DNA of 64,000 bases, taken from contig NZ_BBWQ01000026.1 in NCBI RefSeq assembly GCF_001463885.1, forward strand, positions 1 through 64,000, read 5' to 3'. Made by a program: the position numbers and the translations under genes. Every line of letters begins with the position of its first letter. The stretch's first letter is position 1. The notes beneath the pieces are model-generated. The model did no database searches and was not told the DNA's origin. It worked only from the letters and a program-made list of their open reading frames with translations. Below are positions 1 through 64,000 of the stretch, in pieces. The stretch comes from Aureimonas altamirensis. Lineage in GTDB: Bacteria > Pseudomonadota > Alphaproteobacteria > Rhizobiales > Rhizobiaceae.

Positions 1-270
1 CAAAACTGTCGAAAAACCTCAAAAGGCTTTGTACGACAACGACTTGCCTGGACCCTATCTGGGTATCCCCTCCCCCGATGTCAAACCCCAGGGGTGTATT
101 TGCGGCCGAATCTCGGGGAATCGCCCGCCTGAGCCAGCGAATCCCCCGCCTTGGGAGCCCCCCTACGCTCGCCTTATCGACGGCCAAATCGCACGCGAGA
201 TTGACAGGCAAGGGATAAACCGGCCAATCGTTTCGCGGTAAGGCCGGGGTGGGTAACGAGCAGGAGCGGA

Positions 271-2211
271 ATGAAGCAGGAACGCCATGTGCTCGACGAG
301 TTGGGGGATACGCCTCCGCTGGTCGCCGACAAGCGGCGGCGGCCGGATCGGCGTCAGGTCTCGGCGCGTTGGCTGGCGGGTACGCTTCTGACCGGCGTCA
401 CCTCCGTGACGCTGATGGGCATTGCGCTTTCGGCCGCGCATGAGGGCCATCCCGTCCTGGCGCGGCCTGCCGTCCAGAATCTGGCGGCGGCATCCGCGGC
501 GCCCGATGTGCCGACGATCCGCGGCGAGCGCGTCTTTGCGACCGCAATTCCCCTGTCGCGCAGCAAGAAGGTGCTGGAAGTTCCCACCATGATCAGCGAC
601 GGCAACCGGGATGTGATCCGGACGGTGCCGATCGCCTATGTGGCGATGATGCTGGGCGCGCGGCATACCGCTACCGAAGATTACCCCGATTTCGATCCGC
701 TGAAGGTATTTGCCGAAGACGACGCCGAGGTCGACGCCGACCGGCTGGGCGAGCAGGGACAGATCTACGGCTCCCGCGTCGAGTCGGATGTCCAGCTTGC
801 CGTCGAGCCCTTCGACATGGCCAGCGCCGACCTGGACGATCTCGACGATATCGGTACGGAAGAGGCCGAGGCGCTGTTGCGCCAGACCGAGGAAGATTTG
901 GAGACGACGCCCGTCCAGGTTGCAGCCTTCCTGCCGTTCGACCCAGGCCGCTTCGATCCGATGAGCGACATCCAGGGGTATGTCCCGGGCTCTGCCTTCC
1001 GCGTCATCCAGGAAAACGTCTCCGTATCGCAGGCCGACGACGGCACCGCCCATGCCGGCCGGTATACGGAAGAGATCATTCCGCTGCGCGAGACCTACGG
1101 CATCGAAAAGGCGCTGACCGAGAACGGCTACCCCGAGGCAGAGGCCAGCAAGGCGGCGGCGGCACTCGGCAAGCTCTTGGGCCGCACCGAGATGCGCGCC
1201 GGCGAAGTGCTCCGGCTTGGCCTCCTGGCGCATGAGGGCGACCCCGGCCTTGTCCGCGTATCGGCCTATCGGGGCATCGACCATCTGGCGACCGTGGGGC
1301 GTGCCGATGACGGCGCCTACATGGAAGGTCCGGAACCGCAGCTCAGCCGTTCGGTTGCCGAGGCCTTCGACGAGAACGCCACCGAAGAGCCGATGCGCTC
1401 CAGCATGCCGACCGTCTATGACGGCATCTACCAGGCGTCGCTTTCCTACGGGCTGGATGAAAGGCTGGTGCGCCGGCTGGTGCGCCTTCTGGCCGCCGAT
1501 CTCGATTTCCAGGCGCGCCTGGAGCCGGAAGACAAGCTGACCGTCCTCTATTCGCTGACGGACGGAAAGACGGAAGCCGACGAGAATTCCGATATCCTCT
1601 ATGTCGAGGCGCGGTTCGGCAATTTCGAGAAGAAATACTACCGCTTCTGGGACCCAGACGCCGGCATTCTCGACTTCTACGACGCCGAGGGGCGCAGTGC
1701 GCGCCAGTTCATGCTGCGCAACCCCGTTCCAAACGGGCGCTTCACCTCGTCCTTCGGGTCGCGCCGGCATCCCGTTCTTGGCTATTCGCGCATGCATTGG
1801 GGCGTGGACTGGGCGGCACCGCGTGGCACGCCGATCCTGGCCAGCGCATCCGGCACGGTCACCCATGCCGGCTGGACCAGCGGCTATGGACGCCAGACCG
1901 TCATCAAGCACGCCAATGGCTACGAGACCTCATATTCGCACCAGAACTCCATCGCCAAGGATGTTGTCGTAGGGGCCAAGGTCCGGCAGGGACAGGTGAT
2001 CGGCGCAGTCGGATCGACGGGCCTGTCCACCGGCAATCACCTGCATTACGAAGTTTCGGTCAACGGACAGCGGGTCGATCCGATGCGCATCCGCCTGCCG
2101 GCAAGCCGCGCCCTGAAGGGCGAGCAGATGGACGCCTTCCAGGAAGAACGCGCCCGTATCGATACGCTGATCGAGGAAGGCGCGGCCGACATGCGGGTTG
2201 CCGGCCGCTGA
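271..2211 (+). CDS. M23 family murein endopeptidase (MepM-like), membrane anchored
   Basis: A 646-residue protein with a single hydrophobic segment near residues 33-52 and a long charged middle region. The C-terminal peptidase M23 (LytM) domain spans roughly residues 490-610. Zinc-site residues are visible in HWGVD (about residue 509) and HLHYE (about 590-594), with SYSHQ between them. The family hydrolyses peptide cross-links of peptidoglycan in the periplasm. The acidic middle part (residues 150-440) resembles the LysM/OapA-like regions of rhizobial M23 proteins. The start has a GAGCAGGAG sequence just upstream. It converges on an aldo/keto reductase only 15 bp away. The intact zinc ligands suggest an active enzyme rather than an EnvC-type activator; that is inference. 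Confidence 0.92.
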   Translation: MKQERHVLDELGDTPPLVADKRRRPDRRQVSARWLAGTLLTGVTSVTLMGIALSAAHEGHPVLARPAVQNLAAASAAPDVPTIRGERVFATAIPLSRSKKVLEVPTMISDGNRDVIRTVPIAYVAMMLGARHTATEDYPDFDPLKVFAEDDAEVDADRLGEQGQIYGSRVESDVQLAVEPFDMASADLDDLDDIGTEEAEALLRQTEEDLETTPVQVAAFLPFDPGRFDPMSDIQGYVPGSAFRVIQENVSVSQADDGTAHAGRYTEEIIPLRETYGIEKALTENGYPEAEASKAAAALGKLLGRTEMRAGEVLRLGLLAHEGDPGLVRVSAYRGIDHLATVGRADDGAYMEGPEPQLSRSVAEAFDENATEEPMRSSMPTVYDGIYQASLSYGLDERLVRRLVRLLAADLDFQARLEPEDKLTVLYSLTDGKTEADENSDILYVEARFGNFEKKYYRFWDPDAGILDFYDAEGRSARQFMLRNPVPNGRFTSSFGSRRHPVLGYSRMHWGVDWAAPRGTPILASASGTVTHAGWTSGYGRQTVIKHANGYETSYSHQNSIAKDVVVGAKVRQGQVIGAVGSTGLSTGNHLHYEVSVNGQRVDPMRIRLPASRALKGEQMDAFQEERARIDTLIEEGAADMRVAGR

Positions 2212-2226
2212 CGAAACCTCGCCGCC

Positions 2227-3264
2227 TCAGGCGGTCGGTTTGATGCTGGAGTGATTGCGCCACAAATCGATGCCGCCCTCTGTGGCGTGGGTATCGATGG
2301 AGCGCAATTCCTCTTCTGAGAATTGCAGATTGTTCAGCGCATCCAGGGAATTGTCGAGCTGCTCGACGTTCCTCGCGCCGATCAGTGCCGAGGATACGGC
2401 CGGATTGCGCAGAACCCAGGCGATGGCCATCTGCGCCAGGGTCTGTCCACGCGCCTTGGCGATCTCGTTCAGCGCGGAGATCCGCTCGATGTTTTCCGGG
2501 GTGATGAGCTCCGGCGAGAATGAAACGCTGCGCGTCGCACGCGAGCCTTCGGGCACGCCATTCAGGTACTTGGTCGTCAGCAGGCCCTGCGCCAAAGGCG
2601 AGAAGGCAATGCAGCCGAGGCCGAGTTCGGCCAGCGTATCCAGAAGGCCGTCCTCTACCCACCGGTTCAGCATGGAATAGGACGGCTGGTGAATGACGAA
2701 GGGCGTACCCTGCGCCTTGAGAATGCGATACGCCTCGCGCGTCAGCTCCGGCGAATAGGAAGAGACGCCGACATAAAGCGCCTTGCCCGAGCGGACCGCC
2801 TGATCCAGCGCTCCCATGCTTTCTTCAAGCGGCGTGTCGGGATCGGGCCGGTGGTGGTAGAAGATGTCCACATAGTCCAGCCCCATGCGCTTGAGGCTCT
2901 GGTCCAGGCTGGCGAGGATGTATTTACGCGAGCCGAGATTGCCGTAAGGGCCGGGCCACATGAGGTAGCCTGCCTTGGTTGATACGATCAACTCGTCGCG
3001 ATAGGGGCGGAAATCCAGGTCCAGCCAGTGCCCGAACTGCTCTTCGGACGAGCCGGCGGGCGGGCCGTAATTATTGGCAAGGTCGAAATGCGTGACGCCC
3101 CTGTCGAAGGCGCGGCGCAGCACGGCGCGCCCCGTTTCGAAACTGTCGACACCCCCGAAATTCTGCCAGAGCCCCAGCGAGATTGCCGGCAGTTGAAGCC
3201 CCGAGCGCCCCGTGCGCCTGTAGGGCATGTCGTCATAGCGGTTTGCTGCGGCATCGTATGGCAT
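2227..3264 (-). CDS. Aldo/keto reductase, YghZ/Gpr type (L-glyceraldehyde 3-phosphate reductase-like)
   Basis: A 345-residue NADPH-dependent aldo/keto reductase. The family's catalytic tetrad is visible: Asp in HFDLANNYG, the Tyr of the same motif, Lys in STKAGY and His in FYHHRPD. The N-terminus (YRRTGRSGLQLPAISLG, then GLWQNFGG) is typical of the YghZ/MgrA (AKR14) group, which reduces L-glyceraldehyde 3-phosphate and other toxic aldehydes. The C-terminus holds the NADPH-binding segment SALIGARNVEQL. GGGAGGG lies 8 bases before the ATG. It is transcribed alone, convergent with the M23 gene. The substrate in this organism is unknown. Confidence 0.92.
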   Translation of the reverse strand: MPYDAAANRYDDMPYRRTGRSGLQLPAISLGLWQNFGGVDSFETGRAVLRRAFDRGVTHFDLANNYGPPAGSSEEQFGHWLDLDFRPYRDELIVSTKAGYLMWPGPYGNLGSRKYILASLDQSLKRMGLDYVDIFYHHRPDPDTPLEESMGALDQAVRSGKALYVGVSSYSPELTREAYRILKAQGTPFVIHQPSYSMLNRWVEDGLLDTLAELGLGCIAFSPLAQGLLTTKYLNGVPEGSRATRSVSFSPELITPENIERISALNEIAKARGQTLAQMAIAWVLRNPAVSSALIGARNVEQLDNSLDALNNLQFSEEELRSIDTHATEGGIDLWRNHSSIKPTA

Positions 3265-3331
3265 CTGTCGTCCCTCCCGGAAACCTTGAAGTCAGACGCC
3301 TTGTAGCTGCGGGGCGACGCAGCCTCAAGTT

Positions 3332-4312
3332 TCATCGGCAGTAGGTGGAGCCATTGTTGCGTGCAGCGATATCCAGATGGAAATGCGTATCGTGATCGGC
3401 ATCGGTGCCGGGTCCGAGCACCGTGCGAAACGGACCGCAGGCCGCGCGCCGTGAATCCGCCAGAAACCGATCGTCCGCCGAAGCCGGCTCCTGCCGCTCG
3501 ACGGTGATGCTCTTGCCCGACCGGAACCCGAAGGCGGCGATGTCGATGGCGCTGCCGCGCGAGTGCTCCGAAATGCGGCTTTCGCTGGCGCGAGCGCGGC
3601 ACACATAGGTGGATGCGTGCGTGATGGAGGAGAGTTCCTCGTCGGGCAGCGCCTTTTTTGCGGCCGCCACCACGCCCTCGGCCACCCAGATATCCAGCGC
3701 CAGTGCCGTGCGGCACAGCATCTGCGTATCGGGGGATACCGTCATGCCGGTGCTGAGGGACTTGATCGTGACCGGGCGCAGCACGCCACAATCACCATCG
3801 GCAATCGAATCTCCGATGGAAAATTCGACGCCACGCTTCTTCAACTCGCCCTCGCAGGTCTCCGCATCCAGCAGGGCTTCCGCCGCCTCGACGGATTCCT
3901 CCGGCGTCACGGCGGCTTCCGGCGTGGTCGGGGCAGACGGCTCCGGCCTGGTGCGCGCTTTTTCGGGCGGGATATAGGCGGGGCTTGGCTGGGCCGGGCC
4001 CTGCGGAGCGGCTTGCGGGCCCTCGGGCATATCGGCGGACGTCGGTTTCGGCTTGGATTCGGGCTCTGGCGCAGGCTGAGGCTGCGGGTCTGCCGCGCCG
4101 GGTTCCGGTTGCTCCCCCGGCTTCAGCTCGGGGACAGGGATAGCCTCTTCCGGGATATCCTGCCCTTCCAGGCTGGGAGCGTCCGGTACGGCGGTCTCGC
4201 CACCGGGGACCGGCGTCGGAACGGGAGGGTTTTGCTGCGCCCCGGCGGCGCCACAGCCGATGCCGGAAGCGAAAAGGCAAGCGGCGAAGACGACCGGCCG
4301 GATGGAGATCAT
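3332..4312 (-). CDS. Extensin-like family secreted protein
   Basis: A 326-residue protein with an N-terminal signal peptide (residues 1-25). A Pro/Glu-rich linker (about 26-150) with PEP and PTP runs follows. The C-terminal extensin-like domain (about 150-326) carries EHSRGSAIDIAAF and HFHLDIAARN, whose His and Asp residues resemble metal ligands of the D,D-peptidase-like fold. The family is common in Alphaproteobacteria and thought to act on the envelope; its reaction is not established. The ATG begins 1 base after the stop of the upstream L,D-transpeptidase gene. The two are therefore almost surely co-transcribed and coupled, which fits a cell-wall role. Confidence 0.88.
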   Translation of the reverse strand: MISIRPVVFAACLFASGIGCGAAGAQQNPPVPTPVPGGETAVPDAPSLEGQDIPEEAIPVPELKPGEQPEPGAADPQPQPAPEPESKPKPTSADMPEGPQAAPQGPAQPSPAYIPPEKARTRPEPSAPTTPEAAVTPEESVEAAEALLDAETCEGELKKRGVEFSIGDSIADGDCGVLRPVTIKSLSTGMTVSPDTQMLCRTALALDIWVAEGVVAAAKKALPDEELSSITHASTYVCRARASESRISEHSRGSAIDIAAFGFRSGKSITVERQEPASADDRFLADSRRAACGPFRTVLGPGTDADHDTHFHLDIAARNNGSTYCR

Positions 4313-4313
4313 G

Positions 4314-5645
4314 TCAGTCGTGAAACTCCACGGTTACGCCCGGTTTCACCAGCTTTGCCAGTTCCTGGGCATCCCAGTTGGTCAGGCGGATGCAGCCATG
4401 GCTGTTCGTCTTGCCGATCTGCGACGGCTCGGGCGTTCCGTGGATGCCGTAGGTCGGCTTGGACAAGGCGATCCAGACAGAACCGACCGGGCCGTTGGGC
4501 CCCGGTGGGATCGTCAGGACGCCGGTGTTGTTGCCCTGCTGGAAATTGATCTTGGGGTTGTACGTATAGTTCGGGTTCAGCGCGATGCGCGCCACGGTAT
4601 GCGTTCCGGTGGGGGATGGTGTCGCGGATGAGCCGATCGTGGCGGGATAGGCAACGACCAGCCGGCCGTATTCGTCGTAGGCGCGCACCTGCTCGCGGCC
4701 CTTGTCGGCCACCACGCGGGCAACCGGCGTCTTGACGTTGGAGCCCGTATCCATCACCCGCAGGATGGTGCCCGGACGGCTGAAATCGGCGCCGGGGTTG
4801 ATTTCCTTCAGATACGCCTCGTCCATGTGGAACCGTTCGGCCAGCATTTCCGAAACGCGCTCATAGGACATCGCCGGCAGCGTGGCCTTTTCGGCATAGT
4901 CCGAAGGGATCGAGGCGACGAAGGGCCCGGCAACGTCCTCGTTGGTGATTTCATACTCCACGACCGCCGGGCCGCCCGTCGCATACAGTTCTTCCAGCAG
5001 CGCCTGCGGGCTTGTCGCGTCCAGAAGGCGACCCGTCATTTCGTGATAGGCGGCGACGGCCTTGTTGACGTTGGACCCCATGCGTCCGTCGATGACGCCC
5101 GGAGATACGCCCGCGCGATCGAGGATCACCTGCAGCGCGGCCACTTCGGCCTTCGCGTTGCGCCCGGTCGGGCCGGCGACCGCCGGTGCGGGGTTGGTTT
5201 CGATCATCGGCTGGCCGGGCGCCGGCATGGCCGGCTCTGCCGGGTTGACCGAGCCCGTATAGGTGTTGTCCACCGGCGGGATACCGGCGCGCTGCGAGGC
5301 GCCCGGCGGCGGCAAGGGCATGGAATCCGACGGGCCGGCTCCGTAATTGCCATACGGATCGTATCGCTCTGCCGGTCCTTCCAGAATGGCGCCGGCAGGC
5401 GGCGCACGGCGGGCCGGCTCCTCGATCGAGACGACGCGGCCATAAGGATCCACCGTCACGATGCGTCCGTCTTCGTCGATGAAGCGGCGGACGTCTCCCA
5501 TATTCTGGTTATCGTAATAGGGATCGCGCGCACCGTAGGGATCGCGCCCGTAATCATAGCCGTATTGCGCCTGCGCGGAGGTCGCGGCCAGCGGCAGGAT
5601 CGCCAGGAACGCGAATGTCCAGCGAGAACGCAACGCCATCATCAT
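4314..5645 (-). CDS. L,D-transpeptidase (YkuD/ErfK family) with N-terminal peptidoglycan-binding region
   Basis: About 443 residues. A signal peptide ends at ...SAQAQ and a Tyr/Asp/Pro-rich linker follows. A peptidoglycan-binding-like helical segment sits around VIDGRMGSNVNKAVAAY. The C-terminal YkuD domain has the catalytic signature HGTPEPSQIGKTNSHGCIR, with the Cys at about residue 418. Such enzymes make 3-3 cross-links in peptidoglycan or attach lipoproteins to it. A longer reading (to 5684) is possible, but AAAGGA lies just before a run of three ATG codons at 5645, 5642 and 5639, and the signal peptide begins there. One of these three is the likely start. It is first in an operon with the extensin-like gene. 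Confidence 0.9.
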   Translation of the reverse strand: MMMALRSRWTFAFLAILPLAATSAQAQYGYDYGRDPYGARDPYYDNQNMGDVRRFIDEDGRIVTVDPYGRVVSIEEPARRAPPAGAILEGPAERYDPYGNYGAGPSDSMPLPPPGASQRAGIPPVDNTYTGSVNPAEPAMPAPGQPMIETNPAPAVAGPTGRNAKAEVAALQVILDRAGVSPGVIDGRMGSNVNKAVAAYHEMTGRLLDATSPQALLEELYATGGPAVVEYEITNEDVAGPFVASIPSDYAEKATLPAMSYERVSEMLAERFHMDEAYLKEINPGADFSRPGTILRVMDTGSNVKTPVARVVADKGREQVRAYDEYGRLVVAYPATIGSSATPSPTGTHTVARIALNPNYTYNPKINFQQGNNTGVLTIPPGPNGPVGSVWIALSKPTYGIHGTPEPSQIGKTNSHGCIRLTNWDAQELAKLVKPGVTVEFHD

Positions 5646-5762
5646 CAATCCTTTCCAGCCGAGACGCTCGACCAGAGGTTTCACCGTCCCAAACGAATAT
5701 GTTCAGGCTTCATTCTATCGCAAGATATGGTTACCGAATGGCAAATACCGAGCAACGCCATC

Positions 5763-6176
5763 TTATGATCCCGGCCGTGCCGGCCCCTGTTCGGCCCGGC
5801 GCAGGCGGAAGCGGACGGGATTGGGCTCGTGATCGTAGATTGCACCGGAATAGACGTCGACGCCGGCACCCACCACGCCCACCCCGGTCATGACGTTGCG
5901 TGCCGCCCCCGTGGCTCCAGCGAGGCTGACCCTGGATCGCACCTCCACCGTCTGGCTGGCATAGCCGGGCTTTTCGGCGGTAACGGTGAAATCCTCGGCG
6001 CGCGGCGCACGGATCTTGCAGGGGCCGCGGCACACCCGGCCGTAGCTGGTGCGCACCAGCGCGTCCGCCGGCTCCACCTCTATCGTCACGTCATCGTTTG
6101 TCCCACGCGCAATCGTGCCGCAGGCCGTAAGCGTCGATAGTGCCAGGCAGAGAAGCGCAATCGCTCGCAGGTTCAT
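5763..6176 (-). CDS. PEGA-like small lipoprotein
   Basis: A 137-residue protein. A lipoprotein signal peptide ends in LSTLTAC, so the mature protein should start at that Cys and be lipid-anchored. The mature part has a beta-rich segment (VTIEVEPADALVRTSYGRVC, then RGPCKIRAPR) that resembles PEGA or carboxypeptidase-regulatory-like domains, including a pair of Cys (VCRGPC) that could form a disulfide. A short Gly/Val-rich hydrophobic stretch follows (MTGVGVVGAGVDVY). The chosen ATG has GAGG about 6 bases upstream; a start 15 bases earlier is possible. No partner is evident, and the function is unknown beyond envelope location. Confidence 0.78.
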   Translation of the reverse strand: MNLRAIALLCLALSTLTACGTIARGTNDDVTIEVEPADALVRTSYGRVCRGPCKIRAPRAEDFTVTAEKPGYASQTVEVRSRVSLAGATGAARNVMTGVGVVGAGVDVYSGAIYDHEPNPVRFRLRRAEQGPARPGS

Positions 6177-6204
6177 CGAAACCTCGTCCAAAACCGATAT
6201 CGGG

Positions 6205-7041
6205 TCAGATTATAGACAGTGGGACCTTGCGCGACGGCGGCGGAAATGCGGCGTCCAGCACCGCCATATCCTCGGCCTCCAGATGAAGGTGCAGCGCAGC
6301 GGCATTCTGCCGCACATGCTCCTGCGTGCCGGCTTTCGGAATGGCGATCACGTTTCCATCGCGGATCGCAAAGGCCAGCGCCACCTGCGCCGGGCTGACA
6401 CCGTGCCTTCCGGCAACGCGGGCAAGAGCTTCATGCCGCAGCAAGCTCCCACCCTGCCCCACGGGCGAGTAGGCCATGGCCGGCATCCCCTCGCGCCGCA
6501 TCCACGGCAGAAGGTCATATTCGGTTCCGCGTTCCTCGGGATTGTAGAGGATCTGGTTGGTGGCGCAGGCGCGGCCGCCAGGCGTTTCCATCAGTTCCTG
6601 CATATCGTCCGTATCGAAGTTCGAGACGCCCCACATCAGGATCTTGCCTTCCTGACGCAGGCGGCCCAGCGCATCGACCGTCTCCGCCAGAGGAAAGCCG
6701 CCGCGCCAATGCAGCAAATAAAGATCGATCCGGTCTGTGCGCAGGCGCTTGAGACTTGCCTCCAGCGCGCGGATGGTGCCGAGAGACGACGCATGCGACG
6801 GGGCGACCTTCGAAACGACGAAGAGTTCGTCGCGGCGCCCTTCCATGGCCTCGCCCACCAGCTCTTCCGAAGCGCCGCCGCCATAGATTTCGGCCGTATC
6901 CACCAGTGTCAGGCCGAGATCGAAACCGACGCGCAGCGCCTTGATCTCCTCATCGCGCAACTGGTGGCCCTCGGCCATCATCCAGGTGCCCTGCCCGATG
7001 GCCGGAACGCCGTCGCCATCGGCGAAATCTATAATCCGCAT
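6205..7041 (-). CDS. Aldo/keto reductase (DkgA/YeaE-like)
   Basis: A 278-residue aldo/keto reductase. Catalytic residues are visible: Asp and Tyr in LVDTAEIYG, Lys in VVSKVAPS and His in YLLHWRG. The N-terminal FADGDGVPAIGQGTWMM and the C-terminal AIPKAGTQEHVRQN (NADP phosphate binding) match the short AKR group related to E. coli YeaE and 2,5-diketo-gluconate reductases. The reading frame extends upstream to 7215, but the extra part is not family-like, so ATG 7041 was chosen. It is divergent from the PRC-barrel stress gene, whose promoter lies in the shared 107-bp region. A role in aldehyde detoxification is inference. Confidence 0.9.
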   Translation of the reverse strand: MRIIDFADGDGVPAIGQGTWMMAEGHQLRDEEIKALRVGFDLGLTLVDTAEIYGGGASEELVGEAMEGRRDELFVVSKVAPSHASSLGTIRALEASLKRLRTDRIDLYLLHWRGGFPLAETVDALGRLRQEGKILMWGVSNFDTDDMQELMETPGGRACATNQILYNPEERGTEYDLLPWMRREGMPAMAYSPVGQGGSLLRHEALARVAGRHGVSPAQVALAFAIRDGNVIAIPKAGTQEHVRQNAAALHLHLEAEDMAVLDAAFPPPSRKVPLSII

Positions 7042-7084
7042 TTGTTGTCCAGCCTTTCGATCCTGCTTTCGACAATGCCGAACC

Positions 7085-7110
7085 GGAACGAGCACGCGGC
7101 TTGCGTCGTT
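7085..7110 (+). promoter_or_regulatory. EcfG (RpoE2-type) general-stress promoter for the PRC-barrel gene
   Basis: GGAAC at 7085-7089 and CGTT at 7107-7110 are separated by 17 bases. This matches the alphaproteobacterial EcfG sigma-factor consensus GGAAC-N16/17-CGTT. The -10 element ends 38 bases before the ATG at 7149, giving a short leader with a GGGAGG ribosome-binding site. No binding data are available from sequence. Confidence 0.7.
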
Positions 7111-7148
7111 CCAGAAGCGGACCAAGGACGAAAAAGGGAGGTATCCCC

Positions 7149-7535
7149 ATGTCCTCGACTTATGAGGTAAGCCCGAACGGTGACGTACAGGTTGGTGCTG
7201 ACGCCATCGAAGCAAGCCGGGTCAATGGAACGAAAGTCTACAACACCGAAGGCGACAGCCTTGGGCACATCTACGATCTCGTGATCGGCAAGCGCGACGG
7301 CAAGGTCAAGTATGCGATCATGTCGTTCGGCGGCTTCCTGGGGATCGGCGAAGAGTACCATCCGCTGCCCTGGGAAGTGTTGAAATACGACGAGCGGCAA
7401 GGCGGCTATGTCGTCGGCCTGACACGCGAGCAGCTCGAAGGCGCACCGCATTACTCGGAAAGCGACCGGCCCGACTGGGTCGATCCGGCCTATGGGCGGC
7501 GCATCAACGATTATTACGGCCTCGGCTACTACTGA
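7149..7535 (+). CDS. PRC-barrel domain protein, stress-associated
   Basis: A 128-residue cytoplasmic-type protein with one PRC-barrel domain (about residues 25-95). Typical segments are VYNTEGDSLGHIYDLVIGKR and GGFLGIGEEYHPLPW. The C-terminal tail is aromatic-rich (YGRRINDYYGLGYY). PRC-barrel proteins of this size are common members of the general stress response in Alphaproteobacteria; their molecular role is not well defined. GGGAGG stands 8 bases before the ATG. The EcfG-type promoter upstream and a strong terminator directly downstream make it a single-gene transcription unit. Confidence 0.9.
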   Translation: MSSTYEVSPNGDVQVGADAIEASRVNGTKVYNTEGDSLGHIYDLVIGKRDGKVKYAIMSFGGFLGIGEEYHPLPWEVLKYDERQGGYVVGLTREQLEGAPHYSESDRPDWVDPAYGRRINDYYGLGYY

Positions 7536-7559
7536 CCGGAGCCTGATAGGCAAATAGAA

Positions 7560-7588
7560 GGGGCGGCCGCGAGGCCGCCCCTTTTTTT
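7560..7588 (+). terminator. Rho-independent terminator of the PRC-barrel gene
   Basis: A 9-bp stem GGGGCGGCC / GGCCGCCCC with a GCGA loop is followed by seven T. It lies between the convergent PRC-barrel and clpB genes. The T-run favours rightward termination. Confidence 0.93.
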
Positions 7589-7591
7589 GGC

Positions 7592-10213
<2,622 letters not shown>

Positions 10214-10360
10214 CCGGTCATCTCCTTTACGGCGACGGCCCGATCTTCGGCATCCATCGCCACACCGTGGAGTCGGTTCCCTTCAGGCGAACCGCTGCAG
10301 CGGATATGGGATGGGTCGAGCCTGCCGAAAAGATGCCCCGGTAAAAGATTGGGCGCAAAG

Positions 10361-10384
10361 AAAAAGGGCCGGCAAAGCCGGCCC
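10361..10384 (-). terminator. Rho-independent terminator of the DUF4167 gene
   Basis: On the minus strand, GGGCCGGC-TTT-GCCGGCCC forms an 8-bp stem followed by five T (A-run at 10361-10365 on the plus strand). It lies 34 bases after the stop codon at 10418 and upstream of clpB, separating the two leftward genes. Confidence 0.9.
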
Positions 10385-10417
10385 AGATTCAATCCGATCC
10401 CATGCAGCAGATGGCGA

Positions 10418-11713
10418 TCAGCTATCCGAACCCACAAGAAACGCGGGCAGATGGTTCTCATCGGATGCGTCGTCATCTTCCGCCTTCTTGCGGCGGGCGC
10501 GGGGGGCCGGCTTGCGCTTGGGCGCTTCCGAACCGGCGTCATCGCCCTCAACCTTGGCGGCGGCGCGGGTACGCCGGCGCGGAGCGGGCTTCGCATCGGC
10601 ATCGACCGCGTCGACGGCATCGGCGCTTACGGTGGCGGGGGATTGCCCGGCGGCCGGAGCCGGAATTTCGGCATTCACCGGTGCATCGGCGCCGGCTGCC
10701 GCCTCGTCTTCATCGCGGCGCGGGCGACCGCGCCGGCGGCCCTGCTCGGCCTTCACCTCGACGGACGGCGTCGTCGACGCGTCGTCGGCGAATGCAGGCG
10801 AATCGATTTCCGGCTGCGGTGCGCCCACGGCGCCGACATCCTGGCCATCGCTGCCGACCTGCCCGTCGCCACGCTCGCGGTTGAAGCGTTCGCGGCGCTC
10901 GGCAAAGCGGGTGCGACGATCGTCCCGGTCACGACGGAAACTGCCGTCATTGCGGTTGTTGTTGTCGTTGCGATTGCCGTTCTGGTGATTCTGGCCGTCT
11001 TCACCTTCGGCCACAGCCTCGGATGCGTAGCCTTCGCCATTGCCCTGCCGGTCGCGGAAATTATTGCGACGGTCGCGGTCGCGGTTACCGTCGTGGCGCT
11101 GGTTATCCGACCGGCCGCCATCCTGACGGTTCTGGCCGTCGTCACCTTCGGACCCGGCCTCGGACGCGTAGCCCTCGCCATTGCCCTGCCGGTCACGGAA
11201 ATTGTTGCGGCGGTCGCGGTTGCCGTCGTTGCGCTGATTGTCCGACCGGCCGCCATCCTGGCGGTTCTGGCCGTTGTGCTGGCGCTCGCCGCCATTGTGT
11301 TGACGATCGCCATTGTGCTGACGCTCGCCCCCATTGTGCTGACGATCGCCATTGTAGCCGTTGTGCTGGCCGTTGTTGTGCTGGCCGTTCGGGGCGCTGC
11401 CCTCGACCGGCAGATCGTCGCCCTCGTCCTCGTCGCCATCATAATCGCGCTCATTGGACTGGAGTTGGAAACTCCCCTGCGCGGCGGCGACGATGCGCCC
11501 GTAATGCTCGGCGTGCTGAAGATAGTTTTCCGCCATGACGCGGTCGCCGGAGGCCGTCGCATCGCGCGCCAGCGTCGTATATTTTTCGGCGATGTGCTGG
11601 GCCGTGCCGCGAATCTTCACGTCCGGTCCATTGGATTCGTAGCTGCGCGCCAGCGGATTCGGGCCCTTGCGCCCACGTCCACGCATACGCTTGTTCTGCT
11701 GTTGTGGCCTCAT
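10418..11713 (-). CDS. DUF4167 domain protein with Arg/Asn/Gly-rich repeats (putative RNA-associated)
   Basis: A 431-residue protein. The N-terminal DUF4167 domain (about 1-80) begins MRPQQQNKRMRGRGRKG and continues with AEKYTTLARDATASGDRVMAENY, characteristic of this alphaproteobacterial family. The middle (about 90-300) is low-complexity: short QHNG-D/E-RQHNG units, then two near-identical blocks of about 40 residues rich in N, R, D and G. The C-terminus alternates acidic and Lys/Arg-rich stretches, with RRRGRPRRDEDE and PRARRKK. The basic, disordered composition suggests nucleic-acid binding; this is inference. AGGAAAAG precedes the ATG. It is monocistronic with its own terminator and lies just downstream of prmC-prfA, a common neighbourhood in Hyphomicrobiales. 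Confidence 0.88.
   Translation of the reverse strand: MRPQQQNKRMRGRGRKGPNPLARSYESNGPDVKIRGTAQHIAEKYTTLARDATASGDRVMAENYLQHAEHYGRIVAAAQGSFQLQSNERDYDGDEDEGDDLPVEGSAPNGQHNNGQHNGYNGDRQHNGGERQHNGDRQHNGGERQHNGQNRQDGGRSDNQRNDGNRDRRNNFRDRQGNGEGYASEAGSEGDDGQNRQDGGRSDNQRHDGNRDRDRRNNFRDRQGNGEGYASEAVAEGEDGQNHQNGNRNDNNNRNDGSFRRDRDDRRTRFAERRERFNRERGDGQVGSDGQDVGAVGAPQPEIDSPAFADDASTTPSVEVKAEQGRRRGRPRRDEDEAAAGADAPVNAEIPAPAAGQSPATVSADAVDAVDADAKPAPRRRTRAAAKVEGDDAGSEAPKRKPAPRARRKKAEDDDASDENHLPAFLVGSDS
11003..11395. repeat. Repeats inside the DUF4167 gene
   Basis: Two diverged copies of about 130 bp lie side by side (roughly 11003-11134 and 11135-11274). Each encodes a block with DGGRSDNQR and FRDRQGNGEGYASEA. 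They are followed at about 11275-11395 by short tandem units of about 18 bp built on CATTGTGCTGACGATCGC. All are in frame with the gene. Confidence 0.8.
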
Positions 11714-12102
11714 GCTTTTCCTGTCTTTGGATCACACGGTCCGTTTCGGTCGGCGCATGAAAATCGCGCTGCCTGTTCGTCCGGTCTGGCCCCATCTTTT
11801 CGGGCGGCACAGGCCGCCACGCATGAAAATCAGCGTTTGAGCAGTTGCGGCAGAATCCGCTTCAGCGAATGCGCCGCCCATGCTCGCCATGTTTCGTGTT
11901 GGTCGTGTCCCGCGAGTGTTCACCGACACCTGGACGGATCGGAGCCTTTTCGGGGGGCTTTCGGCGCGACCGCCTCGTATGAAGCGCTGCGCCAGCCCTG
12001 CCGAATATCCGTCTCTGGATTTAGTCCTAGTGGCTCCGAAGCGCGCTCACAAGAGGTTTGTTGGTCCTCTTCCTATTTAATTGTGCATTGTGTTCGTAAT
12101 TG
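11714..12102. other. Intergenic region between DUF4167 gene and prmC
   Basis: 389 bases without a credible gene. It must hold the leftward promoter of the DUF4167 gene. The 11-base word GCATGAAAATC occurs twice, at 11754-11764 and 11820-11830, in the same orientation. A weak hairpin (AAGAGG / CCTCTT) lies near 12051-12071, after the prmC stop, without a clear T-run. Confidence 0.5.
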
Positions 12103-12978
12103 TCATCGGGCGGAACGCCGGAACAGAAGTGCACGCTCGTGCCCGCCGAGGTCCGCCTTGGACGTGACGAAAGCAAGCCCCGCATGCTCCATCAGGTTGC
12201 GCACGTCGTCGCCCTGGCCAGCGCCGATCTCCAGCAGCATGTCGCCGCCCGGCCGCAGAATGTTCGCCGCGCCATCAGCCAAGGCGCGGTAGGCATCGAG
12301 ACCATCCGCACCGCCGTCCAGCGCGCGGCGCGGGTCGTGACAGCGGACACCGACATCCAGCCCATCGATCTCGTGTGAAGGAATATAGGGTGGATTGGAA
12401 ACGATGGCGTCCAAAGGCTCGGTAATCGAGCCCATATAGTCGGATACAAGCGGGCGGATGCGGTCAGAGACGCCGGCCTGCCGCGCATTCTGCATAGCGG
12501 TGTCCAGGGCGCCCTGCGCGATGTCGACGGCGATGCACCTGGCAAGCGGAAACGCGGCCAGCAGCGACACCGCTATGGCGCCCGTGCCGGTTCCGATATC
12601 GGCAAACAGAAACGGCGTTTCCCGCCCGAAGCGGGCGGACAGCGCCTCGATGGCCAGATCCACCAGGGCCTCGGTGTCCGGCCTTGGTTCCAGCGTATCC
12701 GCCGACAGCGTGAACTCGTGGGCGTAGAACGGACGATAGCCGAGGATGCGGTAGACCGGCTCGCCCGAAATCCGCCGCAGAAGCCTTTCCCGGAACGGCT
12801 CCACCGGCTGCGCAGGGCGTTGCCCGGAGCGCAGGTGAAGATCCGTCGACGTCAGGCCCAGGCTGTCCATCATCAAAATGCGGGCATCCGCCGCAGCGCT
12901 GTCGATGCCGGCCGCAGCCAGCTCGGCCCGCGCCTCTGCCAGAAGCTCGCCGATGGTGGGCACCTCAGGCATCGACAC
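12103..12978 (-). CDS. prmC: Release factor glutamine N5-methyltransferase PrmC (HemK)
   Basis: A 291-residue SAM-dependent methyltransferase. The N-terminal helical domain (about 1-85) contains [14 protein letters not shown]. The Rossmann domain has [15 protein letters not shown] for SAM binding and the catalytic NPPY motif (about residue 195) that holds the substrate glutamine. It methylates the Gln of the GGQ motif of release factors in the cytosol. Its start overlaps the end of prfA by 14 bases, so the enzyme is co-translated with its substrate RF1, the conserved prfA-prmC pairing. Confidence 0.97.
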
Positions 12979-14044
12979 CCATGGATGCCAGTTGCGCCGC
13001 CTGATGATCGGCGATCAACGCGTCGACCAGCTCGTCCATCTCACCTTCGATGACGCGGTCGAGCTTGTAGAGGGTCAGGTTGATGCGGTGGTCGGTCACG
13101 CGCCCCTGCGGGAAGTTGTAGGTGCGGATGCGCTCCGACCGGTCGCCCGAGCCCACCTGCGAGCGGCGCGCCTCGGACCGTTCGCTCTCGACCCGCTGCC
13201 GCTCCATGTCGAACAGGCGCGCGCGCAGAACCTGCATGGCCCGCGCGCGGTTCTGGTGCTGGGACTTTTCGGACGAGGTGACGATGATGCCGGTGGGCAG
13301 GTGGGTGATGCGCACGGCGGAATCCGTGGTGTTGACATGCTGGCCGCCGGCGCCGGATGCGCGCATCGTATCGATGCGGATATCTTCGGCGCGGATTTCG
13401 ATGTCCACATCCTCGGCGACGGGCAGCACGGCCACCGTTGCCGCCGACGTGTGAATGCGCCCGGACGATTCCGTTGCCGGCACGCGCTGCACCCGGTGCA
13501 CGCCCGATTCGAACTTCAGCCGCGAGAAAACCCCCTTGCCGCGCACCTCGGCGATCACCTCGCGATAGCCGCCGACTTCACCGTCCGAGGCGTCGAGGAT
13601 CTCCACCTTCCAGCCACGCAACTCGGCATAGCGCTGGTACATGCGGAACAGGTCTCCGGCAAAAAGGGCGGCCTCCGAGCCGCCGGTGCCGGCCCGGATT
13701 TCCAGGATGGCGCCCTTCTCGTCGGCCGCGTCCTTGGGCAGAAGCAGGATCAGGATGTCGTCCGACAGCGTCTCGATGCGGTCGGCCAGTTCGTCCATCT
13801 CCGCCGCGGCCAGATCGCGCATTTCGCGGTCGGCGCTCGGGTCGTCCAGAAGGCCCTTCAGGTCGGCGCGCTCGCGCGTGGCGGCATTATAGGCGCGGAT
13901 GGCCGCGACGACGTCTTCCAGCCCGGAATATTCCGCGGCCAGGCGCGCATAAACCTCATGCTCCGGTCCCTTGGCCATCTCGGCCTCCAGGTGCTCGGAC
14001 CGCTTGAGGATTTCGTTCATCGTATCGGCAGGCAAGATCGCCAT
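12965..14044 (-). CDS. prfA: Peptide chain release factor 1
   Basis: A 359-residue RF1 of normal length. The stop-codon-recognition tripeptide PAT is visible in [20 protein letters not shown]. The catalytic GGQ loop reads [19 protein letters not shown]. The N-terminal coiled region is followed by the conserved [15 protein letters not shown]. The PAT motif marks it as RF1 (UAG/UAA) rather than RF2. It is followed by overlapping prmC and preceded by ptsP 48 bases upstream on the same strand. Confidence 0.98.
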
Positions 14045-14092
14045 GGGATTCCTGAATTGATGCGTTTGGCTGTCGGCGCGCGCAGCGCCGGC

Positions 14093-16393
14093 CTAAAGCG
14101 GGATGGAGTTGCGGGCGGCGTAATCCCGCAGGAAATCTCGAAGCCGGCCCTGCCGGAACCTGTTTTCCAGGAAGGCGTCGAGCTCGCGCGACAGGTCCCC
14201 GGCATCGAGCTCCAGCAGCATCGCCTTGACCGGTCCGATCGAGGACGTGGTCATGGATATGGATTTGAAGCCCAGCGCAATCAATGCCATGGCCGACAAT
14301 GGCTGTCCCGCCATCTCGCCGCACAGCGTCACGGACACGTCGTTGCGCTCTCCCGCCCGCAGGATTTCGCGCAGCGCCTTCAGGAAGGGCGGAGACAGGT
14401 CGTCGAAGCGCCCGGCAATCTGCGCATTGCCGCGATCCACGGCACAGAAGAACTGGAACAGGTCGTTGGAGCCGATGGATACGAAGTCCACCAGCGCCAT
14501 CAGTTCGTCGAGCTGGTACAGCATCGACGGCACCTCGATCATCGCGCCCAGCTTCAGGCGGCGCGGCATGACATGGCCAAAGCGCGTCTGCTGCTTGAAC
14601 TCGCGGGAGATCAGGTCGCGCGCCTGCTTCAACTCCTCCATGTCCGTCACCATGGGGAACATGACGCGCAACTCGCGCCCGCCTGCCGCGCGCAGCAGGG
14701 CGCGAAGCTGGGTGCGCATCAGGCCGGGCTTGTCGAGCGCCAGCCGCAAGGCGCGGTAGCCGAGTGCGGGGTTTTCCTCGGCCGACTGGTGCAGATAGGA
14801 CAAAACCTTGTCGCCACCGACATCGAGTGTGCGGAACGTCACGGGCTTGTCGCCGGCCGCATCCAGCACGGAGGCGTAGAGCCGCTCCTGTTCGCTGGTC
14901 TTTGGCATTGCCGAAGCAACCATGAATTGCAGCTCCGTCCGGAAAAGACCGACGCCGTCGGCGCCGGAATCGGCCAGTTGCGGCAGGTCCACCAGAAGGC
15001 CGGCATTGACCAGCAGCCGGATGCGGCGTCCGTCCTTCGTCTCCGACGGCTGGTCGCGTAGCTGCCGGTAACGCTCCTGGCGCAGGGCCCGGAAGGCCAC
15101 GCGCTCGGCGTAGACGTCTTCGATGTCGGAGGGCGGGCGCAGATGGACCACGCCCTTTTCCCCGTCCACGATGATGGCGTCGCCCTTTTCGGCCATCGAG
15201 ACCGCGCCCTTGGCCTGTCCCACCACCGGGATGCCCAGCGCCTTGGCCACGATGACGACGTGGCTTGTTGCCGCGCCCTCTTCCAGCACCAGGCCGCGCA
15301 CCTGCTCGCGGCGGTAATCCAGAAGCTCGGCCGCGCCCATGTTGCGGCAGACGATGATGGCGTCGCCCCCGCCATCCTCGCCGAACAGGTCGGCGGCCTG
15401 CCCCATCAACTGGCGCAGCAGGCGGTTGGCCAGATCGTCGAAATCGTGCAGTCGCTCGCGCAGATAGGGGTCGGCCATGTGCATCATGCGCGCCCGCATG
15501 TCCGACTGCACTTTCTCGACCGAGGCTTCCGCCGTCAGGCCGTTGCGCACCGCCTCTTCCAGCTTGCGCACCCAGCCCCTGTCATTGGCGAACATTCGAT
15601 AGGCTTCGAGCACCGCGCGATGCTCGCCCTCCGCCGCGATGTCGCGGCGGGACAGCATGTCCTCGATGGAGATGCGCAGTGAAGACAAGGCACCGTCCAG
15701 GCGCGCCACTTCCCCCTCGACATCCTCGTTGAACAGGTTGGTCACCACGACGCGCGGCTCGTGCAGCACCACGCTGCCGAGGCCGATGCCATCGGCCAGC
15801 GCCGCACCCTCGATCATCACCGGACGCGACAGATCCAGCACCACGCCCGGCCGCGACAACCCCTCTAGGCTGCCGGCGGCCACCATCTCGGCCACCACCA
15901 TGCCGACGGTTTCGAGCGCTTCGGTCTCCTCGTCGCGGTAGACGCGCTTGGCCTTGTTCTGCACCACCAGCACGCCCAGGATGCGGCCCGCCCTCAGGAT
16001 CGGCACCCCCAGGAAAGAGTTATAGATCTCTTCTCCCGTTTCCGGCAGATAGGTGAAGGCCGGATGCTTCTGGGCATCATTGAGGTTGAGCGCACGGGCC
16101 GTCGCGGCGATGGTGCCGACCAGGCCCTCGCCGAGGCGCAATTGCGCAAGGTGGACCGAGCCGGGGTTCAACCCTTCCGTCGCATAGAGTTCGAGTACGC
16201 CGTCGGCGCGCAGGATATAGAGGGAGCACACCTCCGCCACCATGTTGGCGGCGATCTGCCGGACGATTTCGTCCAGCCGCGCCTGGGGCTCCAGCGGCTC
16301 GGCCATCAGTTCGCGCATGCGGCGCAACAACACCCGCGGCCCGGGGGAATCGCTTCGCGTCAAGGGCGTCATCCGTCCGTCACGTTGGGACAT
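14093..16393 (-). CDS. ptsP: Phosphoenolpyruvate-protein phosphotransferase of the nitrogen PTS (EI-Ntr)
   Basis: A 766-residue protein with an N-terminal GAF domain (about 20-165), then the enzyme I N-domain and the PEP-utilising swivel domain. The phosphorylatable His lies in GAATSHVVIVAKALG. The C-terminal PEP-binding TIM barrel carries FRTLDVGGDK and LCGEMAGQP. EI-Ntr takes phosphate from PEP and passes it to NPr and EIIA-Ntr, tuning nitrogen, potassium and carbon regulation. The GAF domain senses glutamine/2-oxoglutarate state in homologues. It lies between lysC and prfA on the same strand, the usual order in Hyphomicrobiales. Confidence 0.97.
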   Translation of the reverse strand: MSQRDGRMTPLTRSDSPGPRVLLRRMRELMAEPLEPQARLDEIVRQIAANMVAEVCSLYILRADGVLELYATEGLNPGSVHLAQLRLGEGLVGTIAATARALNLNDAQKHPAFTYLPETGEEIYNSFLGVPILRAGRILGVLVVQNKAKRVYRDEETEALETVGMVVAEMVAAGSLEGLSRPGVVLDLSRPVMIEGAALADGIGLGSVVLHEPRVVVTNLFNEDVEGEVARLDGALSSLRISIEDMLSRRDIAAEGEHRAVLEAYRMFANDRGWVRKLEEAVRNGLTAEASVEKVQSDMRARMMHMADPYLRERLHDFDDLANRLLRQLMGQAADLFGEDGGGDAIIVCRNMGAAELLDYRREQVRGLVLEEGAATSHVVIVAKALGIPVVGQAKGAVSMAEKGDAIIVDGEKGVVHLRPPSDIEDVYAERVAFRALRQERYRQLRDQPSETKDGRRIRLLVNAGLLVDLPQLADSGADGVGLFRTELQFMVASAMPKTSEQERLYASVLDAAGDKPVTFRTLDVGGDKVLSYLHQSAEENPALGYRALRLALDKPGLMRTQLRALLRAAGGRELRVMFPMVTDMEELKQARDLISREFKQQTRFGHVMPRRLKLGAMIEVPSMLYQLDELMALVDFVSIGSNDLFQFFCAVDRGNAQIAGRFDDLSPPFLKALREILRAGERNDVSVTLCGEMAGQPLSAMALIALGFKSISMTTSSIGPVKAMLLELDAGDLSRELDAFLENRFRQGRLRDFLRDYAARNSIPL

Positions 16394-16440
16394 CGCCCGC
16401 GGGGCGATGTCGATTCGGGCGTTCGAGATGGCGCCCGTGC

Positions 16441-17700
16441 TCAGGGACGAGCTTTGTCGAGACCGTACACCGAATGCAAGGTCCGAACCGCCAGTTCGGA
16501 AAACTCGCCGTCGATCAGAATGGAGATCTTGATCTCCGATGTGGTGATGGCGCGGATGTTGATGCCCCGGTTCGCCAGTGCCTTGAAGGCCGTCGCCGCA
16601 ACACCCGTATGGCTGCGCATGCCGATGCCGATGACGGACACCTTCGTCAGGCCGCCTTCCGACTGGATGACGTCGAAGCGCATGTCCGACTTGGCGTTTT
16701 CGATGATGGTTGTCGCCTTGTCGAGGTCGCTGGCGGGCACCGTGAACGTCATGTCGGTGCGCGTGCCGTCCTCGGAGATATTCTGCACGATCATGTCGAC
16801 GTTCACGCCGGCATCGGCCAGCGGGCCGAAGATGGCGGCGGCGATGCCGGGCCTGTCCTCGACGCGGCGAAGCGATATCTGCGCCTCGTCCTTGGCGTAG
16901 GCGATGCCGGTAACGACCTGCTGTTCCACGATTTCATCCTCGTCGCAAATGAGGGTACCCGGCGGGTTTTCGAAATCGCCCATGCCGGGCGCATCCGGAT
17001 CCTCGAAAGAAGAACGCACGAATGTGCGCACCTTGTGAACCATCGCCAGCTCGACCGAGCGCACCTGCAGCACCTTGGCGCCCAGCGACGCCATTTCCAG
17101 CATCTCCTCGAAGGAGATGCGGTCCATGCGGCGGGCCTTCGGCTCTATGCGCGGATCCGTCGTGTAGACGCCGTCGACATCGGTATAGATGTCGCAGCGG
17201 TCGGCCTTCAGCGCGGCCGCGACGGCGACGGCGCTGGTGTCCGATCCGCCGCGTCCGAGCGTGGCGATCCGCCTGTCGGGCGCGATGCCCTGGAAGCCGG
17301 CGATCACCGCCACCTGCCCCTCGGCGAAACGGCGTATGATATCGGACCCGTCGATATCCTCGATGCGGGCCGCACCATGGGCAGTGTCGGTTGCAATGGG
17401 GATCTGCCATCCCATCCAGGAGCGGGCATTGACGCCCATCGACTGCAGCACGATAGCCAGGAGGCCGGCCGTGACCTGCTCTCCGGATGCGACGACGGTA
17501 TCGTACTCGCGTGCGTCGTGGATCGGCGATGCCTCGCGGCACCAGCTCACAAGCTCGTTGGTCTTGCCCGACATGGCGGAAACGACCACCGCCACCTCGT
17601 GACCGGCATCGACCTCGCGTTTGACGTGACGGGCCACGTTGCGGATACGGTCGACATCGGCCACCGAGGTGCCGCCGAATTTGAGGACGAGACGCGCCAT
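16441..17700 (-). CDS. lysC: Aspartate kinase
   Basis: A 419-residue aspartokinase. The N-terminal kinase domain starts MARLVLKFGGTSVADV. It has the nucleotide-binding GRGGSDTSAVAVAAAL and the aspartate-site segment VDGVYTTDPR. The C-terminal part (about 255-419) has tandem ACT domains for feedback control by lysine/threonine, with GIAAAIFGPLADAGVNVDMI and TGVAATAFKALANRGINI. It makes aspartyl phosphate for Lys, Thr, Met and diaminopimelate synthesis. The frame stays open to 17832, but family alignment and length favour ATG 17700. Upstream lies divergent ubiG. Confidence 0.97.
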   Translation of the reverse strand: MARLVLKFGGTSVADVDRIRNVARHVKREVDAGHEVAVVVSAMSGKTNELVSWCREASPIHDAREYDTVVASGEQVTAGLLAIVLQSMGVNARSWMGWQIPIATDTAHGAARIEDIDGSDIIRRFAEGQVAVIAGFQGIAPDRRIATLGRGGSDTSAVAVAAALKADRCDIYTDVDGVYTTDPRIEPKARRMDRISFEEMLEMASLGAKVLQVRSVELAMVHKVRTFVRSSFEDPDAPGMGDFENPPGTLICDEDEIVEQQVVTGIAYAKDEAQISLRRVEDRPGIAAAIFGPLADAGVNVDMIVQNISEDGTRTDMTFTVPASDLDKATTIIENAKSDMRFDVIQSEGGLTKVSVIGIGMRSHTGVAATAFKALANRGINIRAITTSEIKISILIDGEFSELAVRTLHSVYGLDKARP

Positions 17701-17903
17701 GGGACAAAGAGCTTGATGTTGTCCGGCAGCGTGACACCGCCGAAAAGTTGAAATGACACGCGACACCAGGCCGCACCTGCAGCCCGGATCGCGAAAGCGC
17801 CGCTCAGTAACCGAAATTACGGCTTGCTGCAAGAAGCCTCCGGTTGACTTGCCGGACGGGGCAGCCCATCCACCTAACCCTGACCAAGGCAGGCGGAGGC
17901 ATC

Positions 17904-18650
17904 ATGTCCGACAACAAGGCGACGACGATCGACGCGGCGGAGGTGGAGCGTTTCTCCCGGCTGGCCGCCGAATGGTGGAACCCGCATGGCAAGTTCCGGC
18001 CGCTGCACAAGTTCAACCCCGTCCGCCTCGAATGGATCCGCAACGAGATCGTGCGGCATTTCGGCCGCCATGCGCTGGCGCCGCTTCCGCTGTCCGGCCT
18101 GCGCGTCCTGGATATCGGCTGCGGCGGCGGCCTCGTCTGCGAGCCGCTGGCCCGGCTGGGCGCCGCCATCACCGGCGCCGATGCCAGCGCCACCAATATC
18201 GAGGTTGCCCGCCTGCATGCCGCCGAAGGCAACCTTGACATCGACTATCGCGCCACGACGGCCGAGGCGCTGGCGGAAGCGGGCGAAACCTACGACGTCG
18301 TCCTGGCGCTGGAGATCGTCGAGCACGTCTCCGACGTTCCGTTTTTCTTGGCCACCTGCGCCGGCATGGTGCGGCCCGGCGGGGTGATGGTGGTTGCCAC
18401 CATCAACCGCACGATGAAGGCGCTGGCGCTGGCCATCGTCGGCGCGGAGTATGTTCTGCGCTGGCTGCCGCGCGGCACCCACTCCTACGAGAAACTGGTG
18501 CGCCCCGAGGAAATCGAGCGCCCGCTGGAGGCCGCCGGCCTGACGCTGGCGGCACGGACGGGCGTCGCCTATAACCCGCTGGCCGGCAAATGGCGTGCGA
18601 CCTCCGACACGGACGTCAACTACATGTTGTCCGCCACCCGCCCGGCTTGA
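17904..18650 (+). CDS. ubiG: Ubiquinone biosynthesis O-methyltransferase UbiG
   Basis: A 248-residue class I SAM methyltransferase. The typical UbiG N-terminus is [20 protein letters not shown]. The SAM motif [18 protein letters not shown] and the downstream [11 protein letters not shown] complete the signature. It performs both O-methylation steps of ubiquinone synthesis. ATG 17904 is preceded by GGCGGAGG; the upstream in-frame extension to 17844 lacks family sequence. It is divergent from lysC. The family match is exact across the length. Confidence 0.96.
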
Positions 18651-18742
18651 CGCCGCGCACTGGAAATTCGAAATGCAGTCTGATAGTTGAAGCTGAGATC
18701 GGCGATCATGTTAATGGCCGCCCGGACTGCGGGAACCGTCGA

Positions 18743-19216
18743 ATGACCTCGTCTGCATCGCGCAAAACCGTATACCAGCCCGAAGGCAGGGTTCTGGCGT
18801 TTCCCGCCTGCCCCACCTCGTCACGCATCATGCCGGCGCTGGAGACGCTCGACGATTCCCAGCGCATCCTGCTCGACCGCCTGCGCTGGCTTGCCCTGCG
18901 CAGTCGGCTTGCCCCGAAGCCGAATCTGGAAAAGGCGTGCTTTCTGCTTGCGGCGGGGCGCGAGGCTTCGTTGGAGCGCTATTCCGTATGCTTCTTCCGC
19001 GGGCTGGCCGACCACGCCCGCCGCGACATGGAAATCTACCGTCCTGGCGCCCGGGCGGTCAGCGACGACGAAACCTGGTTGCTGCGCCTGATGGCCGCAT
19101 GGCGGCGGAACGAGCCGCGCGCCGCATCAGCGCTCGTCGCATGGCGGGTGGAGCCTTCGCACCAGCGTTGGCTGCGGTTCCTGTCCGAAGGCCTGTCCAC
19201 GGCGCTGGATGCCTGA
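18743..19216 (+). CDS. Conserved hypothetical protein, Arg-rich helical
   Basis: A 157-residue protein with no recognised domain. After a short, probably disordered N-terminus it is mostly helical and rich in Arg, Ala and Leu, with segments ERYSVCFFRGLADHARRDME and RWLRFLSEGLSTALDA. No signal peptide or membrane segment is seen. Coding potential is supported by family-like composition and by its tight fit between ubiG and the helicase gene on the same strand. The ATG has only weak AACCG-type sequence upstream. A small alphaproteobacterial protein of unknown role is the best description. Confidence 0.65.
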   Translation: MTSSASRKTVYQPEGRVLAFPACPTSSRIMPALETLDDSQRILLDRLRWLALRSRLAPKPNLEKACFLLAAGREASLERYSVCFFRGLADHARRDMEIYRPGARAVSDDETWLLRLMAAWRRNEPRAASALVAWRVEPSHQRWLRFLSEGLSTALDA

Positions 19217-19269
19217 AACCTGTTGACGGTCGTCGCGCGCACCACGGGGTGATTGCGTTACGCCCGCCC

Positions 19270-22200
19270 ATGTCCCAACTATCGGGTGACATGATGGACA
19301 TGCGCCCGATCAATACCAGACCGCCTGCCCGGCCCGAGCGCTTCGACGCGACCGGTGTCAAAGCGGTTCTCGGACCCACCAACACCGGCAAGACGTGGCT
19401 CGCGATCGAGCGCATGGTCGCCCATTCGTCGGGCGTCATCGGCCTTCCCCTGCGCCTTCTGGCGCGCGAGGTGTATCAACGGGTCGTCGACCGGGTCGGC
19501 GTCGGGGCGGTTTCGCTGATCACCGGCGAAGAAAAGATCAAGCCGCCGAACGCCCGCTACTCCGTCTGCACCGTCGAGGCGATGCCCGTGGATTCGGGGG
19601 CGGCCTTCGTCGCCATCGACGAGGTGCAACTGGCCGGCGACCTGGAGCGCGGCCACGTCTTCACCGACCGGATCCTGCATATGCGCGGCCGCGAGGAAAC
19701 GCTCCTCCTCGGCTCCGCCACCATGCGCGGCGTGCTGGAGCGCTTGATGCCGGGCATTGCGGTGCAGACCCGGCCGCGCCTGTCGCAACTTCTCTATGCC
19801 GGCTCCAAGAAGATCACCCGCCTGCCACGCCGCAGCGCCATCGTCGCCTTTTCGGCGGACGAGGTCTACGCCATCGCAGAGCTGATACGGCGCCAGCGCG
19901 GCGGCGCCGCCGTGGTGCTGGGCGCGCTCAGCCCGCGCACGCGCAATGCGCAGGTAGAGTTGTACCAGAATGGCGATGTCGAGTTTCTGGTGGCCACCGA
20001 TGCCGTCGGCATGGGGCTGAACCTCGACGTGGACCATGTGGCATTCGCCCAGGACTGGAAGTTCGACGGCTTCCAGTACCGCCAGCTTTCGCCGTCCGAA
20101 TACGGCCAGATCGCCGGGCGCGCCGGCCGGCATGTCCGTGACGGAACCTTCGGCGTGACCGGACAGGTCGATCCGCTGCCGCAGGAACTTGTCGAGGCGC
20201 TGGAAGCCCATCGCTTCGAGCCGCTGAAGGTCTTGCAATGGCGCTCGCGGCAGCTCGACTTCGCGTCCTGCGACGCGCTGCGCCAAAGCCTGGACGCGGC
20301 GCCCAGCGCGCCCGACCTGACCCGCAGCCTGCCGTCCGTCGATCAGCGGGCGCTTGGCCTTCTGGCGGCCGATCCCGGCATTGCGCAAATGGCCAGGGGC
20401 GCGCGCGCGGTGGAACTTCTGTGGGAGGCCTGCAAGCTTCCCGACTATCGGCGAATCGCTCCGGCCCAGCATGCGGACATCATCGCGTCCATCTACCGGG
20501 ACCTGATCGGGCGCGGCCATGTCGCCGAAGATTACATGGCGGCGCAGGTTCAGCGGGCCGACTTCACCGAAGGCGATATCGACGCGCTGTCGCAGCGGAT
20601 CGCGGAAATCCGCACCTGGACCTATATTTCGCACCGGCCCGGATGGCTTGCCGATCCGTCACACTGGCAGGAAAAGACGCGCGCGATCGAGGACAGGTTG
20701 TCCGACGCGTTGCACGAGCGGTTGACGAAACGCTTCGTAGACCGCAGGACAAGCGTCTTAATGAGGCGGCTGAGAGAGAACGCATTCATGGAAGCTGAGA
20801 TCGGCGGCGACGGCAAGGTGCTCGTGGAGGGTCACCATGTAGGCGAGCTGCAGGGGTTCAGGTTCACGCCGGACGCCAAATCCGACGGCCCCGATGCGAA
20901 AGCCGTGCGCGCCGCGGCGCAGAAGGCCCTGTCCGGAGAGTACGACAACCGGGCGGAGCGCTTCGCGAACGCACCAAATGGCGATTTCGCCCTCGGTTCG
21001 GATGGCCTTCTGCGATGGCTTGGGGCCCCAGTCGCCGTGCTGAGCGCCGGCGACTCGCCCTTGCGTCCGCGCATCGTGCTTCTGGCCGACGACCAGTTGG
21101 CCGGCGCCCAGCGCGACAAGGTACAGGCCCGGGCCGAGCGTTATGTCACCTATCAGGTCTCGACCGTGCTGAAGCCACTGGTGGACCTGGAGGCCGGCGA
21201 AGGCCTGGAAGGCACGGCCAAGGGCATCGCCTATCGCCTTGCCGAGAATTTCGGGATTCTGCAGAGACGCGAGATCGCCGATGACGTCCGCAGCCTGGAT
21301 CAGGACGCCCGCGCGGCCCTGCGCGCCCTGGGTGTACGCTTCGGGGCCTATCACATCTTCCTGCCCATGCTGGTCAAGCCTGCGCCGGCGCAGCTTATCA
21401 CCCTTCTCTGGGGCATCCGCAACGACGGTCGCGATAGGCCCGGCTTCGGCGAGGTACCGCAGCTTCTGGCCACAGGGCGCACCTCCGCGCCGCTGGATGC
21501 CGGCTTCGACCCCATCTTCTATACATTGTCCGGCTATCGCGTTCTTGGCCGCCGCGCTGTGCGCGTCGACATACTGGAGCGCCTTGCCGATCTGATCCGC
21601 CCGGCTCTGGCTTGGAAGCCCGGCGTCGGCAAGCGCCCGGAGGGTGCATTCGACGGCCGCGAGTTCCAGGTGACGGCGGCGATGATGTCCATTCTGGGCG
21701 CGACGCCCGACGACATGGACGAAATCCTCAAAGGACTCGGCTATCGGGCACGCAGCGTCGAACAGGCCGAGGTAGAGCGCCTGGTCGCCGCGCAGGAGGC
21801 CGCATCCGCGCCGGCCCTGGCCGAACTGCCGTCCGAAGACGCCAAGATCATCGAGGAAGCCGCAATCGCCGCGCCCGCCGAGGCGATATCGCCGCGCGAG
21901 GAAAGCGAGGCGGCCTCGCCGGACGGTTCAGCCGAGACACAGGCCGAAAGCCCATTGATGCAGCCCGCCGCGGCCGTCACCGACGAAGAAGCCGTCGAGA
22001 CGGTGCCGGAAGACGCGCCTGTTCCCGTCGATGCCATCCTGTCCGACAATACGCCGGCAGATACGGTGGACATCATAGCCGGCGAGGCTGTGGCGGATGA
22101 TGAGGCCGTGGCCGCAACCGATGATGCGGCGGACGCGTCGGTGGACGCCGCTGCGGAAGAGCCGAAACTTGTCCAGCTCTGGAAGCCGCATCGCGGCGAG

Positions 22201-22521
22201 GGCCGCGGCGGACGGCGCGACGATGCGCGCGCCAATCGCGGCGGCCAGCAGCAGCGACGCCGCCCGGGGGGAACCCAGGGTGCCCAGGCCGGTGCACCCG
22301 GCGAAACAAGGCGCAACGACCGCGAGGGCCAGGAGGGTGCGCAGCAGCGCAAGCCCTGGCAGAAGCCCAAGCGCGCGGAAGGGCGTGGCAAGCCGAGGCC
22401 GGACCAGGATGAGCGCAAGCCCGCCATGCGGGAAGACAGGCGTCCCGAGCGGCAGAAGCCGCTGGACCCCGACTCCCCGTTCGCCAAGCTGGCCGCGCTG
22501 AAGGATATGCTCAAGAAGTAA
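19270..22521 (+). CDS. SUV3-like DExH-box helicase with long charged C-terminal tail
   Basis: About 1083 residues. Helicase core: motif I GPTNTGKTWLAIERM, motif II AIDEVQLAGD, motif III LLGSATM, motif V DAVGMGLNLDV and motif VI QIAGRAGRHVRDGTFG. This places it with mitochondrial SUV3-like RNA helicases kept in Alphaproteobacteria. A SUV3 C-terminal domain follows (about 300-420). The last 270 residues are acidic and then basic and disordered (GRGGRRDDARANRGGQQQRR and similar), likely nucleic-acid contact. The start is uncertain: ATG 19270 opens the frame after the previous gene, while ATG 19291 or 19294 sits behind GGGTG. An S4-domain RNA-binding gene follows after 10 bases, supporting an RNA-metabolism operon. 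Confidence 0.93.
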   Translation: MSQLSGDMMDMRPINTRPPARPERFDATGVKAVLGPTNTGKTWLAIERMVAHSSGVIGLPLRLLAREVYQRVVDRVGVGAVSLITGEEKIKPPNARYSVCTVEAMPVDSGAAFVAIDEVQLAGDLERGHVFTDRILHMRGREETLLLGSATMRGVLERLMPGIAVQTRPRLSQLLYAGSKKITRLPRRSAIVAFSADEVYAIAELIRRQRGGAAVVLGALSPRTRNAQVELYQNGDVEFLVATDAVGMGLNLDVDHVAFAQDWKFDGFQYRQLSPSEYGQIAGRAGRHVRDGTFGVTGQVDPLPQELVEALEAHRFEPLKVLQWRSRQLDFASCDALRQSLDAAPSAPDLTRSLPSVDQRALGLLAADPGIAQMARGARAVELLWEACKLPDYRRIAPAQHADIIASIYRDLIGRGHVAEDYMAAQVQRADFTEGDIDALSQRIAEIRTWTYISHRPGWLADPSHWQEKTRAIEDRLSDALHERLTKRFVDRRTSVLMRRLRENAFMEAEIGGDGKVLVEGHHVGELQGFRFTPDAKSDGPDAKAVRAAAQKALSGEYDNRAERFANAPNGDFALGSDGLLRWLGAPVAVLSAGDSPLRPRIVLLADDQLAGAQRDKVQARAERYVTYQVSTVLKPLVDLEAGEGLEGTAKGIAYRLAENFGILQRREIADDVRSLDQDARAALRALGVRFGAYHIFLPMLVKPAPAQLITLLWGIRNDGRDRPGFGEVPQLLATGRTSAPLDAGFDPIFYTLSGYRVLGRRAVRVDILERLADLIRPALAWKPGVGKRPEGAFDGREFQVTAAMMSILGATPDDMDEILKGLGYRARSVEQAEVERLVAAQEAASAPALAELPSEDAKIIEEAAIAAPAEAISPREESEAASPDGSAETQAESPLMQPAAAVTDEEAVETVPEDAPVPVDAILSDNTPADTVDIIAGEAVADDEAVAATDDAADASVDAAAEEPKLVQLWKPHRGEGRGGRRDDARANRGGQQQRRRPGGTQGAQAGAPGETRRNDREGQEGAQQRKPWQKPKRAEGRGKPRPDQDERKPAMREDRRPERQKPLDPDSPFAKLAALKDMLKK

Positions 22522-22531
22522 GGGCCGGGGA

Positions 22532-22846
22532 ATGGCGGCAGGGGAGCAGCGTATCGACAAGTGGCTGTTCTTCGCGCGCGTCGTCAAATCGCGCAGCCTT
22601 GCGCAGAAGCTGGCCATCTCGGGTGCTGTCCGCGTCAACCGCGACAAGGTGGACCATGCCGCACGGCTCGTGCGGCCGGGCGATGTCCTGACCATACGCC
22701 TGGACAGATCCGTTCGTGTGTTGCGTGTGCTGACGTCCGGAGACAGGCGCGGCCCGGCCAGCGAGGCGGCCGCCCTCTTCGAGGAGCTGACATCCCCGGC
22801 CCCACCCGCCGACACGGATGAGCAAGGGAAATCTTTATCGCGATAA
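22532..22846 (+). CDS. S4-domain RNA-binding protein (Hsp15-like)
   Basis: A 104-residue protein whose first 60 residues form an S4 RNA-binding domain, starting QRIDKWLFFARVVKSRSLAQ and including GAVRVNRDKVDHAARLV. This is the Hsp15/HslR family, which in E. coli rescues stalled 50S subunits carrying a nascent chain. The C-terminal 25 residues are Ala/Pro-rich and poorly conserved. It is 10 bases downstream of the helicase gene and probably translated from the same message. Confidence 0.92.
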   Translation: MAAGEQRIDKWLFFARVVKSRSLAQKLAISGAVRVNRDKVDHAARLVRPGDVLTIRLDRSVRVLRVLTSGDRRGPASEAAALFEELTSPAPPADTDEQGKSLSR

Positions 22847-23007
22847 GGGCTTATGGCGACAAGCTTTGCTCTTGCAACGCAACCGGCAAGGGGCTACCTC
22901 CGCCCGGCGTGGCGACCTTGTCCCAATGTCGGGTCGCCGCAGCCAGCCTCATTAACCAACCGGCGTGATCCTGACCGTTCCGCCGGTGCGTCCGGGAACA
23001 GGGTGAC

Positions 23008-23346
23008 ATGACCTACGTGGTGACTGACAACTGCATTCGTTGCAAGTACACCGACTGCGTGGAGGTTTGCCCCGTCGACTGCTTCTACGAAGGCGAGAAC
23101 ATGCTCGTCATCCATCCGGACGAATGTATCGATTGCGGCGTCTGCGAGCCGGAGTGCCCGGCCGAGGCGATCAAGCCGGATACAGAGCCGGGCCTCGACA
23201 AGTGGCTGCAGCTCAATGCCGACTTTGCCGAGAAATGGCCCAACATCACGATCAAGCGAGACGCTCCGTCCGATGCCAAGGATATGGATGGCGTGGAAGG
23301 CAAGCTCGAGAAGTTCTTCTCCACGGAGCCCGGCGCCGGCGACTGA
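23008..23346 (+). CDS. fdxA: 7Fe ferredoxin (3Fe-4S/4Fe-4S) FdxA
   Basis: A 112-residue ferredoxin. The N-terminal cluster ligands lie in [18 protein letters not shown] and the second set in [16 protein letters not shown]. The spacing CxxCxxxxCxxxCP followed by CxxCxxCxxxCP is the [3Fe-4S][4Fe-4S] arrangement of FdxA. The C-terminal 50 residues ([19 protein letters not shown] region) are typical of the alphaproteobacterial type. It transfers electrons in the cytosol; the partner is unknown. It is 161 bases after the S4 gene and is followed by a 475-bp gap before carD. Confidence 0.95.
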
Positions 23347-23821
23347 CAAGCTTTACGCAGGGTTAGGCCGCTAACAATCCTGGCTGAGGGTCGCTCAGCC
23401 GGCCTTCGGCTGACGCACTGCGGCAAATTTCAGGGCACCACTGCCCACTCGAAGTTGAATCGAGAACAAAGGCGTCGATATGCGATATCGGGCCGCATGC
23501 TGCGGCGCGCATACGATCCCTGCAATTTCCTTGAGTTTTATGCGGAATTAGGGTATTATTTTCGCAACAGTCGAATGCTGGCTTGCTTCAACTTGCATCA
23601 CCCGGCTTCGTGGCACTTCCGAAAGGCGTTTCTTCGTCACCGTTGGTTGCACTCATCCGGCTTTGGCCGGACAGGCAATCTTGGCCCCGCGAAACCCTGA
23701 CGGCAGTGCAGACTGTCGTGCCATCATGAGGTGGCCCGCGCTCTAATCCGGCGACCCTGCGTGTCGTCCCCGTGCATAGCGGCACTCGAGGCCGCGCACA
23801 ACAGGGAGTTTTATCAGGCGT
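23347..23821 (+). other. Intergenic region between fdxA and carD with long leader
   Basis: 475 bases. After the fdxA stop, GGCTGA (23382-23387) pairs with TCAGCC (23395-23400) in a hairpin without a T-run, and an overlapping alternative CAGCCG/CGGCTG pairing exists. The rightward promoter at 23531-23559 lies in the middle. The 260 bases between it and carD have several short hairpins and no convincing ORF; an 81-codon frame across 23455-23700 was rejected. Confidence 0.55.
23531..23559 (+). promoter_or_regulatory. Sigma-70-type promoter upstream of carD
   Basis: TTGAGT at 23531-23536 and TATTAT at 23554-23559 are separated by exactly 17 bases. It is the best vegetative-type promoter seen in this part of the window. 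It would give a 5' leader of about 255 bases before the carD ATG at 23822. Confidence 0.65.
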
Positions 23822-24397
23822 ATGAGCATTCAGAAGAAGACCTCCCAGCGTCAAGGTTTCAAGACTGGTGAAAGCATCGTCTACCCCGCCCACGGCGTCG
23901 GTCAGATCGTAGCCATCGAAGAGCAGACGGTTGCGGGGATGAAGCTCGAACTCTTCGTCATCGACTTCGAAAAAGACAAGATGCGGCTGAAGGTGCCGGT
24001 TGCCAAGGCGGAGTCCGTCGGCATGCGCAAGCTGTCCGAGACGGATTTCGTGGACAGGGCGCTGAAGGTCGTGCAGGGCCGCGCACGCGTCAAGCGTACG
24101 ATGTGGAGCCGCCGCGCCCAGGAATACGACGCAAAGATCAATTCCGGCGATTTGATTTCCATCGCCGAGGTGGTCCGCGACCTGTACCGCGCCGACAGCC
24201 AGCCGGAGCAGTCCTACTCCGAGCGTCAGCTTTATGAGGCGGCCCTTGGGCGCATGGCGCGCGAGCTCGCGGCCGTCAACGAAGTGTCCGAGACGGAAGC
24301 CGTGCGCCTGATCGAGATCAACCTCAACAAGCGCCCGGCCCGCGCCAAGGTTGCCGAAAACGACGAGGACGAGATCGAGGCCGACGAGGCCGCCTGA
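23822..24397 (+). CDS. carD: CarD family transcriptional regulator (RNA polymerase-binding)
   Basis: A 191-residue CarD/CdnL protein. The N-terminal RNA-polymerase-interacting domain (about 10-65) reads FKTGESIVYPAHGVGQIVAI, a Tudor-like fold. The C-terminal helical DNA-binding domain (about 80-165) contains VKRTMWSRRAQEYDAKINSG and SERQLYEAALGRMARELAAV. The acidic tail ends DEDEIEADEAA. CarD binds the polymerase beta subunit and stabilises open complexes, chiefly at rRNA and growth genes. It has its own strong promoter and terminator. rpoH2 follows as a separate unit. Confidence 0.95.
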   Translation: MSIQKKTSQRQGFKTGESIVYPAHGVGQIVAIEEQTVAGMKLELFVIDFEKDKMRLKVPVAKAESVGMRKLSETDFVDRALKVVQGRARVKRTMWSRRAQEYDAKINSGDLISIAEVVRDLYRADSQPEQSYSERQLYEAALGRMARELAAVNEVSETEAVRLIEINLNKRPARAKVAENDEDEIEADEAA

Positions 24398-24422
24398 TCC
24401 ACAGTCTGACGGCCCTCTTAAG

Positions 24423-24449
24423 AAAGCCGGCCTCTGCGCCGGCTTTTTC
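24423..24449 (+). terminator. Rho-independent terminator of carD
   Basis: AAAGCCGGC pairs with GCCGGCTTT around a CTCTGC loop, with the T-run overlapping the stem end (24444-24449). It starts 26 bases after the carD stop. Confidence 0.9.
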
Positions 24450-24573
24450 TTTGCGCGGGCTTTCCCGCACGCCCCTTGTCAATGCCGAAATACCGCCTGC
24501 GACCATTATGACCACCCTTGTCCCTTGCCGCGGCGGCCGGGCGATCTATCTCGCAGAAATATTCCACCTTCCG

Positions 24574-24598
24574 GGAACCAACGGTTGCGTGCGGGGTT
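24574..24598 (+). promoter_or_regulatory. EcfG (RpoE2-type) promoter for rpoH2
   Basis: GGAAC at 24574-24578 and GGTT at 24595-24598 are separated by 16 bases, so GGAAC-N18-TT is matched exactly. This is the form of RpoE2/EcfG promoters in Sinorhizobium. It ends 79 bases upstream of the rpoH2 ATG. In Sinorhizobium meliloti rpoH2 is known to depend on RpoE2, which agrees with this site. Confidence 0.7.
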
Positions 24599-24677
24599 AT
24601 CCTCGTGCGTGAGACGATGGGGGTGGGTACGAGCCTCGCGTGACACGTACTGTCAGATTTCAGCGAAAGGCTCCGAG

Positions 24678-25544
24678 ATGAAATCCCAGTCCGCAGGCCG
24701 CGTAATGATCCGGGCAGCGATGGCCGCGCCCTATCTCCAAAGAGACGAGGAATACCAGCTCGCAGTTCGTTGGAAGGACCTGAAAGACCAGGATGCGCTT
24801 CATCGCATGACGGCCGCCCATATGCGGCTGGTGATCTCGATGGCATCGAAGTTCCGCCATTTCGGCCTTTCGATGAACGATCTCATCCAGGAAGGACATG
24901 TCGGCCTGCTGGAAGCGGCAGCCCGCTTCGAGCCGGAGCGTGAAGTTCGCTTCTCTACCTACGCGACCTGGTGGATCAGGGCGTCCATACAGGATTACAT
25001 CCTGCGCAACTGGTCGATCGTCCGTGGCGGCACGTCCTCTGCACAGAAGGCGCTTTTCTTTAATCTTCGTCGTCTGCGTGCCCGTCTGAGCCAGGGGTCG
25101 GAGAGCCTGGCCTCGAGCGAAATGTACAGGGAAATCGCGCAGGCGCTGAACGTGTCGGTGGGTGACGTCGCGCTGATGGACAGCCGTCTTTCCGGACCGG
25201 ATTCGTCTCTGAATGCACCGTTGATGGAAGACGAGTCGGGCAGTGCCGACAGGCAGGATTTCCTGGTATCGGACGCCCCGCTTCCCGACGAGATGGTATC
25301 CAGCTCCATCGACGACGAGCGCCGCGTTATCTGGCTGACGGACGCGCTGGATGTGTTGTCGGACCGCGAACTGCGCATCATCCGGGAACGCCGGCTGCAG
25401 GACGATGGAGCAACGCTCGAGGCGCTCGGAAGCGAGCTCGGCATCTCCAAGGAGCGTGTCCGCCAGATCGAGACGCGCGCACTGGAAAAGCTCCGCGCTG
25501 CCCTTCTGGCGCGCAACCCCGATCAGGCGGCCTATGTAAGCTGA
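24678..25544 (+). CDS. rpoH2: RNA polymerase sigma factor, RpoH family (second copy type, RpoH2)
   Basis: A 288-residue sigma-32-type factor. Region 2 contains NDLIQEGHVGLLEAAARFEP and STYATWWIRASIQDYILRNW. The RpoH box reads QKALFFNLRRLR, which separates RpoH from RpoD/RpoS. Region 4 helix-turn-helix is in LEALGSELGISKERVRQIE. Rhizobial genomes carry rpoH1 (heat shock) and rpoH2 (oxidative and general stress). Position after an EcfG-type promoter and divergence from the canonical sequence suggest this is rpoH2; sequence comparison is needed to be certain. The frame is open far upstream (24351), but ATG 24678 gives normal length. It is monocistronic with a terminator. Confidence 0.93.
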   Translation: MKSQSAGRVMIRAAMAAPYLQRDEEYQLAVRWKDLKDQDALHRMTAAHMRLVISMASKFRHFGLSMNDLIQEGHVGLLEAAARFEPEREVRFSTYATWWIRASIQDYILRNWSIVRGGTSSAQKALFFNLRRLRARLSQGSESLASSEMYREIAQALNVSVGDVALMDSRLSGPDSSLNAPLMEDESGSADRQDFLVSDAPLPDEMVSSSIDDERRVIWLTDALDVLSDRELRIIRERRLQDDGATLEALGSELGISKERVRQIETRALEKLRAALLARNPDQAAYVS

Positions 25545-25570
25545 GGCTTGAAGGCGGCTTATATCCGAAA

Positions 25571-25599
25571 GGGCGGTGTCCAGCGACGCCGCCCTTTTT
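25571..25599 (+). terminator. Rho-independent terminator of rpoH2
   Basis: GGGCGGTGTC pairs with GACGCCGCCC (one G-T wobble) around a CAGC loop, followed by five T. It lies between the convergent rpoH2 and M48 protease genes. Confidence 0.9.
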
Positions 25600-25605
25600 C
25601 ATGCG

Positions 25606-27153
25606 CTATTCGGAGATGATCTTGTAGCGTGAGCCGGTCCGCACGCCGCCGGCGTCACTCAGGCCGTTCAACAGCCGGAACAACTCCACCTTGCGGTCCA
25701 CACCCTGCATGCGCGCGGCGATCGAGGCTTCGGTATCGCCGATGCCGGCCGTGACGACGCGGATGCGCAGCGGCTTTAGGCCCTGGCGCTCTTCTGCCGT
25801 CATCGTACGGAAGCTCTGCGAGATTTCCCGTGCGATCGGCTCCAGCCGGCTCGACGATGCCGCCGGCATGGCGGTCAGGAAGCGGTAGACCTGTCCGCCG
25901 ACACGGATCACGGTGATGTCGAAGGCATAGGCGCCGCCCTGCGCCTTGGCGTTGACCGCCTCAAGTCCGTGCACGCGCATCGGCTGGACGGATGCCTGGT
26001 CGAGGCCGCCGATCCACCCGCTGCGCACATAGTCTTCAAGCGGCGTGCGCTCGGACACCGCGACGCCATCGAAGCGGATCGCGGTGTCTCCCGGTCCGGT
26101 CGCCAGCACCGCCTCGGCCGTATTGTCGATCACGAAGTCACGCGGCACGCTGAATGATATGCCGAGGCCGGGGTGGAAGAAATTGCGCTCGCGGACATAG
26201 CCTTCCGCAGCCGTATCGCCGAACAGCATGCCGTCGATGCCGGTCAGATAGCGGTCCCTGTCGGTAACGCCCGTTCCCGGTCCGCCGAACTCTGCAGCAT
26301 GCCGGCGCGCGAAATCTATGCGCTGCGCCGATGCCGGATGGGATGCGAGGAAGTCCAGTTCCGGGTTGGTGGCCTGGAAGGCGTTGCGGAAACGGCTGAA
26401 GGATTCCATCGCCTCCAGGAAGCGGGCGGCTGCATAAGGATCGTAGCCGGCCCGGCCGACGTGGCGGATGCCGAGGGCATCGGCCTCGAGCTCCTGGTTG
26501 CGCGAGAAGCTGGCAAGGCTAAGCTGGCCCTTCGCCAGCGCCGCCTGCCCGGCCTGCGGGCTGGACAGAACCTCGCTCACCACGCGACCGGCCAGTTCCG
26601 CCGCCTGCTCGCGCTCCTGGCGCTTGATGCCGTGATTGGCAGAGACGTGCCCCATCTCGTGCGCCAGCACGGCGGCAACCTCTGCCGAGTCGTTGGCCAG
26701 CGCCAGAAGGCCGCGCGTGACGTAGAGATAACCGCCGGGCAGCGCGAAAGCGTTGATGTTGGGCGAATTCAACACCGTAATCGAATAGGCCCTGGTCGGA
26801 TCGTCGGAATAGGCGGCCAGCCGTCCGACGACGGCGGCAAGCGCGCGCTCCAGTTTCGGGTCCGAATACGCACCGCCATAGGCGGCCAGGATTCGCGGAT
26901 GCTGCGAGCGTCCGATCGAGGATTGCGGATCGCTGGATTGCGCGCTCTCGAAGCTGATCGGCTGACGCTGCTGGGCCGGCAGGAAACCTGTCTGGTTCGA
27001 CGCGCCGGAAGCCATGTCTTCCATGCTGGCGCCAAGCGACGTGCAGGCCGACAAGGCCAGCCCCGCCGAAAGACAGGCGAGTACGCGCCAGCCCGCGCGC
27101 CTGTCGCGCAGGCCGGCAGGATCGCCCCGTCTAACCGACATGGTGGCCGTCAT
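25606..27153 (-). CDS. M48 family metalloprotease, lipoprotein (BepA/LoiP-like)
   Basis: A 515-residue protein. A lipoprotein signal peptide ends SAGLALSAC, so it should be anchored in the outer or inner membrane facing the periplasm. The zinc site is VLAHEMGHVSANHG (HExxH), and the third ligand Glu lies in the downstream ELEADALG. A TPR-free C-terminal part follows; the last 60 residues resemble a LysM-like module (GDTEASIAARMQG and VRTGSRYKIISE). Relatives degrade misfolded outer-membrane proteins. ATG 27153 has AGGG 5 bases upstream; the longer frame to 27306 lacks signal-peptide character. It is convergent with rpoH2. Confidence 0.93.
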   Translation of the reverse strand: MTATMSVRRGDPAGLRDRRAGWRVLACLSAGLALSACTSLGASMEDMASGASNQTGFLPAQQRQPISFESAQSSDPQSSIGRSQHPRILAAYGGAYSDPKLERALAAVVGRLAAYSDDPTRAYSITVLNSPNINAFALPGGYLYVTRGLLALANDSAEVAAVLAHEMGHVSANHGIKRQEREQAAELAGRVVSEVLSSPQAGQAALAKGQLSLASFSRNQELEADALGIRHVGRAGYDPYAAARFLEAMESFSRFRNAFQATNPELDFLASHPASAQRIDFARRHAAEFGGPGTGVTDRDRYLTGIDGMLFGDTAAEGYVRERNFFHPGLGISFSVPRDFVIDNTAEAVLATGPGDTAIRFDGVAVSERTPLEDYVRSGWIGGLDQASVQPMRVHGLEAVNAKAQGGAYAFDITVIRVGGQVYRFLTAMPAASSSRLEPIAREISQSFRTMTAEERQGLKPLRIRVVTAGIGDTEASIAARMQGVDRKVELFRLLNGLSDAGGVRTGSRYKIISE

Positions 27154-27321
27154 GATTCCCCTAACCCCTCGTCGCGGCACTGCATTGCGCTGTATTGGTA
27201 GCGTGCCCGGCAGCACCCGCGAAAGCACCGAGGCGCAACAGGTGCGCGAATAACCGTCGATAGCCGATTGCCCGCCAAATCCGACCGAAATATGGGGGCC
27301 CACCAACGGCGGTGCCAGCCT

Positions 27322-28035
27322 TTACCCGGTAAGATATGCTGCCAGCGCGGGGTTGGGCGGAGGACCAAGCATCTCGGACGTCGTACCGATGGCGGCGATG
27401 CGCCCGTTTTCCACATAGGCGATGCGGTCGGCATAGCCGATTGCGTCGTCCGGCTGGTGCGTCACCATAAGGATCGTCAGTCCGGCCTCGCGCCGAAGGC
27501 GCGCCATCAGCGCCAGGATATCCTGCCGCATTGCCGGCCCGAGGGCCGCGAGCGGCTCGTCCAGAAGAAGCAGCGGCCGTTTACGCACCATCGCACGCGC
27601 CAGAGCAACGCGCTGCCGCTCCCCGCCCGACATGGCAGCCGGTAGCCGCTTGCCGAAACCGGCCAGACCGACCGCGTCGAGCGCGGCCAGCGCCGACTGC
27701 TTCTCGGCCGGGCTCGCACGCAACGCTGTCGTCAGCCCCAGCAGCACGTTGGCCTCGGCCGTCAGGTTGGGAAACAGGTTGTTTTCCTGGAAGACGAAAC
27801 TCACCGGCCTGTCGGACGGAGCCGCGGTCGTCATGTCGCTGCCATTGAACAGCACCCGGCCCCGGTCCGGTTGCAGAAACCCGGCCACGATATCCAGGAG
27901 CGTCGATTTGCCGGCGCCGCTGGGGCCGATGATTGCCAGCCATTCTCCGGCGGCCACGTGCAGATCGAACCGCAGCGTCAGGCCCTCATGGGCAAAGGCT
28001 ACGTCGTCTAGGACAAGGGCGTTTTGCGCTGTCAT
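27322..28035 (-). CDS. thiQ: Thiamine ABC transporter, ATP-binding protein ThiQ
   Basis: A 237-residue ABC ATPase with Walker A GPSGAGKST, Q-loop FVFQENNLFPNL, signature MSGGERQRVALARAM, Walker B LLLLDEPLAALG and switch His in VTHQPDDA. The short form without a C-terminal regulatory domain, and its place last in thiB-thiP-thiQ, identify it as ThiQ. It powers thiamine, TMP and TPP import. Its ATG overlaps the thiP stop by 4 bases. Control is through the TPP riboswitch at the head of the operon. Confidence 0.95.
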   Translation of the reverse strand: MTAQNALVLDDVAFAHEGLTLRFDLHVAAGEWLAIIGPSGAGKSTLLDIVAGFLQPDRGRVLFNGSDMTTAAPSDRPVSFVFQENNLFPNLTAEANVLLGLTTALRASPAEKQSALAALDAVGLAGFGKRLPAAMSGGERQRVALARAMVRKRPLLLLDEPLAALGPAMRQDILALMARLRREAGLTILMVTHQPDDAIGYADRIAYVENGRIAAIGTTSEMLGPPPNPALAAYLTG

Positions 28036-29606
28036 GGCGTCCTGTCGGTTTGGGCGCCGCGCTCGGCAAGCCACATCAAGGTCAGGCAGGTTGCGGCCAG
28101 GATCAGGGCGATGCCGGCCGCATCGGCGGTACGATAGCTGCCCATGCGCTGCAGCAGGAGATAAGGCAGCGTGACAAGGTCCTGGCTGCCGAACAGGGCG
28201 ACGACGCCAAGATCTCCGAGCGAAAGCGACAATCCGAAGGCGAGCGCAAGCCCCAGCGGACGCCGCAGCGCCGGCCAGAGCACCAGCCGCCAATAGGCCC
28301 ATTCGCGAATGCCCAGATGGGCGGCAAGCCGGGCGCGCTGCGCCTCCGCGCGGTCCATGGCCGGCGTCAGGACGCGCAACATGAAAGGGACGGCCATCAC
28401 CGCATTGGCCGTCACCACAACCAGCGGCGCCAGCGATGCGACTGCCGCAACCTCACGCAGGATCAGGAACCAGCCCGCACCCACCACGATCGGTGGAACC
28501 ACCAGCACGACGCTACCGGCATAATCGACAAGGCCGCGTCGCCTGCCCTGCCGGCCGAGGGCAAGCGCCAGCGAAAGGGCAAGGCCCATCGCCGTGGCCG
28601 AAACGGCGATCGCAAGGCTGGTCAGAAGGGCGCGCTGTACGGCTGGCTGCATCGCAAGCCCGCGAAGATCGGAGGCAAGGCCATTCCAGAGGATGGCGCC
28701 AAACGGCGCCAGGATGAAAGCCAGGCCCATCACGATCAAAGCGGTATCGCCCAGGCGGGCGGCAGGGCCGTCCTTGTCGTAGCGGCGCGCCCTCCCCCCG
28801 AGCGACGTGATGCCGCCATCCGGCCGGCCGAGGACGGACGATACCGCAAGCACGAGGGATACGACAACGATCTGCAGCAGCGACAGCGCGGTCACGCGGG
28901 CCGGGTCGAAATCGTAGCGGAGCGCCTGGTAGATGGCCACTTCCAGCGTCGTGGCCGAGGGCCCGCCACCGAGAACCAGCACGATGGCGAAGCTTGTGAC
29001 GCACAGCATGAAAACCAGCGTCAGGATGCCAGGGAGAGCGGCGCGAATGGCCGGCCACTCGACGAGCCGGAAGGTAGCCCGCCGCCCCATCGACAATTGC
29101 CCCGCCAGTTTCCAGCTTTCCGCCGGAATGGCCGACAGGGCCGCAAGCATCAGCCGCGTGGCCAGCGGCATGTTGAAGAACACATGCGCGATCAGGATGC
29201 CAGTCAGGCCGTAGATATCCAGCCGGCCGATCCCGGCCGCCGCCAGCGCCGAAGACAAGACCCCCGAGCGGCCGAAGACGGCGAGGATGCCGAGCGCCGC
29301 AACCAGGGTGGGCAGGGCCTGCGGCAGCAGCATGACGCGCAGGATGAGTTGTCGGCCGGGAAAGACACGACGGTGCATCGCAAGGGCCAGGGGCAACGCG
29401 AAGAGTGCCGACAGAAGCGCGGACAGCCCCGCCTGCATCAGGGTAAAGCGGAGCACGCCGTGGACATAGGGGTCGGCCGCGACGACAGCCAGGGCCGGAC
29501 GTGCCCCGGTGGCCAGCGGCAGCGCCAGGAAAGGCGCAAGCAGCACCACCGCGATGAAGGCGAGGCCAAGCGTCCCGGCGAGCCGGCGCCCGCCGCTTGG
29601 TTTCAT
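28032..29606 (-). CDS. thiP: Thiamine ABC transporter, permease ThiP
   Basis: A 524-residue membrane protein with about 12 hydrophobic segments, built from two homologous permease halves as is usual for ThiP. Each half has an EAA-like loop, for example RLVEWPAIRAALPGILTLVF in the first and YWRLVLWPALRRPLGLALAF in the second. It forms the channel of the thiamine importer. The start is uncertain: ATG 29606 lies 13 bases after the thiB stop, while a TTG at 29630 would overlap thiB by 11 bases. It overlaps thiQ by 4 bases. Confidence 0.94.
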   Translation of the reverse strand: MKPSGGRRLAGTLGLAFIAVVLLAPFLALPLATGARPALAVVAADPYVHGVLRFTLMQAGLSALLSALFALPLALAMHRRVFPGRQLILRVMLLPQALPTLVAALGILAVFGRSGVLSSALAAAGIGRLDIYGLTGILIAHVFFNMPLATRLMLAALSAIPAESWKLAGQLSMGRRATFRLVEWPAIRAALPGILTLVFMLCVTSFAIVLVLGGGPSATTLEVAIYQALRYDFDPARVTALSLLQIVVVSLVLAVSSVLGRPDGGITSLGGRARRYDKDGPAARLGDTALIVMGLAFILAPFGAILWNGLASDLRGLAMQPAVQRALLTSLAIAVSATAMGLALSLALALGRQGRRRGLVDYAGSVVLVVPPIVVGAGWFLILREVAAVASLAPLVVVTANAVMAVPFMLRVLTPAMDRAEAQRARLAAHLGIREWAYWRLVLWPALRRPLGLALAFGLSLSLGDLGVVALFGSQDLVTLPYLLLQRMGSYRTADAAGIALILAATCLTLMWLAERGAQTDRTP

Positions 29607-29619
29607 CCGCAGGATGGCG

Positions 29620-30639
29620 TCAGCGGCCAATCGCCTGCAACCATTCCTGCGTCCAGGCCTGCCGGTTGGCGGCTACGTCCTCGGGATCGATCAACAGCGC
29701 CTTGGCCGGGGATACGAGTTTGCCGAAGGCGTCCGGCAGAGACTGCGATGGTGTGACCACCGGTAGCGTCCAGTTGGTCACCGGAATGAAGGACTGAACC
29801 TCCGGCGACACCAGATACTCCAGGAAGGCCTTGGCAAGGTCCGGGTGTTCCGAGGTTTTCAGAACCCCGGCGATCTCGACCTGCATGTACTGCCCTTCCG
29901 AGAAGCGGGCAGCCTTGTAGCGCTCGGTTCCTTCCTCGACCATGTGGTAGGCCGGCGAGGTCGTATAGGACAGGACGATGGGCGCCTCGCCGCTGGTGAA
30001 CAGCCCGTACGCCTCGCTCCATCCCGGCGTCACCGTAAGGATACGTGGGCTCAGTGCCTTCCACTTTTCTGCGGCGGCGTCGCCATAGACGGCCTTCATC
30101 CACAAAAGCAGGCCAAGGCCGGGCGTAGAGGTGCGCGGGTCCATGATGACGATCTTCTCGTCGGCCGGCCCGGCGATCAGCGCGTCGAAGCTCTCGGGTA
30201 CGTTGGAAACCGTTTCGCTGTCGTAGACGAAGGCCAGCGGCGCATAGTCGAACGGCACGAAATCGGCATCGTCGTAGGCGACGGGCAGATCCAGCGTCGA
30301 CAGGTCGATTCCCGACGGCGCGAACAGGCCGGTCGCGCGCAGTTCCGGGATGAGATCGGTGGTCATCCCAAGGGCGACATCCGCCTTGGTACCCTCCCCT
30401 TCGAGACGCAGGCGATTGAGGATGCCGACGCCGTCGTCGAGCCCGACGAAGCGCAGGTCGCAGCCGCAGATCGCTTCGAAGCCCGTCTCGATGCGCGGAC
30501 CCGGCCCCCAGTCCGGTACGAAGCTGTCATAGGTATAGACCGTCAGGACCGGTTTTTCCGCATCCTGCCCGAGTGCTTGAGACAGGGGAGCGGTCGCCAG
30601 AGTCGCAAAAAGAAGGGAGGGCAGCAGCAGCGTGCGCAT
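29620..30639 (-). CDS. thiB: Thiamine ABC transporter, periplasmic binding protein ThiB
   Basis: A 339-residue substrate-binding protein. The signal peptide (residues 1-24) ends near SQALGQ. The mature protein starts LTVYTYDSFVPDWGPGP, typical of ThiB. Later features include VALGMTTDLIPELRATGLF, DYAPLAFVYD and GEAPIVLSYTTSPAYH, which line the thiamine pocket in E. coli ThiB. The frame extends to 31185, but the ATG at 30639 begins the signal peptide and lies downstream of the riboswitch. It is first in thiBPQ. Confidence 0.95.
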   Translation of the reverse strand: MRTLLLPSLLFATLATAPLSQALGQDAEKPVLTVYTYDSFVPDWGPGPRIETGFEAICGCDLRFVGLDDGVGILNRLRLEGEGTKADVALGMTTDLIPELRATGLFAPSGIDLSTLDLPVAYDDADFVPFDYAPLAFVYDSETVSNVPESFDALIAGPADEKIVIMDPRTSTPGLGLLLWMKAVYGDAAAEKWKALSPRILTVTPGWSEAYGLFTSGEAPIVLSYTTSPAYHMVEEGTERYKAARFSEGQYMQVEIAGVLKTSEHPDLAKAFLEYLVSPEVQSFIPVTNWTLPVVTPSQSLPDAFGKLVSPAKALLIDPEDVAANRQAWTQEWLQAIGR

Positions 30640-30692
30640 GAGGCATCCATGGTAGCCGGAAGGCGCAAGCGGCAGCCGGGGCCGGCGGCCAT

Positions 30693-30777
30693 CTCCCATC
30701 CCTCCGCCGGTACGAGCCGGATCAGGTTCTTCGGGTTGGCTCTTGCCTCTCAGCCCCCGTATGGGGCACCCCGTGAG
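30693..30777 (-). promoter_or_regulatory. TPP riboswitch (THI element) controlling thiBPQ
   Basis: Read on the minus strand, all conserved blocks occur in order: ACGGGGTGCC, GGCTGAGA, AACCTGATCCGG and CCGGCGGAGGGA. Together they form the two sensor arms that bind thiamine pyrophosphate. It ends about 55 bases before the thiB ATG, so TPP most likely lowers thiBPQ expression by blocking translation or ending transcription. Confidence 0.95.
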
Positions 30778-30785
30778 TGGACGCC

Positions 30786-30813
30786 ATTTTAACGCCTGCC
30801 AGTTCGGGCGCAA
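30786..30813 (-). promoter_or_regulatory. Probable promoter of thiBPQ
   Basis: On the minus strand TTGCGC (30813-30808) and TAAAAT (30791-30786) are separated by 16 bases. The predicted start falls at about 30779, right at the beginning of the riboswitch. Confidence 0.55.
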
Positions 30814-30831
30814 GCGCAAGGGAACGCCGCC

Positions 30832-31467
30832 GTGACTTCTTTCGCCCTCTTGCTTGCAGGCGATATCAGCGCCGGTGCCGCCTTGCGCGCGGCGATCGCG
30901 GGCCGGCGCGTCATCGCCGCGGACGCAGGCTTGCGCCATGCGGCCGCGCTGGGCGTGACGCCTGACCTGATCGTCGGCGATTTCGATTCGGTCGATCCAG
31001 CCACCCTCGACGCCTACCCGCTCGTGCCTCGCCACGACCTTCCGCGCGACAAGGGCGAAACCGACGGAGAAACGGCCTTGCGCCTGGCGGCAGACATGGG
31101 CGCGGTGGACCTGCTCGTCATCGGGGCGCTTGGCGGCGCCCGGACCGATCATGCCTTCTCCAACCTCAACATGGCGGTCGCCCAAGCGGACCGGTTCGAC
31201 AGGCTATGGCTTTTCGACGGGCGGGAGCATGTCTTTCCGCTTGTGCCGGGCCGGACCCTGCGCCACGCGGCGCAGCGGGGCATGCAGTTTTCCGTCTGCA
31301 AATTCTCGGCCCTGTCCGGGCTGACCATCCGCGGCGCGAAATGGCCCCTCGGCAACATCGAGCTTCCCTTCGGGTCTCTTCTCACCCAGTCCAACGAAGC
31401 GCTGGGTCCGGTCGAGATCGAGATTTCGGCGGGCCGCGCCTTCGCCATTTTCAGCGCACAGGAATAG
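30832..31467 (+). CDS. thiN: Thiamine pyrophosphokinase (thiamine diphosphokinase)
   Basis: A 211-residue TPK. The ATP/Mg site is in PDLIVGDFDSVDP. DKGETDGETALRLA and GALGGARTDHAFSNLNMA follow, and the C-terminal thiamine-binding part contains GLTIRGAKWPLG and QSNEALG. It converts imported thiamine directly into TPP in the cytosol. A GTG start is used with AAGGGAA upstream. It is divergent from the thiBPQ transporter across only about 50 bases, so uptake and activation of the vitamin sit side by side. Confidence 0.93.
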   Translation: MTSFALLLAGDISAGAALRAAIAGRRVIAADAGLRHAAALGVTPDLIVGDFDSVDPATLDAYPLVPRHDLPRDKGETDGETALRLAADMGAVDLLVIGALGGARTDHAFSNLNMAVAQADRFDRLWLFDGREHVFPLVPGRTLRHAAQRGMQFSVCKFSALSGLTIRGAKWPLGNIELPFGSLLTQSNEALGPVEIEISAGRAFAIFSAQE

Positions 31468-31490
31468 TCGGGCACGGACATTTTCCACCT

Positions 31491-31518
31491 TTGCGGCCGG
31501 CCGCTCTTCGCCTATTGT
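31491..31518 (+). promoter_or_regulatory. Promoter of the tRNA-Arg gene
   Basis: TTGCGG at 31491-31496 and TATTGT at 31513-31518 with a 16-base spacer. The predicted start is a few bases before the mature tRNA end at 31530. Confidence 0.5.
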
Positions 31519-31529
31519 CCGCGCCGGCT

Positions 31530-31606
31530 GGTCCCATAGCTCAGCAGGATAGAGCACCAGATTCCTAATCTGGGGGTCGTTGGTTCGAATCCAACTGGGA
31601 TCACCA
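31530..31606 (+). tRNA. tRNA-Arg (anticodon CCT)
   Basis: Full cloverleaf. The acceptor GGTCCCA pairs with TGGGATC (one G-T pair), the D-stem GCTC with GAGC, the anticodon stem CCAGA with TCTGG around loop TTCCTAA, and the T-stem GTTGG with CCAAC around TTCGAAT. The CCA end is encoded (31604-31606). Anticodon CCT reads AGG codons. It stands at the left border of a stretch of atypical base composition, so it may have served as an integration site; no second copy of its 3' end was found. Confidence 0.95.
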
Positions 31607-32122
31607 GACACATCTGGTTGTTACCGCGTGTGTCAGCGAGAATAACGACGCCCCTCCCTCGCCAGGCGCCAGTTGAACTAGGTCTGGCACTCTGCCGCGC
31701 AATGAAAGCTTCACAGCCTAGCCGCTTCAGCAGGTCAGCCAAGTTGGTTCTTATACTTGCGTTGATCAACGGTGAGACAGCCTTTGCCATCTCACTGGAT
31801 CAAACGTTACAGCGTTTCTCCGATCCTGCGCGCCGAGGCAACGGTTGAAGGGAAAGCGTCCAATGGTTGACATAGTCGGCGCTGGCATTGCGAGAGTATT
31901 GCCCGGCTGGTCGGCGGCCTTATTATGGGATAGGACATCGATCTCTCTGTTCCATAATACCGCCCGTGATAGCTGGGGTGGCGCGTAGTGGCATCATCGG
32001 CCTCTCTGGTGTGCCTCTGGGGGAACCTCAGCAATTCAATGGCTCATGTATCAATAAGCCAGCCGCGCACTGCTTAACGGGATTGCAGGCGAACACTCAA
32101 CAGACGGTAGCAAAAGAGCAAT
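31607..32122. other. Intergenic region after tRNA-Arg
   Basis: 516 bases without a credible gene; base composition shifts from GC-rich to AT-rich across it. An inverted repeat TATTATGG / CCATAATA lies near 31922-31960 within GC-matched flanks (GGC...GCC), possibly a weak transcript end or a protein site. No integrase, transposase or direct repeat was recognised. Short frames here (e.g. 31618-31848) show no family features. Confidence 0.5.
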
Positions 32123-33469
32123 ATGCTTCATATAAATGCAAGTACATTTAAGAGTTCGCGTTTTATCGCATTCTCACTTACGTTCGGAGTAATGGCGCTC
32201 TACTGCTACGCTAACTCCGACCTACCTTTCCTAGGTGACGCATATCATACTTGGGAAGTCGCAAGAACACTATACGACGAAAACAGGGAGACATCTTACG
32301 TCGAGTATCGTGGGCCATTTACGTTCATACTTTATAACTTGCTATTTAAAATTTCTAACCTGATTGGCGTTAGCGAATTAATTACACTTCGGTTCTCGTT
32401 GTCGATGATGTTTGCCTTTCTAGTTGTATACATTTTTCCTAAACTATACGAGTTTATATTATCAAAGCGCATAAGAATACTAGAAATATGCCTATTCTCT
32501 TTGTGGAATTTTGTGTTCTTTTCTGGCTATTATTTGTATCCGCAAACCGATACAACAGCTCTATTTTTCTTTGCGACTGGCTTATTAGCCTTAGTCAAGG
32601 CCCTGAATGAGGGCAGAGGCCGATGGTACGCGCTAGCAGGTATCCTGGTTGCCTTCTCGATAATGCTCAGGCTGAATTACGTAGTATCAGTTCCGATATT
32701 GCTCGTCATTATCGTGCTGCGCCAGAAGCTTTCAAAGCGAACTGCATTCGCTGCAGTTTTTCTCTTGGGATGCTTCCTCATGCCGTTATCAGCTCTGGTT
32801 TGGATGAATACGTCAGCCGCTCCAAAAAACAGCGTGCTTGAAGGCCAACTCAAAGGCGGCCTACAGTTTCGCAAAGTTGAGTGGAACGCTGGAGATGCCA
32901 CATACCCCGGATCACTTGTATTTCCTGACAAACGAGGTGCAGAAATCCTATCGAAGGAAGGCATCAAAAGCAGCAAGGAATCTTTTTTTGATGGCGCCAT
33001 CCCGGCAACCCATTATGCGCGCTTATGGCTGACATACCCGAAAGACATGGCAATAATTTACGGACAACATTTTTTTTCCGGGATTGATATAAAGTATAAT
33101 AGTGTTTATATTTATGATTTCTCACGCAACATTATGTTGATTTCCGCCGTCAATTTTTCAGTTCTGTTTATCGCTTTGCTTGCTGCAACCAAATTAGTGC
33201 GCTGGTGCGGTGACATGAAAATGCAAAGAATTTTAATGCTGATTGCGTTAGTTTTCCCTGCGTTTTCAGCGATCCCATTCATAGTGGAGGTTCGCTTCTT
33301 TATGCCTTTAATAGTCGGCTACAGCGCGTTGGGAATTTTTGCGTTAAGGGATTGTCTCCCCTACATGGTCAGGAAAGATTTTTATGTCCAACTTCTGATA
33401 TTCGTGGGACTTTGCCTGCTCAACTCGTCGTCCATGTTTGAGACTACTGACCCCGTTCTTCTCTGGTAG
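32123..33469 (+). CDS. Multi-span membrane protein, GT-C glycosyltransferase-like (possible GtrC role)
   Basis: A 448-residue protein with about 10 hydrophobic segments. The first periplasmic loop after TM1 holds acidic residues in LPFLGDAYHTWEVARTLYDE, as in GT-C fold enzymes, which use lipid-phosphate sugars as donors. A large loop lies around residues 235-310. No closer family could be named. The gene is clearly AT-rich (frequent ATA, TTA, AGA and TAT codons) compared with the GC-rich chromosome, a sign of transfer. Near its start only a weak GCAAAAGAG sequence is seen. Together with the GtrB-like and GtrA-like genes downstream it could be the transferase of a three-component glycosylation system; that is inference. 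Confidence 0.8.
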   Translation: MLHINASTFKSSRFIAFSLTFGVMALYCYANSDLPFLGDAYHTWEVARTLYDENRETSYVEYRGPFTFILYNLLFKISNLIGVSELITLRFSLSMMFAFLVVYIFPKLYEFILSKRIRILEICLFSLWNFVFFSGYYLYPQTDTTALFFFATGLLALVKALNEGRGRWYALAGILVAFSIMLRLNYVVSVPILLVIIVLRQKLSKRTAFAAVFLLGCFLMPLSALVWMNTSAAPKNSVLEGQLKGGLQFRKVEWNAGDATYPGSLVFPDKRGAEILSKEGIKSSKESFFDGAIPATHYARLWLTYPKDMAIIYGQHFFSGIDIKYNSVYIYDFSRNIMLISAVNFSVLFIALLAATKLVRWCGDMKMQRILMLIALVFPAFSAIPFIVEVRFFMPLIVGYSALGIFALRDCLPYMVRKDFYVQLLIFVGLCLLNSSSMFETTDPVLLW

Positions 33470-33895
33470 CGTCATCCGTCCCATATAATATACCTGCGTC
33501 GCAACGGTGTCTTAACGCCAAACACAACGACAGGCCGCGCTTGAAGCGGCTTGCCCGCTTCGCCGTTTAGAGCAGAAAGCTCCGAAGGCGCCATACATGC
33601 CCGATCTGATCGCACCAAACAGGCGTAGACTGTAGCTACCCTCTATCTGCCGAGATCGAGACTTTAGTTTGGATCAGATCAGAGATGCGAAGCGGACCCC
33701 CCCTCTATGGCATCACTCTTCGGCATGCGGCCCGTGCCGCGCGTCTTTGCCACAAAACTCTAGGTCTTGTGCGGCAACGAAGTAAAAATGCGTGATTGTG
33801 ATTTGCCTTCAGGTCTCAGGCCTTCCGCGTCGGCGCAAAATGACGTAGCTAACCTTCGGTAGCGGACGGGCGACAGAAAGCGATCACGAGTCAAT
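33470..33895. other. Intergenic region before the aminotransferase gene
   Basis: 426 bases with no supported gene. A 7-bp hairpin GAAGCGG / CCGCTTC with loop CTTGC lies near 33545-33563. A 9-base inverted repeat GATCTGATC (33603-33611) / GATCAGATC (33672-33680) frames about 60 bases. It may be the scar of a rearrangement, but no transposase remnant is readable. Confidence 0.4.
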
Positions 33896-35017
33896 ATGCC
33901 GAGAATCCCCTTGAATAACCTGAGACGCAACATCGACGAGTACGCCGCGCCGTTGCTAGAAGCTGCCTCGGAAACACTGGCTTCGGGCTGGTGGCTAAAC
34001 GGGAAGAAAACTGAAGCTTTCTGCGCCGAATTCGCTGCCTATGTCGGGGTGGAACACTGTATCGGTGTCGCCAACGGGTCAGACGCCCTTGAGATCGCAT
34101 ATCGAGCCATTATCGCATCTCGCCGGCCTGCGGGCCGGGAAGTGATTACAGTTCCCAATGCTGGCGGTTACTCCGCAATCGCCTGCCATCTGACCGGGCT
34201 TGTACCCGTCTATGCAGATATCGACGAAGCAAGCCAACTTGTATCGATCGATTCCATACTTTCGTGCGTGAGCCCTGACACTGCGTTTGTGGTTGTAACG
34301 CATCTCTATGGTGGGGCAGTGGATGTGCCCGTGCTGCGGCGCCGAATGAACGAGATGGGACGAGGCGATATCGCAATCCTGGAAGACTGCGCTCAAGCTC
34401 ATGGCGCTCTGGTTGGGGGCAGAAGGGTCGGGAGCCTTGGGGATATAGCGACATTCAGCTTTTACCCCACAAAGAACCTCGGCGCTTGCGGTGATGCGGG
34501 AGCGATCGTCAGTAGCGACGCCGATCTGGCGGCCGCTGCGAACGCACTGCGCCAGTACGGCTGGGCCGCGAAATACACGATCGGCGAGCCATTTGGTCGG
34601 AACTCTCGCCTTGATGAGGTCCAAGCGGCGATCCTTTCGGTTCTCCTGCCTCGATTAGACGAGGCCAACGCTCGCCGAACCTTCATACTGGATCGCTACG
34701 CAGCGGCACTACCGAGCGGGATAGTGCTTGTTCGAGCGCCAACTAATACGGTTGGTCATCTGGCTGTCGTTCTATGCGGTCAGCGGGACAACCTGCGGCA
34801 GCACCTGACCGAGAATGGTATCGGCACTGATATTCACTATCCAGTGCTTGATGTCGACCAGCCTGCCTGGGGGAGATTGCCGAGCAGAGAGGCGCCAGGG
34901 GGGCTAACTGTGGCGCGGACCAGCGTCCCGCGTCTGCTAACGCTACCCTGTTTTCCGACAATGCGTGAGGATGAAATCAACAACGTTTGCGAGGCGTTGA
35001 GCTCGTGGCAGATCTAG
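33896..35017 (+). CDS. DegT/DnrJ/EryC1/StrS aminotransferase, FdtB/QdtB-like
   Basis: A 373-residue PLP-dependent sugar aminotransferase. The Schiff-base Lys lies in FSFYPTKNLGACGDAGA, the PLP-phosphate segment is GVANGSDALEIAYRA and the cofactor-ring Asp is in ILEDCAQAHGA. The start IPLNNLRRNI and general features match enzymes that aminate C3 of dTDP-3-keto-6-deoxyhexoses (FdtB, QdtB). The next biosynthetic partner, a WxcM-type isomerase/acetyltransferase, lies two genes downstream, which supports a dTDP-Fuc3NAc or dTDP-Qui3NAc pathway. The earlier steps (RmlA, RmlB) are not in this window. Its end overlaps the next gene. Confidence 0.9.
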   Translation: MPRIPLNNLRRNIDEYAAPLLEAASETLASGWWLNGKKTEAFCAEFAAYVGVEHCIGVANGSDALEIAYRAIIASRRPAGREVITVPNAGGYSAIACHLTGLVPVYADIDEASQLVSIDSILSCVSPDTAFVVVTHLYGGAVDVPVLRRRMNEMGRGDIAILEDCAQAHGALVGGRRVGSLGDIATFSFYPTKNLGACGDAGAIVSSDADLAAAANALRQYGWAAKYTIGEPFGRNSRLDEVQAAILSVLLPRLDEANARRTFILDRYAAALPSGIVLVRAPTNTVGHLAVVLCGQRDNLRQHLTENGIGTDIHYPVLDVDQPAWGRLPSREAPGGLTVARTSVPRLLTLPCFPTMREDEINNVCEALSSWQI

Positions 35018-36000
35018 CAACCTCTGCCAACGGCATAGCTCCTGAACTGTCTGATGCCAAGTTACGATCCCTCGTAATCCCGATTTACGGCAACGAGGAA
35101 AATGTCGAGGATCTGGTCGAGGCCTTGAACGCACTTGATCGCGACGTCGGCGGAATGGAGGTCGTGTTTGTTGTCGACGGCTCACCGGACCGTTCGGGCG
35201 AGTTGCTGCTGGCAGCCCGCGAACGCATGCATTTCGAATCGCAGATTGCGTTTCACAGCCGAAATTTCGGTTCCTTTACGGCCATTCGCACAGGTATTGA
35301 GTTGAGTAAAGGTCAGGTGATCGCTGCAATGGCGGCCGACCTGCAAGAACCCCCTGAGCTCATTTGCAAATTCTACGCGATACTTGAGAATGATGACGCC
35401 GACGTTGTTTTCGGTCAACGCATGGGCCGACATGACGCTTTGCTTCGTGATGCCCTTTCAAACGGCTTTTGGTGGCTCTATCGGAAGCTCGTTGTCAAAG
35501 ACGTCCCCAAGGGCGGCGTCGACATATTTGGCTGCAACCGGATGGCGGCAGACACGGTCCTCGAAATAGCAGAGCCGAACAGCTCTCTGATTGCGCAGCT
35601 GTTCTGGATTGGCTTTCGACGCACCTTTGTACCCTACGAACGGCGCAAGCGGCTGAAGGGTACGAGCTCGTGGAACCTTTCGCGTCGCCTCCGCTACATG
35701 ATGGACAGCATTTTTTCATTTTCCGACCTCCCGATCCTTTGCGTGCTGTGGTTCGGTGTTGCCGGCTGCTTCCTAAGCCTGACCTTTGGTCTAGTAATAG
35801 CCTTTGCACGCATCGCCGGCTTCGTGACAGAGCCCGGCTACGCCGCAATCGTTGTATTGGTTACATTCACCGCTTCGGCGATGCTTGCCGTTCAGGGCAT
35901 CCTTGGTTCATATCTTTGGCGAACCTTCGAAAATACAAAACGCCGCCCCTTGCGCATCATCAGCAGGGTAGTGACTTCTGTCGGAAGTCCTCGGGCCTAG
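35005..36000 (+). CDS. GT2 family glycosyltransferase with two C-terminal membrane helices (GtrB-like)
   Basis: About 331 residues. The GT-A domain (about 20-230) contains LVIPIYGNEENV, the nucleotide-site VVDGSPDRSGE and AAMAADLQEPPEL, the DLQxPPE motif of the DPM1/GtrB group. Two membrane helices follow (about 240-265 and 280-305), and a basic tail with RRPLRII resembles the GtrB RPLYII-like end. Such enzymes load a sugar onto undecaprenyl phosphate at the inner face of the membrane. The start is uncertain: GTG 35005 with GAGG upstream, or TTG 34987. It overlaps the aminotransferase gene, indicating coupling. Confidence 0.88.
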   Translation: MADLATSANGIAPELSDAKLRSLVIPIYGNEENVEDLVEALNALDRDVGGMEVVFVVDGSPDRSGELLLAARERMHFESQIAFHSRNFGSFTAIRTGIELSKGQVIAAMAADLQEPPELICKFYAILENDDADVVFGQRMGRHDALLRDALSNGFWWLYRKLVVKDVPKGGVDIFGCNRMAADTVLEIAEPNSSLIAQLFWIGFRRTFVPYERRKRLKGTSSWNLSRRLRYMMDSIFSFSDLPILCVLWFGVAGCFLSLTFGLVIAFARIAGFVTEPGYAAIVVLVTFTASAMLAVQGILGSYLWRTFENTKRRPLRIISRVVTSVGSPRA

Positions 36001-36025
36001 CATCATCAATCGGCGGAGCTGCAGT

Positions 36026-37012
36026 TTGTCGCAAGCATCATACAATCAGCCATTCGTCCACCCTCAAGGACTATGTGAAACTGAAAACGTCGGCGCAGGA
36101 ACAAGGATTTGGGCCTTCGCACACGTGTTGCCAGGAGCCAGGCTCGGACGGGATTGCAACATCTGCGATCACGTTTTCATTGAAAACGACGTCGTAGTGG
36201 GCGACGGCGTGACAGTGAAGTGCGGCGTGCAGCTTTGGGATGGAGTACGGTTGGGCGACCGTGTCTTCATTGGCCCCAATGTCACTTTCACCAACGACCG
36301 CTTCCCTAGGTCGAAGCAATATCCAGAGGCATTTCTCCAAACGGTTGTGGAGGATGACGCGTCAGTTGGAGCCAATGCAACAATCCTGCCCGGAGTAAAG
36401 ATAGGTCGCGGTGCGATGGTTGGCGCTGGGGCGGTCGTGACGCGCGACGTTCCGGCCAATGCAACGGTTGTTGGGAACCCGGCTAAAATCATCGGCTACC
36501 AAGACAATTCGGCGACAAAACGCGAGGGGACTGAGGGGTCATCGACGATCTCCGAAGGTGAATTGGGCGTGGCAATAGGGAGTCGCGTTCAACTCGGCAT
36601 CGGCCGCTGCTTCGTAGAGCGCTTGCCTCATTTCACTGACATGCGCGGTAGCCTCACTCCATTGGAACTGAATAAGGGGCTTCCTTTTGCGCCAGCCCGA
36701 ATATTCCTGGTTTATGGTGTAGCCAGTCATCACGTGCGAGGAGAGCATGCCCATCATCGCTGCGAGCAGTTTCTTGTCGCCGCACATGGAGGGGTCTCTG
36801 TGGTGCTTGACGATGGAATGCATAGGCGCGAGGTTCGCCTCACGGATCAGACCATGGGCCTATATCTTCCGCCAATGGTTTGGGGGGTGCAGTATAAATT
36901 CGATCGTGAAAGCGTCCTGATGGTCGCGGCCTCACATCTATACGAAAGCAATGACTACATCCGCGACTATGGCGATTTTTTAAAGTTGGCGGCCGCATCG
37001 AGCAAGAGCTGA
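36026..37012 (+). CDS. Fused dTDP-3-amino-sugar N-acetyltransferase and 3,4-ketoisomerase (WxcM type)
   Basis: A 328-residue two-domain protein. Residues 1-160 form a left-handed beta-helix (hexapeptide) acetyltransferase with IENDVVVGDGVTVKCG, ATILPGVKIGRGAMVGAGAV and the final VVGNPAKIIGY. Residues 185-328 form a cupin of the FdtA/QdtA/WxcM isomerase group, with VASHHVRGEHAHHRCEQFLV and the downstream MGLYLPPMVWG. The same fusion order is known in Xanthomonas WxcM. The cupin isomerises dTDP-4-keto-6-deoxyglucose to the 3-keto sugar; after amination by the DegT enzyme the first domain acetylates the new amine. A TTG start is used, with GGCGGAG 8 bases upstream. Confidence 0.9.
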   Translation: MSQASYNQPFVHPQGLCETENVGAGTRIWAFAHVLPGARLGRDCNICDHVFIENDVVVGDGVTVKCGVQLWDGVRLGDRVFIGPNVTFTNDRFPRSKQYPEAFLQTVVEDDASVGANATILPGVKIGRGAMVGAGAVVTRDVPANATVVGNPAKIIGYQDNSATKREGTEGSSTISEGELGVAIGSRVQLGIGRCFVERLPHFTDMRGSLTPLELNKGLPFAPARIFLVYGVASHHVRGEHAHHRCEQFLVAAHGGVSVVLDDGMHRREVRLTDQTMGLYLPPMVWGVQYKFDRESVLMVAASHLYESNDYIRDYGDFLKLAAASSKS

Positions 37013-37013
37013 T

Positions 37014-37385
37014 TTGCGCACATCCTTAAAATCAGATGCAGTCCGCTTTATTGTTGCGGGCGCCTTGAATGCGGCTTTAACCTTGCTCGTGTATCAAGCC
37101 CTCCTTTACGCGATGTCTCATCAACTTGCTTACGCGTTTGCCTGGTTAACGGGGATCGCGTTCATTATGATTTTTTATCCTGCTCGAGTGTTTCCAGAAG
37201 GCCGTACAGCACCCGTTGATCGCTTGTTATTGGGAGCGACGTATCTCGGCGTTTTTCTGTTTGGCCTTGCGTTACTTCAAGGACTGGACCATGCGGGAAT
37301 TGCGCCACGCATCGGCATTCTTATTGTTATGGTTGCGACGACCGCTGTCAATTTCCTCGCCGCGCGCTTTCTGCTGCGAAGATAA
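37014..37385 (+). CDS. GtrA-like membrane protein (lipid-linked sugar flippase)
   Basis: A 123-residue protein with four hydrophobic helices and the family opening RFIVAGALNAALTLLVYQAL, then FLFGLALLQGLDHAG and VNFLAARFLLRR. GtrA proteins are thought to flip undecaprenyl-phosphate sugars across the inner membrane. A TTG start lies 1 base after the WxcM stop, so the two are coupled. It completes a GtrA/GtrB pair with the GT2 gene. Sequence around it is moderately AT-richer than the core genome. Confidence 0.85.
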   Translation: MRTSLKSDAVRFIVAGALNAALTLLVYQALLYAMSHQLAYAFAWLTGIAFIMIFYPARVFPEGRTAPVDRLLLGATYLGVFLFGLALLQGLDHAGIAPRIGILIVMVATTAVNFLAARFLLRR

Positions 37386-37556
37386 ATTCGATAAAGCTGC
37401 TGTTCGATCCGCCGCGTACGAATCGTCGTCCTCACCACACTGGCTCACCGAGTAAGGGCGTCGCGTTCACCTCGCACGATTCACTCGTGCGCACTTGTCC
37501 AATATCCGCTTATGCGGGACTGAACTGGGACATGAGCTAAGGACTCTTTGTTAGGG

Positions 37557-37928
37557 TCACGAGCCATGCGACGGTAAGGCTTTTGCCACAGCTGGCACAA
37601 GGCCGTGGGCCTCGAGTTGGGTTCGATGCTCGTTGCCCCAGACGCAGAGCGGCATCAGCGCCTCGACCAGCGTCTCCCCGAAGGGCGTCACGGTGTAGTC
37701 GACCTTGGGCGGCACTTCGCTGTAGTCACGACGCACGATGACGCCCGCCGCGACGAGCTCTCGCAACTGTTGGATCAGCACCTTCTCGCTGATGCCTGTC
37801 ACCAAACGCCGAAGATCACCGAAACGCCGTGGCCCCGGGCGCAGGTGGTACAGAATGATCGGCTTCCATTTGCCGCCCATCACGGCAAGCGCGACGTCGA
37901 GGCCGCAGTCGCTGTTACCCTGGCTCAC
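37557..37928 (-). CDS. HxlR family transcriptional regulator
   Basis: A 123-residue winged-helix regulator with the HxlR pattern. CGLDVALAVMGGKWKPIILY is at residues 8-27, RFGDLRRLVTGISEKVLIQQ forms the recognition helix region, and YSEVPPKVDYTVTPFG forms the wing. HxlR proteins usually sense aldehydes, quinones or redox changes and control an adjacent oxidoreductase. A GTG start is used with AAAGGA about 9 bases upstream. It is divergent from the SDR gene at 38016 with an 87-bp shared control region, so it likely regulates that gene. Confidence 0.9.
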   Translation of the reverse strand: MSQGNSDCGLDVALAVMGGKWKPIILYHLRPGPRRFGDLRRLVTGISEKVLIQQLRELVAAGVIVRRDYSEVPPKVDYTVTPFGETLVEALMPLCVWGNEHRTQLEAHGLVPAVAKALPSHGS

Positions 37929-38015
37929 ATCCCGATCCTTTCACTAACCTTTTTGTCCGTACTAGTCTCTGCGCCAGCGCCTGTCCATATCGGCTCCAAC
38001 ACTAAGGAGACGTCG

Positions 38016-38765
38016 ATGGATCGTTTGAAAGACAAGGTGGCCGTCATCACAGGCGCCAATAGCGGTATCGGTTTGGCAAGCGCCAAACGCTTCGCAAGCG
38101 AGGGCGCGCGCGTCTTCATGACGGGCCGAAGGCAGCGCGAGCTCGACGCAGCGGTGGCCGAAGTCGGCCACGGCGCAATCGGCGTACAGGGTGACGTAGC
38201 AAGCCTTGTAGACCTGGACAGGCTTTTCGAGATCGTGGCCCGGGACGCCGGCCGGATCGATGTCCTGTTTGCAAATGCCGGCGGCGGTGAATTCGCGGCT
38301 CTTGAAGACATCACCGAAGAGCATGTCGAACGCACTTTCGCCACCAACGTCAAGGGTACGCTGTTCACGGTGCAGAAGGCGCTGCCGCTTCTGGTGGACG
38401 GCGCCTCGGTCATCCTGACCGGCTCTACGACCGCCAGTTCGGGGGCGGCGGCGTTCAGCGTATATAGCGCCAGCAAGGCGGCAATCCGCAGCTTTGCCCG
38501 CAACTGGTGCCTGGACCTCGCCCCGCGCCACATTCGCGTCAACGTGCTGGTGCCAGGCGCCACCTCGACGCCGGGCCTCCACGGCCTGTCGCCAAGCGAG
38601 GAAGCGGGGCGGTCGTTTGTCTCGGCCATGGAGGCGCAGATTCCGCTTGGACGGCTTGGTTCGCCGGACGAGACGGCCGCCGCAGCCCTGTTCCTGGCCT
38701 CCGCGGAGTCGAGCTTCGTCAACGGCAGCGAACTGTTCGCCGATGGTGGGCAGGCGCAGATCTGA
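38016..38765 (+). CDS. SDR family oxidoreductase
   Basis: A 249-residue classical short-chain dehydrogenase. The NAD(P) motif TGANSGIG is near residues 13-20. NAG appears in LFANAGGGEF, the catalytic Ser in ILTGSTTASSG and the catalytic Tyr/Lys in YSASKAA. The C-terminus ends GSELFADGGQAQI. ATG 38016 is preceded by AAGGAGA; the longer open frame from 37605 is antisense to the HxlR gene. It is divergent from the HxlR regulator and followed by a SnoaL-like gene, an arrangement seen in xenobiotic or aldehyde response loci. The substrate is unknown. Confidence 0.93.
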   Translation: MDRLKDKVAVITGANSGIGLASAKRFASEGARVFMTGRRQRELDAAVAEVGHGAIGVQGDVASLVDLDRLFEIVARDAGRIDVLFANAGGGEFAALEDITEEHVERTFATNVKGTLFTVQKALPLLVDGASVILTGSTTASSGAAAFSVYSASKAAIRSFARNWCLDLAPRHIRVNVLVPGATSTPGLHGLSPSEEAGRSFVSAMEAQIPLGRLGSPDETAAAALFLASAESSFVNGSELFADGGQAQI

Positions 38766-38810
38766 GCACCGCTCGCCCGCCCTGTGTCCGGTTTTAAGAA
38801 GGACCCCATC

Positions 38811-39251
38811 ATGCGTGACAACGAAACGATCATCCGCGAGCTATACGACCTGGCCGAAGGCGAAGGATCGGACATGGAGCGGTTCGTCGCCGCCTTCTCC
38901 GACGACGGCTACCTGACCGATATTCCCACCGGGGCAACGCTGCGCGGTCGAGCGATCGGCGACTATATCGGCAGGCTGACCACCGCCTTCCCGGATATTC
39001 ATCGCGAGCTCTCCAAGCTCTACACGGCGGGTGACGTCGTGGTGGTGGAACTGGCCATTCGCGGAACGCACCTCGGCGATCTGGTCCTGCCCTCCGGCAC
39101 ACTTGCGCCGACAGGTCTCACGATCGATGTTCCGTGCTGCGACGTGTGTTCCACCTGGCGAACGGCAAGGTCACGTCATTCCACTGCTACAATGCCGCGT
39201 CCATCACTGCGCAGCAGCTTGGGATCGAAGGTGGATAACCCTTCGCCTTAG
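38811..39251 (+). pseudogene. SnoaL-like (NTF2 fold) protein, frameshifted near its end
   Basis: The open frame starts at ATG 38811 behind AAGAAGGA and encodes a SnoaL/NTF2-like domain. It begins ETIIRELYDLAEGEG and includes VAAFSDDGYLTDIPTGATLR and LAIRGTHLGDLVLP. After residue about 111 the frame becomes Arg/Ser-rich and unlike the family. Shifting frame at the GTGTGT run (39144-39149), by removing one GT, restores a normal ending: DVFHLANGKVTSFHCYNAAS, then ITAQQLGIEGG, with stop TAA at 39236-39238. So the gene has a two-base insertion, either a real mutation or a sequencing error. It follows the SDR gene by 45 bases and would share its transcript. Confidence 0.75.
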
Positions 39252-39261
39252 CGATTTGGGC

Positions 39262-39723
39262 TCACCTAACCAATCCCGGCTCGCCGGCGTCGATCATGCG
39301 GGCCAGATGCTCAAATGCTTCCTTCCATGCATTCGCGGCTTCATGATCGAGTTTGGCCGTCAATTGCTGCTCCAAAGCCTGCGACCGCGCAACCGACTGC
39401 ATTACCGAAGCGTGTATCTCTTCGTCAGAGGCACCATGCCTCGTCATTTCGACGATCTGCGCTTCGACCCGCTCGGCGATCATTGCTTCACCGGTCGCAT
39501 GATCGGCAGACCCGGCACGCTTCTCGGCCTTGGCAAGGATTATCATGGCGGTCTCCGCGTCCGTCCGATCTTTGTCTGACGCGCTCGGAGCGGTGGCCTT
39601 GGCGATTATGGCTTCGGCTATCCGTCGGGCACCGACCTCGTATCCGCTCTTCAAGGTCTGATCTGGGTTCACGCGGCCTTTCTCCCAATCGGTTCCGGTA
39701 TCAGCCAATCGATCGCCGACCAA
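39262..39723 (-). CDS. Hypothetical protein, helical, Ala/Glu-rich (doubtful)
   Basis: A 153-codon frame opening with a TTG that has no clear ribosome-binding site. The translated product is soluble and strongly helical, with amphipathic stretches AETAMIILAKAEKRAG and EEIHASVMQSVARSQALEQQ. It has charge balance like a real protein and no low-complexity artefacts. No family was recognised. It lies alone between the frameshifted SnoaL gene and the ABC operon and is convergent with the former. It could be a 5'-truncated remnant. Confidence 0.42.
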   Translation of the reverse strand: MVGDRLADTGTDWEKGRVNPDQTLKSGYEVGARRIAEAIIAKATAPSASDKDRTDAETAMIILAKAEKRAGSADHATGEAMIAERVEAQIVEMTRHGASDEEIHASVMQSVARSQALEQQLTAKLDHEAANAWKEAFEHLARMIDAGEPGLVR

Positions 39724-39862
39724 ATTGTGGGCGCATCGTCGCTTTCGAAGCGGAAAATTTAATCAGGACGAGGTCGGCCCACTTTCCGATGCTTGAGCCG
39801 CAATCCTTACCAACGTCGGCTCTAAAACTGCCTGAAAATATCCGAAACGTCCGGCTGTGTAC

Positions 39863-39877
39863 GCCTATATATTAGGC
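39863..39877. promoter_or_regulatory. Small palindrome upstream of the ABC operon
   Basis: GCCTA and TAGGC flank TATAT. It lies 50 bases upstream of the main operator and just ahead of the -35 box. It could be an auxiliary regulator site; support is weak. Confidence 0.35.
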
Positions 39878-39888
39878 AGTCCAATCTA

Positions 39889-39917
39889 TTGCAATTCCGA
39901 TCAGCACCGGACATTAT
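39889..39917 (+). promoter_or_regulatory. Promoter of the NMT1-type ABC operon
   Basis: TTGCAA (39889-39894) and CATTAT (39912-39917) with a 17-base spacer. The -10 box touches the palindromic operator at 39916-39936, so a bound repressor would cover the start site. The leader to the ATG at 39960 is short. Confidence 0.55.
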
Positions 39918-39936
39918 AGAGAACATTGTTCTCTAT
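39916..39936. promoter_or_regulatory. 21-bp perfect palindromic operator
   Basis: Arms ATAGAGAACA and TGTTCTCTAT are exact reverse complements around a central T. The right arm also forms a second, overlapping symmetry with the following TATAGAAC. It sits over the promoter start region of the ABC operon. The natural candidate to bind it is the IclR regulator encoded at the other end of the operon (45192-46085). Confidence 0.75.
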
Positions 39937-39959
39937 ATAGAACTTTTGGGGACGTCATC

Positions 39960-41003
39960 ATGGTGTGGGATTCTGTATCGCGTCGCAGCCTTCTGAAGGG
40001 TGCGGCGGCCTTGGCCGGAGCCACGGCGGCAACTCGGCTCATTCATCCGTCCTTCGCTCAGGCCGGGCTTGAAACAACCGACATTGAACTGATCAGCGTG
40101 CGCGATCCGCAGCACTCTGCCCAGATAGCTTTGGCGCAGGAGCTGGGGTTCTTCGAGGAAGCCGGCCTCAACGTTGCCGTCAACTACACCGTCAATGGCC
40201 CTGACCTGCCCAGTCTTGCCGCAAGCGGCCGCGTACAGATCCTGGCTTCGGCACTAGAGCAGCTCGCATCTCTCCGCGAAAAGGGGATCGACTTCAAATG
40301 GGTGATGAAGCTGTCCGACATTTCCAACACCCAAGGCGTGGTCATCGGCAACAATTCCGGCATCGACAAGCCGGCCGATCTGGCTGGCAAACGCGTCGGC
40401 ATGTATAGCGGCGCCGCCGTAGAGCTTGCCATTCTCAACATGTGCAAGGACTACGGAATCGATTTCTCCAGCCTGCAGTTCGTCAATGTCGAACCGCCTG
40501 AACAGGCCATGGCCCTGATGCGCGGCGATATCGATGTGATGGCCTGCTGGGAACCCTATGTCTCCAACGCCGCCAGGATGGGTGGGCGCGTGTATTTCAC
40601 CGGCAGTCGGTCCTACATCGAAGACCCCAATACGCCCAAGGCGGTGAACTACCTTTATCTCTCCACTGGCCTTGCAACCACGGGCGACTTCATCGAAGCC
40701 AATCCCGGCACGCTCAAGGCCCTGATCGGCGCGCTGGCCAAGGCGACCGCGGTCATTGTTTCCGACCCGGAAAGCACTGTGGAGCCGATCTCCCGCAATC
40801 TTGGCATTCCGGCCGACGGCCTCCTGGCCATCCTCCAGGCCAATGACTACAGCCCCATCGTCGATAACCGCGTGATCGAAGGCTACCCTGTCTACCAGGA
40901 TTGGGCGATCAGTCGCGGCTACCTCGAAACCGGTGCGCCCATTGCCGACCTGCTCGACATGAGCCTCCTGCGTGAAGTGCTGCCCGACGCGGTTCGCATC
41001 TAG
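39960..41003 (+). CDS. ABC transporter substrate-binding protein, NMT1/THI5-like (SsuA/TauA group), Tat-exported
   Basis: A 347-residue periplasmic protein. Residues 1-35 form a twin-arginine signal (SRRSLLKGAAALAGATAAT). The mature part follows the NMT1/THI5 pattern: ALAQELGFFEEAGLNVAVNY, the conserved VGMYSGAAVELAI and DVMACWEPYVSNA. Relatives bind taurine, alkanesulfonates, nitrate, riboflavin or pyrimidine precursors, so the ligand cannot be named. It starts a rightward operon with ATPase, permease and four enzymes. GGGGAC lies 7 bases before the ATG. The operator/promoter lies immediately upstream. Confidence 0.92.
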   Translation: MVWDSVSRRSLLKGAAALAGATAATRLIHPSFAQAGLETTDIELISVRDPQHSAQIALAQELGFFEEAGLNVAVNYTVNGPDLPSLAASGRVQILASALEQLASLREKGIDFKWVMKLSDISNTQGVVIGNNSGIDKPADLAGKRVGMYSGAAVELAILNMCKDYGIDFSSLQFVNVEPPEQAMALMRGDIDVMACWEPYVSNAARMGGRVYFTGSRSYIEDPNTPKAVNYLYLSTGLATTGDFIEANPGTLKALIGALAKATAVIVSDPESTVEPISRNLGIPADGLLAILQANDYSPIVDNRVIEGYPVYQDWAISRGYLETGAPIADLLDMSLLREVLPDAVRI

Positions 41004-41033
41004 CCCCGACACCGCCCACCGGAAAACATACCC

Positions 41034-41816
41034 ATGTCTCACAGCGTTGCTTTCGAGAATGTCGGAATGACATTCCGCGGCCGGCGTGGTTCCCAACCCT
41101 ATACGGCGCTGGCGGACTTCTCCCATACGGTCGCCGAAAACGAGTTCATCTGCCTTCTTGGTCCCAGCGGCTGCGGAAAGTCGACCGTGCTCAATCTGGT
41201 GGGCGGCTTCGCCCAGCCCACAAGCGGGCGCATTCTGGTGGGCGGCAAGCCTGTCGACGGCCCCGGACCCGACCGGGGCATGGTCTTCCAGCAGTATGCG
41301 CTGTTCCCCTGGTACACAGTGCAGCGCAATGTTGAACTGGGCCTCGAAGCGCGTGGCCTCCCCGGCCCGGAACAGCGCGAACGTGCCGAACGCATGCTGC
41401 GCACCGTCGGCCTCTGGGACCATCGCCTCAAATATCCCAAGGAGCTATCCGGCGGCATGCGTCAGCGCGCAGCCATCGCCCGTACCCTCGTTGCCGAGCC
41501 CGACGTCATCCTGATGGACGAGCCCTTCGCCGCGCTGGATGCCCAGACGCGCGAGCACCTGCAATATCAGCTGCTCGACATCTGGGAGACGCTCAAGCGC
41601 ACTGTCATCTTCGTCACCCACAGCGTCCAGGAGGCAGTGCTGCTTGGGGATCGCGTCACCATCATGGGCCGCCAGGGCGGCAACATCATCGCCAGCATCA
41701 AGAGTCCGCTGCCTCGTCCACGCAATCGGCTCGACGACGCCGTCGTCGCCTTCGAACGCGAAGTTCATCGCCATCTCGAACTGGCCGAAGGCGTCCATTC
41801 AGAGGATGCACGATGA
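41034..41816 (+). CDS. ABC transporter ATP-binding protein (SsuB/TauB group)
   Basis: A 260-residue ATPase with Walker A GPSGCGKSTVLNLVGG, Q-loop MVFQQYALFPWYT, signature LSGGMRQRAAIART, Walker B VILMDEPFAALD and switch HSVQEAV. The WYTVQRNVELGLE segment is typical of the taurine/sulfonate/nitrate group, matching the NMT1-type binding protein upstream. Its stop overlaps the permease start by 4 bases. Confidence 0.94.
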   Translation: MSHSVAFENVGMTFRGRRGSQPYTALADFSHTVAENEFICLLGPSGCGKSTVLNLVGGFAQPTSGRILVGGKPVDGPGPDRGMVFQQYALFPWYTVQRNVELGLEARGLPGPEQRERAERMLRTVGLWDHRLKYPKELSGGMRQRAAIARTLVAEPDVILMDEPFAALDAQTREHLQYQLLDIWETLKRTVIFVTHSVQEAVLLGDRVTIMGRQGGNIIASIKSPLPRPRNRLDDAVVAFEREVHRHLELAEGVHSEDAR

Positions 41817-42583
41817 GCGTGTCGCGCTTCACTGTTTCGCCCAAAGTGCTGAGCCTCTGCGCCGTGCTGCTCTTCTGGCAGGGCCTCGCCTGGCTCAACG
41901 AAATCGTGCCCTTTTACAATGCGGTGCTGGTCCCCTCACCCCTTCGCATTCTGGTTGCCGGGTGGCAGCTGGCTGTGACCGGCGTTCTATGGACCCACAT
42001 CACCGCGTCGGTGCTGCGTGTACTGACCGGCATGGCCATTGCATTGCCGCTGGCGGTTCTGCTTGCGGTGCTGGTGACGGGCAGTCGCCTGGTCGAAATC
42101 GTCATCGATCCTGTCATCGAGCTTCTGCGGCCTATGCCGACTTTGGCGCTCCTGCCGATTTTCATCGTCTGGTTCGGCATCGGCGAGACGACCAAAATCC
42201 TGTTCATCGCCTACAGCACCTTCTTCATTATCTTCATCACCGCGGTCGAGGCGATACGGGACATTCCACCCGTCCTCTACCAGGCCTCGGGCAGTCTCGG
42301 TCTCAACCGCCGCCAGACCTTTTCCCACGTCACGTTACGTGCCGCCCTGCCGCAGGTGATGGTGGGGGTGCGGCTGGCTCTCGCCACAGCCTGGTTTGTC
42401 ATCGTCGGCGCCGAGTTCATCGCCGCCAATGAAGGCCTTGGCTACCTCATCAACTTTTCCCGCGTCTGGTTCCAGATCGACAACATGATGGTTGGCGCGG
42501 TGGTCATCGGACTTCTGGGCCTGTCGAGCAATTACCTGTTCCTGGCGCTTGAAGACCGTCTCTTTGCCTGGCGCGAGCGCTAG
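41813..42583 (+). CDS. ABC transporter permease (SsuC/TauC group)
   Basis: A 256-residue membrane protein with six predicted helices and the binding-protein-dependent permease motif around ASGSLGLNRRQTFSHVTLRA (EAA loop). VIELLRPMPTLALLPIFIVW is characteristic of the SsuC/TauC family. It forms the homodimeric channel for the unknown solute. It is translationally coupled to the ATPase gene. Confidence 0.94.
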   Translation: MSVSRFTVSPKVLSLCAVLLFWQGLAWLNEIVPFYNAVLVPSPLRILVAGWQLAVTGVLWTHITASVLRVLTGMAIALPLAVLLAVLVTGSRLVEIVIDPVIELLRPMPTLALLPIFIVWFGIGETTKILFIAYSTFFIIFITAVEAIRDIPPVLYQASGSLGLNRRQTFSHVTLRAALPQVMVGVRLALATAWFVIVGAEFIAANEGLGYLINFSRVWFQIDNMMVGAVVIGLLGLSSNYLFLALEDRLFAWRER

Positions 42584-42608
42584 GCCCCCTCCCAACAGGA
42601 AGTCACCC

Positions 42609-43580
42609 ATGTCCAATCCTCGTCTCGACGTCCTCCAGGACCCGCCGGGCCCCGGCCCGGTACGCAATTTCACCGGCTATGGCCGACGGGGCCTCAAGGT
42701 CACCTGGCCCAATGGCGCCAAGGTGGCCCTGGCCCTGGTGCTCAACTACGAAACGGGAGCCGAAGCCTCCTGGCCCTCTGGTGATCGCAAGAACGACCGG
42801 ATCTTCGAATTCCCCTATCCGCTCGATTCCCGATATCGCGACCTCGCCAACGAGTCCGTCTCCGAGTACGGCGGCCGCGCCGGCGTCTGGCGCCTGCAGC
42901 GCATGCTGGACGATCTCAAGCTCAAGATCACCTTCTCGGGTTGTGCCGTCGCCTTCGCCCGCAATCCCGAGGTTGGCGCCTATGTGCAGGAGGCCGGCCA
43001 CGAGGGCTCTTCGCATGGGTATCGCTGGGAAGAGGTGTGGACCATGTCTCGCCAGGAGGAAAAGGAGCGCATCGCCGCTGCGGTCGATATCATCCGGCAG
43101 ACCTGCGGCGAACGGCCCATCGGCTGGCAGACCCGCCACAGCGGCTCGCTCAACACGCGCGAACTGCTCGTGGAGGAAGGCGGCTTCCTGTACGACTGCG
43201 ACTCCGTCGCCGATGATGTCCCCTATTATGCCGACGTCCTGGGCAAGCAACATCTCGTGCTGCCTTACAGCAGCACCTACAACGATCATCGCTTCATCAT
43301 CGCCCAGGGCTATTCGAAGCCGCAGGACTTCTTCGATTATTGCAAGGATGGCATCGACTATCTCCGCCGCGAAGGCGAAACCCGTCCCAAGGTGATGACT
43401 ATCGGCATCCACGCCCATTGGATGGGGCAGGCAGCCCGCACCGCCGCGCTTCATCGCTTCCTGGAATACGCCATGAGCACGGGTGACGTCTGGATCGCCC
43501 GCCGCCGCGACATCGCCGAATGGTTTCGTGATCACTATGACGCGTTCGTCAGGGATACCGAGGCGGAAACGCTGCGCTGA
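42609..43580 (+). CDS. Polysaccharide deacetylase-fold hydrolase, PuuE/allantoinase-like
   Basis: A 323-residue NodB-homology protein. It has the PuuE-like opening RRGLKVTWPNGAKVALALVL and NYETGAEAS, then SVSEYGGRAGVWRL and SSHGYRWEEV. The metal-site region of the later half contains GIHAHWMGQAARTAAL. The family includes cofactor-poor allantoinases (PuuE) and related amidohydrolases acting on cyclic ureides or other small amides, rather than on polysaccharides. Within this operon it probably opens or deacylates the imported compound. AGGA precedes ATG 42609; the frame upstream overlaps the permease gene and is unlikely to be used. Confidence 0.87.
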   Translation: MSNPRLDVLQDPPGPGPVRNFTGYGRRGLKVTWPNGAKVALALVLNYETGAEASWPSGDRKNDRIFEFPYPLDSRYRDLANESVSEYGGRAGVWRLQRMLDDLKLKITFSGCAVAFARNPEVGAYVQEAGHEGSSHGYRWEEVWTMSRQEEKERIAAAVDIIRQTCGERPIGWQTRHSGSLNTRELLVEEGGFLYDCDSVADDVPYYADVLGKQHLVLPYSSTYNDHRFIIAQGYSKPQDFFDYCKDGIDYLRREGETRPKVMTIGIHAHWMGQAARTAALHRFLEYAMSTGDVWIARRRDIAEWFRDHYDAFVRDTEAETLR

Positions 43581-43589
43581 GGTTGGGTC

Positions 43590-44420
43590 ATGCATTGTCT
43601 CGTTACCGGCCACAAGGGTTTCCTCGGCCGTCGGCTCAGCGCCGCCTTGATCGATTTCGGACATAGCGTCACCGGGTTGGATACCCCGGCAGGTCAGCCG
43701 ATCGATCTGCGTGACGCTCCCGCCATCACCGACTGCATCATGGCAGCGCGCCCCGAGGTGATCTTCCACCTGGGCGGCGTATCCGGTCCGATGCTGCTCA
43801 ACGACGCGCCCGGCCAGGTTCTTGCCATCAATGGTCACGGCACGCTCAACGTCATCGAGGCGGCCGGCCGGGCCGGCGTGCGCCGACTGATCTTCGCCTC
43901 CTCTGTCGCCGCGCATCAGCGCGTCGGTGGGCGGCCGGGTAGTCTCTATGCGGTCAGCAAGACGCTCGGTGAGCAACTGGTTGCCTGGGCCGGCAGCACC
44001 ATGGAAACAACCAGCATCCGCATCGGCTCGGTTTTCGGTCCGGGCCGCGCCACCGCCAACCCTCTGCACCAGATGATCGCGGAAGGTCTGGCGACCGGCG
44101 TGGTGCCATATCCGGCAGGCAACATGGAGCCCAGCATCGAGGTCGGCGACTGCGCCCGGCTTTTCGCCGGTCTCGCCGATGCGGCAAGGATGGCCCCCCA
44201 CTATGACGCCGTCCGCTACTGTGTCAGCTACCGGGCGGCTGCCGAGACGATCTCTGCCGCCGTCGGTGCGCAGGCGCATCCGACCGCGTTGGAAGAGAGC
44301 TTTCTCTACGACACGACGTTCGACGTCGAGCCACTGGCGCGCGACTCCGGAAGCGGGCCGCCGCCCAGCTTCTCGGACGCCATCGGGCAACTCGTCCAGA
44401 CCGTGCGCGAAGCCGCCTGA
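43590..44420 (+). CDS. NAD-dependent epimerase/dehydratase (extended SDR)
   Basis: A 276-residue extended SDR with NAD motif VTGHKGFLGRRL, DLRD following, and catalytic Ser/Tyr/Lys in FASSVAAHQ and SLYAVSKTLGE. IRIGSVFGPGRATANPLHQM resembles 2-keto acid or erythronate/apionate-type dehydrogenases (DenD-like) as well as sugar epimerases. It lies 9 bases after the deacetylase gene. Its role in catabolism of the imported molecule is inference; substrate unknown. Confidence 0.88.
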   Translation: MHCLVTGHKGFLGRRLSAALIDFGHSVTGLDTPAGQPIDLRDAPAITDCIMAARPEVIFHLGGVSGPMLLNDAPGQVLAINGHGTLNVIEAAGRAGVRRLIFASSVAAHQRVGGRPGSLYAVSKTLGEQLVAWAGSTMETTSIRIGSVFGPGRATANPLHQMIAEGLATGVVPYPAGNMEPSIEVGDCARLFAGLADAARMAPHYDAVRYCVSYRAAAETISAAVGAQAHPTALEESFLYDTTFDVEPLARDSGSGPPPSFSDAIGQLVQTVREAA

Positions 44421-44442
44421 TCTCAATCAAAGGAAACGCATC

Positions 44443-45195
44443 ATGGGATTGCTCAGCGACAAGACTGCCTTGATTACCGGGGGCGGGGGTGGCATCGGCG
44501 GCGCCATTGCCCAGCTCTTTGTCCGCGAAGGCGCCCGAGTCTGCCTCGTCGACCGCCGGGTCGACGCTTTGGACGAGCAGATGGCGGCCTGCGATGCAAT
44601 CAGCGCCGGTGCCGCCTGCGCCTGCCTGCACGACGTCACCAGCGAAACGGGCGTGGAGGCAATATTTGCCGAATACCTGTCACGCTTCGACCGGCTCGAC
44701 ATCCTCGTCAACAGCAGCGGCGCCATCTCCGAGATGGCCCTTGCCGACATGTCCCTGGCCAGCTGGAACGCCGTAATGAACGGCAACCTGACCAGCGTTT
44801 TCCTGGCATCGCGTGCTGCCCTGCCCATCATGCGCAAGGAGCGCTCGGGCCGGATCATCAACATCGCCAGTCAGATCGGACAGCGCGGCGCGGCGCGCTT
44901 TACGCACTATGCCGCGGCCAAAGCCGGCGTTATCGGCTTCACCAAGGCCTTGGCCCGCGAAGTGGCGCGGGAGGGCATACTGGTCAATGCCATCGCGCCC
45001 GGACCCGTCCTGACGACGTTCAACGCCAACCTAGACCCGGCCACGATGGCCGGCACGCAGGACTTGCTGCCGCTGGGCCGTGCGGCTGTGCCGGATGAGG
45101 TCGCCCCGACGGCGCTTCATCTGGCGGCCAGCCCCTCAGGCGATGTCTATGTCGGCCAGACGCTCGGACCCAATAGCGGCGATGTGATGCTTTAG
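44443..45195 (+). CDS. SDR family oxidoreductase (FabG-like)
   Basis: A 250-residue classical SDR with TGGGGGIGGAIAQLF for NAD(P), NSSG in ILVNSSGAISE, catalytic Ser in INIASQIGQRG and Tyr/Lys in HYAAAKAGVIG. It is the last gene of the operon, behind AAAGGAAA. Its TAG stop shares two bases with the TAA of the opposite-strand IclR gene. It presumably oxidises a hydroxyl group of the imported compound or its breakdown product. Confidence 0.92.
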   Translation: MGLLSDKTALITGGGGGIGGAIAQLFVREGARVCLVDRRVDALDEQMAACDAISAGAACACLHDVTSETGVEAIFAEYLSRFDRLDILVNSSGAISEMALADMSLASWNAVMNGNLTSVFLASRAALPIMRKERSGRIINIASQIGQRGAARFTHYAAAKAGVIGFTKALAREVAREGILVNAIAPGPVLTTFNANLDPATMAGTQDLLPLGRAAVPDEVAPTALHLAASPSGDVYVGQTLGPNSGDVML

Positions 45196-46085
45196 CCTCG
45201 CGAGGCGGCAGGGGGATAGCCGGCCGGAAGCCGGCTGCCCAGGCGCTGATGCAAGCGGCCAACCGCCCGCTGCAGGGCGCCGGCGATCGCGGCTTCGCGC
45301 GGCAGCATGGATGGCACCGTTCCCACGCAATCGAGGGTGAAAGCCACCTCCCCCTTACGGTTGAACACCGGCAGAGCGACAGCCATTACGCCTTCGGTGA
45401 ACTCGCCAACGCTGCGGGCATAGCCGCGCTGGCGGGTCTCTGCCAGCTCGGCTCGCACTGCCGCTTCGCCAACGATGGTTTCGGCCGTGTGCTTGTGAAA
45501 GGTGATGCGCGCCAACTGGCGGTCGACCTCGGCGCCGGATCTCCAGGCAAGGTTCGCCCTCATATGCGCGGATGCGTCGGCGGGCAGCCGGAACCCCATC
45601 GGGTAACTGATCTCGACATTGTTGCTTGCACTGCGCTTGTCAACCACCAGAAAACCGCCATCCGGCAGGGGTTTGGACAGGACACACGATGTGCCGGCCT
45701 CCTCGCTGAGAAGGTCCAGCGTCGGCAGAAGCTCGCGCATCGGCAGTTCTTCGTCGAGTGCGCCGGACAGGTCGCGCGCGATACCCACATAGAGCCGGTA
45801 GCGCTTGCTGGCGGCATCGAACAGCAGCCAGTCGTGATCGCACAGGGTGCGCAAGATGCCGTGGCCGTGCGATTTGGTAACGCCGGTCGCCCGCACGATC
45901 TCGGCCAGGGTCAGCCCGGCCGGGTAGCCATTGAGAAGCTTGAGAATGCGGACGGACTTGTCCACCGCCGGAACAAGACTGACGCCCTCGGCCTCGGGCG
46001 GAACTTCGACCTCACCCCGGAGTACCCAATGCTGGTCAACCAGGTCCAGCTTTTCATAGGCCTGACCAGCAGTTTGATGTCGCAT
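45192..46085 (-). CDS. IclR family transcriptional regulator
   Basis: About 297 residues. The winged helix-turn-helix (about 38-95) contains DKSVRILKLLNGYPAGLTLA and ATGVTKSHGHGILRTL. The IclR effector domain follows, with GFLVVDKRSASNNVEISYPM and YARSVGEFTEGVMAVALPVF. IclR proteins bind palindromes as tetramers and are released by small metabolites. ATG 46085 is given; a TTG two codons upstream (46091) sits at a better distance from AGGAG and may be the true start. It ends on the stop of the SDR gene and probably governs the whole 39960-45195 operon. Confidence 0.92.
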   Translation of the reverse strand: MRHQTAGQAYEKLDLVDQHWVLRGEVEVPPEAEGVSLVPAVDKSVRILKLLNGYPAGLTLAEIVRATGVTKSHGHGILRTLCDHDWLLFDAASKRYRLYVGIARDLSGALDEELPMRELLPTLDLLSEEAGTSCVLSKPLPDGGFLVVDKRSASNNVEISYPMGFRLPADASAHMRANLAWRSGAEVDRQLARITFHKHTAETIVGEAAVRAELAETRQRGYARSVGEFTEGVMAVALPVFNRKGEVAFTLDCVGTVPSMLPREAAIAGALQRAVGRLHQRLGSRLPAGYPPAASRG

Positions 46086-46160
46086 GGGCAATTGGCATCT
46101 CCTTGGAAAACAGCTGTCGATCACTGTACACAGGTTTGCCGTGGAAGCGGAAATCCAAAC

Positions 46161-46973
46161 TCACCCTGCTGCCCGTGGCCCGTCGGCCGTGCCCGCCGGT
46201 ACGACGATCAGAGCGTCGTCGGCGGGATCGACAACGAAGCGCAATGGCAGGTCGAATACGCCTTCGAGCACAGGCAAAGCAGATGCCGGGCTGGCGGCGG
46301 TCACGATCCGCCCGCCCTTCATCGCAACCAGCCGGTCCGCGAGGCGAAGTGCCTGGTTGAGATCGTGCAGAACCACCACCATCGTCTTGCCGCTCTTCTT
46401 GAACTTCCGCAGAAGTTTCAGCACGTCGACTTGATGCGCGATGTCGAGGAAGCTTGTCGGCTCGTCGAGCAACAGGATGTCGGCGTCCTGGGCCAAGGTC
46501 ATTGCAATCCAGGCGCGCTGGCGCTGGCCGCCACTCAAGGTTGCCAGTTCCCGGTCTCTCAGATCGCAGATTCCTGCCATCTCAATCGCGGTTTCGAAAG
46601 CGGTTTCGTCCGCCCTGGACCAGCCGCCGAACAGCGACCTGTGCGCATAGCGGCCCTGACGGACGATGTCGCGCACGGTCAGGCCGGCCGGTGCCGAAGG
46701 CGATTGGGGCAGAAAGGCGATGCGCCTGGCAAGCGCCTTGCGAGACAGACTGGACAGCGGCGCACGAGCAAGCTCGATCGTACCGGCCGTCGGCATCAGC
46801 AAACCTGCAAGGCAGCGCAGAAGTGTAGACTTGCCGCAGCCATTGGGGCCGATCAGAACGGTCAGGCTTCCCGGCAGGATGGTGAGATCCAGGGCCTCGA
46901 TGACCGGTTTTCCCGGATAGCCGGCGGTCAGACCGCTGACGGATATCAGCGGATCGGCATCAACCTTCGGCAT
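46161..46973 (-). CDS. Iron-siderophore ABC transporter ATP-binding protein (FecE-like)
   Basis: A 270-residue ATPase with Walker A GPNGCGKSTLLRCLAGLL, signature LSGGQRQRAWIAMTLA, Walker B ILLLDEPTSFLDIAHQ and switch VVLHDLNQALRLADR. FLPQSPSAPAGLTVRDIVRQ and GRYAHRSLFGGW are typical of the FecE/FepC group. GGAGG stands 7 bases before ATG 46973. It overlaps the end of the second permease gene by 14 bases and is last in the fec-type operon. Confidence 0.94.
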   Translation of the reverse strand: MPKVDADPLISVSGLTAGYPGKPVIEALDLTILPGSLTVLIGPNGCGKSTLLRCLAGLLMPTAGTIELARAPLSSLSRKALARRIAFLPQSPSAPAGLTVRDIVRQGRYAHRSLFGGWSRADETAFETAIEMAGICDLRDRELATLSGGQRQRAWIAMTLAQDADILLLDEPTSFLDIAHQVDVLKLLRKFKKSGKTMVVVLHDLNQALRLADRLVAMKGGRIVTAASPASALPVLEGVFDLPLRFVVDPADDALIVVPAGTADGPRAAG

Positions 46974-47946
46974 TGCGGTTCCTCCAGAACAGCCAGCCAA
47001 AGGCCGGGGCACCGATCAACGCTGCGACAAGTCCGGCCGGAAGCTGGGCCGGCGCAATCAGTGTGCGGCCTGCAAGGTCGGCCGCGAGCAGAAGCGCGGC
47101 GCCGACCAGCGCGGCAGTGGGCAGCAGGCGGATATGCGCTTGGCCGACAAGACGACGCGCGATATGGGGCGCGACAAGCCCCACAAATGCGATCAGGCCG
47201 GACACGCAGACAGCGGCTGCCGAGAGGAGGACGCACGCCAGCATCAGAAGAAGGCGTGTCCGTTCGACGTTCTGTCCGACACCTCGAGCGGTCTCGTCGT
47301 CGAACGCGATCGTATCGAGTTGGTGAGAGGCCATCAGGATAAGAGGTCCGAGGAGCGACAGCCACAGGCCAAGCGCCCCGATCTGCTCCCAGCTCGCTTG
47401 ATAGATCGAGCGCGACAGCCAAACCTGAGCGCGCTGGACCGTAGCGACATCGGAGAAAACTGCCACGAAACTGATCAGCGTTGTGCTGACGGCGCTGAGC
47501 CCGATACCGACAAGGATGATACGCAGTGGATTCGCGCCGCCACGCCAGGCGAGCACGTAGATGGCGACCGCCATGGCCAGGCCACCGGCAAAGGCAGCCA
47601 TGCCCATCACACCCATTCCTGCAGCCGGCAACAGGGTCAGGACGATCATCGCGCCACATGCAGCACCGCCGTTGATGCCGATGAGGCCTGGCTCTGCCAG
47701 GGGGTTTCGCATGATTGTCTGCGCAAGTGCGCCGGCGACGGCAAGGGATGCGCCGACAAGCACACCGAGCAGTATGCGGGGCAAGCGGACCGTATTGACG
47801 ACGAGGGAGACGGCTTCGTTTCCTTCGGAACGCTGGAAAAGGGCGCCGAGAACTTCAGCGAAGGACAGTGGCAGGTCGCCAAGGCAAAGAGACATCAGCG
47901 CAAGCGATACGATCGCCGTCGACAGGATCACCACCGCGCGTAGCAT
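46960..47946 (-). CDS. Iron-siderophore ABC transporter permease (FecD-like)
   Basis: A 328-residue FecCD-family membrane protein with about nine helices and conserved VRLPRILLGVLVGASLAVAG, AQTIMRNPLAEPGLIGINGG and FVGLVAPHIARRLVGQ. It is the second permease half of the importer. Its ATG shares one base with the stop of the upstream permease gene. The frame open upstream to 48879 is antisense-like and unrelated. Confidence 0.94.
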   Translation of the reverse strand: MLRAVVILSTAIVSLALMSLCLGDLPLSFAEVLGALFQRSEGNEAVSLVVNTVRLPRILLGVLVGASLAVAGALAQTIMRNPLAEPGLIGINGGAACGAMIVLTLLPAAGMGVMGMAAFAGGLAMAVAIYVLAWRGGANPLRIILVGIGLSAVSTTLISFVAVFSDVATVQRAQVWLSRSIYQASWEQIGALGLWLSLLGPLILMASHQLDTIAFDDETARGVGQNVERTRLLLMLACVLLSAAAVCVSGLIAFVGLVAPHIARRLVGQAHIRLLPTAALVGAALLLAADLAGRTLIAPAQLPAGLVAALIGAPAFGWLFWRNRNAEG

Positions 47947-48971
47947 CAGGACATCCTTACGCGGCGCGCAAGGTAGATGAAGACGGGCGCGCCGATGGCG
48001 GCCATGGTGATGCCGACCGGAAAATCGGAGCCAGGAAGGGCATGGCGAAAAATGCCGTCGGCGCAGACGACGAGCAAGGCGCCGCCGAGCGCGCTGACTG
48101 GAATGACAAGGCGATAATCCGGGCCGACAACGAAGCGAGCCATATGCGGTACGACGAGACCGACAAAGCCGATCGGTCCCGCCATGGCGACCGCGCTGCC
48201 GGCCAGTATGACCACGAGCCCACCCGCGGCGAGCCTCCACAGAACGATGTTCTGGCCGACTGCCCGGGCCAGGTCGCTGCCGAGGCTCAGCGTCGTGACA
48301 TGGCCACCGACAAGGATGCTGATCACAAGGCCGACGCCTATATAGGCGATCAGCGGCCGGACGAGGTCCATTTGCCGACCAGCCAGGGAACCGACGGTCC
48401 AGAATCGGACGGTGTCGAGCGTCGCCTGATCGAGGATGAGGATGGCGGTGGTCACGGAGCCGAGGAACGCGGAGATGATGACGCCAGCCAGCGTCAGCTT
48501 CAACGGCGTCGCACCGCCGGTTCCGACGGAACCAAGGCCATAGACGGTTGCGCCGGCGGCAGCGCCGCCCAGAAAGGCAAACCAGGCATAAGCGTTTGCG
48601 GAAGCCGGCTGGAACAGAACGATCGCGGCAACCACGGCAAAGGCTGCGCCGGCGTTGACGCCGAGCAGACCGGGCGAGGCCAGTGGATTGGCCGTGATGG
48701 CCTGCATCAGGCAGCCTGAAACGGCGAGCGCTGCGCCTGCGCCTGCGGCGGCAAGGATGCGGGGCAGCCGCACCGTTCCGACGATCAGGGCTTCGCGCGA
48801 CCCGTCGGCATGCAGCAAGGCGGCCAGGACGTCGGCGGGTTCCAGCGACGCCGACCCAAGCATCATCGCCCACAAGCATGCCACAGGGAGGGCAATGAGG
48901 AGGCCCAGGCAGACACCCATCGGCGGACTGCCGGCTGCGCGGTCCGGTGCGGATGTCCTAGGGTGCAGCAA
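47946..48971 (-). CDS. Iron-siderophore ABC transporter permease (FecC-like)
   Basis: A FecCD-family permease of about 341 residues, with VRLPRILAAAGAGAALAVSG, MQAITANPLASPGLLGVNAG and FVGLVVPHMARFVVG. The start is a choice: TTG 48971 lies 7 bases after GGAG inside the end of the binding-protein gene, giving a short basic N-terminal arm as in other family members. The first ATG (48920) has no ribosome-binding site. TTG 48971 was preferred. It couples tightly on both sides. Confidence 0.9.
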   Translation of the reverse strand: MLHPRTSAPDRAAGSPPMGVCLGLLIALPVACLWAMMLGSASLEPADVLAALLHADGSREALIVGTVRLPRILAAAGAGAALAVSGCLMQAITANPLASPGLLGVNAGAAFAVVAAIVLFQPASANAYAWFAFLGGAAAGATVYGLGSVGTGGATPLKLTLAGVIISAFLGSVTTAILILDQATLDTVRFWTVGSLAGRQMDLVRPLIAYIGVGLVISILVGGHVTTLSLGSDLARAVGQNIVLWRLAAGGLVVILAGSAVAMAGPIGFVGLVVPHMARFVVGPDYRLVIPVSALGGALLVVCADGIFRHALPGSDFPVGITMAAIGAPVFIYLARRVRMS

Positions 48972-49887
48972 GATAACGCTCCAGGTCGTCCAGCACGCGA
49001 TTGGCCGCGGCGACACCGCTGAACTCCATCCATGTGCCTGCATCGACGCGGTACACCCTGCCGGCTTTCACCGCAGGCAGCATCTGCCAGAGCGGATTGC
49101 CTGTCACTTCCTCGTGCCGACCACTGGTGTCGGAATTGTTCGCACCGCCGACGATGTAGAAGAGGACATCGCCGTCCAGTTGGGCAAGGTCTTCCCAGTC
49201 GGGCCGCTTGACGGTCGGTCCTTCCGTCGCGGTCTCATAGGCCGTGCGTCGCACGCCGGCTTCGGCAGCGACGGCAAACGGCGCATAGGCGTTTGGTGCG
49301 TCGAGATAGACCTGGAAATCCCATGGGGTAATGCGCACCACAGACAGGGTATGGTGGGTGAGCTTTCCGCTAAGGCTTGCGGCACGCGCCTCGAAAGGCG
49401 CGAGCAACGCGTCGGCACGGCCTTCCTGCCCGACGATCTTGGCCAGGGTCCGATAATAATCCTTCCAGTCGGCAGACCCGATCAGGACAGTGGGCGCGAT
49501 ACGCGATCCCATGATGCGTGCGGGCTCGCCAAGGGCCGCGCTGCCGATGATGAGGTCCGGCCGAAGTGCGATGATGGTTTCGAGACTGGGCTCCATGAAC
49601 GAACCGAGATTGCCGATCCCCCGTGCCTCGGCTTCCGTCCTGAGCGCATGATCGCTCATGCCCATGAGGGGCGCGCCGACCACCGGAAGGTCGAGTTCGA
49701 TCGCCATGCCGAGGCTGTAGCCTGGGTCGAGGATCACGATGCGCTGCGGGCTCTTCGGCACGCAGACCGTGCCGCCCATGATACCGTCATCCTCGATCGA
49801 TCGGCCTTCGCATGCCTGCGCAACGTGCGGAATGGACAGGGCCACGACGAGTGCGATCACCCAAAGGAAGCCGCGCATCAGGGTCAT
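48958..49887 (-). CDS. Iron-siderophore ABC transporter substrate-binding protein (FepB/FecB-like)
   Basis: A 309-residue periplasmic protein with a signal peptide ending AQAC (residue about 26). The TroA/FepB fold segments are QRIVILDPGYSLGMAIELDL, PSLETIIALRPDLIIGSAAL and DVLFYIVGGANNSD. It binds a ferric-siderophore or ferric-citrate-like complex for the FecCDE-type importer. The start codon overlaps the stop of the FhuF-like gene by 4 bases. Confidence 0.92.
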   Translation of the reverse strand: MTLMRGFLWVIALVVALSIPHVAQACEGRSIEDDGIMGGTVCVPKSPQRIVILDPGYSLGMAIELDLPVVGAPLMGMSDHALRTEAEARGIGNLGSFMEPSLETIIALRPDLIIGSAALGEPARIMGSRIAPTVLIGSADWKDYYRTLAKIVGQEGRADALLAPFEARAASLSGKLTHHTLSVVRITPWDFQVYLDAPNAYAPFAVAAEAGVRRTAYETATEGPTVKRPDWEDLAQLDGDVLFYIVGGANNSDTSGRHEEVTGNPLWQMLPAVKAGRVYRVDAGTWMEFSGVAAANRVLDDLERYLAAP

Positions 49888-50810
49888 TGCATCCCATCCT
49901 GTCGAAGCTGGCTGCGCAGGCGGTTTTCAAGGTCGCGATTGCGTTCGATCGGATCGCGGTGGACGCAGGTTGAGCAGTAGCGGCCAGTGCGCGACGTATA
50001 GAAGCGACAGCAACCACCCCGCGCCCGGTAGGTACGGGATGATAGGATGCGCGAGGGGTCGTCGGTTGCCCGAACGCTGATCGAGAAGTGGCTGGTCTGG
50101 CGGTTGTTGAGCGGCGATCCCGGATGCTTGATGATCGCCAATGCTTCCAGCCTGGCTTCTTCCTCGTTTCCGATCTGCCTGCCAACTTCCAGAAATACCG
50201 CCAGGATCTGGTCTGCAACCAAACGCCATAGCGCACTCCTGGACAGCCCGCTCAGACTGGCGAGCAAATGCACGACCGGCTGGAAGTGACCTTCCAGATC
50301 CGACCGCAGCGTGTTTCGAAGGCACTCGCCGCCCCGCGGCGTGTGACACGGATGAACCTGCAGCTCCTGGTTATCGGTTGCAAAGCGCTCCGACAGAAAA
50401 TGAAGTGCAACTTCGGTTTCCTCGACCGATCTTCCTTCGTGTGTCGTCATGCCTGTGGTGAAGGTCAGGGCAACATGGTCGGGTCGAATTTCGGGCAGGA
50501 TGCGCAGCGTCAGATACGGCGCAGCCACGCCCATCGCGACAAGGGATGAGTGGTCGATGATGAGGTATGCGGCCTGCGCCTTCCGATCGAGGTCGGTGGT
50601 GTAGACCGCCTGGGCGCTCAGCCATGCGTCCATGATTGTCGCGTCCGCCAGGATGTCGGAGACGGTTCGACAACCCGATGGAGCCGTGCCGATACTGACG
50701 CGAAAGCCCTTTCGCGTCCTCGCCAGGTTGGTGATCAAGGTGGCGAGGGGCGAAACCTCCGGTTCCGCGCCGTGGCCCGTTCTCCCGATCGCATCCTGCC
50801 CTTCAGTCAC
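49884..50810 (-). CDS. FhuF-like ferric-siderophore reductase (2Fe-2S)
   Basis: A 308-residue protein. The C-terminal cysteine cluster GCCRFYTSRTGRYCSTC (CC-x10-C-x2-C) is the [2Fe-2S] site of FhuF, which reduces ferric siderophores in the cytoplasm to release iron. The N-terminal 250 residues are less conserved, as is usual for the group. A GTG start follows almost directly after AGGGG, which is unusually close, so the real start may differ. It lies 3 bases after the receptor gene stop and overlaps the binding-protein gene, joining receptor, reductase and transporter. Confidence 0.85.
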   Translation of the reverse strand: MTEGQDAIGRTGHGAEPEVSPLATLITNLARTRKGFRVSIGTAPSGCRTVSDILADATIMDAWLSAQAVYTTDLDRKAQAAYLIIDHSSLVAMGVAAPYLTLRILPEIRPDHVALTFTTGMTTHEGRSVEETEVALHFLSERFATDNQELQVHPCHTPRGGECLRNTLRSDLEGHFQPVVHLLASLSGLSRSALWRLVADQILAVFLEVGRQIGNEEEARLEALAIIKHPGSPLNNRQTSHFSISVRATDDPSRILSSRTYRARGGCCRFYTSRTGRYCSTCVHRDPIERNRDLENRLRSQLRQDGMQ

Positions 50811-50813
50811 CCC

Positions 50814-53258
50814 CTAGAACCGCCCGCTGACCCGGAGCCCGAAGCTCCGGCTATCTCCGATGGACGCGAGGTCTCCACCAGCCGAAATGCTGGTCAGATA
50901 GTCTTCATCGAAGAGGTTCTTGGCAAAGGCTGCAATCGTCAGCCATTCGGTCTCGTAGCCGAACTGCGCATTGACCAGCGTGAAGCCGTCAACGAACTGA
51001 CCGGACGAATTGGCAAGGTCGCCATTGCTGAAGAAGCCATCCGTGTAGGACACGTCCGCACCGGCAAAGAAGCCCATTTCATGGCGGTACAGGCCGCCGA
51101 TGGTTGCAGTCAGCGTCGGTGCTTCCGGAAACTCGTTACCGCGCAGATCAAGGCCATCGGCCGTCACCCCCTCGTCGAAGCGGGTCTTCAACAGACCGAC
51201 CGAGGAGAACAGTTCGATGCTCGGCGTGGCCAGAAGGCGCGCCTCCAATTCCGCGCCGTAGGCATGCGATTTCGCGCTGTTCGCCGTGACGGTCTGGCCC
51301 GGGAAGTTCGGATTGTAGGTCAGGATCTGCTGATCGCGGTAATCGTAATAGAAGACGTTGCCATTGAGCTGCAGCCTGTCTTCGAGCCACTGCGAGCGAT
51401 AGGCGACCTCATAGGACCAGAGATATTCCGGCTCGATCCTGTTGATTGAGGTCGAGCCCGGCACGGCCTCCGAAAAGCCGGCGCGGTAGCCGCGACTGGC
51501 CGTCAGGGCGACGCTTTGGCTGGGTGTTACATCGAAGGAGACCCCCGCCTTGGGCAGGAAAACCGTGTTCGACACAGCGTTGTTTTCGTCGAGGGAGCCG
51601 AACGCCGGAAGGCCCGTGGCAAGGGTCTCGTCCAGGTTGAGCGCGACACCGCGATAGTCGGCCGAAACCTTGTCGCGCAGGATGCGACCTCCGGCCATCA
51701 AGGTCCAGCGATCGCCGACCTTCAGCCGGCCATCGCCATACAGCGCGATGGACTCGGTACGGTTCTGCGCTTCCAGCGTCTGGATGTTGATGAGCGGAAC
51801 GCCGAACGGCGCCAGCAGGGTCGTGTCGATATGCGAGTCGATGTCCGTCGTGAAGCGTCCTGCAAAGATGCCGGCCACGCCCGAGAACCGTCCATCGGCC
51901 GGATCGTAGGTCAGGTGCAGATCCTGGGAAACATCCTTGCCTTCGCGCGTGTCATCGCGAATGAAGGAGAACCCTTCCGGGCTTGCGATCCTCACGTCGG
52001 TATCGGCGAGCGCCGTCACGGATTTCACCGTCCAGTCCGGCGAGAGTTCGTAGCTGAGGTCGGCGACGTAGCGGTTCACGTAGGTGTCGCGGTATTCGGC
52101 TGCGCTGTTGGTTGGGTCATCGAAACGCCGCGCGAAGAAGTCCGGGCCGCTGACGAAGCTCCATCCCGGCTTGTCATGCGTGCGACTGATGCTGAAAAGG
52201 CCGGTCAATCCAGGCAGCGCCTCCGGTGTGAATAGCAGCTTGCCCCGGATCTCCTGGAACTCGTCTTCGCCGAGGGACGCGATTGCGGGGTCGGCATAAT
52301 GGATATCCTTCGTCTCCTTCCAGCCCTGCCCGGACACGCGGAATGCAAGCTGATCGGCAATGATGGGCGACGAAAGTGCAAAGGCGCCGGAAAGAAAGTC
52401 GTTGTTGCCGACCATGCCGTCGACCAGAAATTCCGGTGTCCAGGTCGGGTCCTTCGTCTTCACCACCACAGAGCCGGCAAGGGAATTGCGGCCCTGCAAG
52501 GTCGACTGGGGACCGCGCAGCACTTCGACCTGCTCGACATCCCAAACGCCCCGGCTTCCACGCCTGGTCGCCTCGATGCCCTGTTCGACGCCGTCGACGA
52601 CAACGGATACCACCGGCGAGGAACGGCTTGGTTGGGTGACGCCTTCGGCGCTGAGGCCGCGGATGGCGAAACTGGTGTTCCCGCTGCCACTGTTGAAGGA
52701 GCGGACATTGGCCATGCGATTGACTGCCTGACTGATCGTGTTCAGGCCGTCGCGCTCGATCTCTTCTCCGGTCACCACTCCGACACTCGTATAGGTGCTG
52801 GAAAGGTCGCGGGAGAATTTCTCACCCGTTACGGTAACGGTATCCAGTGCGATGACGCCGGACCCGATGGATTCCTCCCCCGAAACGTCGGCGCTCTGTC
52901 CGGAAGGCACGGTCAGAACTACGGTCCGGGGACCGCTGAAACTGTACGAAAGCCCTGTTCCGTCAAGCAGATGGCGTATCGCTTCCTCGGCGGTAAACTG
53001 GCCGCTCAGACCGGCCGTCTGCATGCCGCGGACGAGCGCGCTGTCGAAACCGATCTGCAATCCGCTTTGGCTGGCAACAGCATTCAGCCCGGAGGCCAGG
53101 CTTCCGGCGGCAACGTTGAAGCGAACGGTTTCCTCCTGGGCGGACGCGATGGTCGGGACCAACCCGGCCGCCGTCAGGACGACACTCGACGCCGCAAGCG
53201 CCAACATGCGTGCCATCGACCCATAGGAGAAAGAACGAACGGTCTTTCGGTTATGCAT
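50814..53258 (-). CDS. TonB-dependent siderophore receptor with STN signalling domain (FecA-like)
   Basis: An 814-residue outer-membrane receptor. The signal peptide (residues 1-41) ends ASAQE. The STN (secretin/TonB N-terminal) domain is at about 50-120 (LASGLNAVASQSGLQIGFDS). The plug (about 135-265) contains VTVTGEKFSRDL and EVLRGPQSTLQGRNSLAGSV. A 22-strand barrel follows, with the C-terminal aromatic end FGLRVSGRF. The STN domain signals to FecR, so ligand binding outside can switch on the FecI sigma factor. Upstream ATGs add no signal sequence; 53258 was chosen. It lies 104 bases after fecR. Confidence 0.96.
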   Translation of the reverse strand: MHNRKTVRSFSYGSMARMLALAASSVVLTAAGLVPTIASAQEETVRFNVAAGSLASGLNAVASQSGLQIGFDSALVRGMQTAGLSGQFTAEEAIRHLLDGTGLSYSFSGPRTVVLTVPSGQSADVSGEESIGSGVIALDTVTVTGEKFSRDLSSTYTSVGVVTGEEIERDGLNTISQAVNRMANVRSFNSGSGNTSFAIRGLSAEGVTQPSRSSPVVSVVVDGVEQGIEATRRGSRGVWDVEQVEVLRGPQSTLQGRNSLAGSVVVKTKDPTWTPEFLVDGMVGNNDFLSGAFALSSPIIADQLAFRVSGQGWKETKDIHYADPAIASLGEDEFQEIRGKLLFTPEALPGLTGLFSISRTHDKPGWSFVSGPDFFARRFDDPTNSAAEYRDTYVNRYVADLSYELSPDWTVKSVTALADTDVRIASPEGFSFIRDDTREGKDVSQDLHLTYDPADGRFSGVAGIFAGRFTTDIDSHIDTTLLAPFGVPLINIQTLEAQNRTESIALYGDGRLKVGDRWTLMAGGRILRDKVSADYRGVALNLDETLATGLPAFGSLDENNAVSNTVFLPKAGVSFDVTPSQSVALTASRGYRAGFSEAVPGSTSINRIEPEYLWSYEVAYRSQWLEDRLQLNGNVFYYDYRDQQILTYNPNFPGQTVTANSAKSHAYGAELEARLLATPSIELFSSVGLLKTRFDEGVTADGLDLRGNEFPEAPTLTATIGGLYRHEMGFFAGADVSYTDGFFSNGDLANSSGQFVDGFTLVNAQFGYETEWLTIAAFAKNLFDEDYLTSISAGGDLASIGDSRSFGLRVSGRF

Positions 53259-53362
53259 TGCCCCACACCCTCGACGCCGCACGCGCCACCCCAGCGCGTA
53301 AAAATGCGGGCGTTGCAGTGAAGACGAATGGGAGTGGTCGTTTGGGCCGTCAGCGTGCAAAC

Positions 53363-54313
53363 TTAATAGATCAAAGTGACAAAGGGCCCGGCCCGGGCTG
53401 TCCGTAAGCCAAAAGCCTGGGCAAAGCTGGCCAGCGTCTCGTCCGGCTTCGTCAGGTCGAACGTCCCGGAAATAGCGCGGGCGCGAAGCGCAGATCCGAC
53501 AACGACGACCTGCCCCGGCAAATGGCGGGCCAGTTCCTCCACCACCTGGCCGAGGGGACGATCCTCAAAGACGAGCCGACGGTTGCGCCAGGATGTTTCG
53601 GCCACGGCATCGACCACGCTGACCGGTCCGAGATGGCCGTCCGGGTCGTAGCGGAGCTGGTTGCCGGGAGTCAGGCTTATGCGCTCGGTTCCGCCTTCCC
53701 CGGACACTTCGACGACGTGCTCGGTCACCGTGACTTCCGTGGCGGCAGAGCCCAGATTGACGTTGAAGGCTGTTCCGAGCACCCGGATCTCGCCGCCGCC
53801 CGCCTTTACGGTGAAGGGCCGTGCAGGGTCGCTCGCTACTTCGAAATACGCTTCGCCGCGAAGCAGCGAGACTTCACGCCGGTCCGGGCCGAAATCATAG
53901 GCTATCGAGGAACGGCCGTTGAGCAAAACCCGCGAGCCATCGACAAGGGTGATCGAGCGCAGCTCGCCCGGCGACGTCATGTCATCGGCGACCAGTCTCA
54001 TCGGCACGTCGGCAAGCCAGATCGTTGCTGAAACTGCCAAAGCAAGAACCGAGACCGTGCCGATGATCGGCGTTCGACTGCCACCCTCCAGCGCCTGCCG
54101 CGTTGCTTTCGGATCCGCAGCCAAGGCCGTGCGGCTCTGGCCTAGAAGCGACTGCGCCTTCTCGAAAGCCGAGCGGTTGAGGGGGTCCTGATCGAGCCAG
54201 GTATTGAAGCGGACACGTTCCGACGGGTTCAACTCGCCATCTTCGAGGCGAAGCAGCCAATCGATGGCTTGTTTGCGAGATTGCTGCCGGCGTTGCGTCA
54301 ATGGCTGGGTCAT
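53363..54313 (-). CDS. fecR: FecR-type anti-sigma/sensor protein
   Basis: A 316-residue inner-membrane regulator. The cytoplasmic N-terminal part has AIDWLLRLEDGELNPSERVR and FNTWLDQDPLNRSAFEKAQ (DUF4880). One membrane helix lies at about 85-105. The periplasmic FecR domain contains ITLVDGSRVLLNGRSSIAYD and LLRGEAYFEVASDPARPF. A C-terminal DUF4974 domain touches the receptor's STN domain. It relays the receptor signal to FecI. It lies between fecI and the receptor gene, as in classical Fec systems. Confidence 0.94.
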   Translation of the reverse strand: MTQPLTQRRQQSRKQAIDWLLRLEDGELNPSERVRFNTWLDQDPLNRSAFEKAQSLLGQSRTALAADPKATRQALEGGSRTPIIGTVSVLALAVSATIWLADVPMRLVADDMTSPGELRSITLVDGSRVLLNGRSSIAYDFGPDRREVSLLRGEAYFEVASDPARPFTVKAGGGEIRVLGTAFNVNLGSAATEVTVTEHVVEVSGEGGTERISLTPGNQLRYDPDGHLGPVSVVDAVAETSWRNRRLVFEDRPLGQVVEELARHLPGQVVVVGSALRARAISGTFDLTKPDETLASFAQAFGLRTARAGPFVTLIY

Positions 54314-54361
54314 CCTGTCCTGCCTATCTCATGACAAGACGAATGACAGCGTCAAAAAGGC

Positions 54362-54889
54362 TCATTCCGAGTCGAATTCATCCATGCGATCGAGGCAGTG
54401 AAGGAGCGCCTTGCGCAAATGGCGATCCACCATGCGTCGCTGGATGCCAAGGGCGGTGGCGATCTCTTCCTTGGTGACACTCCCGAGACGGTGAGCAACG
54501 AAAACCGTCCGGCACTGTGGCGGAAGCTCCAGGATCGCGGCGCGCAAGCATGCCAGCCTTCGCGGCCGATCGAGAAGGTTCGTGATATCGGTTCGATCTG
54601 CAGGGATTTCAATTGCCTGGGCGTCGAGAGCTGCGAAGAGACGCGCCTCGAAGGCGGCTCGGCGACCCCGATCTATTCCCAGATTGATAGCAGCCTTGAT
54701 CAGAAAGGCCTTTATCGAGCGCGCACCATCCAGCGCCCGCGGTTTTCCCGACAGCGCTATATAAAGGTCGTGGACGATTTCCGTCGCCTGCGACGATGAC
54801 GCGCCGCGACGGCTGACTGCCGACCTGATCTCGTCGTAGTAGGTCTCGATGGCGGCATCTATGAGCGATTTCTGCTCGCTGGCATGCAT
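54362..54889 (-). CDS. fecI: FecI-type ECF sigma factor
   Basis: A 175-residue ECF sigma factor. Region 2 covers SLIDAAIETYYDEIRSAVSR and QATEIVHDLYIAL; region 4 contains LPPQCRTVFVAHRLGSVTKE and ALGIQRRMVDRHLRKALLHC. It is activated by FecR and directs transcription of the receptor and transport genes. ATG 54889 was chosen over an upstream start at 54928, which lies within the iron-operator region. An iron-responsive TGA-N9-TCA palindrome lies 43 bases upstream, so the sigma gene itself is likely iron-repressed. Confidence 0.93.
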   Translation of the reverse strand: MHASEQKSLIDAAIETYYDEIRSAVSRRGASSSQATEIVHDLYIALSGKPRALDGARSIKAFLIKAAINLGIDRGRRAAFEARLFAALDAQAIEIPADRTDITNLLDRPRRLACLRAAILELPPQCRTVFVAHRLGSVTKEEIATALGIQRRMVDRHLRKALLHCLDRMDEFDSE

Positions 54890-55218
54890 GGATTGAAGGC
54901 TCGTTACGCGACCCCGTCCACAAGCCAAATATGACCATTATAGTCAAGTAATTTCTCGGCCCGTTAAACCATGCAAGGCGCAACCGTTAGCTACTAGGAT
55001 AGTGGCATCGTCACCGATGCCGACGTTCGCGTGCATCAATCCGCATGCCGTAGTCGGATTTAGGTCGCCACGAAGGCGGTGGGCTACCACCGGTTTCATG
55101 TCACGGCCCCAGTGTTCGAATTGTCCTAATTTAACATATGAAACAATCTTGGCGCTCAGTTCACTGCCAAAGCCAAGTCTGCGGACTGCCCTATGGCAGC
55201 CCGCAGGCAGGCGCTTCG
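54890..55218. other. Intergenic region upstream of fecI
   Basis: 329 bases between the fecI start and the end of the ABM gene, both leftward. It holds the iron operator (54932-54946) and therefore the fecI promoter. The rest (54960-55218) shows no ORF with family features and no clear terminator for the ABM gene. Confidence 0.5.
54932..54946. promoter_or_regulatory. Iron-responsive operator (RirA-type, TGA-N9-TCA)
   Basis: TGAC and GTCA flank CATTATA, giving an exact TGA-N9-TCA palindrome within an AT-rich stretch. This is the form of the iron-responsive operator bound by RirA in rhizobia under iron sufficiency. It sits 43 bases upstream of the fecI ATG. Confidence 0.6.
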
Positions 55219-55503
55219 TCAGATGACCGCTTTGGAATGGGTAACGGTCGGCGGCACCCTGAAGAAGGGCGATGCCAGTCGTCGCCATTCGCCGAACGCG
55301 TCCGACTGCCGAAAATCGACCGTGTGATTTTCGACTGTCTCCCATTTGACGATCAGGCGGTAGACATCCGGGTTCTCCACCACCCTGTGCAGCGACAGGC
55401 CGTGGCAGCCCTTGGCAGCCAGAAAGAGCGGCTCGGCCTGCCTGACTGCGTCTTCGAACCCTGACGGGTCCGTCACTTCGATTTCCGCGATTTCCACATA
55501 CAT
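55219..55503 (-). CDS. Antibiotic biosynthesis monooxygenase (ABM) domain protein
   Basis: A 94-residue dimeric alpha+beta barrel protein. VEIAEIEVTDPSGFEDAVRQ opens the domain; GCHGLSLHRVVENPDVYRLI and VKWETVENHTVDFRQSDAF follow the ABM pattern. Members oxidise quinone-like or other small molecules, or simply stabilise reactive intermediates. It is the last gene of a leftward operon with cupin, aldehyde dehydrogenase, sugar isomerase-like, Ldh-type dehydrogenase and CitMHS genes. The role within the pathway is unknown. Confidence 0.85.
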   Translation of the reverse strand: MYVEIAEIEVTDPSGFEDAVRQAEPLFLAAKGCHGLSLHRVVENPDVYRLIVKWETVENHTVDFRQSDAFGEWRRLASPFFRVPPTVTHSKAVI

Positions 55504-55565
55504 GCGCTGACCTCAGATATCGGGCTGAAAGTTACGACGTGAAGCGACACTTGACGTGCCCAGGG

Positions 55566-55973
55566 TCACGCGGGCTTGTGGCCGTGTTCGGCGTCTATTG
55601 TCCGCGTCTCGCCGGTTTCGATCATCGTCCGCGTGGCGTCGATGGTCGCGTAGGTCCAGAATATCCGCATGGGCTTGTCGGTCGGATTGATGAAACGATG
55701 CGGAACATTCGCCGGGATCCACGTCGTGTCGTTGGCTTCCAGCCGGTGCTGTACGCCATCGATCTCGGCGATTGCCTGGCCTTCGATGACCATGACGCTC
55801 TCTTCGCAATTGTGCTTGTGAACGCCGATCGCCGCACCAGGATCGAAAGCGGTAATCCCGTTGATCATGCTGGTGGATCCACAGCGACGGGTTACCAGAG
55901 GCGTAGTCCTGGCACCGCCGCCGCGGTCGTTGGTTTTCAGCTCGGTTGGCCGCAGGATTGCCGCTTCGGTCAT
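55566..55973 (-). CDS. Cupin domain protein
   Basis: A 135-residue single-domain cupin. Motif 1 is GVHKHNCEESVMVIEGQAIA, with two His and a Glu as metal ligands. Motif 2 is TWIPANVPHRFINPTDKP, with the final His. An active metal site is therefore likely. ATG 55973 has GGGAG 6 bases upstream. It is 10 bases after the aldehyde dehydrogenase gene. It could be a dioxygenase, an isomerase or a small-molecule sensor. Confidence 0.88.
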   Translation of the reverse strand: MTEAAILRPTELKTNDRGGGARTTPLVTRRCGSTSMINGITAFDPGAAIGVHKHNCEESVMVIEGQAIAEIDGVQHRLEANDTTWIPANVPHRFINPTDKPMRIFWTYATIDATRTMIETGETRTIDAEHGHKPA

Positions 55974-55983
55974 GGTCTTCTCC

Positions 55984-57387
55984 CTATTTGGTCGCCTCGA
56001 CGGGCTGGGCCGCGTTGGCCGGGCCGATCCAGACGGTCTTGATGTTGGTGAATTCGCGGATTCCATAGACGCCGAGTTCGCGGCCATATCCCGAACGCTT
56101 GATGCCCCCGAACGGATAGCGGGGGTCGGAGGCGGTCATCCCGTTGATGAAGACCGCGCCCGCCTCGATCGAACGGGCGAGCTGCTTTGCGCGCTCGATG
56201 TCCGCGGTCCAGAGGGCGGAGCCAAGGCCGAACTCGCTGTCGTTGGCAAGCCGGATCGCTTCATCGGCATCCTTGGCACGGATAATGGCTGCCACCGGAC
56301 CGAATGTTTCCTCGCGGAAGGCCACATGATCGGGCGTTACATTGTCGAGCACGGTCGGCGCGTAGAAATAGCCTGGTCCGTCGACCGGCGTGCCGCCGAG
56401 CGCCAGCGTTGCTCCGCCTTCAACCGAACGCTCGACCTGGGCGTGCAGCGTGGAGCGCAGGTTTTCCCTGGCCATCGGCCCGATATTAGTGTCGCGCGCC
56501 ATCGGATCGCCGACCTTCAGGGCCTTGGCGTGCTCGACGAACAGCTCGACGAAGCGATCGGCGACGCTGTCCTCGACGATGAAGCGTTTGGCATTCACGC
56601 AGGATTGGCCGACATTGATGTAGCGTGCCTTTACCGCGGTCTCTGCGGCCTTCTCGATATCCGCATCCGCGAGTACGATGAACGGGTCGGAACCACCCAG
56701 CTCCAGGACCTGCTTCTTTAAGGCTTTACCCGCCTGCGAAGCAACGATGGATCCAACCTCGGTCGATCCGGTCAGAGTGACTGCGGCGATCCGGTCGTCG
56801 GCTATGAGCGCTGCGACCTTGGAGTTGTCGATCAAGAGCGTGGCGGTCAACCCCGCAGGAGCGCCGGCCTTCTCCATGACCTCCTGAACCGCCAGGGCGC
56901 ATTCCGGAACGTTGTTCGCATGCTTCAGGACAGATCCGTTGCCAGCGGCCAGTGCCGGGGCGGCGAAACGGAAATACTGCCAGAACGGATAGTTCCAGGG
57001 CATGATGGCCAGAACCACGCCGAGTGGGTCGAACGCGACCACACTTTCCGATGCGTTCGACGGCACCGGCTCGTTTGAAAGGTAGGCGACCGCGTGTTCG
57101 GCGTAGAAGTCGCAATTATAGGCACACTTCTCGATCTCCGCCTCGGCCTCTGCGATCGGCTTGCCCATTTCCCGAACGATCATCTCGGCATAACGCGACT
57201 TGCCGGATCTCAGCGCTTCCGCCATGCGGGTCAAAAGGCCGACGCGCTGCTCGATGGGAACGGCTCTCCACGCGCGCTGGGCATCCACCGCTGCATCGAG
57301 AATCTTGTCGACGGCAGCGTCATTGTGCAGTTCATAGGTGTCGATCGCCAGTCCCGTAGCCGGGTTGGTGGACGTGATATGGGCCAT
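55984..57387 (-). CDS. NAD(P)-dependent aldehyde dehydrogenase (succinate-semialdehyde dehydrogenase-like)
   Basis: A 467-residue aldehyde dehydrogenase superfamily enzyme. The cofactor part has VLAIMPWNYPFWQYFRFAAP, the general base Glu is in LELGGSDPFIVLADAD, and the nucleophile Cys in NVGQSCVNAKRFIVED. The C-terminus has PFGGIKRSGYGRELG. The short N-terminus and motifs match the GabD/YneI group that oxidises succinate semialdehyde and related omega-oxo acids to diacids. AGGAGG precedes ATG 57387. It sits within the catabolic operon, likely finishing the pathway. Confidence 0.93.
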   Translation of the reverse strand: MAHITSTNPATGLAIDTYELHNDAAVDKILDAAVDAQRAWRAVPIEQRVGLLTRMAEALRSGKSRYAEMIVREMGKPIAEAEAEIEKCAYNCDFYAEHAVAYLSNEPVPSNASESVVAFDPLGVVLAIMPWNYPFWQYFRFAAPALAAGNGSVLKHANNVPECALAVQEVMEKAGAPAGLTATLLIDNSKVAALIADDRIAAVTLTGSTEVGSIVASQAGKALKKQVLELGGSDPFIVLADADIEKAAETAVKARYINVGQSCVNAKRFIVEDSVADRFVELFVEHAKALKVGDPMARDTNIGPMARENLRSTLHAQVERSVEGGATLALGGTPVDGPGYFYAPTVLDNVTPDHVAFREETFGPVAAIIRAKDADEAIRLANDSEFGLGSALWTADIERAKQLARSIEAGAVFINGMTASDPRYPFGGIKRSGYGRELGVYGIREFTNIKTVWIGPANAAQPVEATK

Positions 57388-57404
57388 TGGTGGCCTCCTT
57401 TCCT

Positions 57405-58193
57405 TCAGATCCTGCGGTCGTTGCTCATCGATGAGGCCCATTTCGCCAGGAAACGGGCACTGTCGCTCGTGCTTTTGGTGGGGACGTATTCGAAGCCTAC
57501 GGCGCCCGCATAATCGTGCATGCGCAGCGCCGCCAGAAAACCGTCGAAATCGATCAAACCGGTTCCCGGTTCGTGGCGTCCCGGATGATCCGCAATGTGG
57601 ATATGTCCGACACGCCGATGATTGCTGCAAAACCAGCTCGTGGCGTCGATGCCCTGGACCGCGGCGTGATACGTGTCCAGAAGCAGCTTGATACGCGGTC
57701 CATGGCGATCCTGCAGTGCCATGGCATCGTCCAGTGAGCCCATCGCATAGCCCGGTATGGTGATCGGCTCGATCAGGAGAGAGATCGGCGTTCCGGAAAC
57801 GGCCGCGAGGGCGTAGCTAATATTGGCTTCGTAAGTTTCTGTTGCCGCCGCGTCGAGATGCACGGGAACGCCTGCCATCGGATGGACGAAAGGACATCCG
57901 ACGGCGAGGGCATACTCGAGCGCTCGATCAAAGCCTTGCCGAAACTCCGCCTCCCGCCCCGGCAGGGCCGCCAGACCTTTTTCGCCTCGGTCCGGATCGC
58001 CCATGCCGCTGGTAACTTGAGAGAATGTCAGCGACAGCTCCTTGAGGCGCTGGCGCATCTCCGCAGCCGGAATGGCATAGGGGGATGGATGCTCGACCGC
58101 CGTGAAGCCATCGGTCGCGGCGGCCTGCAGCCGCTCGGCAAGGGGCAACTCGGTGTAGAGATAGCCGATATGCGCGGACCAGCGCTGCGTCAT
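57405..58193 (-). CDS. Hydroxypyruvate isomerase family protein (xylose isomerase-like TIM barrel)
   Basis: A 262-residue AP-endonuclease-2-type TIM barrel. The opening SAHIGYLYTELPLAERLQAA and the metal-ligand regions LLIEPITIPGYAMGS, IKLLLDTYHAAVQG, VGHIHIADHPGRHEPGTG and VGFEYVPT match the Hyi/OtnI/YgbM group. These enzymes isomerise hydroxypyruvate to tartronate semialdehyde or 2-oxo-tetronates. It overlaps the Ldh-type gene stop by 4 bases and precedes the aldehyde dehydrogenase gene by 17 bases. The substrate here is inferred to be a short 2-oxo-hydroxy acid. Confidence 0.9.
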   Translation of the reverse strand: MTQRWSAHIGYLYTELPLAERLQAAATDGFTAVEHPSPYAIPAAEMRQRLKELSLTFSQVTSGMGDPDRGEKGLAALPGREAEFRQGFDRALEYALAVGCPFVHPMAGVPVHLDAAATETYEANISYALAAVSGTPISLLIEPITIPGYAMGSLDDAMALQDRHGPRIKLLLDTYHAAVQGIDATSWFCSNHRRVGHIHIADHPGRHEPGTGLIDFDGFLAALRMHDYAGAVGFEYVPTKSTSDSARFLAKWASSMSNDRRI

Positions 58194-59278
58194 GCGGCCT
58201 CGCTGCGGGGCTGGGACAGGCCTTCCGGAAACTCGACACCGACCTTGCGGCCTTCTGTCGTCAGTTCTTCGATGACGTTGTCGGTAATGGGGATGCCGGC
58301 AAGCATACGATGGTGCTCGCGACGCTGCTCGGGCTCGCCAGGCATCATGATCTCGTCCACACCGGCGGCGCGCGGCAGTTCCTTTATGCGCTCGTAGAAA
58401 GTATCCATCCGCGTCTCGAAATCGGTCAATGACATGAACAGATCCGGCTTCATGGCGAAGAACAGATGCCCGACATTCTGCGGTTCCGAATGATCGAAGT
58501 AGAGGCTTTTGACGTCGCCCGCGAAGTTCGCGCCGGTTAGGGCTCCCGCCATCAAATCCATGAGCGTCGCCAGCACGGAACCCTTGACCCCGCCGAACGG
58601 CAGACAAACGCCTTCGAAGGCCTTTGCGGCATCCGTCGTCGGATGACCATCCACGTCGAGGGCCAACCCTTCGGGGATCGGATCGCCCTTCATCGCGGCA
58701 AGGCGGATCTTGCCTCGGGCGATGACCGTCATGGCCATATCCATGACGTACGGCGCGTGCTTTCCACCGGGAATGCCGGCCGCGATAGGGCTTGCCCCCA
58801 GGAAGGTGCTTCGCCCGCCCCACATGGGTATGGCCGGCGACGAGTTGGTGAATATGAGCGTGATGTAGCCGCGCTCGATAGCCTGCAACGCGTAGGAGGC
58901 GCCCATGCCGAAATGCGTGGAGCGGTGCACACCGACAAGGCCGATGCCGTTGCTTTCCGCAAGATCGCAGGCCAGATCCGTCGCGCGATGAGAGGCAATG
59001 AAGCCCATTCCATTATCGCCATCAACATGCGCGACGGCGCCGGCAACCCTGGTCGCTTTCACGTCGGGCTTCGGATTGACGAGTCCCGCCCGCAGCCGGG
59101 TCAGATACATGGGCATGCGGCTGACACCGTGGCTATCCACCCCGCGCAGGTTGGCTTTCACCAGATCGCGCGCCACGGTTGCGGCGTCGTCCTTCGGCAT
59201 ACCGACGGATTCGAACATCGCCGTGCTGTAGTCGATCAGTGGATCTGCGTCGAAATAACGGGTCTGCGTCATCGACAT
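58190..59278 (-). CDS. Ldh family NAD(P)-dependent oxidoreductase (malate/lactate/ureidoglycolate-type)
   Basis: A 362-residue type-2 malate/L-lactate dehydrogenase-fold enzyme. LVKANLRGVDSHGVSRMPMY carries the catalytic His in SHG. VGVHRSTHFGMGASYALQAI, TNSSPAIPMWGG and PYVMDMAMTVIARGKI follow the family order. Members oxidise 2-hydroxy acids such as malate, sulfolactate, ureidoglycolate and 2,3-diketogulonate. It is second in the operon, 3 bases after the CitMHS gene stop. This suggests that the imported compound is a hydroxy-carboxylate that is oxidised first. Confidence 0.93.
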   Translation of the reverse strand: MSMTQTRYFDADPLIDYSTAMFESVGMPKDDAATVARDLVKANLRGVDSHGVSRMPMYLTRLRAGLVNPKPDVKATRVAGAVAHVDGDNGMGFIASHRATDLACDLAESNGIGLVGVHRSTHFGMGASYALQAIERGYITLIFTNSSPAIPMWGGRSTFLGASPIAAGIPGGKHAPYVMDMAMTVIARGKIRLAAMKGDPIPEGLALDVDGHPTTDAAKAFEGVCLPFGGVKGSVLATLMDLMAGALTGANFAGDVKSLYFDHSEPQNVGHLFFAMKPDLFMSLTDFETRMDTFYERIKELPRAAGVDEIMMPGEPEQRREHHRMLAGIPITDNVIEELTTEGRKVGVEFPEGLSQPRSEAA

Positions 59279-59281
59279 CTC

Positions 59282-60622
59282 CTAGTTTGCAAATGAGGGC
59301 AGCGTCACCGCACCCATGGCGACGGCTCCGATGAGCATCAAGCCCGTCAGGACAAGCGTCCACTTGATGGCGAACCTCTGGAAATCACCGAGTTCGACCT
59401 TGGATAGATTGACCAGCACATAGAGCGCCGCGACAAGCGGGCTTAGCTGGTGGACCGGCTGGCCGATCAGCGAGGCTCTGGCAATCTCCTCGGGCGGGAT
59501 GCCGTATGTCGAGGCCGCTTCGGCCAGCACCGGGACGACGCCGAAGTAGAATGCGTCGTTGGACAGGAAAAACGTGAACGGCGCGGAAGCGAGTGCGGTG
59601 ATCAGCGGCAGCCAGCTGCCGTGGCCATCGGGTATAAGCCAGATGATGCTCTGCGCGAGGGCGTCCGTCATCCCCGTCCCCTTCAGGACGCCGGTGAAGA
59701 TGCCGGCGGCAAAGATGACCGACGCCACCGCCAACGCGTTCGGCGAGTGCTCGGCGATCCGTTCGCGCTGAGCCCCGACGTCGGGAAAATTGACGGTGAC
59801 CGCTATGGCGAAGGCAACCATGAAAAGGATTGCCAAGGGCGCGATGTCGAGCACCAGAAGTAGCATCAGAGTCAGCGTGAGGATCAGGTTGAAGGCGGCC
59901 CGCCATCCCGTCGCGCTCGGCACGCTCGATGCCGGCATTGCAAAGTCGCCCTCCTTGCCGACAAAGGGGTCATCTTTCTTCACCCCGCGCTGGGCAGGCT
60001 CGGGGATGCGCCCGATCCGCTTGCGCTCCTTCAGGCCGAGATAGTAGCAGATGGCAACCGAGCCGAGCGTGGCCAGGACCATCGCCGGCAGCAGCGGCAG
60101 AACCACCTGGCTCGGATCGAGATGAAGGGCGGCCATGACCCGGGCCGGAGGGCCGCCATACGGCATCAGGTTCATGATGCTGTTCGGCATCATGATTGCC
60201 AGTGGCAGGATCAGGGGATTGAGCCCGAGCCGCCTGTGCATGGGCATCATCGCCGTGACGCAAAGCATATAGGTGGTGGAGCCGTCCCCATCGAGGGAAA
60301 TTACCGCGGAAAGAAGCGTCGTACCGACGACCACACGGACCGGATCACCATGCGACAGGCGGACGACGAGCCGGACGACCGGGTCGAACAGGCCGACATC
60401 GATCATCAGCCCGAAATACAGGATGGCGAAGAGCAGCAAAACCGCCGTGGGGGCGATGGACCGGATGCCGTCGATCATCATGGCCGGCAGTTCGCCGGCG
60501 TAACCGCCGATCAGCGCAAAGACCGTCGGCACGAGGATCAGCGCGATCAGCGCGGAAAGCTTTCGCGTCATGATCGCCGTCATGAACACGACGATCATCG
60601 AATATGCGAGGAGCGTCGTCAT
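59282..60622 (-). CDS. CitMHS family carboxylate transporter
   Basis: A 446-residue membrane protein with about 12 helices. CitMHS features include VISLDGDGSTTYMLCVTAMM, NSIMNLMPYGGPPARVMAAL and, in the second half, TFFLSNDAFYFGVVPVLAEA. Characterised relatives bring in metal-citrate complexes with protons. Here it heads an operon of hydroxy-acid enzymes, so a citrate-like or other di/tricarboxylate is the likely substrate. GGGAGG lies 7 bases before ATG 60622. Divergent is the GntR regulator gene; the shared region has a long inverted repeat. Confidence 0.92.
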   Translation of the reverse strand: MTTLLAYSMIVVFMTAIMTRKLSALIALILVPTVFALIGGYAGELPAMMIDGIRSIAPTAVLLLFAILYFGLMIDVGLFDPVVRLVVRLSHGDPVRVVVGTTLLSAVISLDGDGSTTYMLCVTAMMPMHRRLGLNPLILPLAIMMPNSIMNLMPYGGPPARVMAALHLDPSQVVLPLLPAMVLATLGSVAICYYLGLKERKRIGRIPEPAQRGVKKDDPFVGKEGDFAMPASSVPSATGWRAAFNLILTLTLMLLLVLDIAPLAILFMVAFAIAVTVNFPDVGAQRERIAEHSPNALAVASVIFAAGIFTGVLKGTGMTDALAQSIIWLIPDGHGSWLPLITALASAPFTFFLSNDAFYFGVVPVLAEAASTYGIPPEEIARASLIGQPVHQLSPLVAALYVLVNLSKVELGDFQRFAIKWTLVLTGLMLIGAVAMGAVTLPSFAN

Positions 60623-60788
60623 GCCCGGACCTCCCGTCCGGATCGACTGATCGTCACGAAAGCGCGCGGACACATGGTGCCGCACATGCCGTCGAGGCAT
60701 GGGCGTTGAAACAGAGCCATCTTGTAATCTCTCCCGAACTGCCCGCGAACCGATCCACTCCCATGGACGGATAACACCGCAAACAGAT

Positions 60789-60816
60789 ATTGTTCTAATT
60801 CTGCACATAGAACAAT
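60789..60816. promoter_or_regulatory. Inverted-repeat operator between the CitMHS operon and the GntR gene
   Basis: ATTGTTCTA (60789-60797) and TAGAACAAT (60808-60816) are exact reverse complements around a 10-base spacer. The repeat lies about 73 bases before the GntR ATG and about 167 bases before the CitMHS ATG. Both strands read TTGTTC-N17-CAATWT across it, so promoter elements may overlap it. It is the probable target of the tandem winged-helix GntR protein. Confidence 0.65.
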
Positions 60817-60888
60817 TTTTAGAGGACCGCAAGCTTTCTGGCATTCTGCTGGGTGGCGATGCACAATGCCGCCGCAGAGGTGGGAACA

Positions 60889-61770
60889 ATGACCAATCAG
60901 CTTCATCGGACAGTCGCGGCCAAGATCATCAGGCACATAAGGGCCAACGGCCTGCCGGAAGGGCATCACATGACCGAGGCGGCGCTGCAGCGGGAGATCG
61001 GGGTTTCGCGCGGGCCGATACGGGCCGCGATGTCGCAACTGGAGAAGGATGGTGTCCTGACACGGATCCCCAACCGGGGCTTCTTCCTTCACAAACCGCT
61101 GGGCAATGAGGGCGATACGATCGAGATCGTCGGCGATGAGCAGGTCTATCTACGCATAGCGGATGACCGGCTGACGGGGTATCTACCCGAGATCGTCAGC
61201 GAGACGGAATTGATGCGCCGCTATGACCTCGGGCGCGAGAGAATCCGGAGGATCCTGACGCGGATCGCGGCCGAAGGATGGATCGAGCGGCGCGACGGAC
61301 GCGGCTGGAGTTTCGTGCAGCTGATCGACTCGATCGAGGCCTACCGTGAGAGCTACGAGCTTCGACAGATGATCGAACCTTCCGGGATGCAGGGGGATCG
61401 TTTCAGGCTGGACGCGGTCGTACTGGATCGGCTGGAGGCTCAGCAGTTTCATATCCGCGACGGAGGCTGGGAGACGATGGGCCAGATCGAGCTCTTCGAA
61501 GCGAACTCCCAGTTTCATGAGGGCCTCGCGGCCATGTCGGGCAACCGCTTTGTGCTTGGGGTGGTGGAACGACAAAATCATCTGCGCCGTCTTGTCGAGT
61601 ACCGTCAGACGCTGCGTCGCGAACAGGTTCGCCAACAAAACGACGACCATCTGCACATACTGGAATTGCTGCGACAGGGTGATCGCAGGGACGCCGCAGC
61701 GGCCCTCTATGCACATCTTGGCAATGCCAAGCGGCGGAAGGCAAATACCGGAATTTTCGCCAACCAGTAG
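60889..61770 (+). CDS. GntR/FCD-type regulator with two winged helix-turn-helix domains
   Basis: A 293-residue regulator. The first GntR winged helix is at about 4-72 (MTEAALQREIGVSRGPIRAA, DGVLTRIPNRGFFLH). A second, similar winged helix follows at about 100-142 (VSETELMRRYDLGRERIRRI, then WIERRDGRGWSFV). The C-terminal helical FCD-like ligand domain (about 145-285) shows EANSQFHEGLAAMSGN and DDHLHILELLRQGDRRDAA with metal-type His residues. A single winged helix is normal for FadR-type regulators, so the duplication is unusual. ATG 60889 has GAGG about 9 bases upstream; starts at 60853 or 60859 are possible. It is divergent from the CitMHS operon, which it likely controls. Confidence 0.88.
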   Translation: MTNQLHRTVAAKIIRHIRANGLPEGHHMTEAALQREIGVSRGPIRAAMSQLEKDGVLTRIPNRGFFLHKPLGNEGDTIEIVGDEQVYLRIADDRLTGYLPEIVSETELMRRYDLGRERIRRILTRIAAEGWIERRDGRGWSFVQLIDSIEAYRESYELRQMIEPSGMQGDRFRLDAVVLDRLEAQQFHIRDGGWETMGQIELFEANSQFHEGLAAMSGNRFVLGVVERQNHLRRLVEYRQTLRREQVRQQNDDHLHILELLRQGDRRDAAAALYAHLGNAKRRKANTGIFANQ

Positions 61771-61825
61771 CGGCCCGGTCGCGCGGGCCGCCATGAACCT
61801 TAGCTATCCACCAGTGCGCTCACCT

Positions 61826-62902
61826 CTACGCACCGGCCCCGTCGAACTGCGCCTCGAGATCCAGAAGATCCTTCAGGCTGGTTGTCCCGAGCGCTGGCAG
61901 AAGATCGTTCTCTACGGAGAAGTCGCGTCCGTAGAGGGCGCCGAACAGCGAAAGCCCCGCGGCATGCAACGGCGTTGCGACACCGACCATGCCGCCGAGC
62001 GCCACCATCGGCACCAGGCCGAAGGGAACATCCTCCAGCGTGTAGCGCGTGTCGATGGTCGTCGGCCCGGCTTGCGGGTTCGGCTGGGCGGCAAGCTGCC
62101 GAGCCGTCTCTTCCAGCGGCGCATCCGGCACGCCATAGGTCAGGCTGTAATGCTGGCGCATCGAGCGCACCGTAACGCCCGCCGCGTTTGCGACGGCCAG
62201 CCGCTCCGCATCGAGGCCTTCCAGCAGCCTCCCGACCGACGCGGTGAGATTGTCGCTCTGCCCCCACGCCTCGCCCTTCTCCATCCGCGTGAAGTTGCAG
62301 AGGGCGAGCGCCATGTGGCTTTGCGGGTTGACGTTGCCGAGGGCGATCGACAGCAGGCCATCGACGGGGCGGAAGCGTTCGCCGAACGCATCGGCAAGCA
62401 AAGCCAGCGTCTTCGCGCAAGCGGATTGCGGAACCACAGCCACATCCACCGCCTTTCGCAAGGTCGCCACCCTGACCCGCGTCGGCGATGTCCGGCGCGA
62501 GCGCAGGATCGTGGTGTTGAAGGCGGCCACACATGCGCCGGTGCCATGTGCCACCAGACGCTTGATGAGATAGTACGCACCCAGCGAGGCGTGCGAGCTG
62601 ATGGCCACGATTTGCGTTGGTTGAAGGGCTGCTGCCATTTCGTCGAAGACGCGGCGATGCCCGTTCGCCGGCAGGGCCACCAGAACGAGCTGCGCCCCCG
62701 CCATCGCTTCGGCGCAGCTTTGGGCCGTCGAGACGGCGAAGCTGCCCTCGATCTTGCCTTCGCTGGTCAAGGGTGCCCCATCGCGGAAAGCCGCGGTGCT
62801 TGCACCGGACGGAGACCACAGCACGGGCTGGTGCCCGCGCTCCATCAAAAGGGCCGCGCAACCGAACGCCTGCGCGCCCGCACCCAGTATGGCGACGCGC
62901 AT
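61826..62902 (-). CDS. NAD/NADP octopine/nopaline dehydrogenase family protein
   Basis: A 358-residue protein. The N-terminal Rossmann motif is VAILGAGAQAFGCAALLM. The C-terminal octopine-dehydrogenase domain contains SMRQHYSLTYGVPDAPLEET and DTRYTLEDVPFGLVPMVALG, with the His-Asp pair typical of opine dehydrogenases. The family makes or breaks N-(carboxyalkyl)amino acids. ATG 62902 shares one base with the stop of the upstream FAD oxidoreductase gene, so both act together. Whether it degrades an opine or reduces another imine cannot be told from sequence. Confidence 0.9.
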   Translation of the reverse strand: MRVAILGAGAQAFGCAALLMERGHQPVLWSPSGASTAAFRDGAPLTSEGKIEGSFAVSTAQSCAEAMAGAQLVLVALPANGHRRVFDEMAAALQPTQIVAISSHASLGAYYLIKRLVAHGTGACVAAFNTTILRSRRTSPTRVRVATLRKAVDVAVVPQSACAKTLALLADAFGERFRPVDGLLSIALGNVNPQSHMALALCNFTRMEKGEAWGQSDNLTASVGRLLEGLDAERLAVANAAGVTVRSMRQHYSLTYGVPDAPLEETARQLAAQPNPQAGPTTIDTRYTLEDVPFGLVPMVALGGMVGVATPLHAAGLSLFGALYGRDFSVENDLLPALGTTSLKDLLDLEAQFDGAGA

Positions 62903-64000
62903 CAGGCCGGCTCCTTCTGGAAGAACCGAGCCGGGCGAAAATCATCAAGTTCAGGCCGGGGCCGCCCATTCAGAACTTCGTCGGCCAGGGCCTCGCCGAT
63001 GAAGGCTCCGAGCGTGACCCCGCTATGGGTGACGGCCACCCAGTAATTCCCGAGGTTCGGAACGGGTCCGACGGCGGAGTAGCTATCCTGCGGGATCGGG
63101 CGGATGGCGATGCGCACCGCCTCGATGCCCACGGACGCAAGCGCCGGAACGGTAGCCTCGGCACGCCGCAACAGTTCCAATGCCTGCGGATGATCGAGCG
63201 CCGGCGCATCGTGGTTGCCCACCAGTTGGTCCAGCTCGTTCGAGCGCAGAAGAAGCCGCCCCGCGCCATCCGGCCTCATATTGACCAGCGGGGTGCGTAG
63301 CGCGCGCCGCAGCCCTATGCCGGCGGGCGCCGTATAGGCAATCAGCCCCACGGTCGGCGCCAGCGGCACATGCGGGGCACCCTCGCCCACCGTCTCGTTG
63401 GACCACCGGCCGGAGCAGTTGATGACGGCATCGGCGCCGAGAACGGACCCGTCGTCCAGCCTGACGCCGGTGCAGCGACCGGATTCGACCACCAGGCCGG
63501 CGACCTTTCCCCGCACGAGGGTCAGCCCGTGCCGCACCATGGCCGCTTCCGTCAACGAGCCGGCATACAATGTCGGATCCAGCCAGCCATCCTGCGGATA
63601 ATGGATGACGGGCGCGTTGCCGATCGCGTCGGCATTGATCTGCGGTTCCAGCTCGCGAACATCCCGGGCGTCGATCAGCTCTGCCGGATAGCCCCACTCC
63701 ACGAGCTGACGGTACTTGTCCAACGGGTCGTTGTCGTCGCGCCCGCCGGCCTCGGCTTCGGCATGCTGCCACTGCAGCACGCCCGGGCGATGATACCAGG
63801 CGGGAGACTCGAATTCATCGAGGATCGCCTCATGCGCCTGCCGGCCGGCATAGTTGAGCTTGTAATAGCTGTGCGATGTCAGCTTTTCGCAGGCATTCAC
63901 CCATGCGTAGCTGACGCAGGAGGTGCCGCCGCCGACGCGGTCGGCTTCCACCAGAGTAACCTGTGCGCCGCCCTGCGCGAGGCGATAGGCGACCGAGGAG
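62902..64000 (-). CDS. FAD-dependent amine/amino-acid oxidoreductase (DAO family), partial at window edge
   Basis: The reading frame runs off the right edge; its first complete part reads SVAYRLAQGGAQVTLVEADR, the end of an FAD-binding GxGxxG region, so about 20 N-terminal residues are missing. The rest covers a glycine-oxidase/sarcosine-oxidase-like DAO fold: GGGTSCVSYAWVNACEKLT near the flavin, DAVINCSGRWSNETVG, and the C-terminal VAVTHSGVTLGAFIGEALAD. Related subunits oxidise opines, D-amino acids or N-methyl amino acids. Coupling to the octopine-dehydrogenase-family gene suggests a shared amino-acid-derived substrate. Confidence 0.88.
   Translation of the reverse strand, partial: SSVAYRLAQGGAQVTLVEADRVGGGTSCVSYAWVNACEKLTSHSYYKLNYAGRQAHEAILDEFESPAWYHRPGVLQWQHAEAEAGGRDDNDPLDKYRQLVEWGYPAELIDARDVRELEPQINADAIGNAPVIHYPQDGWLDPTLYAGSLTEAAMVRHGLTLVRGKVAGLVVESGRCTGVRLDDGSVLGADAVINCSGRWSNETVGEGAPHVPLAPTVGLIAYTAPAGIGLRRALRTPLVNMRPDGAGRLLLRSNELDQLVGNHDAPALDHPQALELLRRAEATVPALASVGIEAVRIAIRPIPQDSYSAVGPVPNLGNYWVAVTHSGVTLGAFIGEALADEVLNGRPRPELDDFRPARFFQKEPA

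Follow-up and report, generated by a model that had tools for sequence, protein, structure and literature searches.

A GntR/FCD regulator with two predicted winged helices and a conserved, wide-span predicted operator in Aureimonas altamirensis and its relatives

Introduction

Regulators of the GntR/FCD type are among the commonest in bacteria, and their usual architecture places a single DNA-binding domain in each chain. The window studied here, a stretch of 64,000 nucleotides from Aureimonas altamirensis (contig NZ_BBWQ01000026.1), encodes an FCD protein in which two winged helices (wHTH1 and wHTH2) are predicted, and its gene lies beside an inverted repeat with a wide spacer. We asked what a chain with two reading heads would read, and whether the doubling of the heads and the width of the site belong together.

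Sequence sets

Full-length relatives of the regulator were found in 26/199 genomes of its family (E <= 1e-30), 50/397 of its order (E <= 1e-35), 20/385 of its class (E <= 1e-30) and 18/398 of its phylum (E <= 1e-25), its own genome being counted each time. The training set began as 106 oriented loci; removal of 7 duplicates and of L067 and L073, which contain internal stops, left 97, and clustering at 80% identity reduced these to 82 non-redundant relatives, from which 300 bp on each side were taken (164 flanks). Ordinary FCD genes served as controls: of 30 loci one (L144) had no full ORF and was left out, giving 58 flanks, and the starts of the control proteins (186-281 aa) were set by rule without individual domain check. 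A held-out set was drawn from 35 new loci of other orders and classes, outside the training set; 26 were kept, and the span analysis took all 35.

Results

Domain architecture of the regulator

The best start of the regulator gene is the ATG at 60889, which follows a ribosome-binding-like GAGGTGG; a GTG at 60853 is an alternative. Pfam recognises GntR (PF00392) in two stretches of the product (1.6e-21) and FCD (PF07729) once (7.7e-14). A preliminary description of this DNA had proposed a duplicated winged helix, while allowing that the second segment might not fold as one. Scanned alone, that segment scores 30.2 bits against the curated GntR cut-off of 27, and an AlphaFold2 model (mean pLDDT 82.6; input, the window protein and five relatives) gives complete winged helices in both places, so the duplication holds up; the search for further proteins of this domain order, which the same description had suggested, turned up the widespread double-wHTH relatives listed above. 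The modelled elements are H2-20, H30-37, H41-53, E57-60 and E64-67 in wHTH1 and H81-95, H105-112, H116-128, E132-135 and E139-142 in wHTH2, joined by a linker of low confidence (residues 72-81). Residues 149-285 form six helices, in keeping with the six or seven of an FCD domain. The coordinates are collected in Table 1.

Table 1. Features of the regulator, the divergent gene cluster and the predicted operators in the window
Feature	Position	Strand	Basis
wHTH-wHTH-FCD transcriptional regulator, 293 aa	60889..61770	+	Pfam GntR twice and FCD; GAGGTGG before ATG; AlphaFold2 model
wHTH1, residues 2-67, with E30, S40-R41 and R45	60892..61089	+	AlphaFold2 secondary structure; conservation
wHTH2, residues 81-142, wing G137-x-G-W140-x-F	61129..61314	+	AlphaFold2; Pfam GntR cut-off; conservation
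FCD domain, residues 149-285, six helices	61333..61743	+	Pfam; AlphaFold2; structural comparison
Operator 1 (predicted), 28-bp palindrome ATTGTTCTAATTCTGCACATAGAACAAT	60789..60816	.	Repeat search, genome pattern, family matrix
Citrate:proton symporter (CitMHS), divergent from regulator, likely target	59282..60622	-	NCBIfam TIGR00784 1.7e-155; GGAGG before ATG
Ldh_2 family (malate/lactate/sulfolactate-type) dehydrogenase	58190..59278	-	Pfam PF02615 7.9e-121
TIM-barrel protein	57405..58193	-	tblastn synteny with L038, L096 and L112; orthologous cluster annotated in L182, L184 and L186
Aldehyde dehydrogenase	55984..57387	-	Pfam PF00171 7.6e-147; start at MAHIT inferred
Cupin	55566..55973	-	Pfam PF07883 2.3e-18; start inferred
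Small ORF, antibiotic-biosynthesis-monooxygenase-like by position	55219..55503	-	ORF; same place so annotated in A. larrymoorei L182
Operator 2 (predicted), ATTGTCCTAATTTAACATATGAAACAAT	55120..55147	.	ATTGT-N18-ACAAT genome pattern; 24.2 bits on family matrix

In structural comparison wHTH2 and the FCD domain together (about residues 79-292) align over the full length of the ordinary regulators FadR, Lar and PmiR, and this likeness to complete single-winged-helix chains extends to other FadR/VanR-type FCD regulators (Atu1419, TM0439). Because this part covers whole ordinary FCD chains, wHTH2 holds the canonical position and the additional domain is wHTH1, for which single GntR winged helices such as that of YydK are structural matches (65 residues, 1.3 A, Z 11.2). 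Judged from sequence and model, the protein is an FCD-type GntR regulator whose second winged helix was gained at the N-terminus, and it thus departs from the usual architecture with a single DNA-binding domain. The Foldseek and VIA-align matches included no solved chain that has both an FCD domain and two winged helices, an absence that is a weak sign. Across the 82 relatives S40 is invariant and R41 present in 81 (wHTH1), and G137 is likewise invariant and W140 present in 79 (wHTH2). The FCD histidines H210, H254 and H276, with a presumed metal role, are conserved in all 6 aligned proteins.

Predicted operators in the window

The 266-bp intergenic region beside the regulator gene contains the inverted repeat with the 9-base arms and 10-base gap of the preliminary description: ATTGTTCTA (60789-60797) and TAGAACAAT (60808-60816) pair at 9/9 positions, 10 nt apart. 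Of 3000 dinucleotide shuffles of the region, 2.6% contained a perfect 9-bp repeat at any spacing of 0-30, and 0.5% one at a spacing of 8-12. By itself the repeat is therefore no more than mildly unusual, and the case rests on its conservation. In Rhizobium mesosinicum (L038, 60% identity) a different repeat, ATTGTCATAAATATTCATTTACGACAAT, occupies nearly the same place and has an equal total length, which led us to suspect a 28-bp unit with ATTGT...ACAAT ends. Within the 4.19-Mb genome ATTGT-N18-ACAAT occurs at two places, operators 1 and 2 (reversed control, 0), and a longer form with two mismatches allowed again finds just these two; both begin ATTGTyCTAATT. The repeat was thus real, although what is conserved is the dyad of 28 bp as a whole and not its 9-base arms, and the earlier view of it as the only strong site nearby gives way to the second copy.

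Operator 1 lies in the divergon upstream of both genes, at 73 bp from the regulator ATG and 167 bp from that of CitMHS, and scores 21.9-23.2 bits on the family matrix. A scan around it found no sigma-70-like promoter or terminator. An attenuator or terminator hairpin was rejected as the main reading of the repeat, since its arms are rich in A/T, the scan gave no terminator and the motif goes with the protein. At a distance of 5.7 kb from each other, the two operators bracket the cluster that runs from CitMHS to the small ORF. Operator 2 sits beyond the final gene of the operon and not at a clear promoter, upstream of a FecI-like sigma gene (a sequence call) by about 190-230 bp. Looping between the two sites was considered, and operator 2 may also be part of the FecI-like gene's promoter, albeit at a large distance. 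Genes called from sequence as FecR-like, FecI-like sigma and a TonB receptor that begins with an STN-like part adjoin operator 2 (50814-54928), and the regulator might for that reason also touch an iron-uptake operon.

A palindrome shared by the family

Palindromic EM on the 164 family flanks returned one motif, aTTGtaTTTT.t....a.AAAAtaCAAt (aTTGtaTTTT-N8-AAAAtaCAAt), with a log-likelihood ratio of 584 against 82-128 in five shuffled sets. Sites above 12 bits are present at 65 of the 82 loci (80/164 flanks), compared with none of the 58 ordinary FCD flanks and 13/820 shuffled flanks. When the training set was split in half, 28/41 unseen loci carried a site, against 2/58 control and 7/410 shuffled flanks; among the held-out orders and classes the figure was 18/26 loci, against 16/1040 shuffled flanks. 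No site above 12 bits was found at 17 of the 82 training loci and 8 of the 26 held-out loci, and two rather near relatives, L039 (49% identity) and L071 (42% identity), lack one within 300 bp beside the regulator gene. Taken together, the double-wHTH FCD proteins are a widespread family with a conserved predicted operator of fixed span.

Operator span

The span was also left free between 22 and 44 bp. A half-site pair was then found in 90/164 family flanks, 48 of them at 28 bp, 15 at 29, 7 at 27 and no more than 2 at any other span; shuffled flanks were flat over spans, and control flanks had none at 28. Since the half-site matrix was learned from 28-bp alignments, the held-out flanks matter here: 70 were examined, 45 had a pair, and these peaked at 28 (23/45). 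A cruder, sequence-free symmetry test of 82 upstream regions gave a modest excess without a sharp peak at 28 (25 occurrences of span 28 where 15.2 were expected, and 30 of span 30 where 14.1 were). The 29-bp form characterises a lineage and is a natural spacing variant: 10 of the 14 loci that carry it fall in one clade of 12 members. The proteins of this clade (L016, L017, L047, L049, L054, L060, L066, L083, L092, L093) have Gln at wHTH2 residue 105.

For the FadR subfamily, PMC4494728 gives TKGT/ACMA boxes in which GT and AC stand 3 nt apart, or 2 nt in some groups. The boxes here, TTGT and ACAA, are of that kind; the distance is not, with GT-N18-AC in sites of 28-29 bp throughout the family and T/A tracts filling part of the gap. 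The spacing is thus wider than in the FadR-type sites given there, as was noticed at the outset. Because 2-3 nt in those sites stand against 18 here, and the fixed-span motif is family-wide and does not occur with equal score beside ordinary FCD regulators, the suspected match of protein architecture and spacing is borne out to the extent that the two go together.

Probable target genes in relatives

Distances given here run from the near edge of a site to the annotated start. In Agrobacterium larrymoorei L182 (63% identity) the regulator and a divergently transcribed TctC-TctB-TctA-CitMHS-Ldh-TIM-ALDH-cupin-monooxygenase operon have the operator between them, and another site stands 220 bp before a second citrate symporter. 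Two Shinella loci (L184, L186) have one site ahead of the regulator-AtuA-DUF4387 genes and a second 75-77 bp before a TctCBA-Ldh-TIM operon; in A. fabrum L181 a second site is found 37 bp before a carboxylesterase gene. The Bosea locus L039 has its site in a TctC/aconitase (AcnA) divergon, at the head of an operon whose last gene is the regulator. An orphan copy on another A. larrymoorei plasmid (L183, 59% identity) is without target genes, and its operator is gone, the upstream region being otherwise similar to that of A. fabrum. Because the relatives' sites accompany TctABC, CitMHS and Ldh operons, control of tricarboxylate or hydroxy-acid uptake and oxidation is the most likely function. 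Repression, rather than activation, would fit the divergent, self-flanking placement that is usual for FCD repressors; FCD regulators can activate too, as described for CitO.

Assignment of the winged helices and proposed mechanism

The clearest covariation between protein and site concerns position 5 of the operator. Over the 65 sites this position is T in 57/64 half-sites where wHTH1 residue 30 is E, and C in 34, T in 13, G in 13 and A in 6 of 66 half-sites where it is not; with R at residue 45 it is T in 66/92, and otherwise C in 30/38. Six phylogenetically independent pairs gave 5 for, 0 against and 1 tie, and the association persisted when position 5 was masked in the site search (T in 49/62 with E30, 11/64 otherwise). 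A check on the held-out set, where just 2 of 18 loci lack E30, gave p = 0.60. By motif spacing, residues 30 and 45 align with Glu34 and Arg49 of FadR, which Table 1 of PMC4494728 lists as part of the DNA-contact cluster. Because position 5 covaries with the equivalents of these residues, the outer half-sites are probably read by wHTH1. For the inner tract no clear covariation with wHTH2 was seen, and distance correlation gave it to neither domain; from geometry, wHTH2 would read the inner T-tract in a four-headed dimer.

We propose that the protein binds the two-fold symmetric 28-bp operator ATTGtaTTTT-N8-AAAAtaCAAT as a dimer held by its FCD domains, which would present four winged helices. 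The two wHTH1 would read the outer TTGT and ACAA half-sites on one DNA face, GT centre and AC centre being 20 bp apart, and the two FCD-proximal wHTH2 would lie over the inner T/A tracts at a distance of 12 bp from each other. The regulator would repress its own gene and the divergent operon for carboxylate uptake and oxidation until a carboxylate, bound by the FCD domain, released it. Direct binding, four heads per dimer and the ligand are parts that we infer. As a whole, a double-wHTH FCD regulator on a 28-bp operator, acting as a four-headed dimer in carboxylate-released repression, is the best explanation, and we put its probability at roughly 0.7.

A different stoichiometry was considered, in which two dimers or a tetramer occupy the site in the manner of NanR or BusR, with 12-14 bp for each half, and the second winged helix makes protein contacts. 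Tetramers are on record, for Atu1419 in PMC7797058 and for BusR in PMC8517857, where four winged helices are placed on a bipartite site 22 bp apart, and the silence of the inner tract in the wHTH2 covariation would suit such a role. Because the half-site ATTGtaTTTTnt is itself asymmetric, one dimer per half is unlikely, and wHTH2 is conserved about equally with wHTH1 (mean information 1.91 against 1.76 over the 82 relatives), with a basic residue at R/K116 of its recognition helix in 78/82 and an intact wing. We regard this arrangement as unlikely.

The heads might also be exchanged, with the outer half-sites read by wHTH2, and wHTH1 either on the inner tract or without a specific site. The partial rho with outer-site distance is higher for wHTH2 (0.21) than for wHTH1 (0.11), and columns E105 and L108 also associate with operator position 4. 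Against this, the strongest single association is that of position 5 with wHTH1 residue 30, residue 45 following closely; both correspond to the FadR contact residues, and the outer TTGT is the canonical FadR-subfamily box. The exchange therefore seems distinctly doubtful. That the palindrome belongs to another regulator of the same carboxylate operons, with the double-wHTH protein binding elsewhere, is very improbable: the site is absent beside some relatives and its assignment is computational, but across orders and classes the motif goes with the double-wHTH gene, does not occur at that score near ordinary FCD genes, covaries at position 5 with wHTH1 contact residues and was lost by the orphan copy L183.

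Relation to known systems

The regulator shares with FadR/VanR-type FCD regulators the TTGT/ACAA boxes, the adjoining carboxylate genes and the divergent placement, and differs from them in its extra front winged helix, in a GT-AC distance of 18 nt against 2-3 and in an operator of 28-29 bp with inner T/A tracts. BusR of Streptococcus agalactiae is the nearest published mechanism that we encountered. According to PMC8517857 it is a GntR winged-helix protein with an RCK_C domain and a coiled coil, which acts as a molecular ruler on a bipartite site of strictly fixed spacing; four winged helices and a fixed-distance bipartite operator (span peak at 28) are proposed here on the same principle. 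As described there, however, BusR is a tetramer with one winged helix per chain, a coiled-coil spacer and 22 bp, whereas two heads per chain and an FCD domain are predicted here; no RCK_C domain was found in the regulator among Pfam families up to E 1, and FCD was present. Atu1419, described in PMC7797058 as a tetrameric FCD regulator on 10-bp palindromes, likewise appears there without two heads in one chain. The YtrA subfamily resembles the present case in its extended palindromes, where GT/AC lie well away from the centre (PMC4494728), and differs in having one winged helix and a short two-helix C-terminal domain without FCD, against the six-helix FCD domain here.

A search of titles and abstract starts in the open-licence PMC literature found no description of a double-wHTH FCD regulator or of the present operator, and on that basis we take the regulator as a novel variation within GntR/FCD. 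The joint occurrence of two heads and a wide site suggests that the doubling of the reading heads went with a stretching of the operator. We lean towards a scheme in which the subfamily fused two heads in each chain and in parallel split the TTGT|ACAA operator by ~16-18 bp; the result would be a covalent four-headed ruler on four boxes in fixed register, and the one-base shift to 29 bp in one clade would reflect coevolution of ruler and site. If the four-headed model is true, it offers an uncomplicated example of a domain duplication and a stretched operator that coevolved, with a one-base spacing variant available. Operators of double-wHTH regulators would be missed by searches that assume GT-N3-AC, and from the motif regulons for the uptake and oxidation of tricarboxylates (TctABC, CitMHS) can be predicted in many Alphaproteobacteria and in some further proteobacteria.

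Other observations

The genome has 28 FCD matches. A protein encoded in it, L002 (G000:C5:42804-43649), was recognised by eye and by alignment as a second double-wHTH FCD-like protein (329 aa, 29% identity); its flanks are without the 28-bp site, and it may read another operator. Convergent with the regulator, at 61826-63951 on the - strand, lie genes that Pfam assigns to an octopine/nopaline dehydrogenase-type and a DAO-type oxidoreductase, possibly an opine-like pathway. The window also contains an A+T-rich island at 31500-34000, where G+C is 0.45-0.49 against about 0.66 just before. In the two Shinella loci (L184, 8888-8990; L186, 8890-8990) TTGG-type and TTGT-type 28-bp sites lie between two divergent FCD regulators of comparable size, and in L184 the second of these regulators matches GntR twice and FCD in Pfam and has a TTGG-type site of its own.
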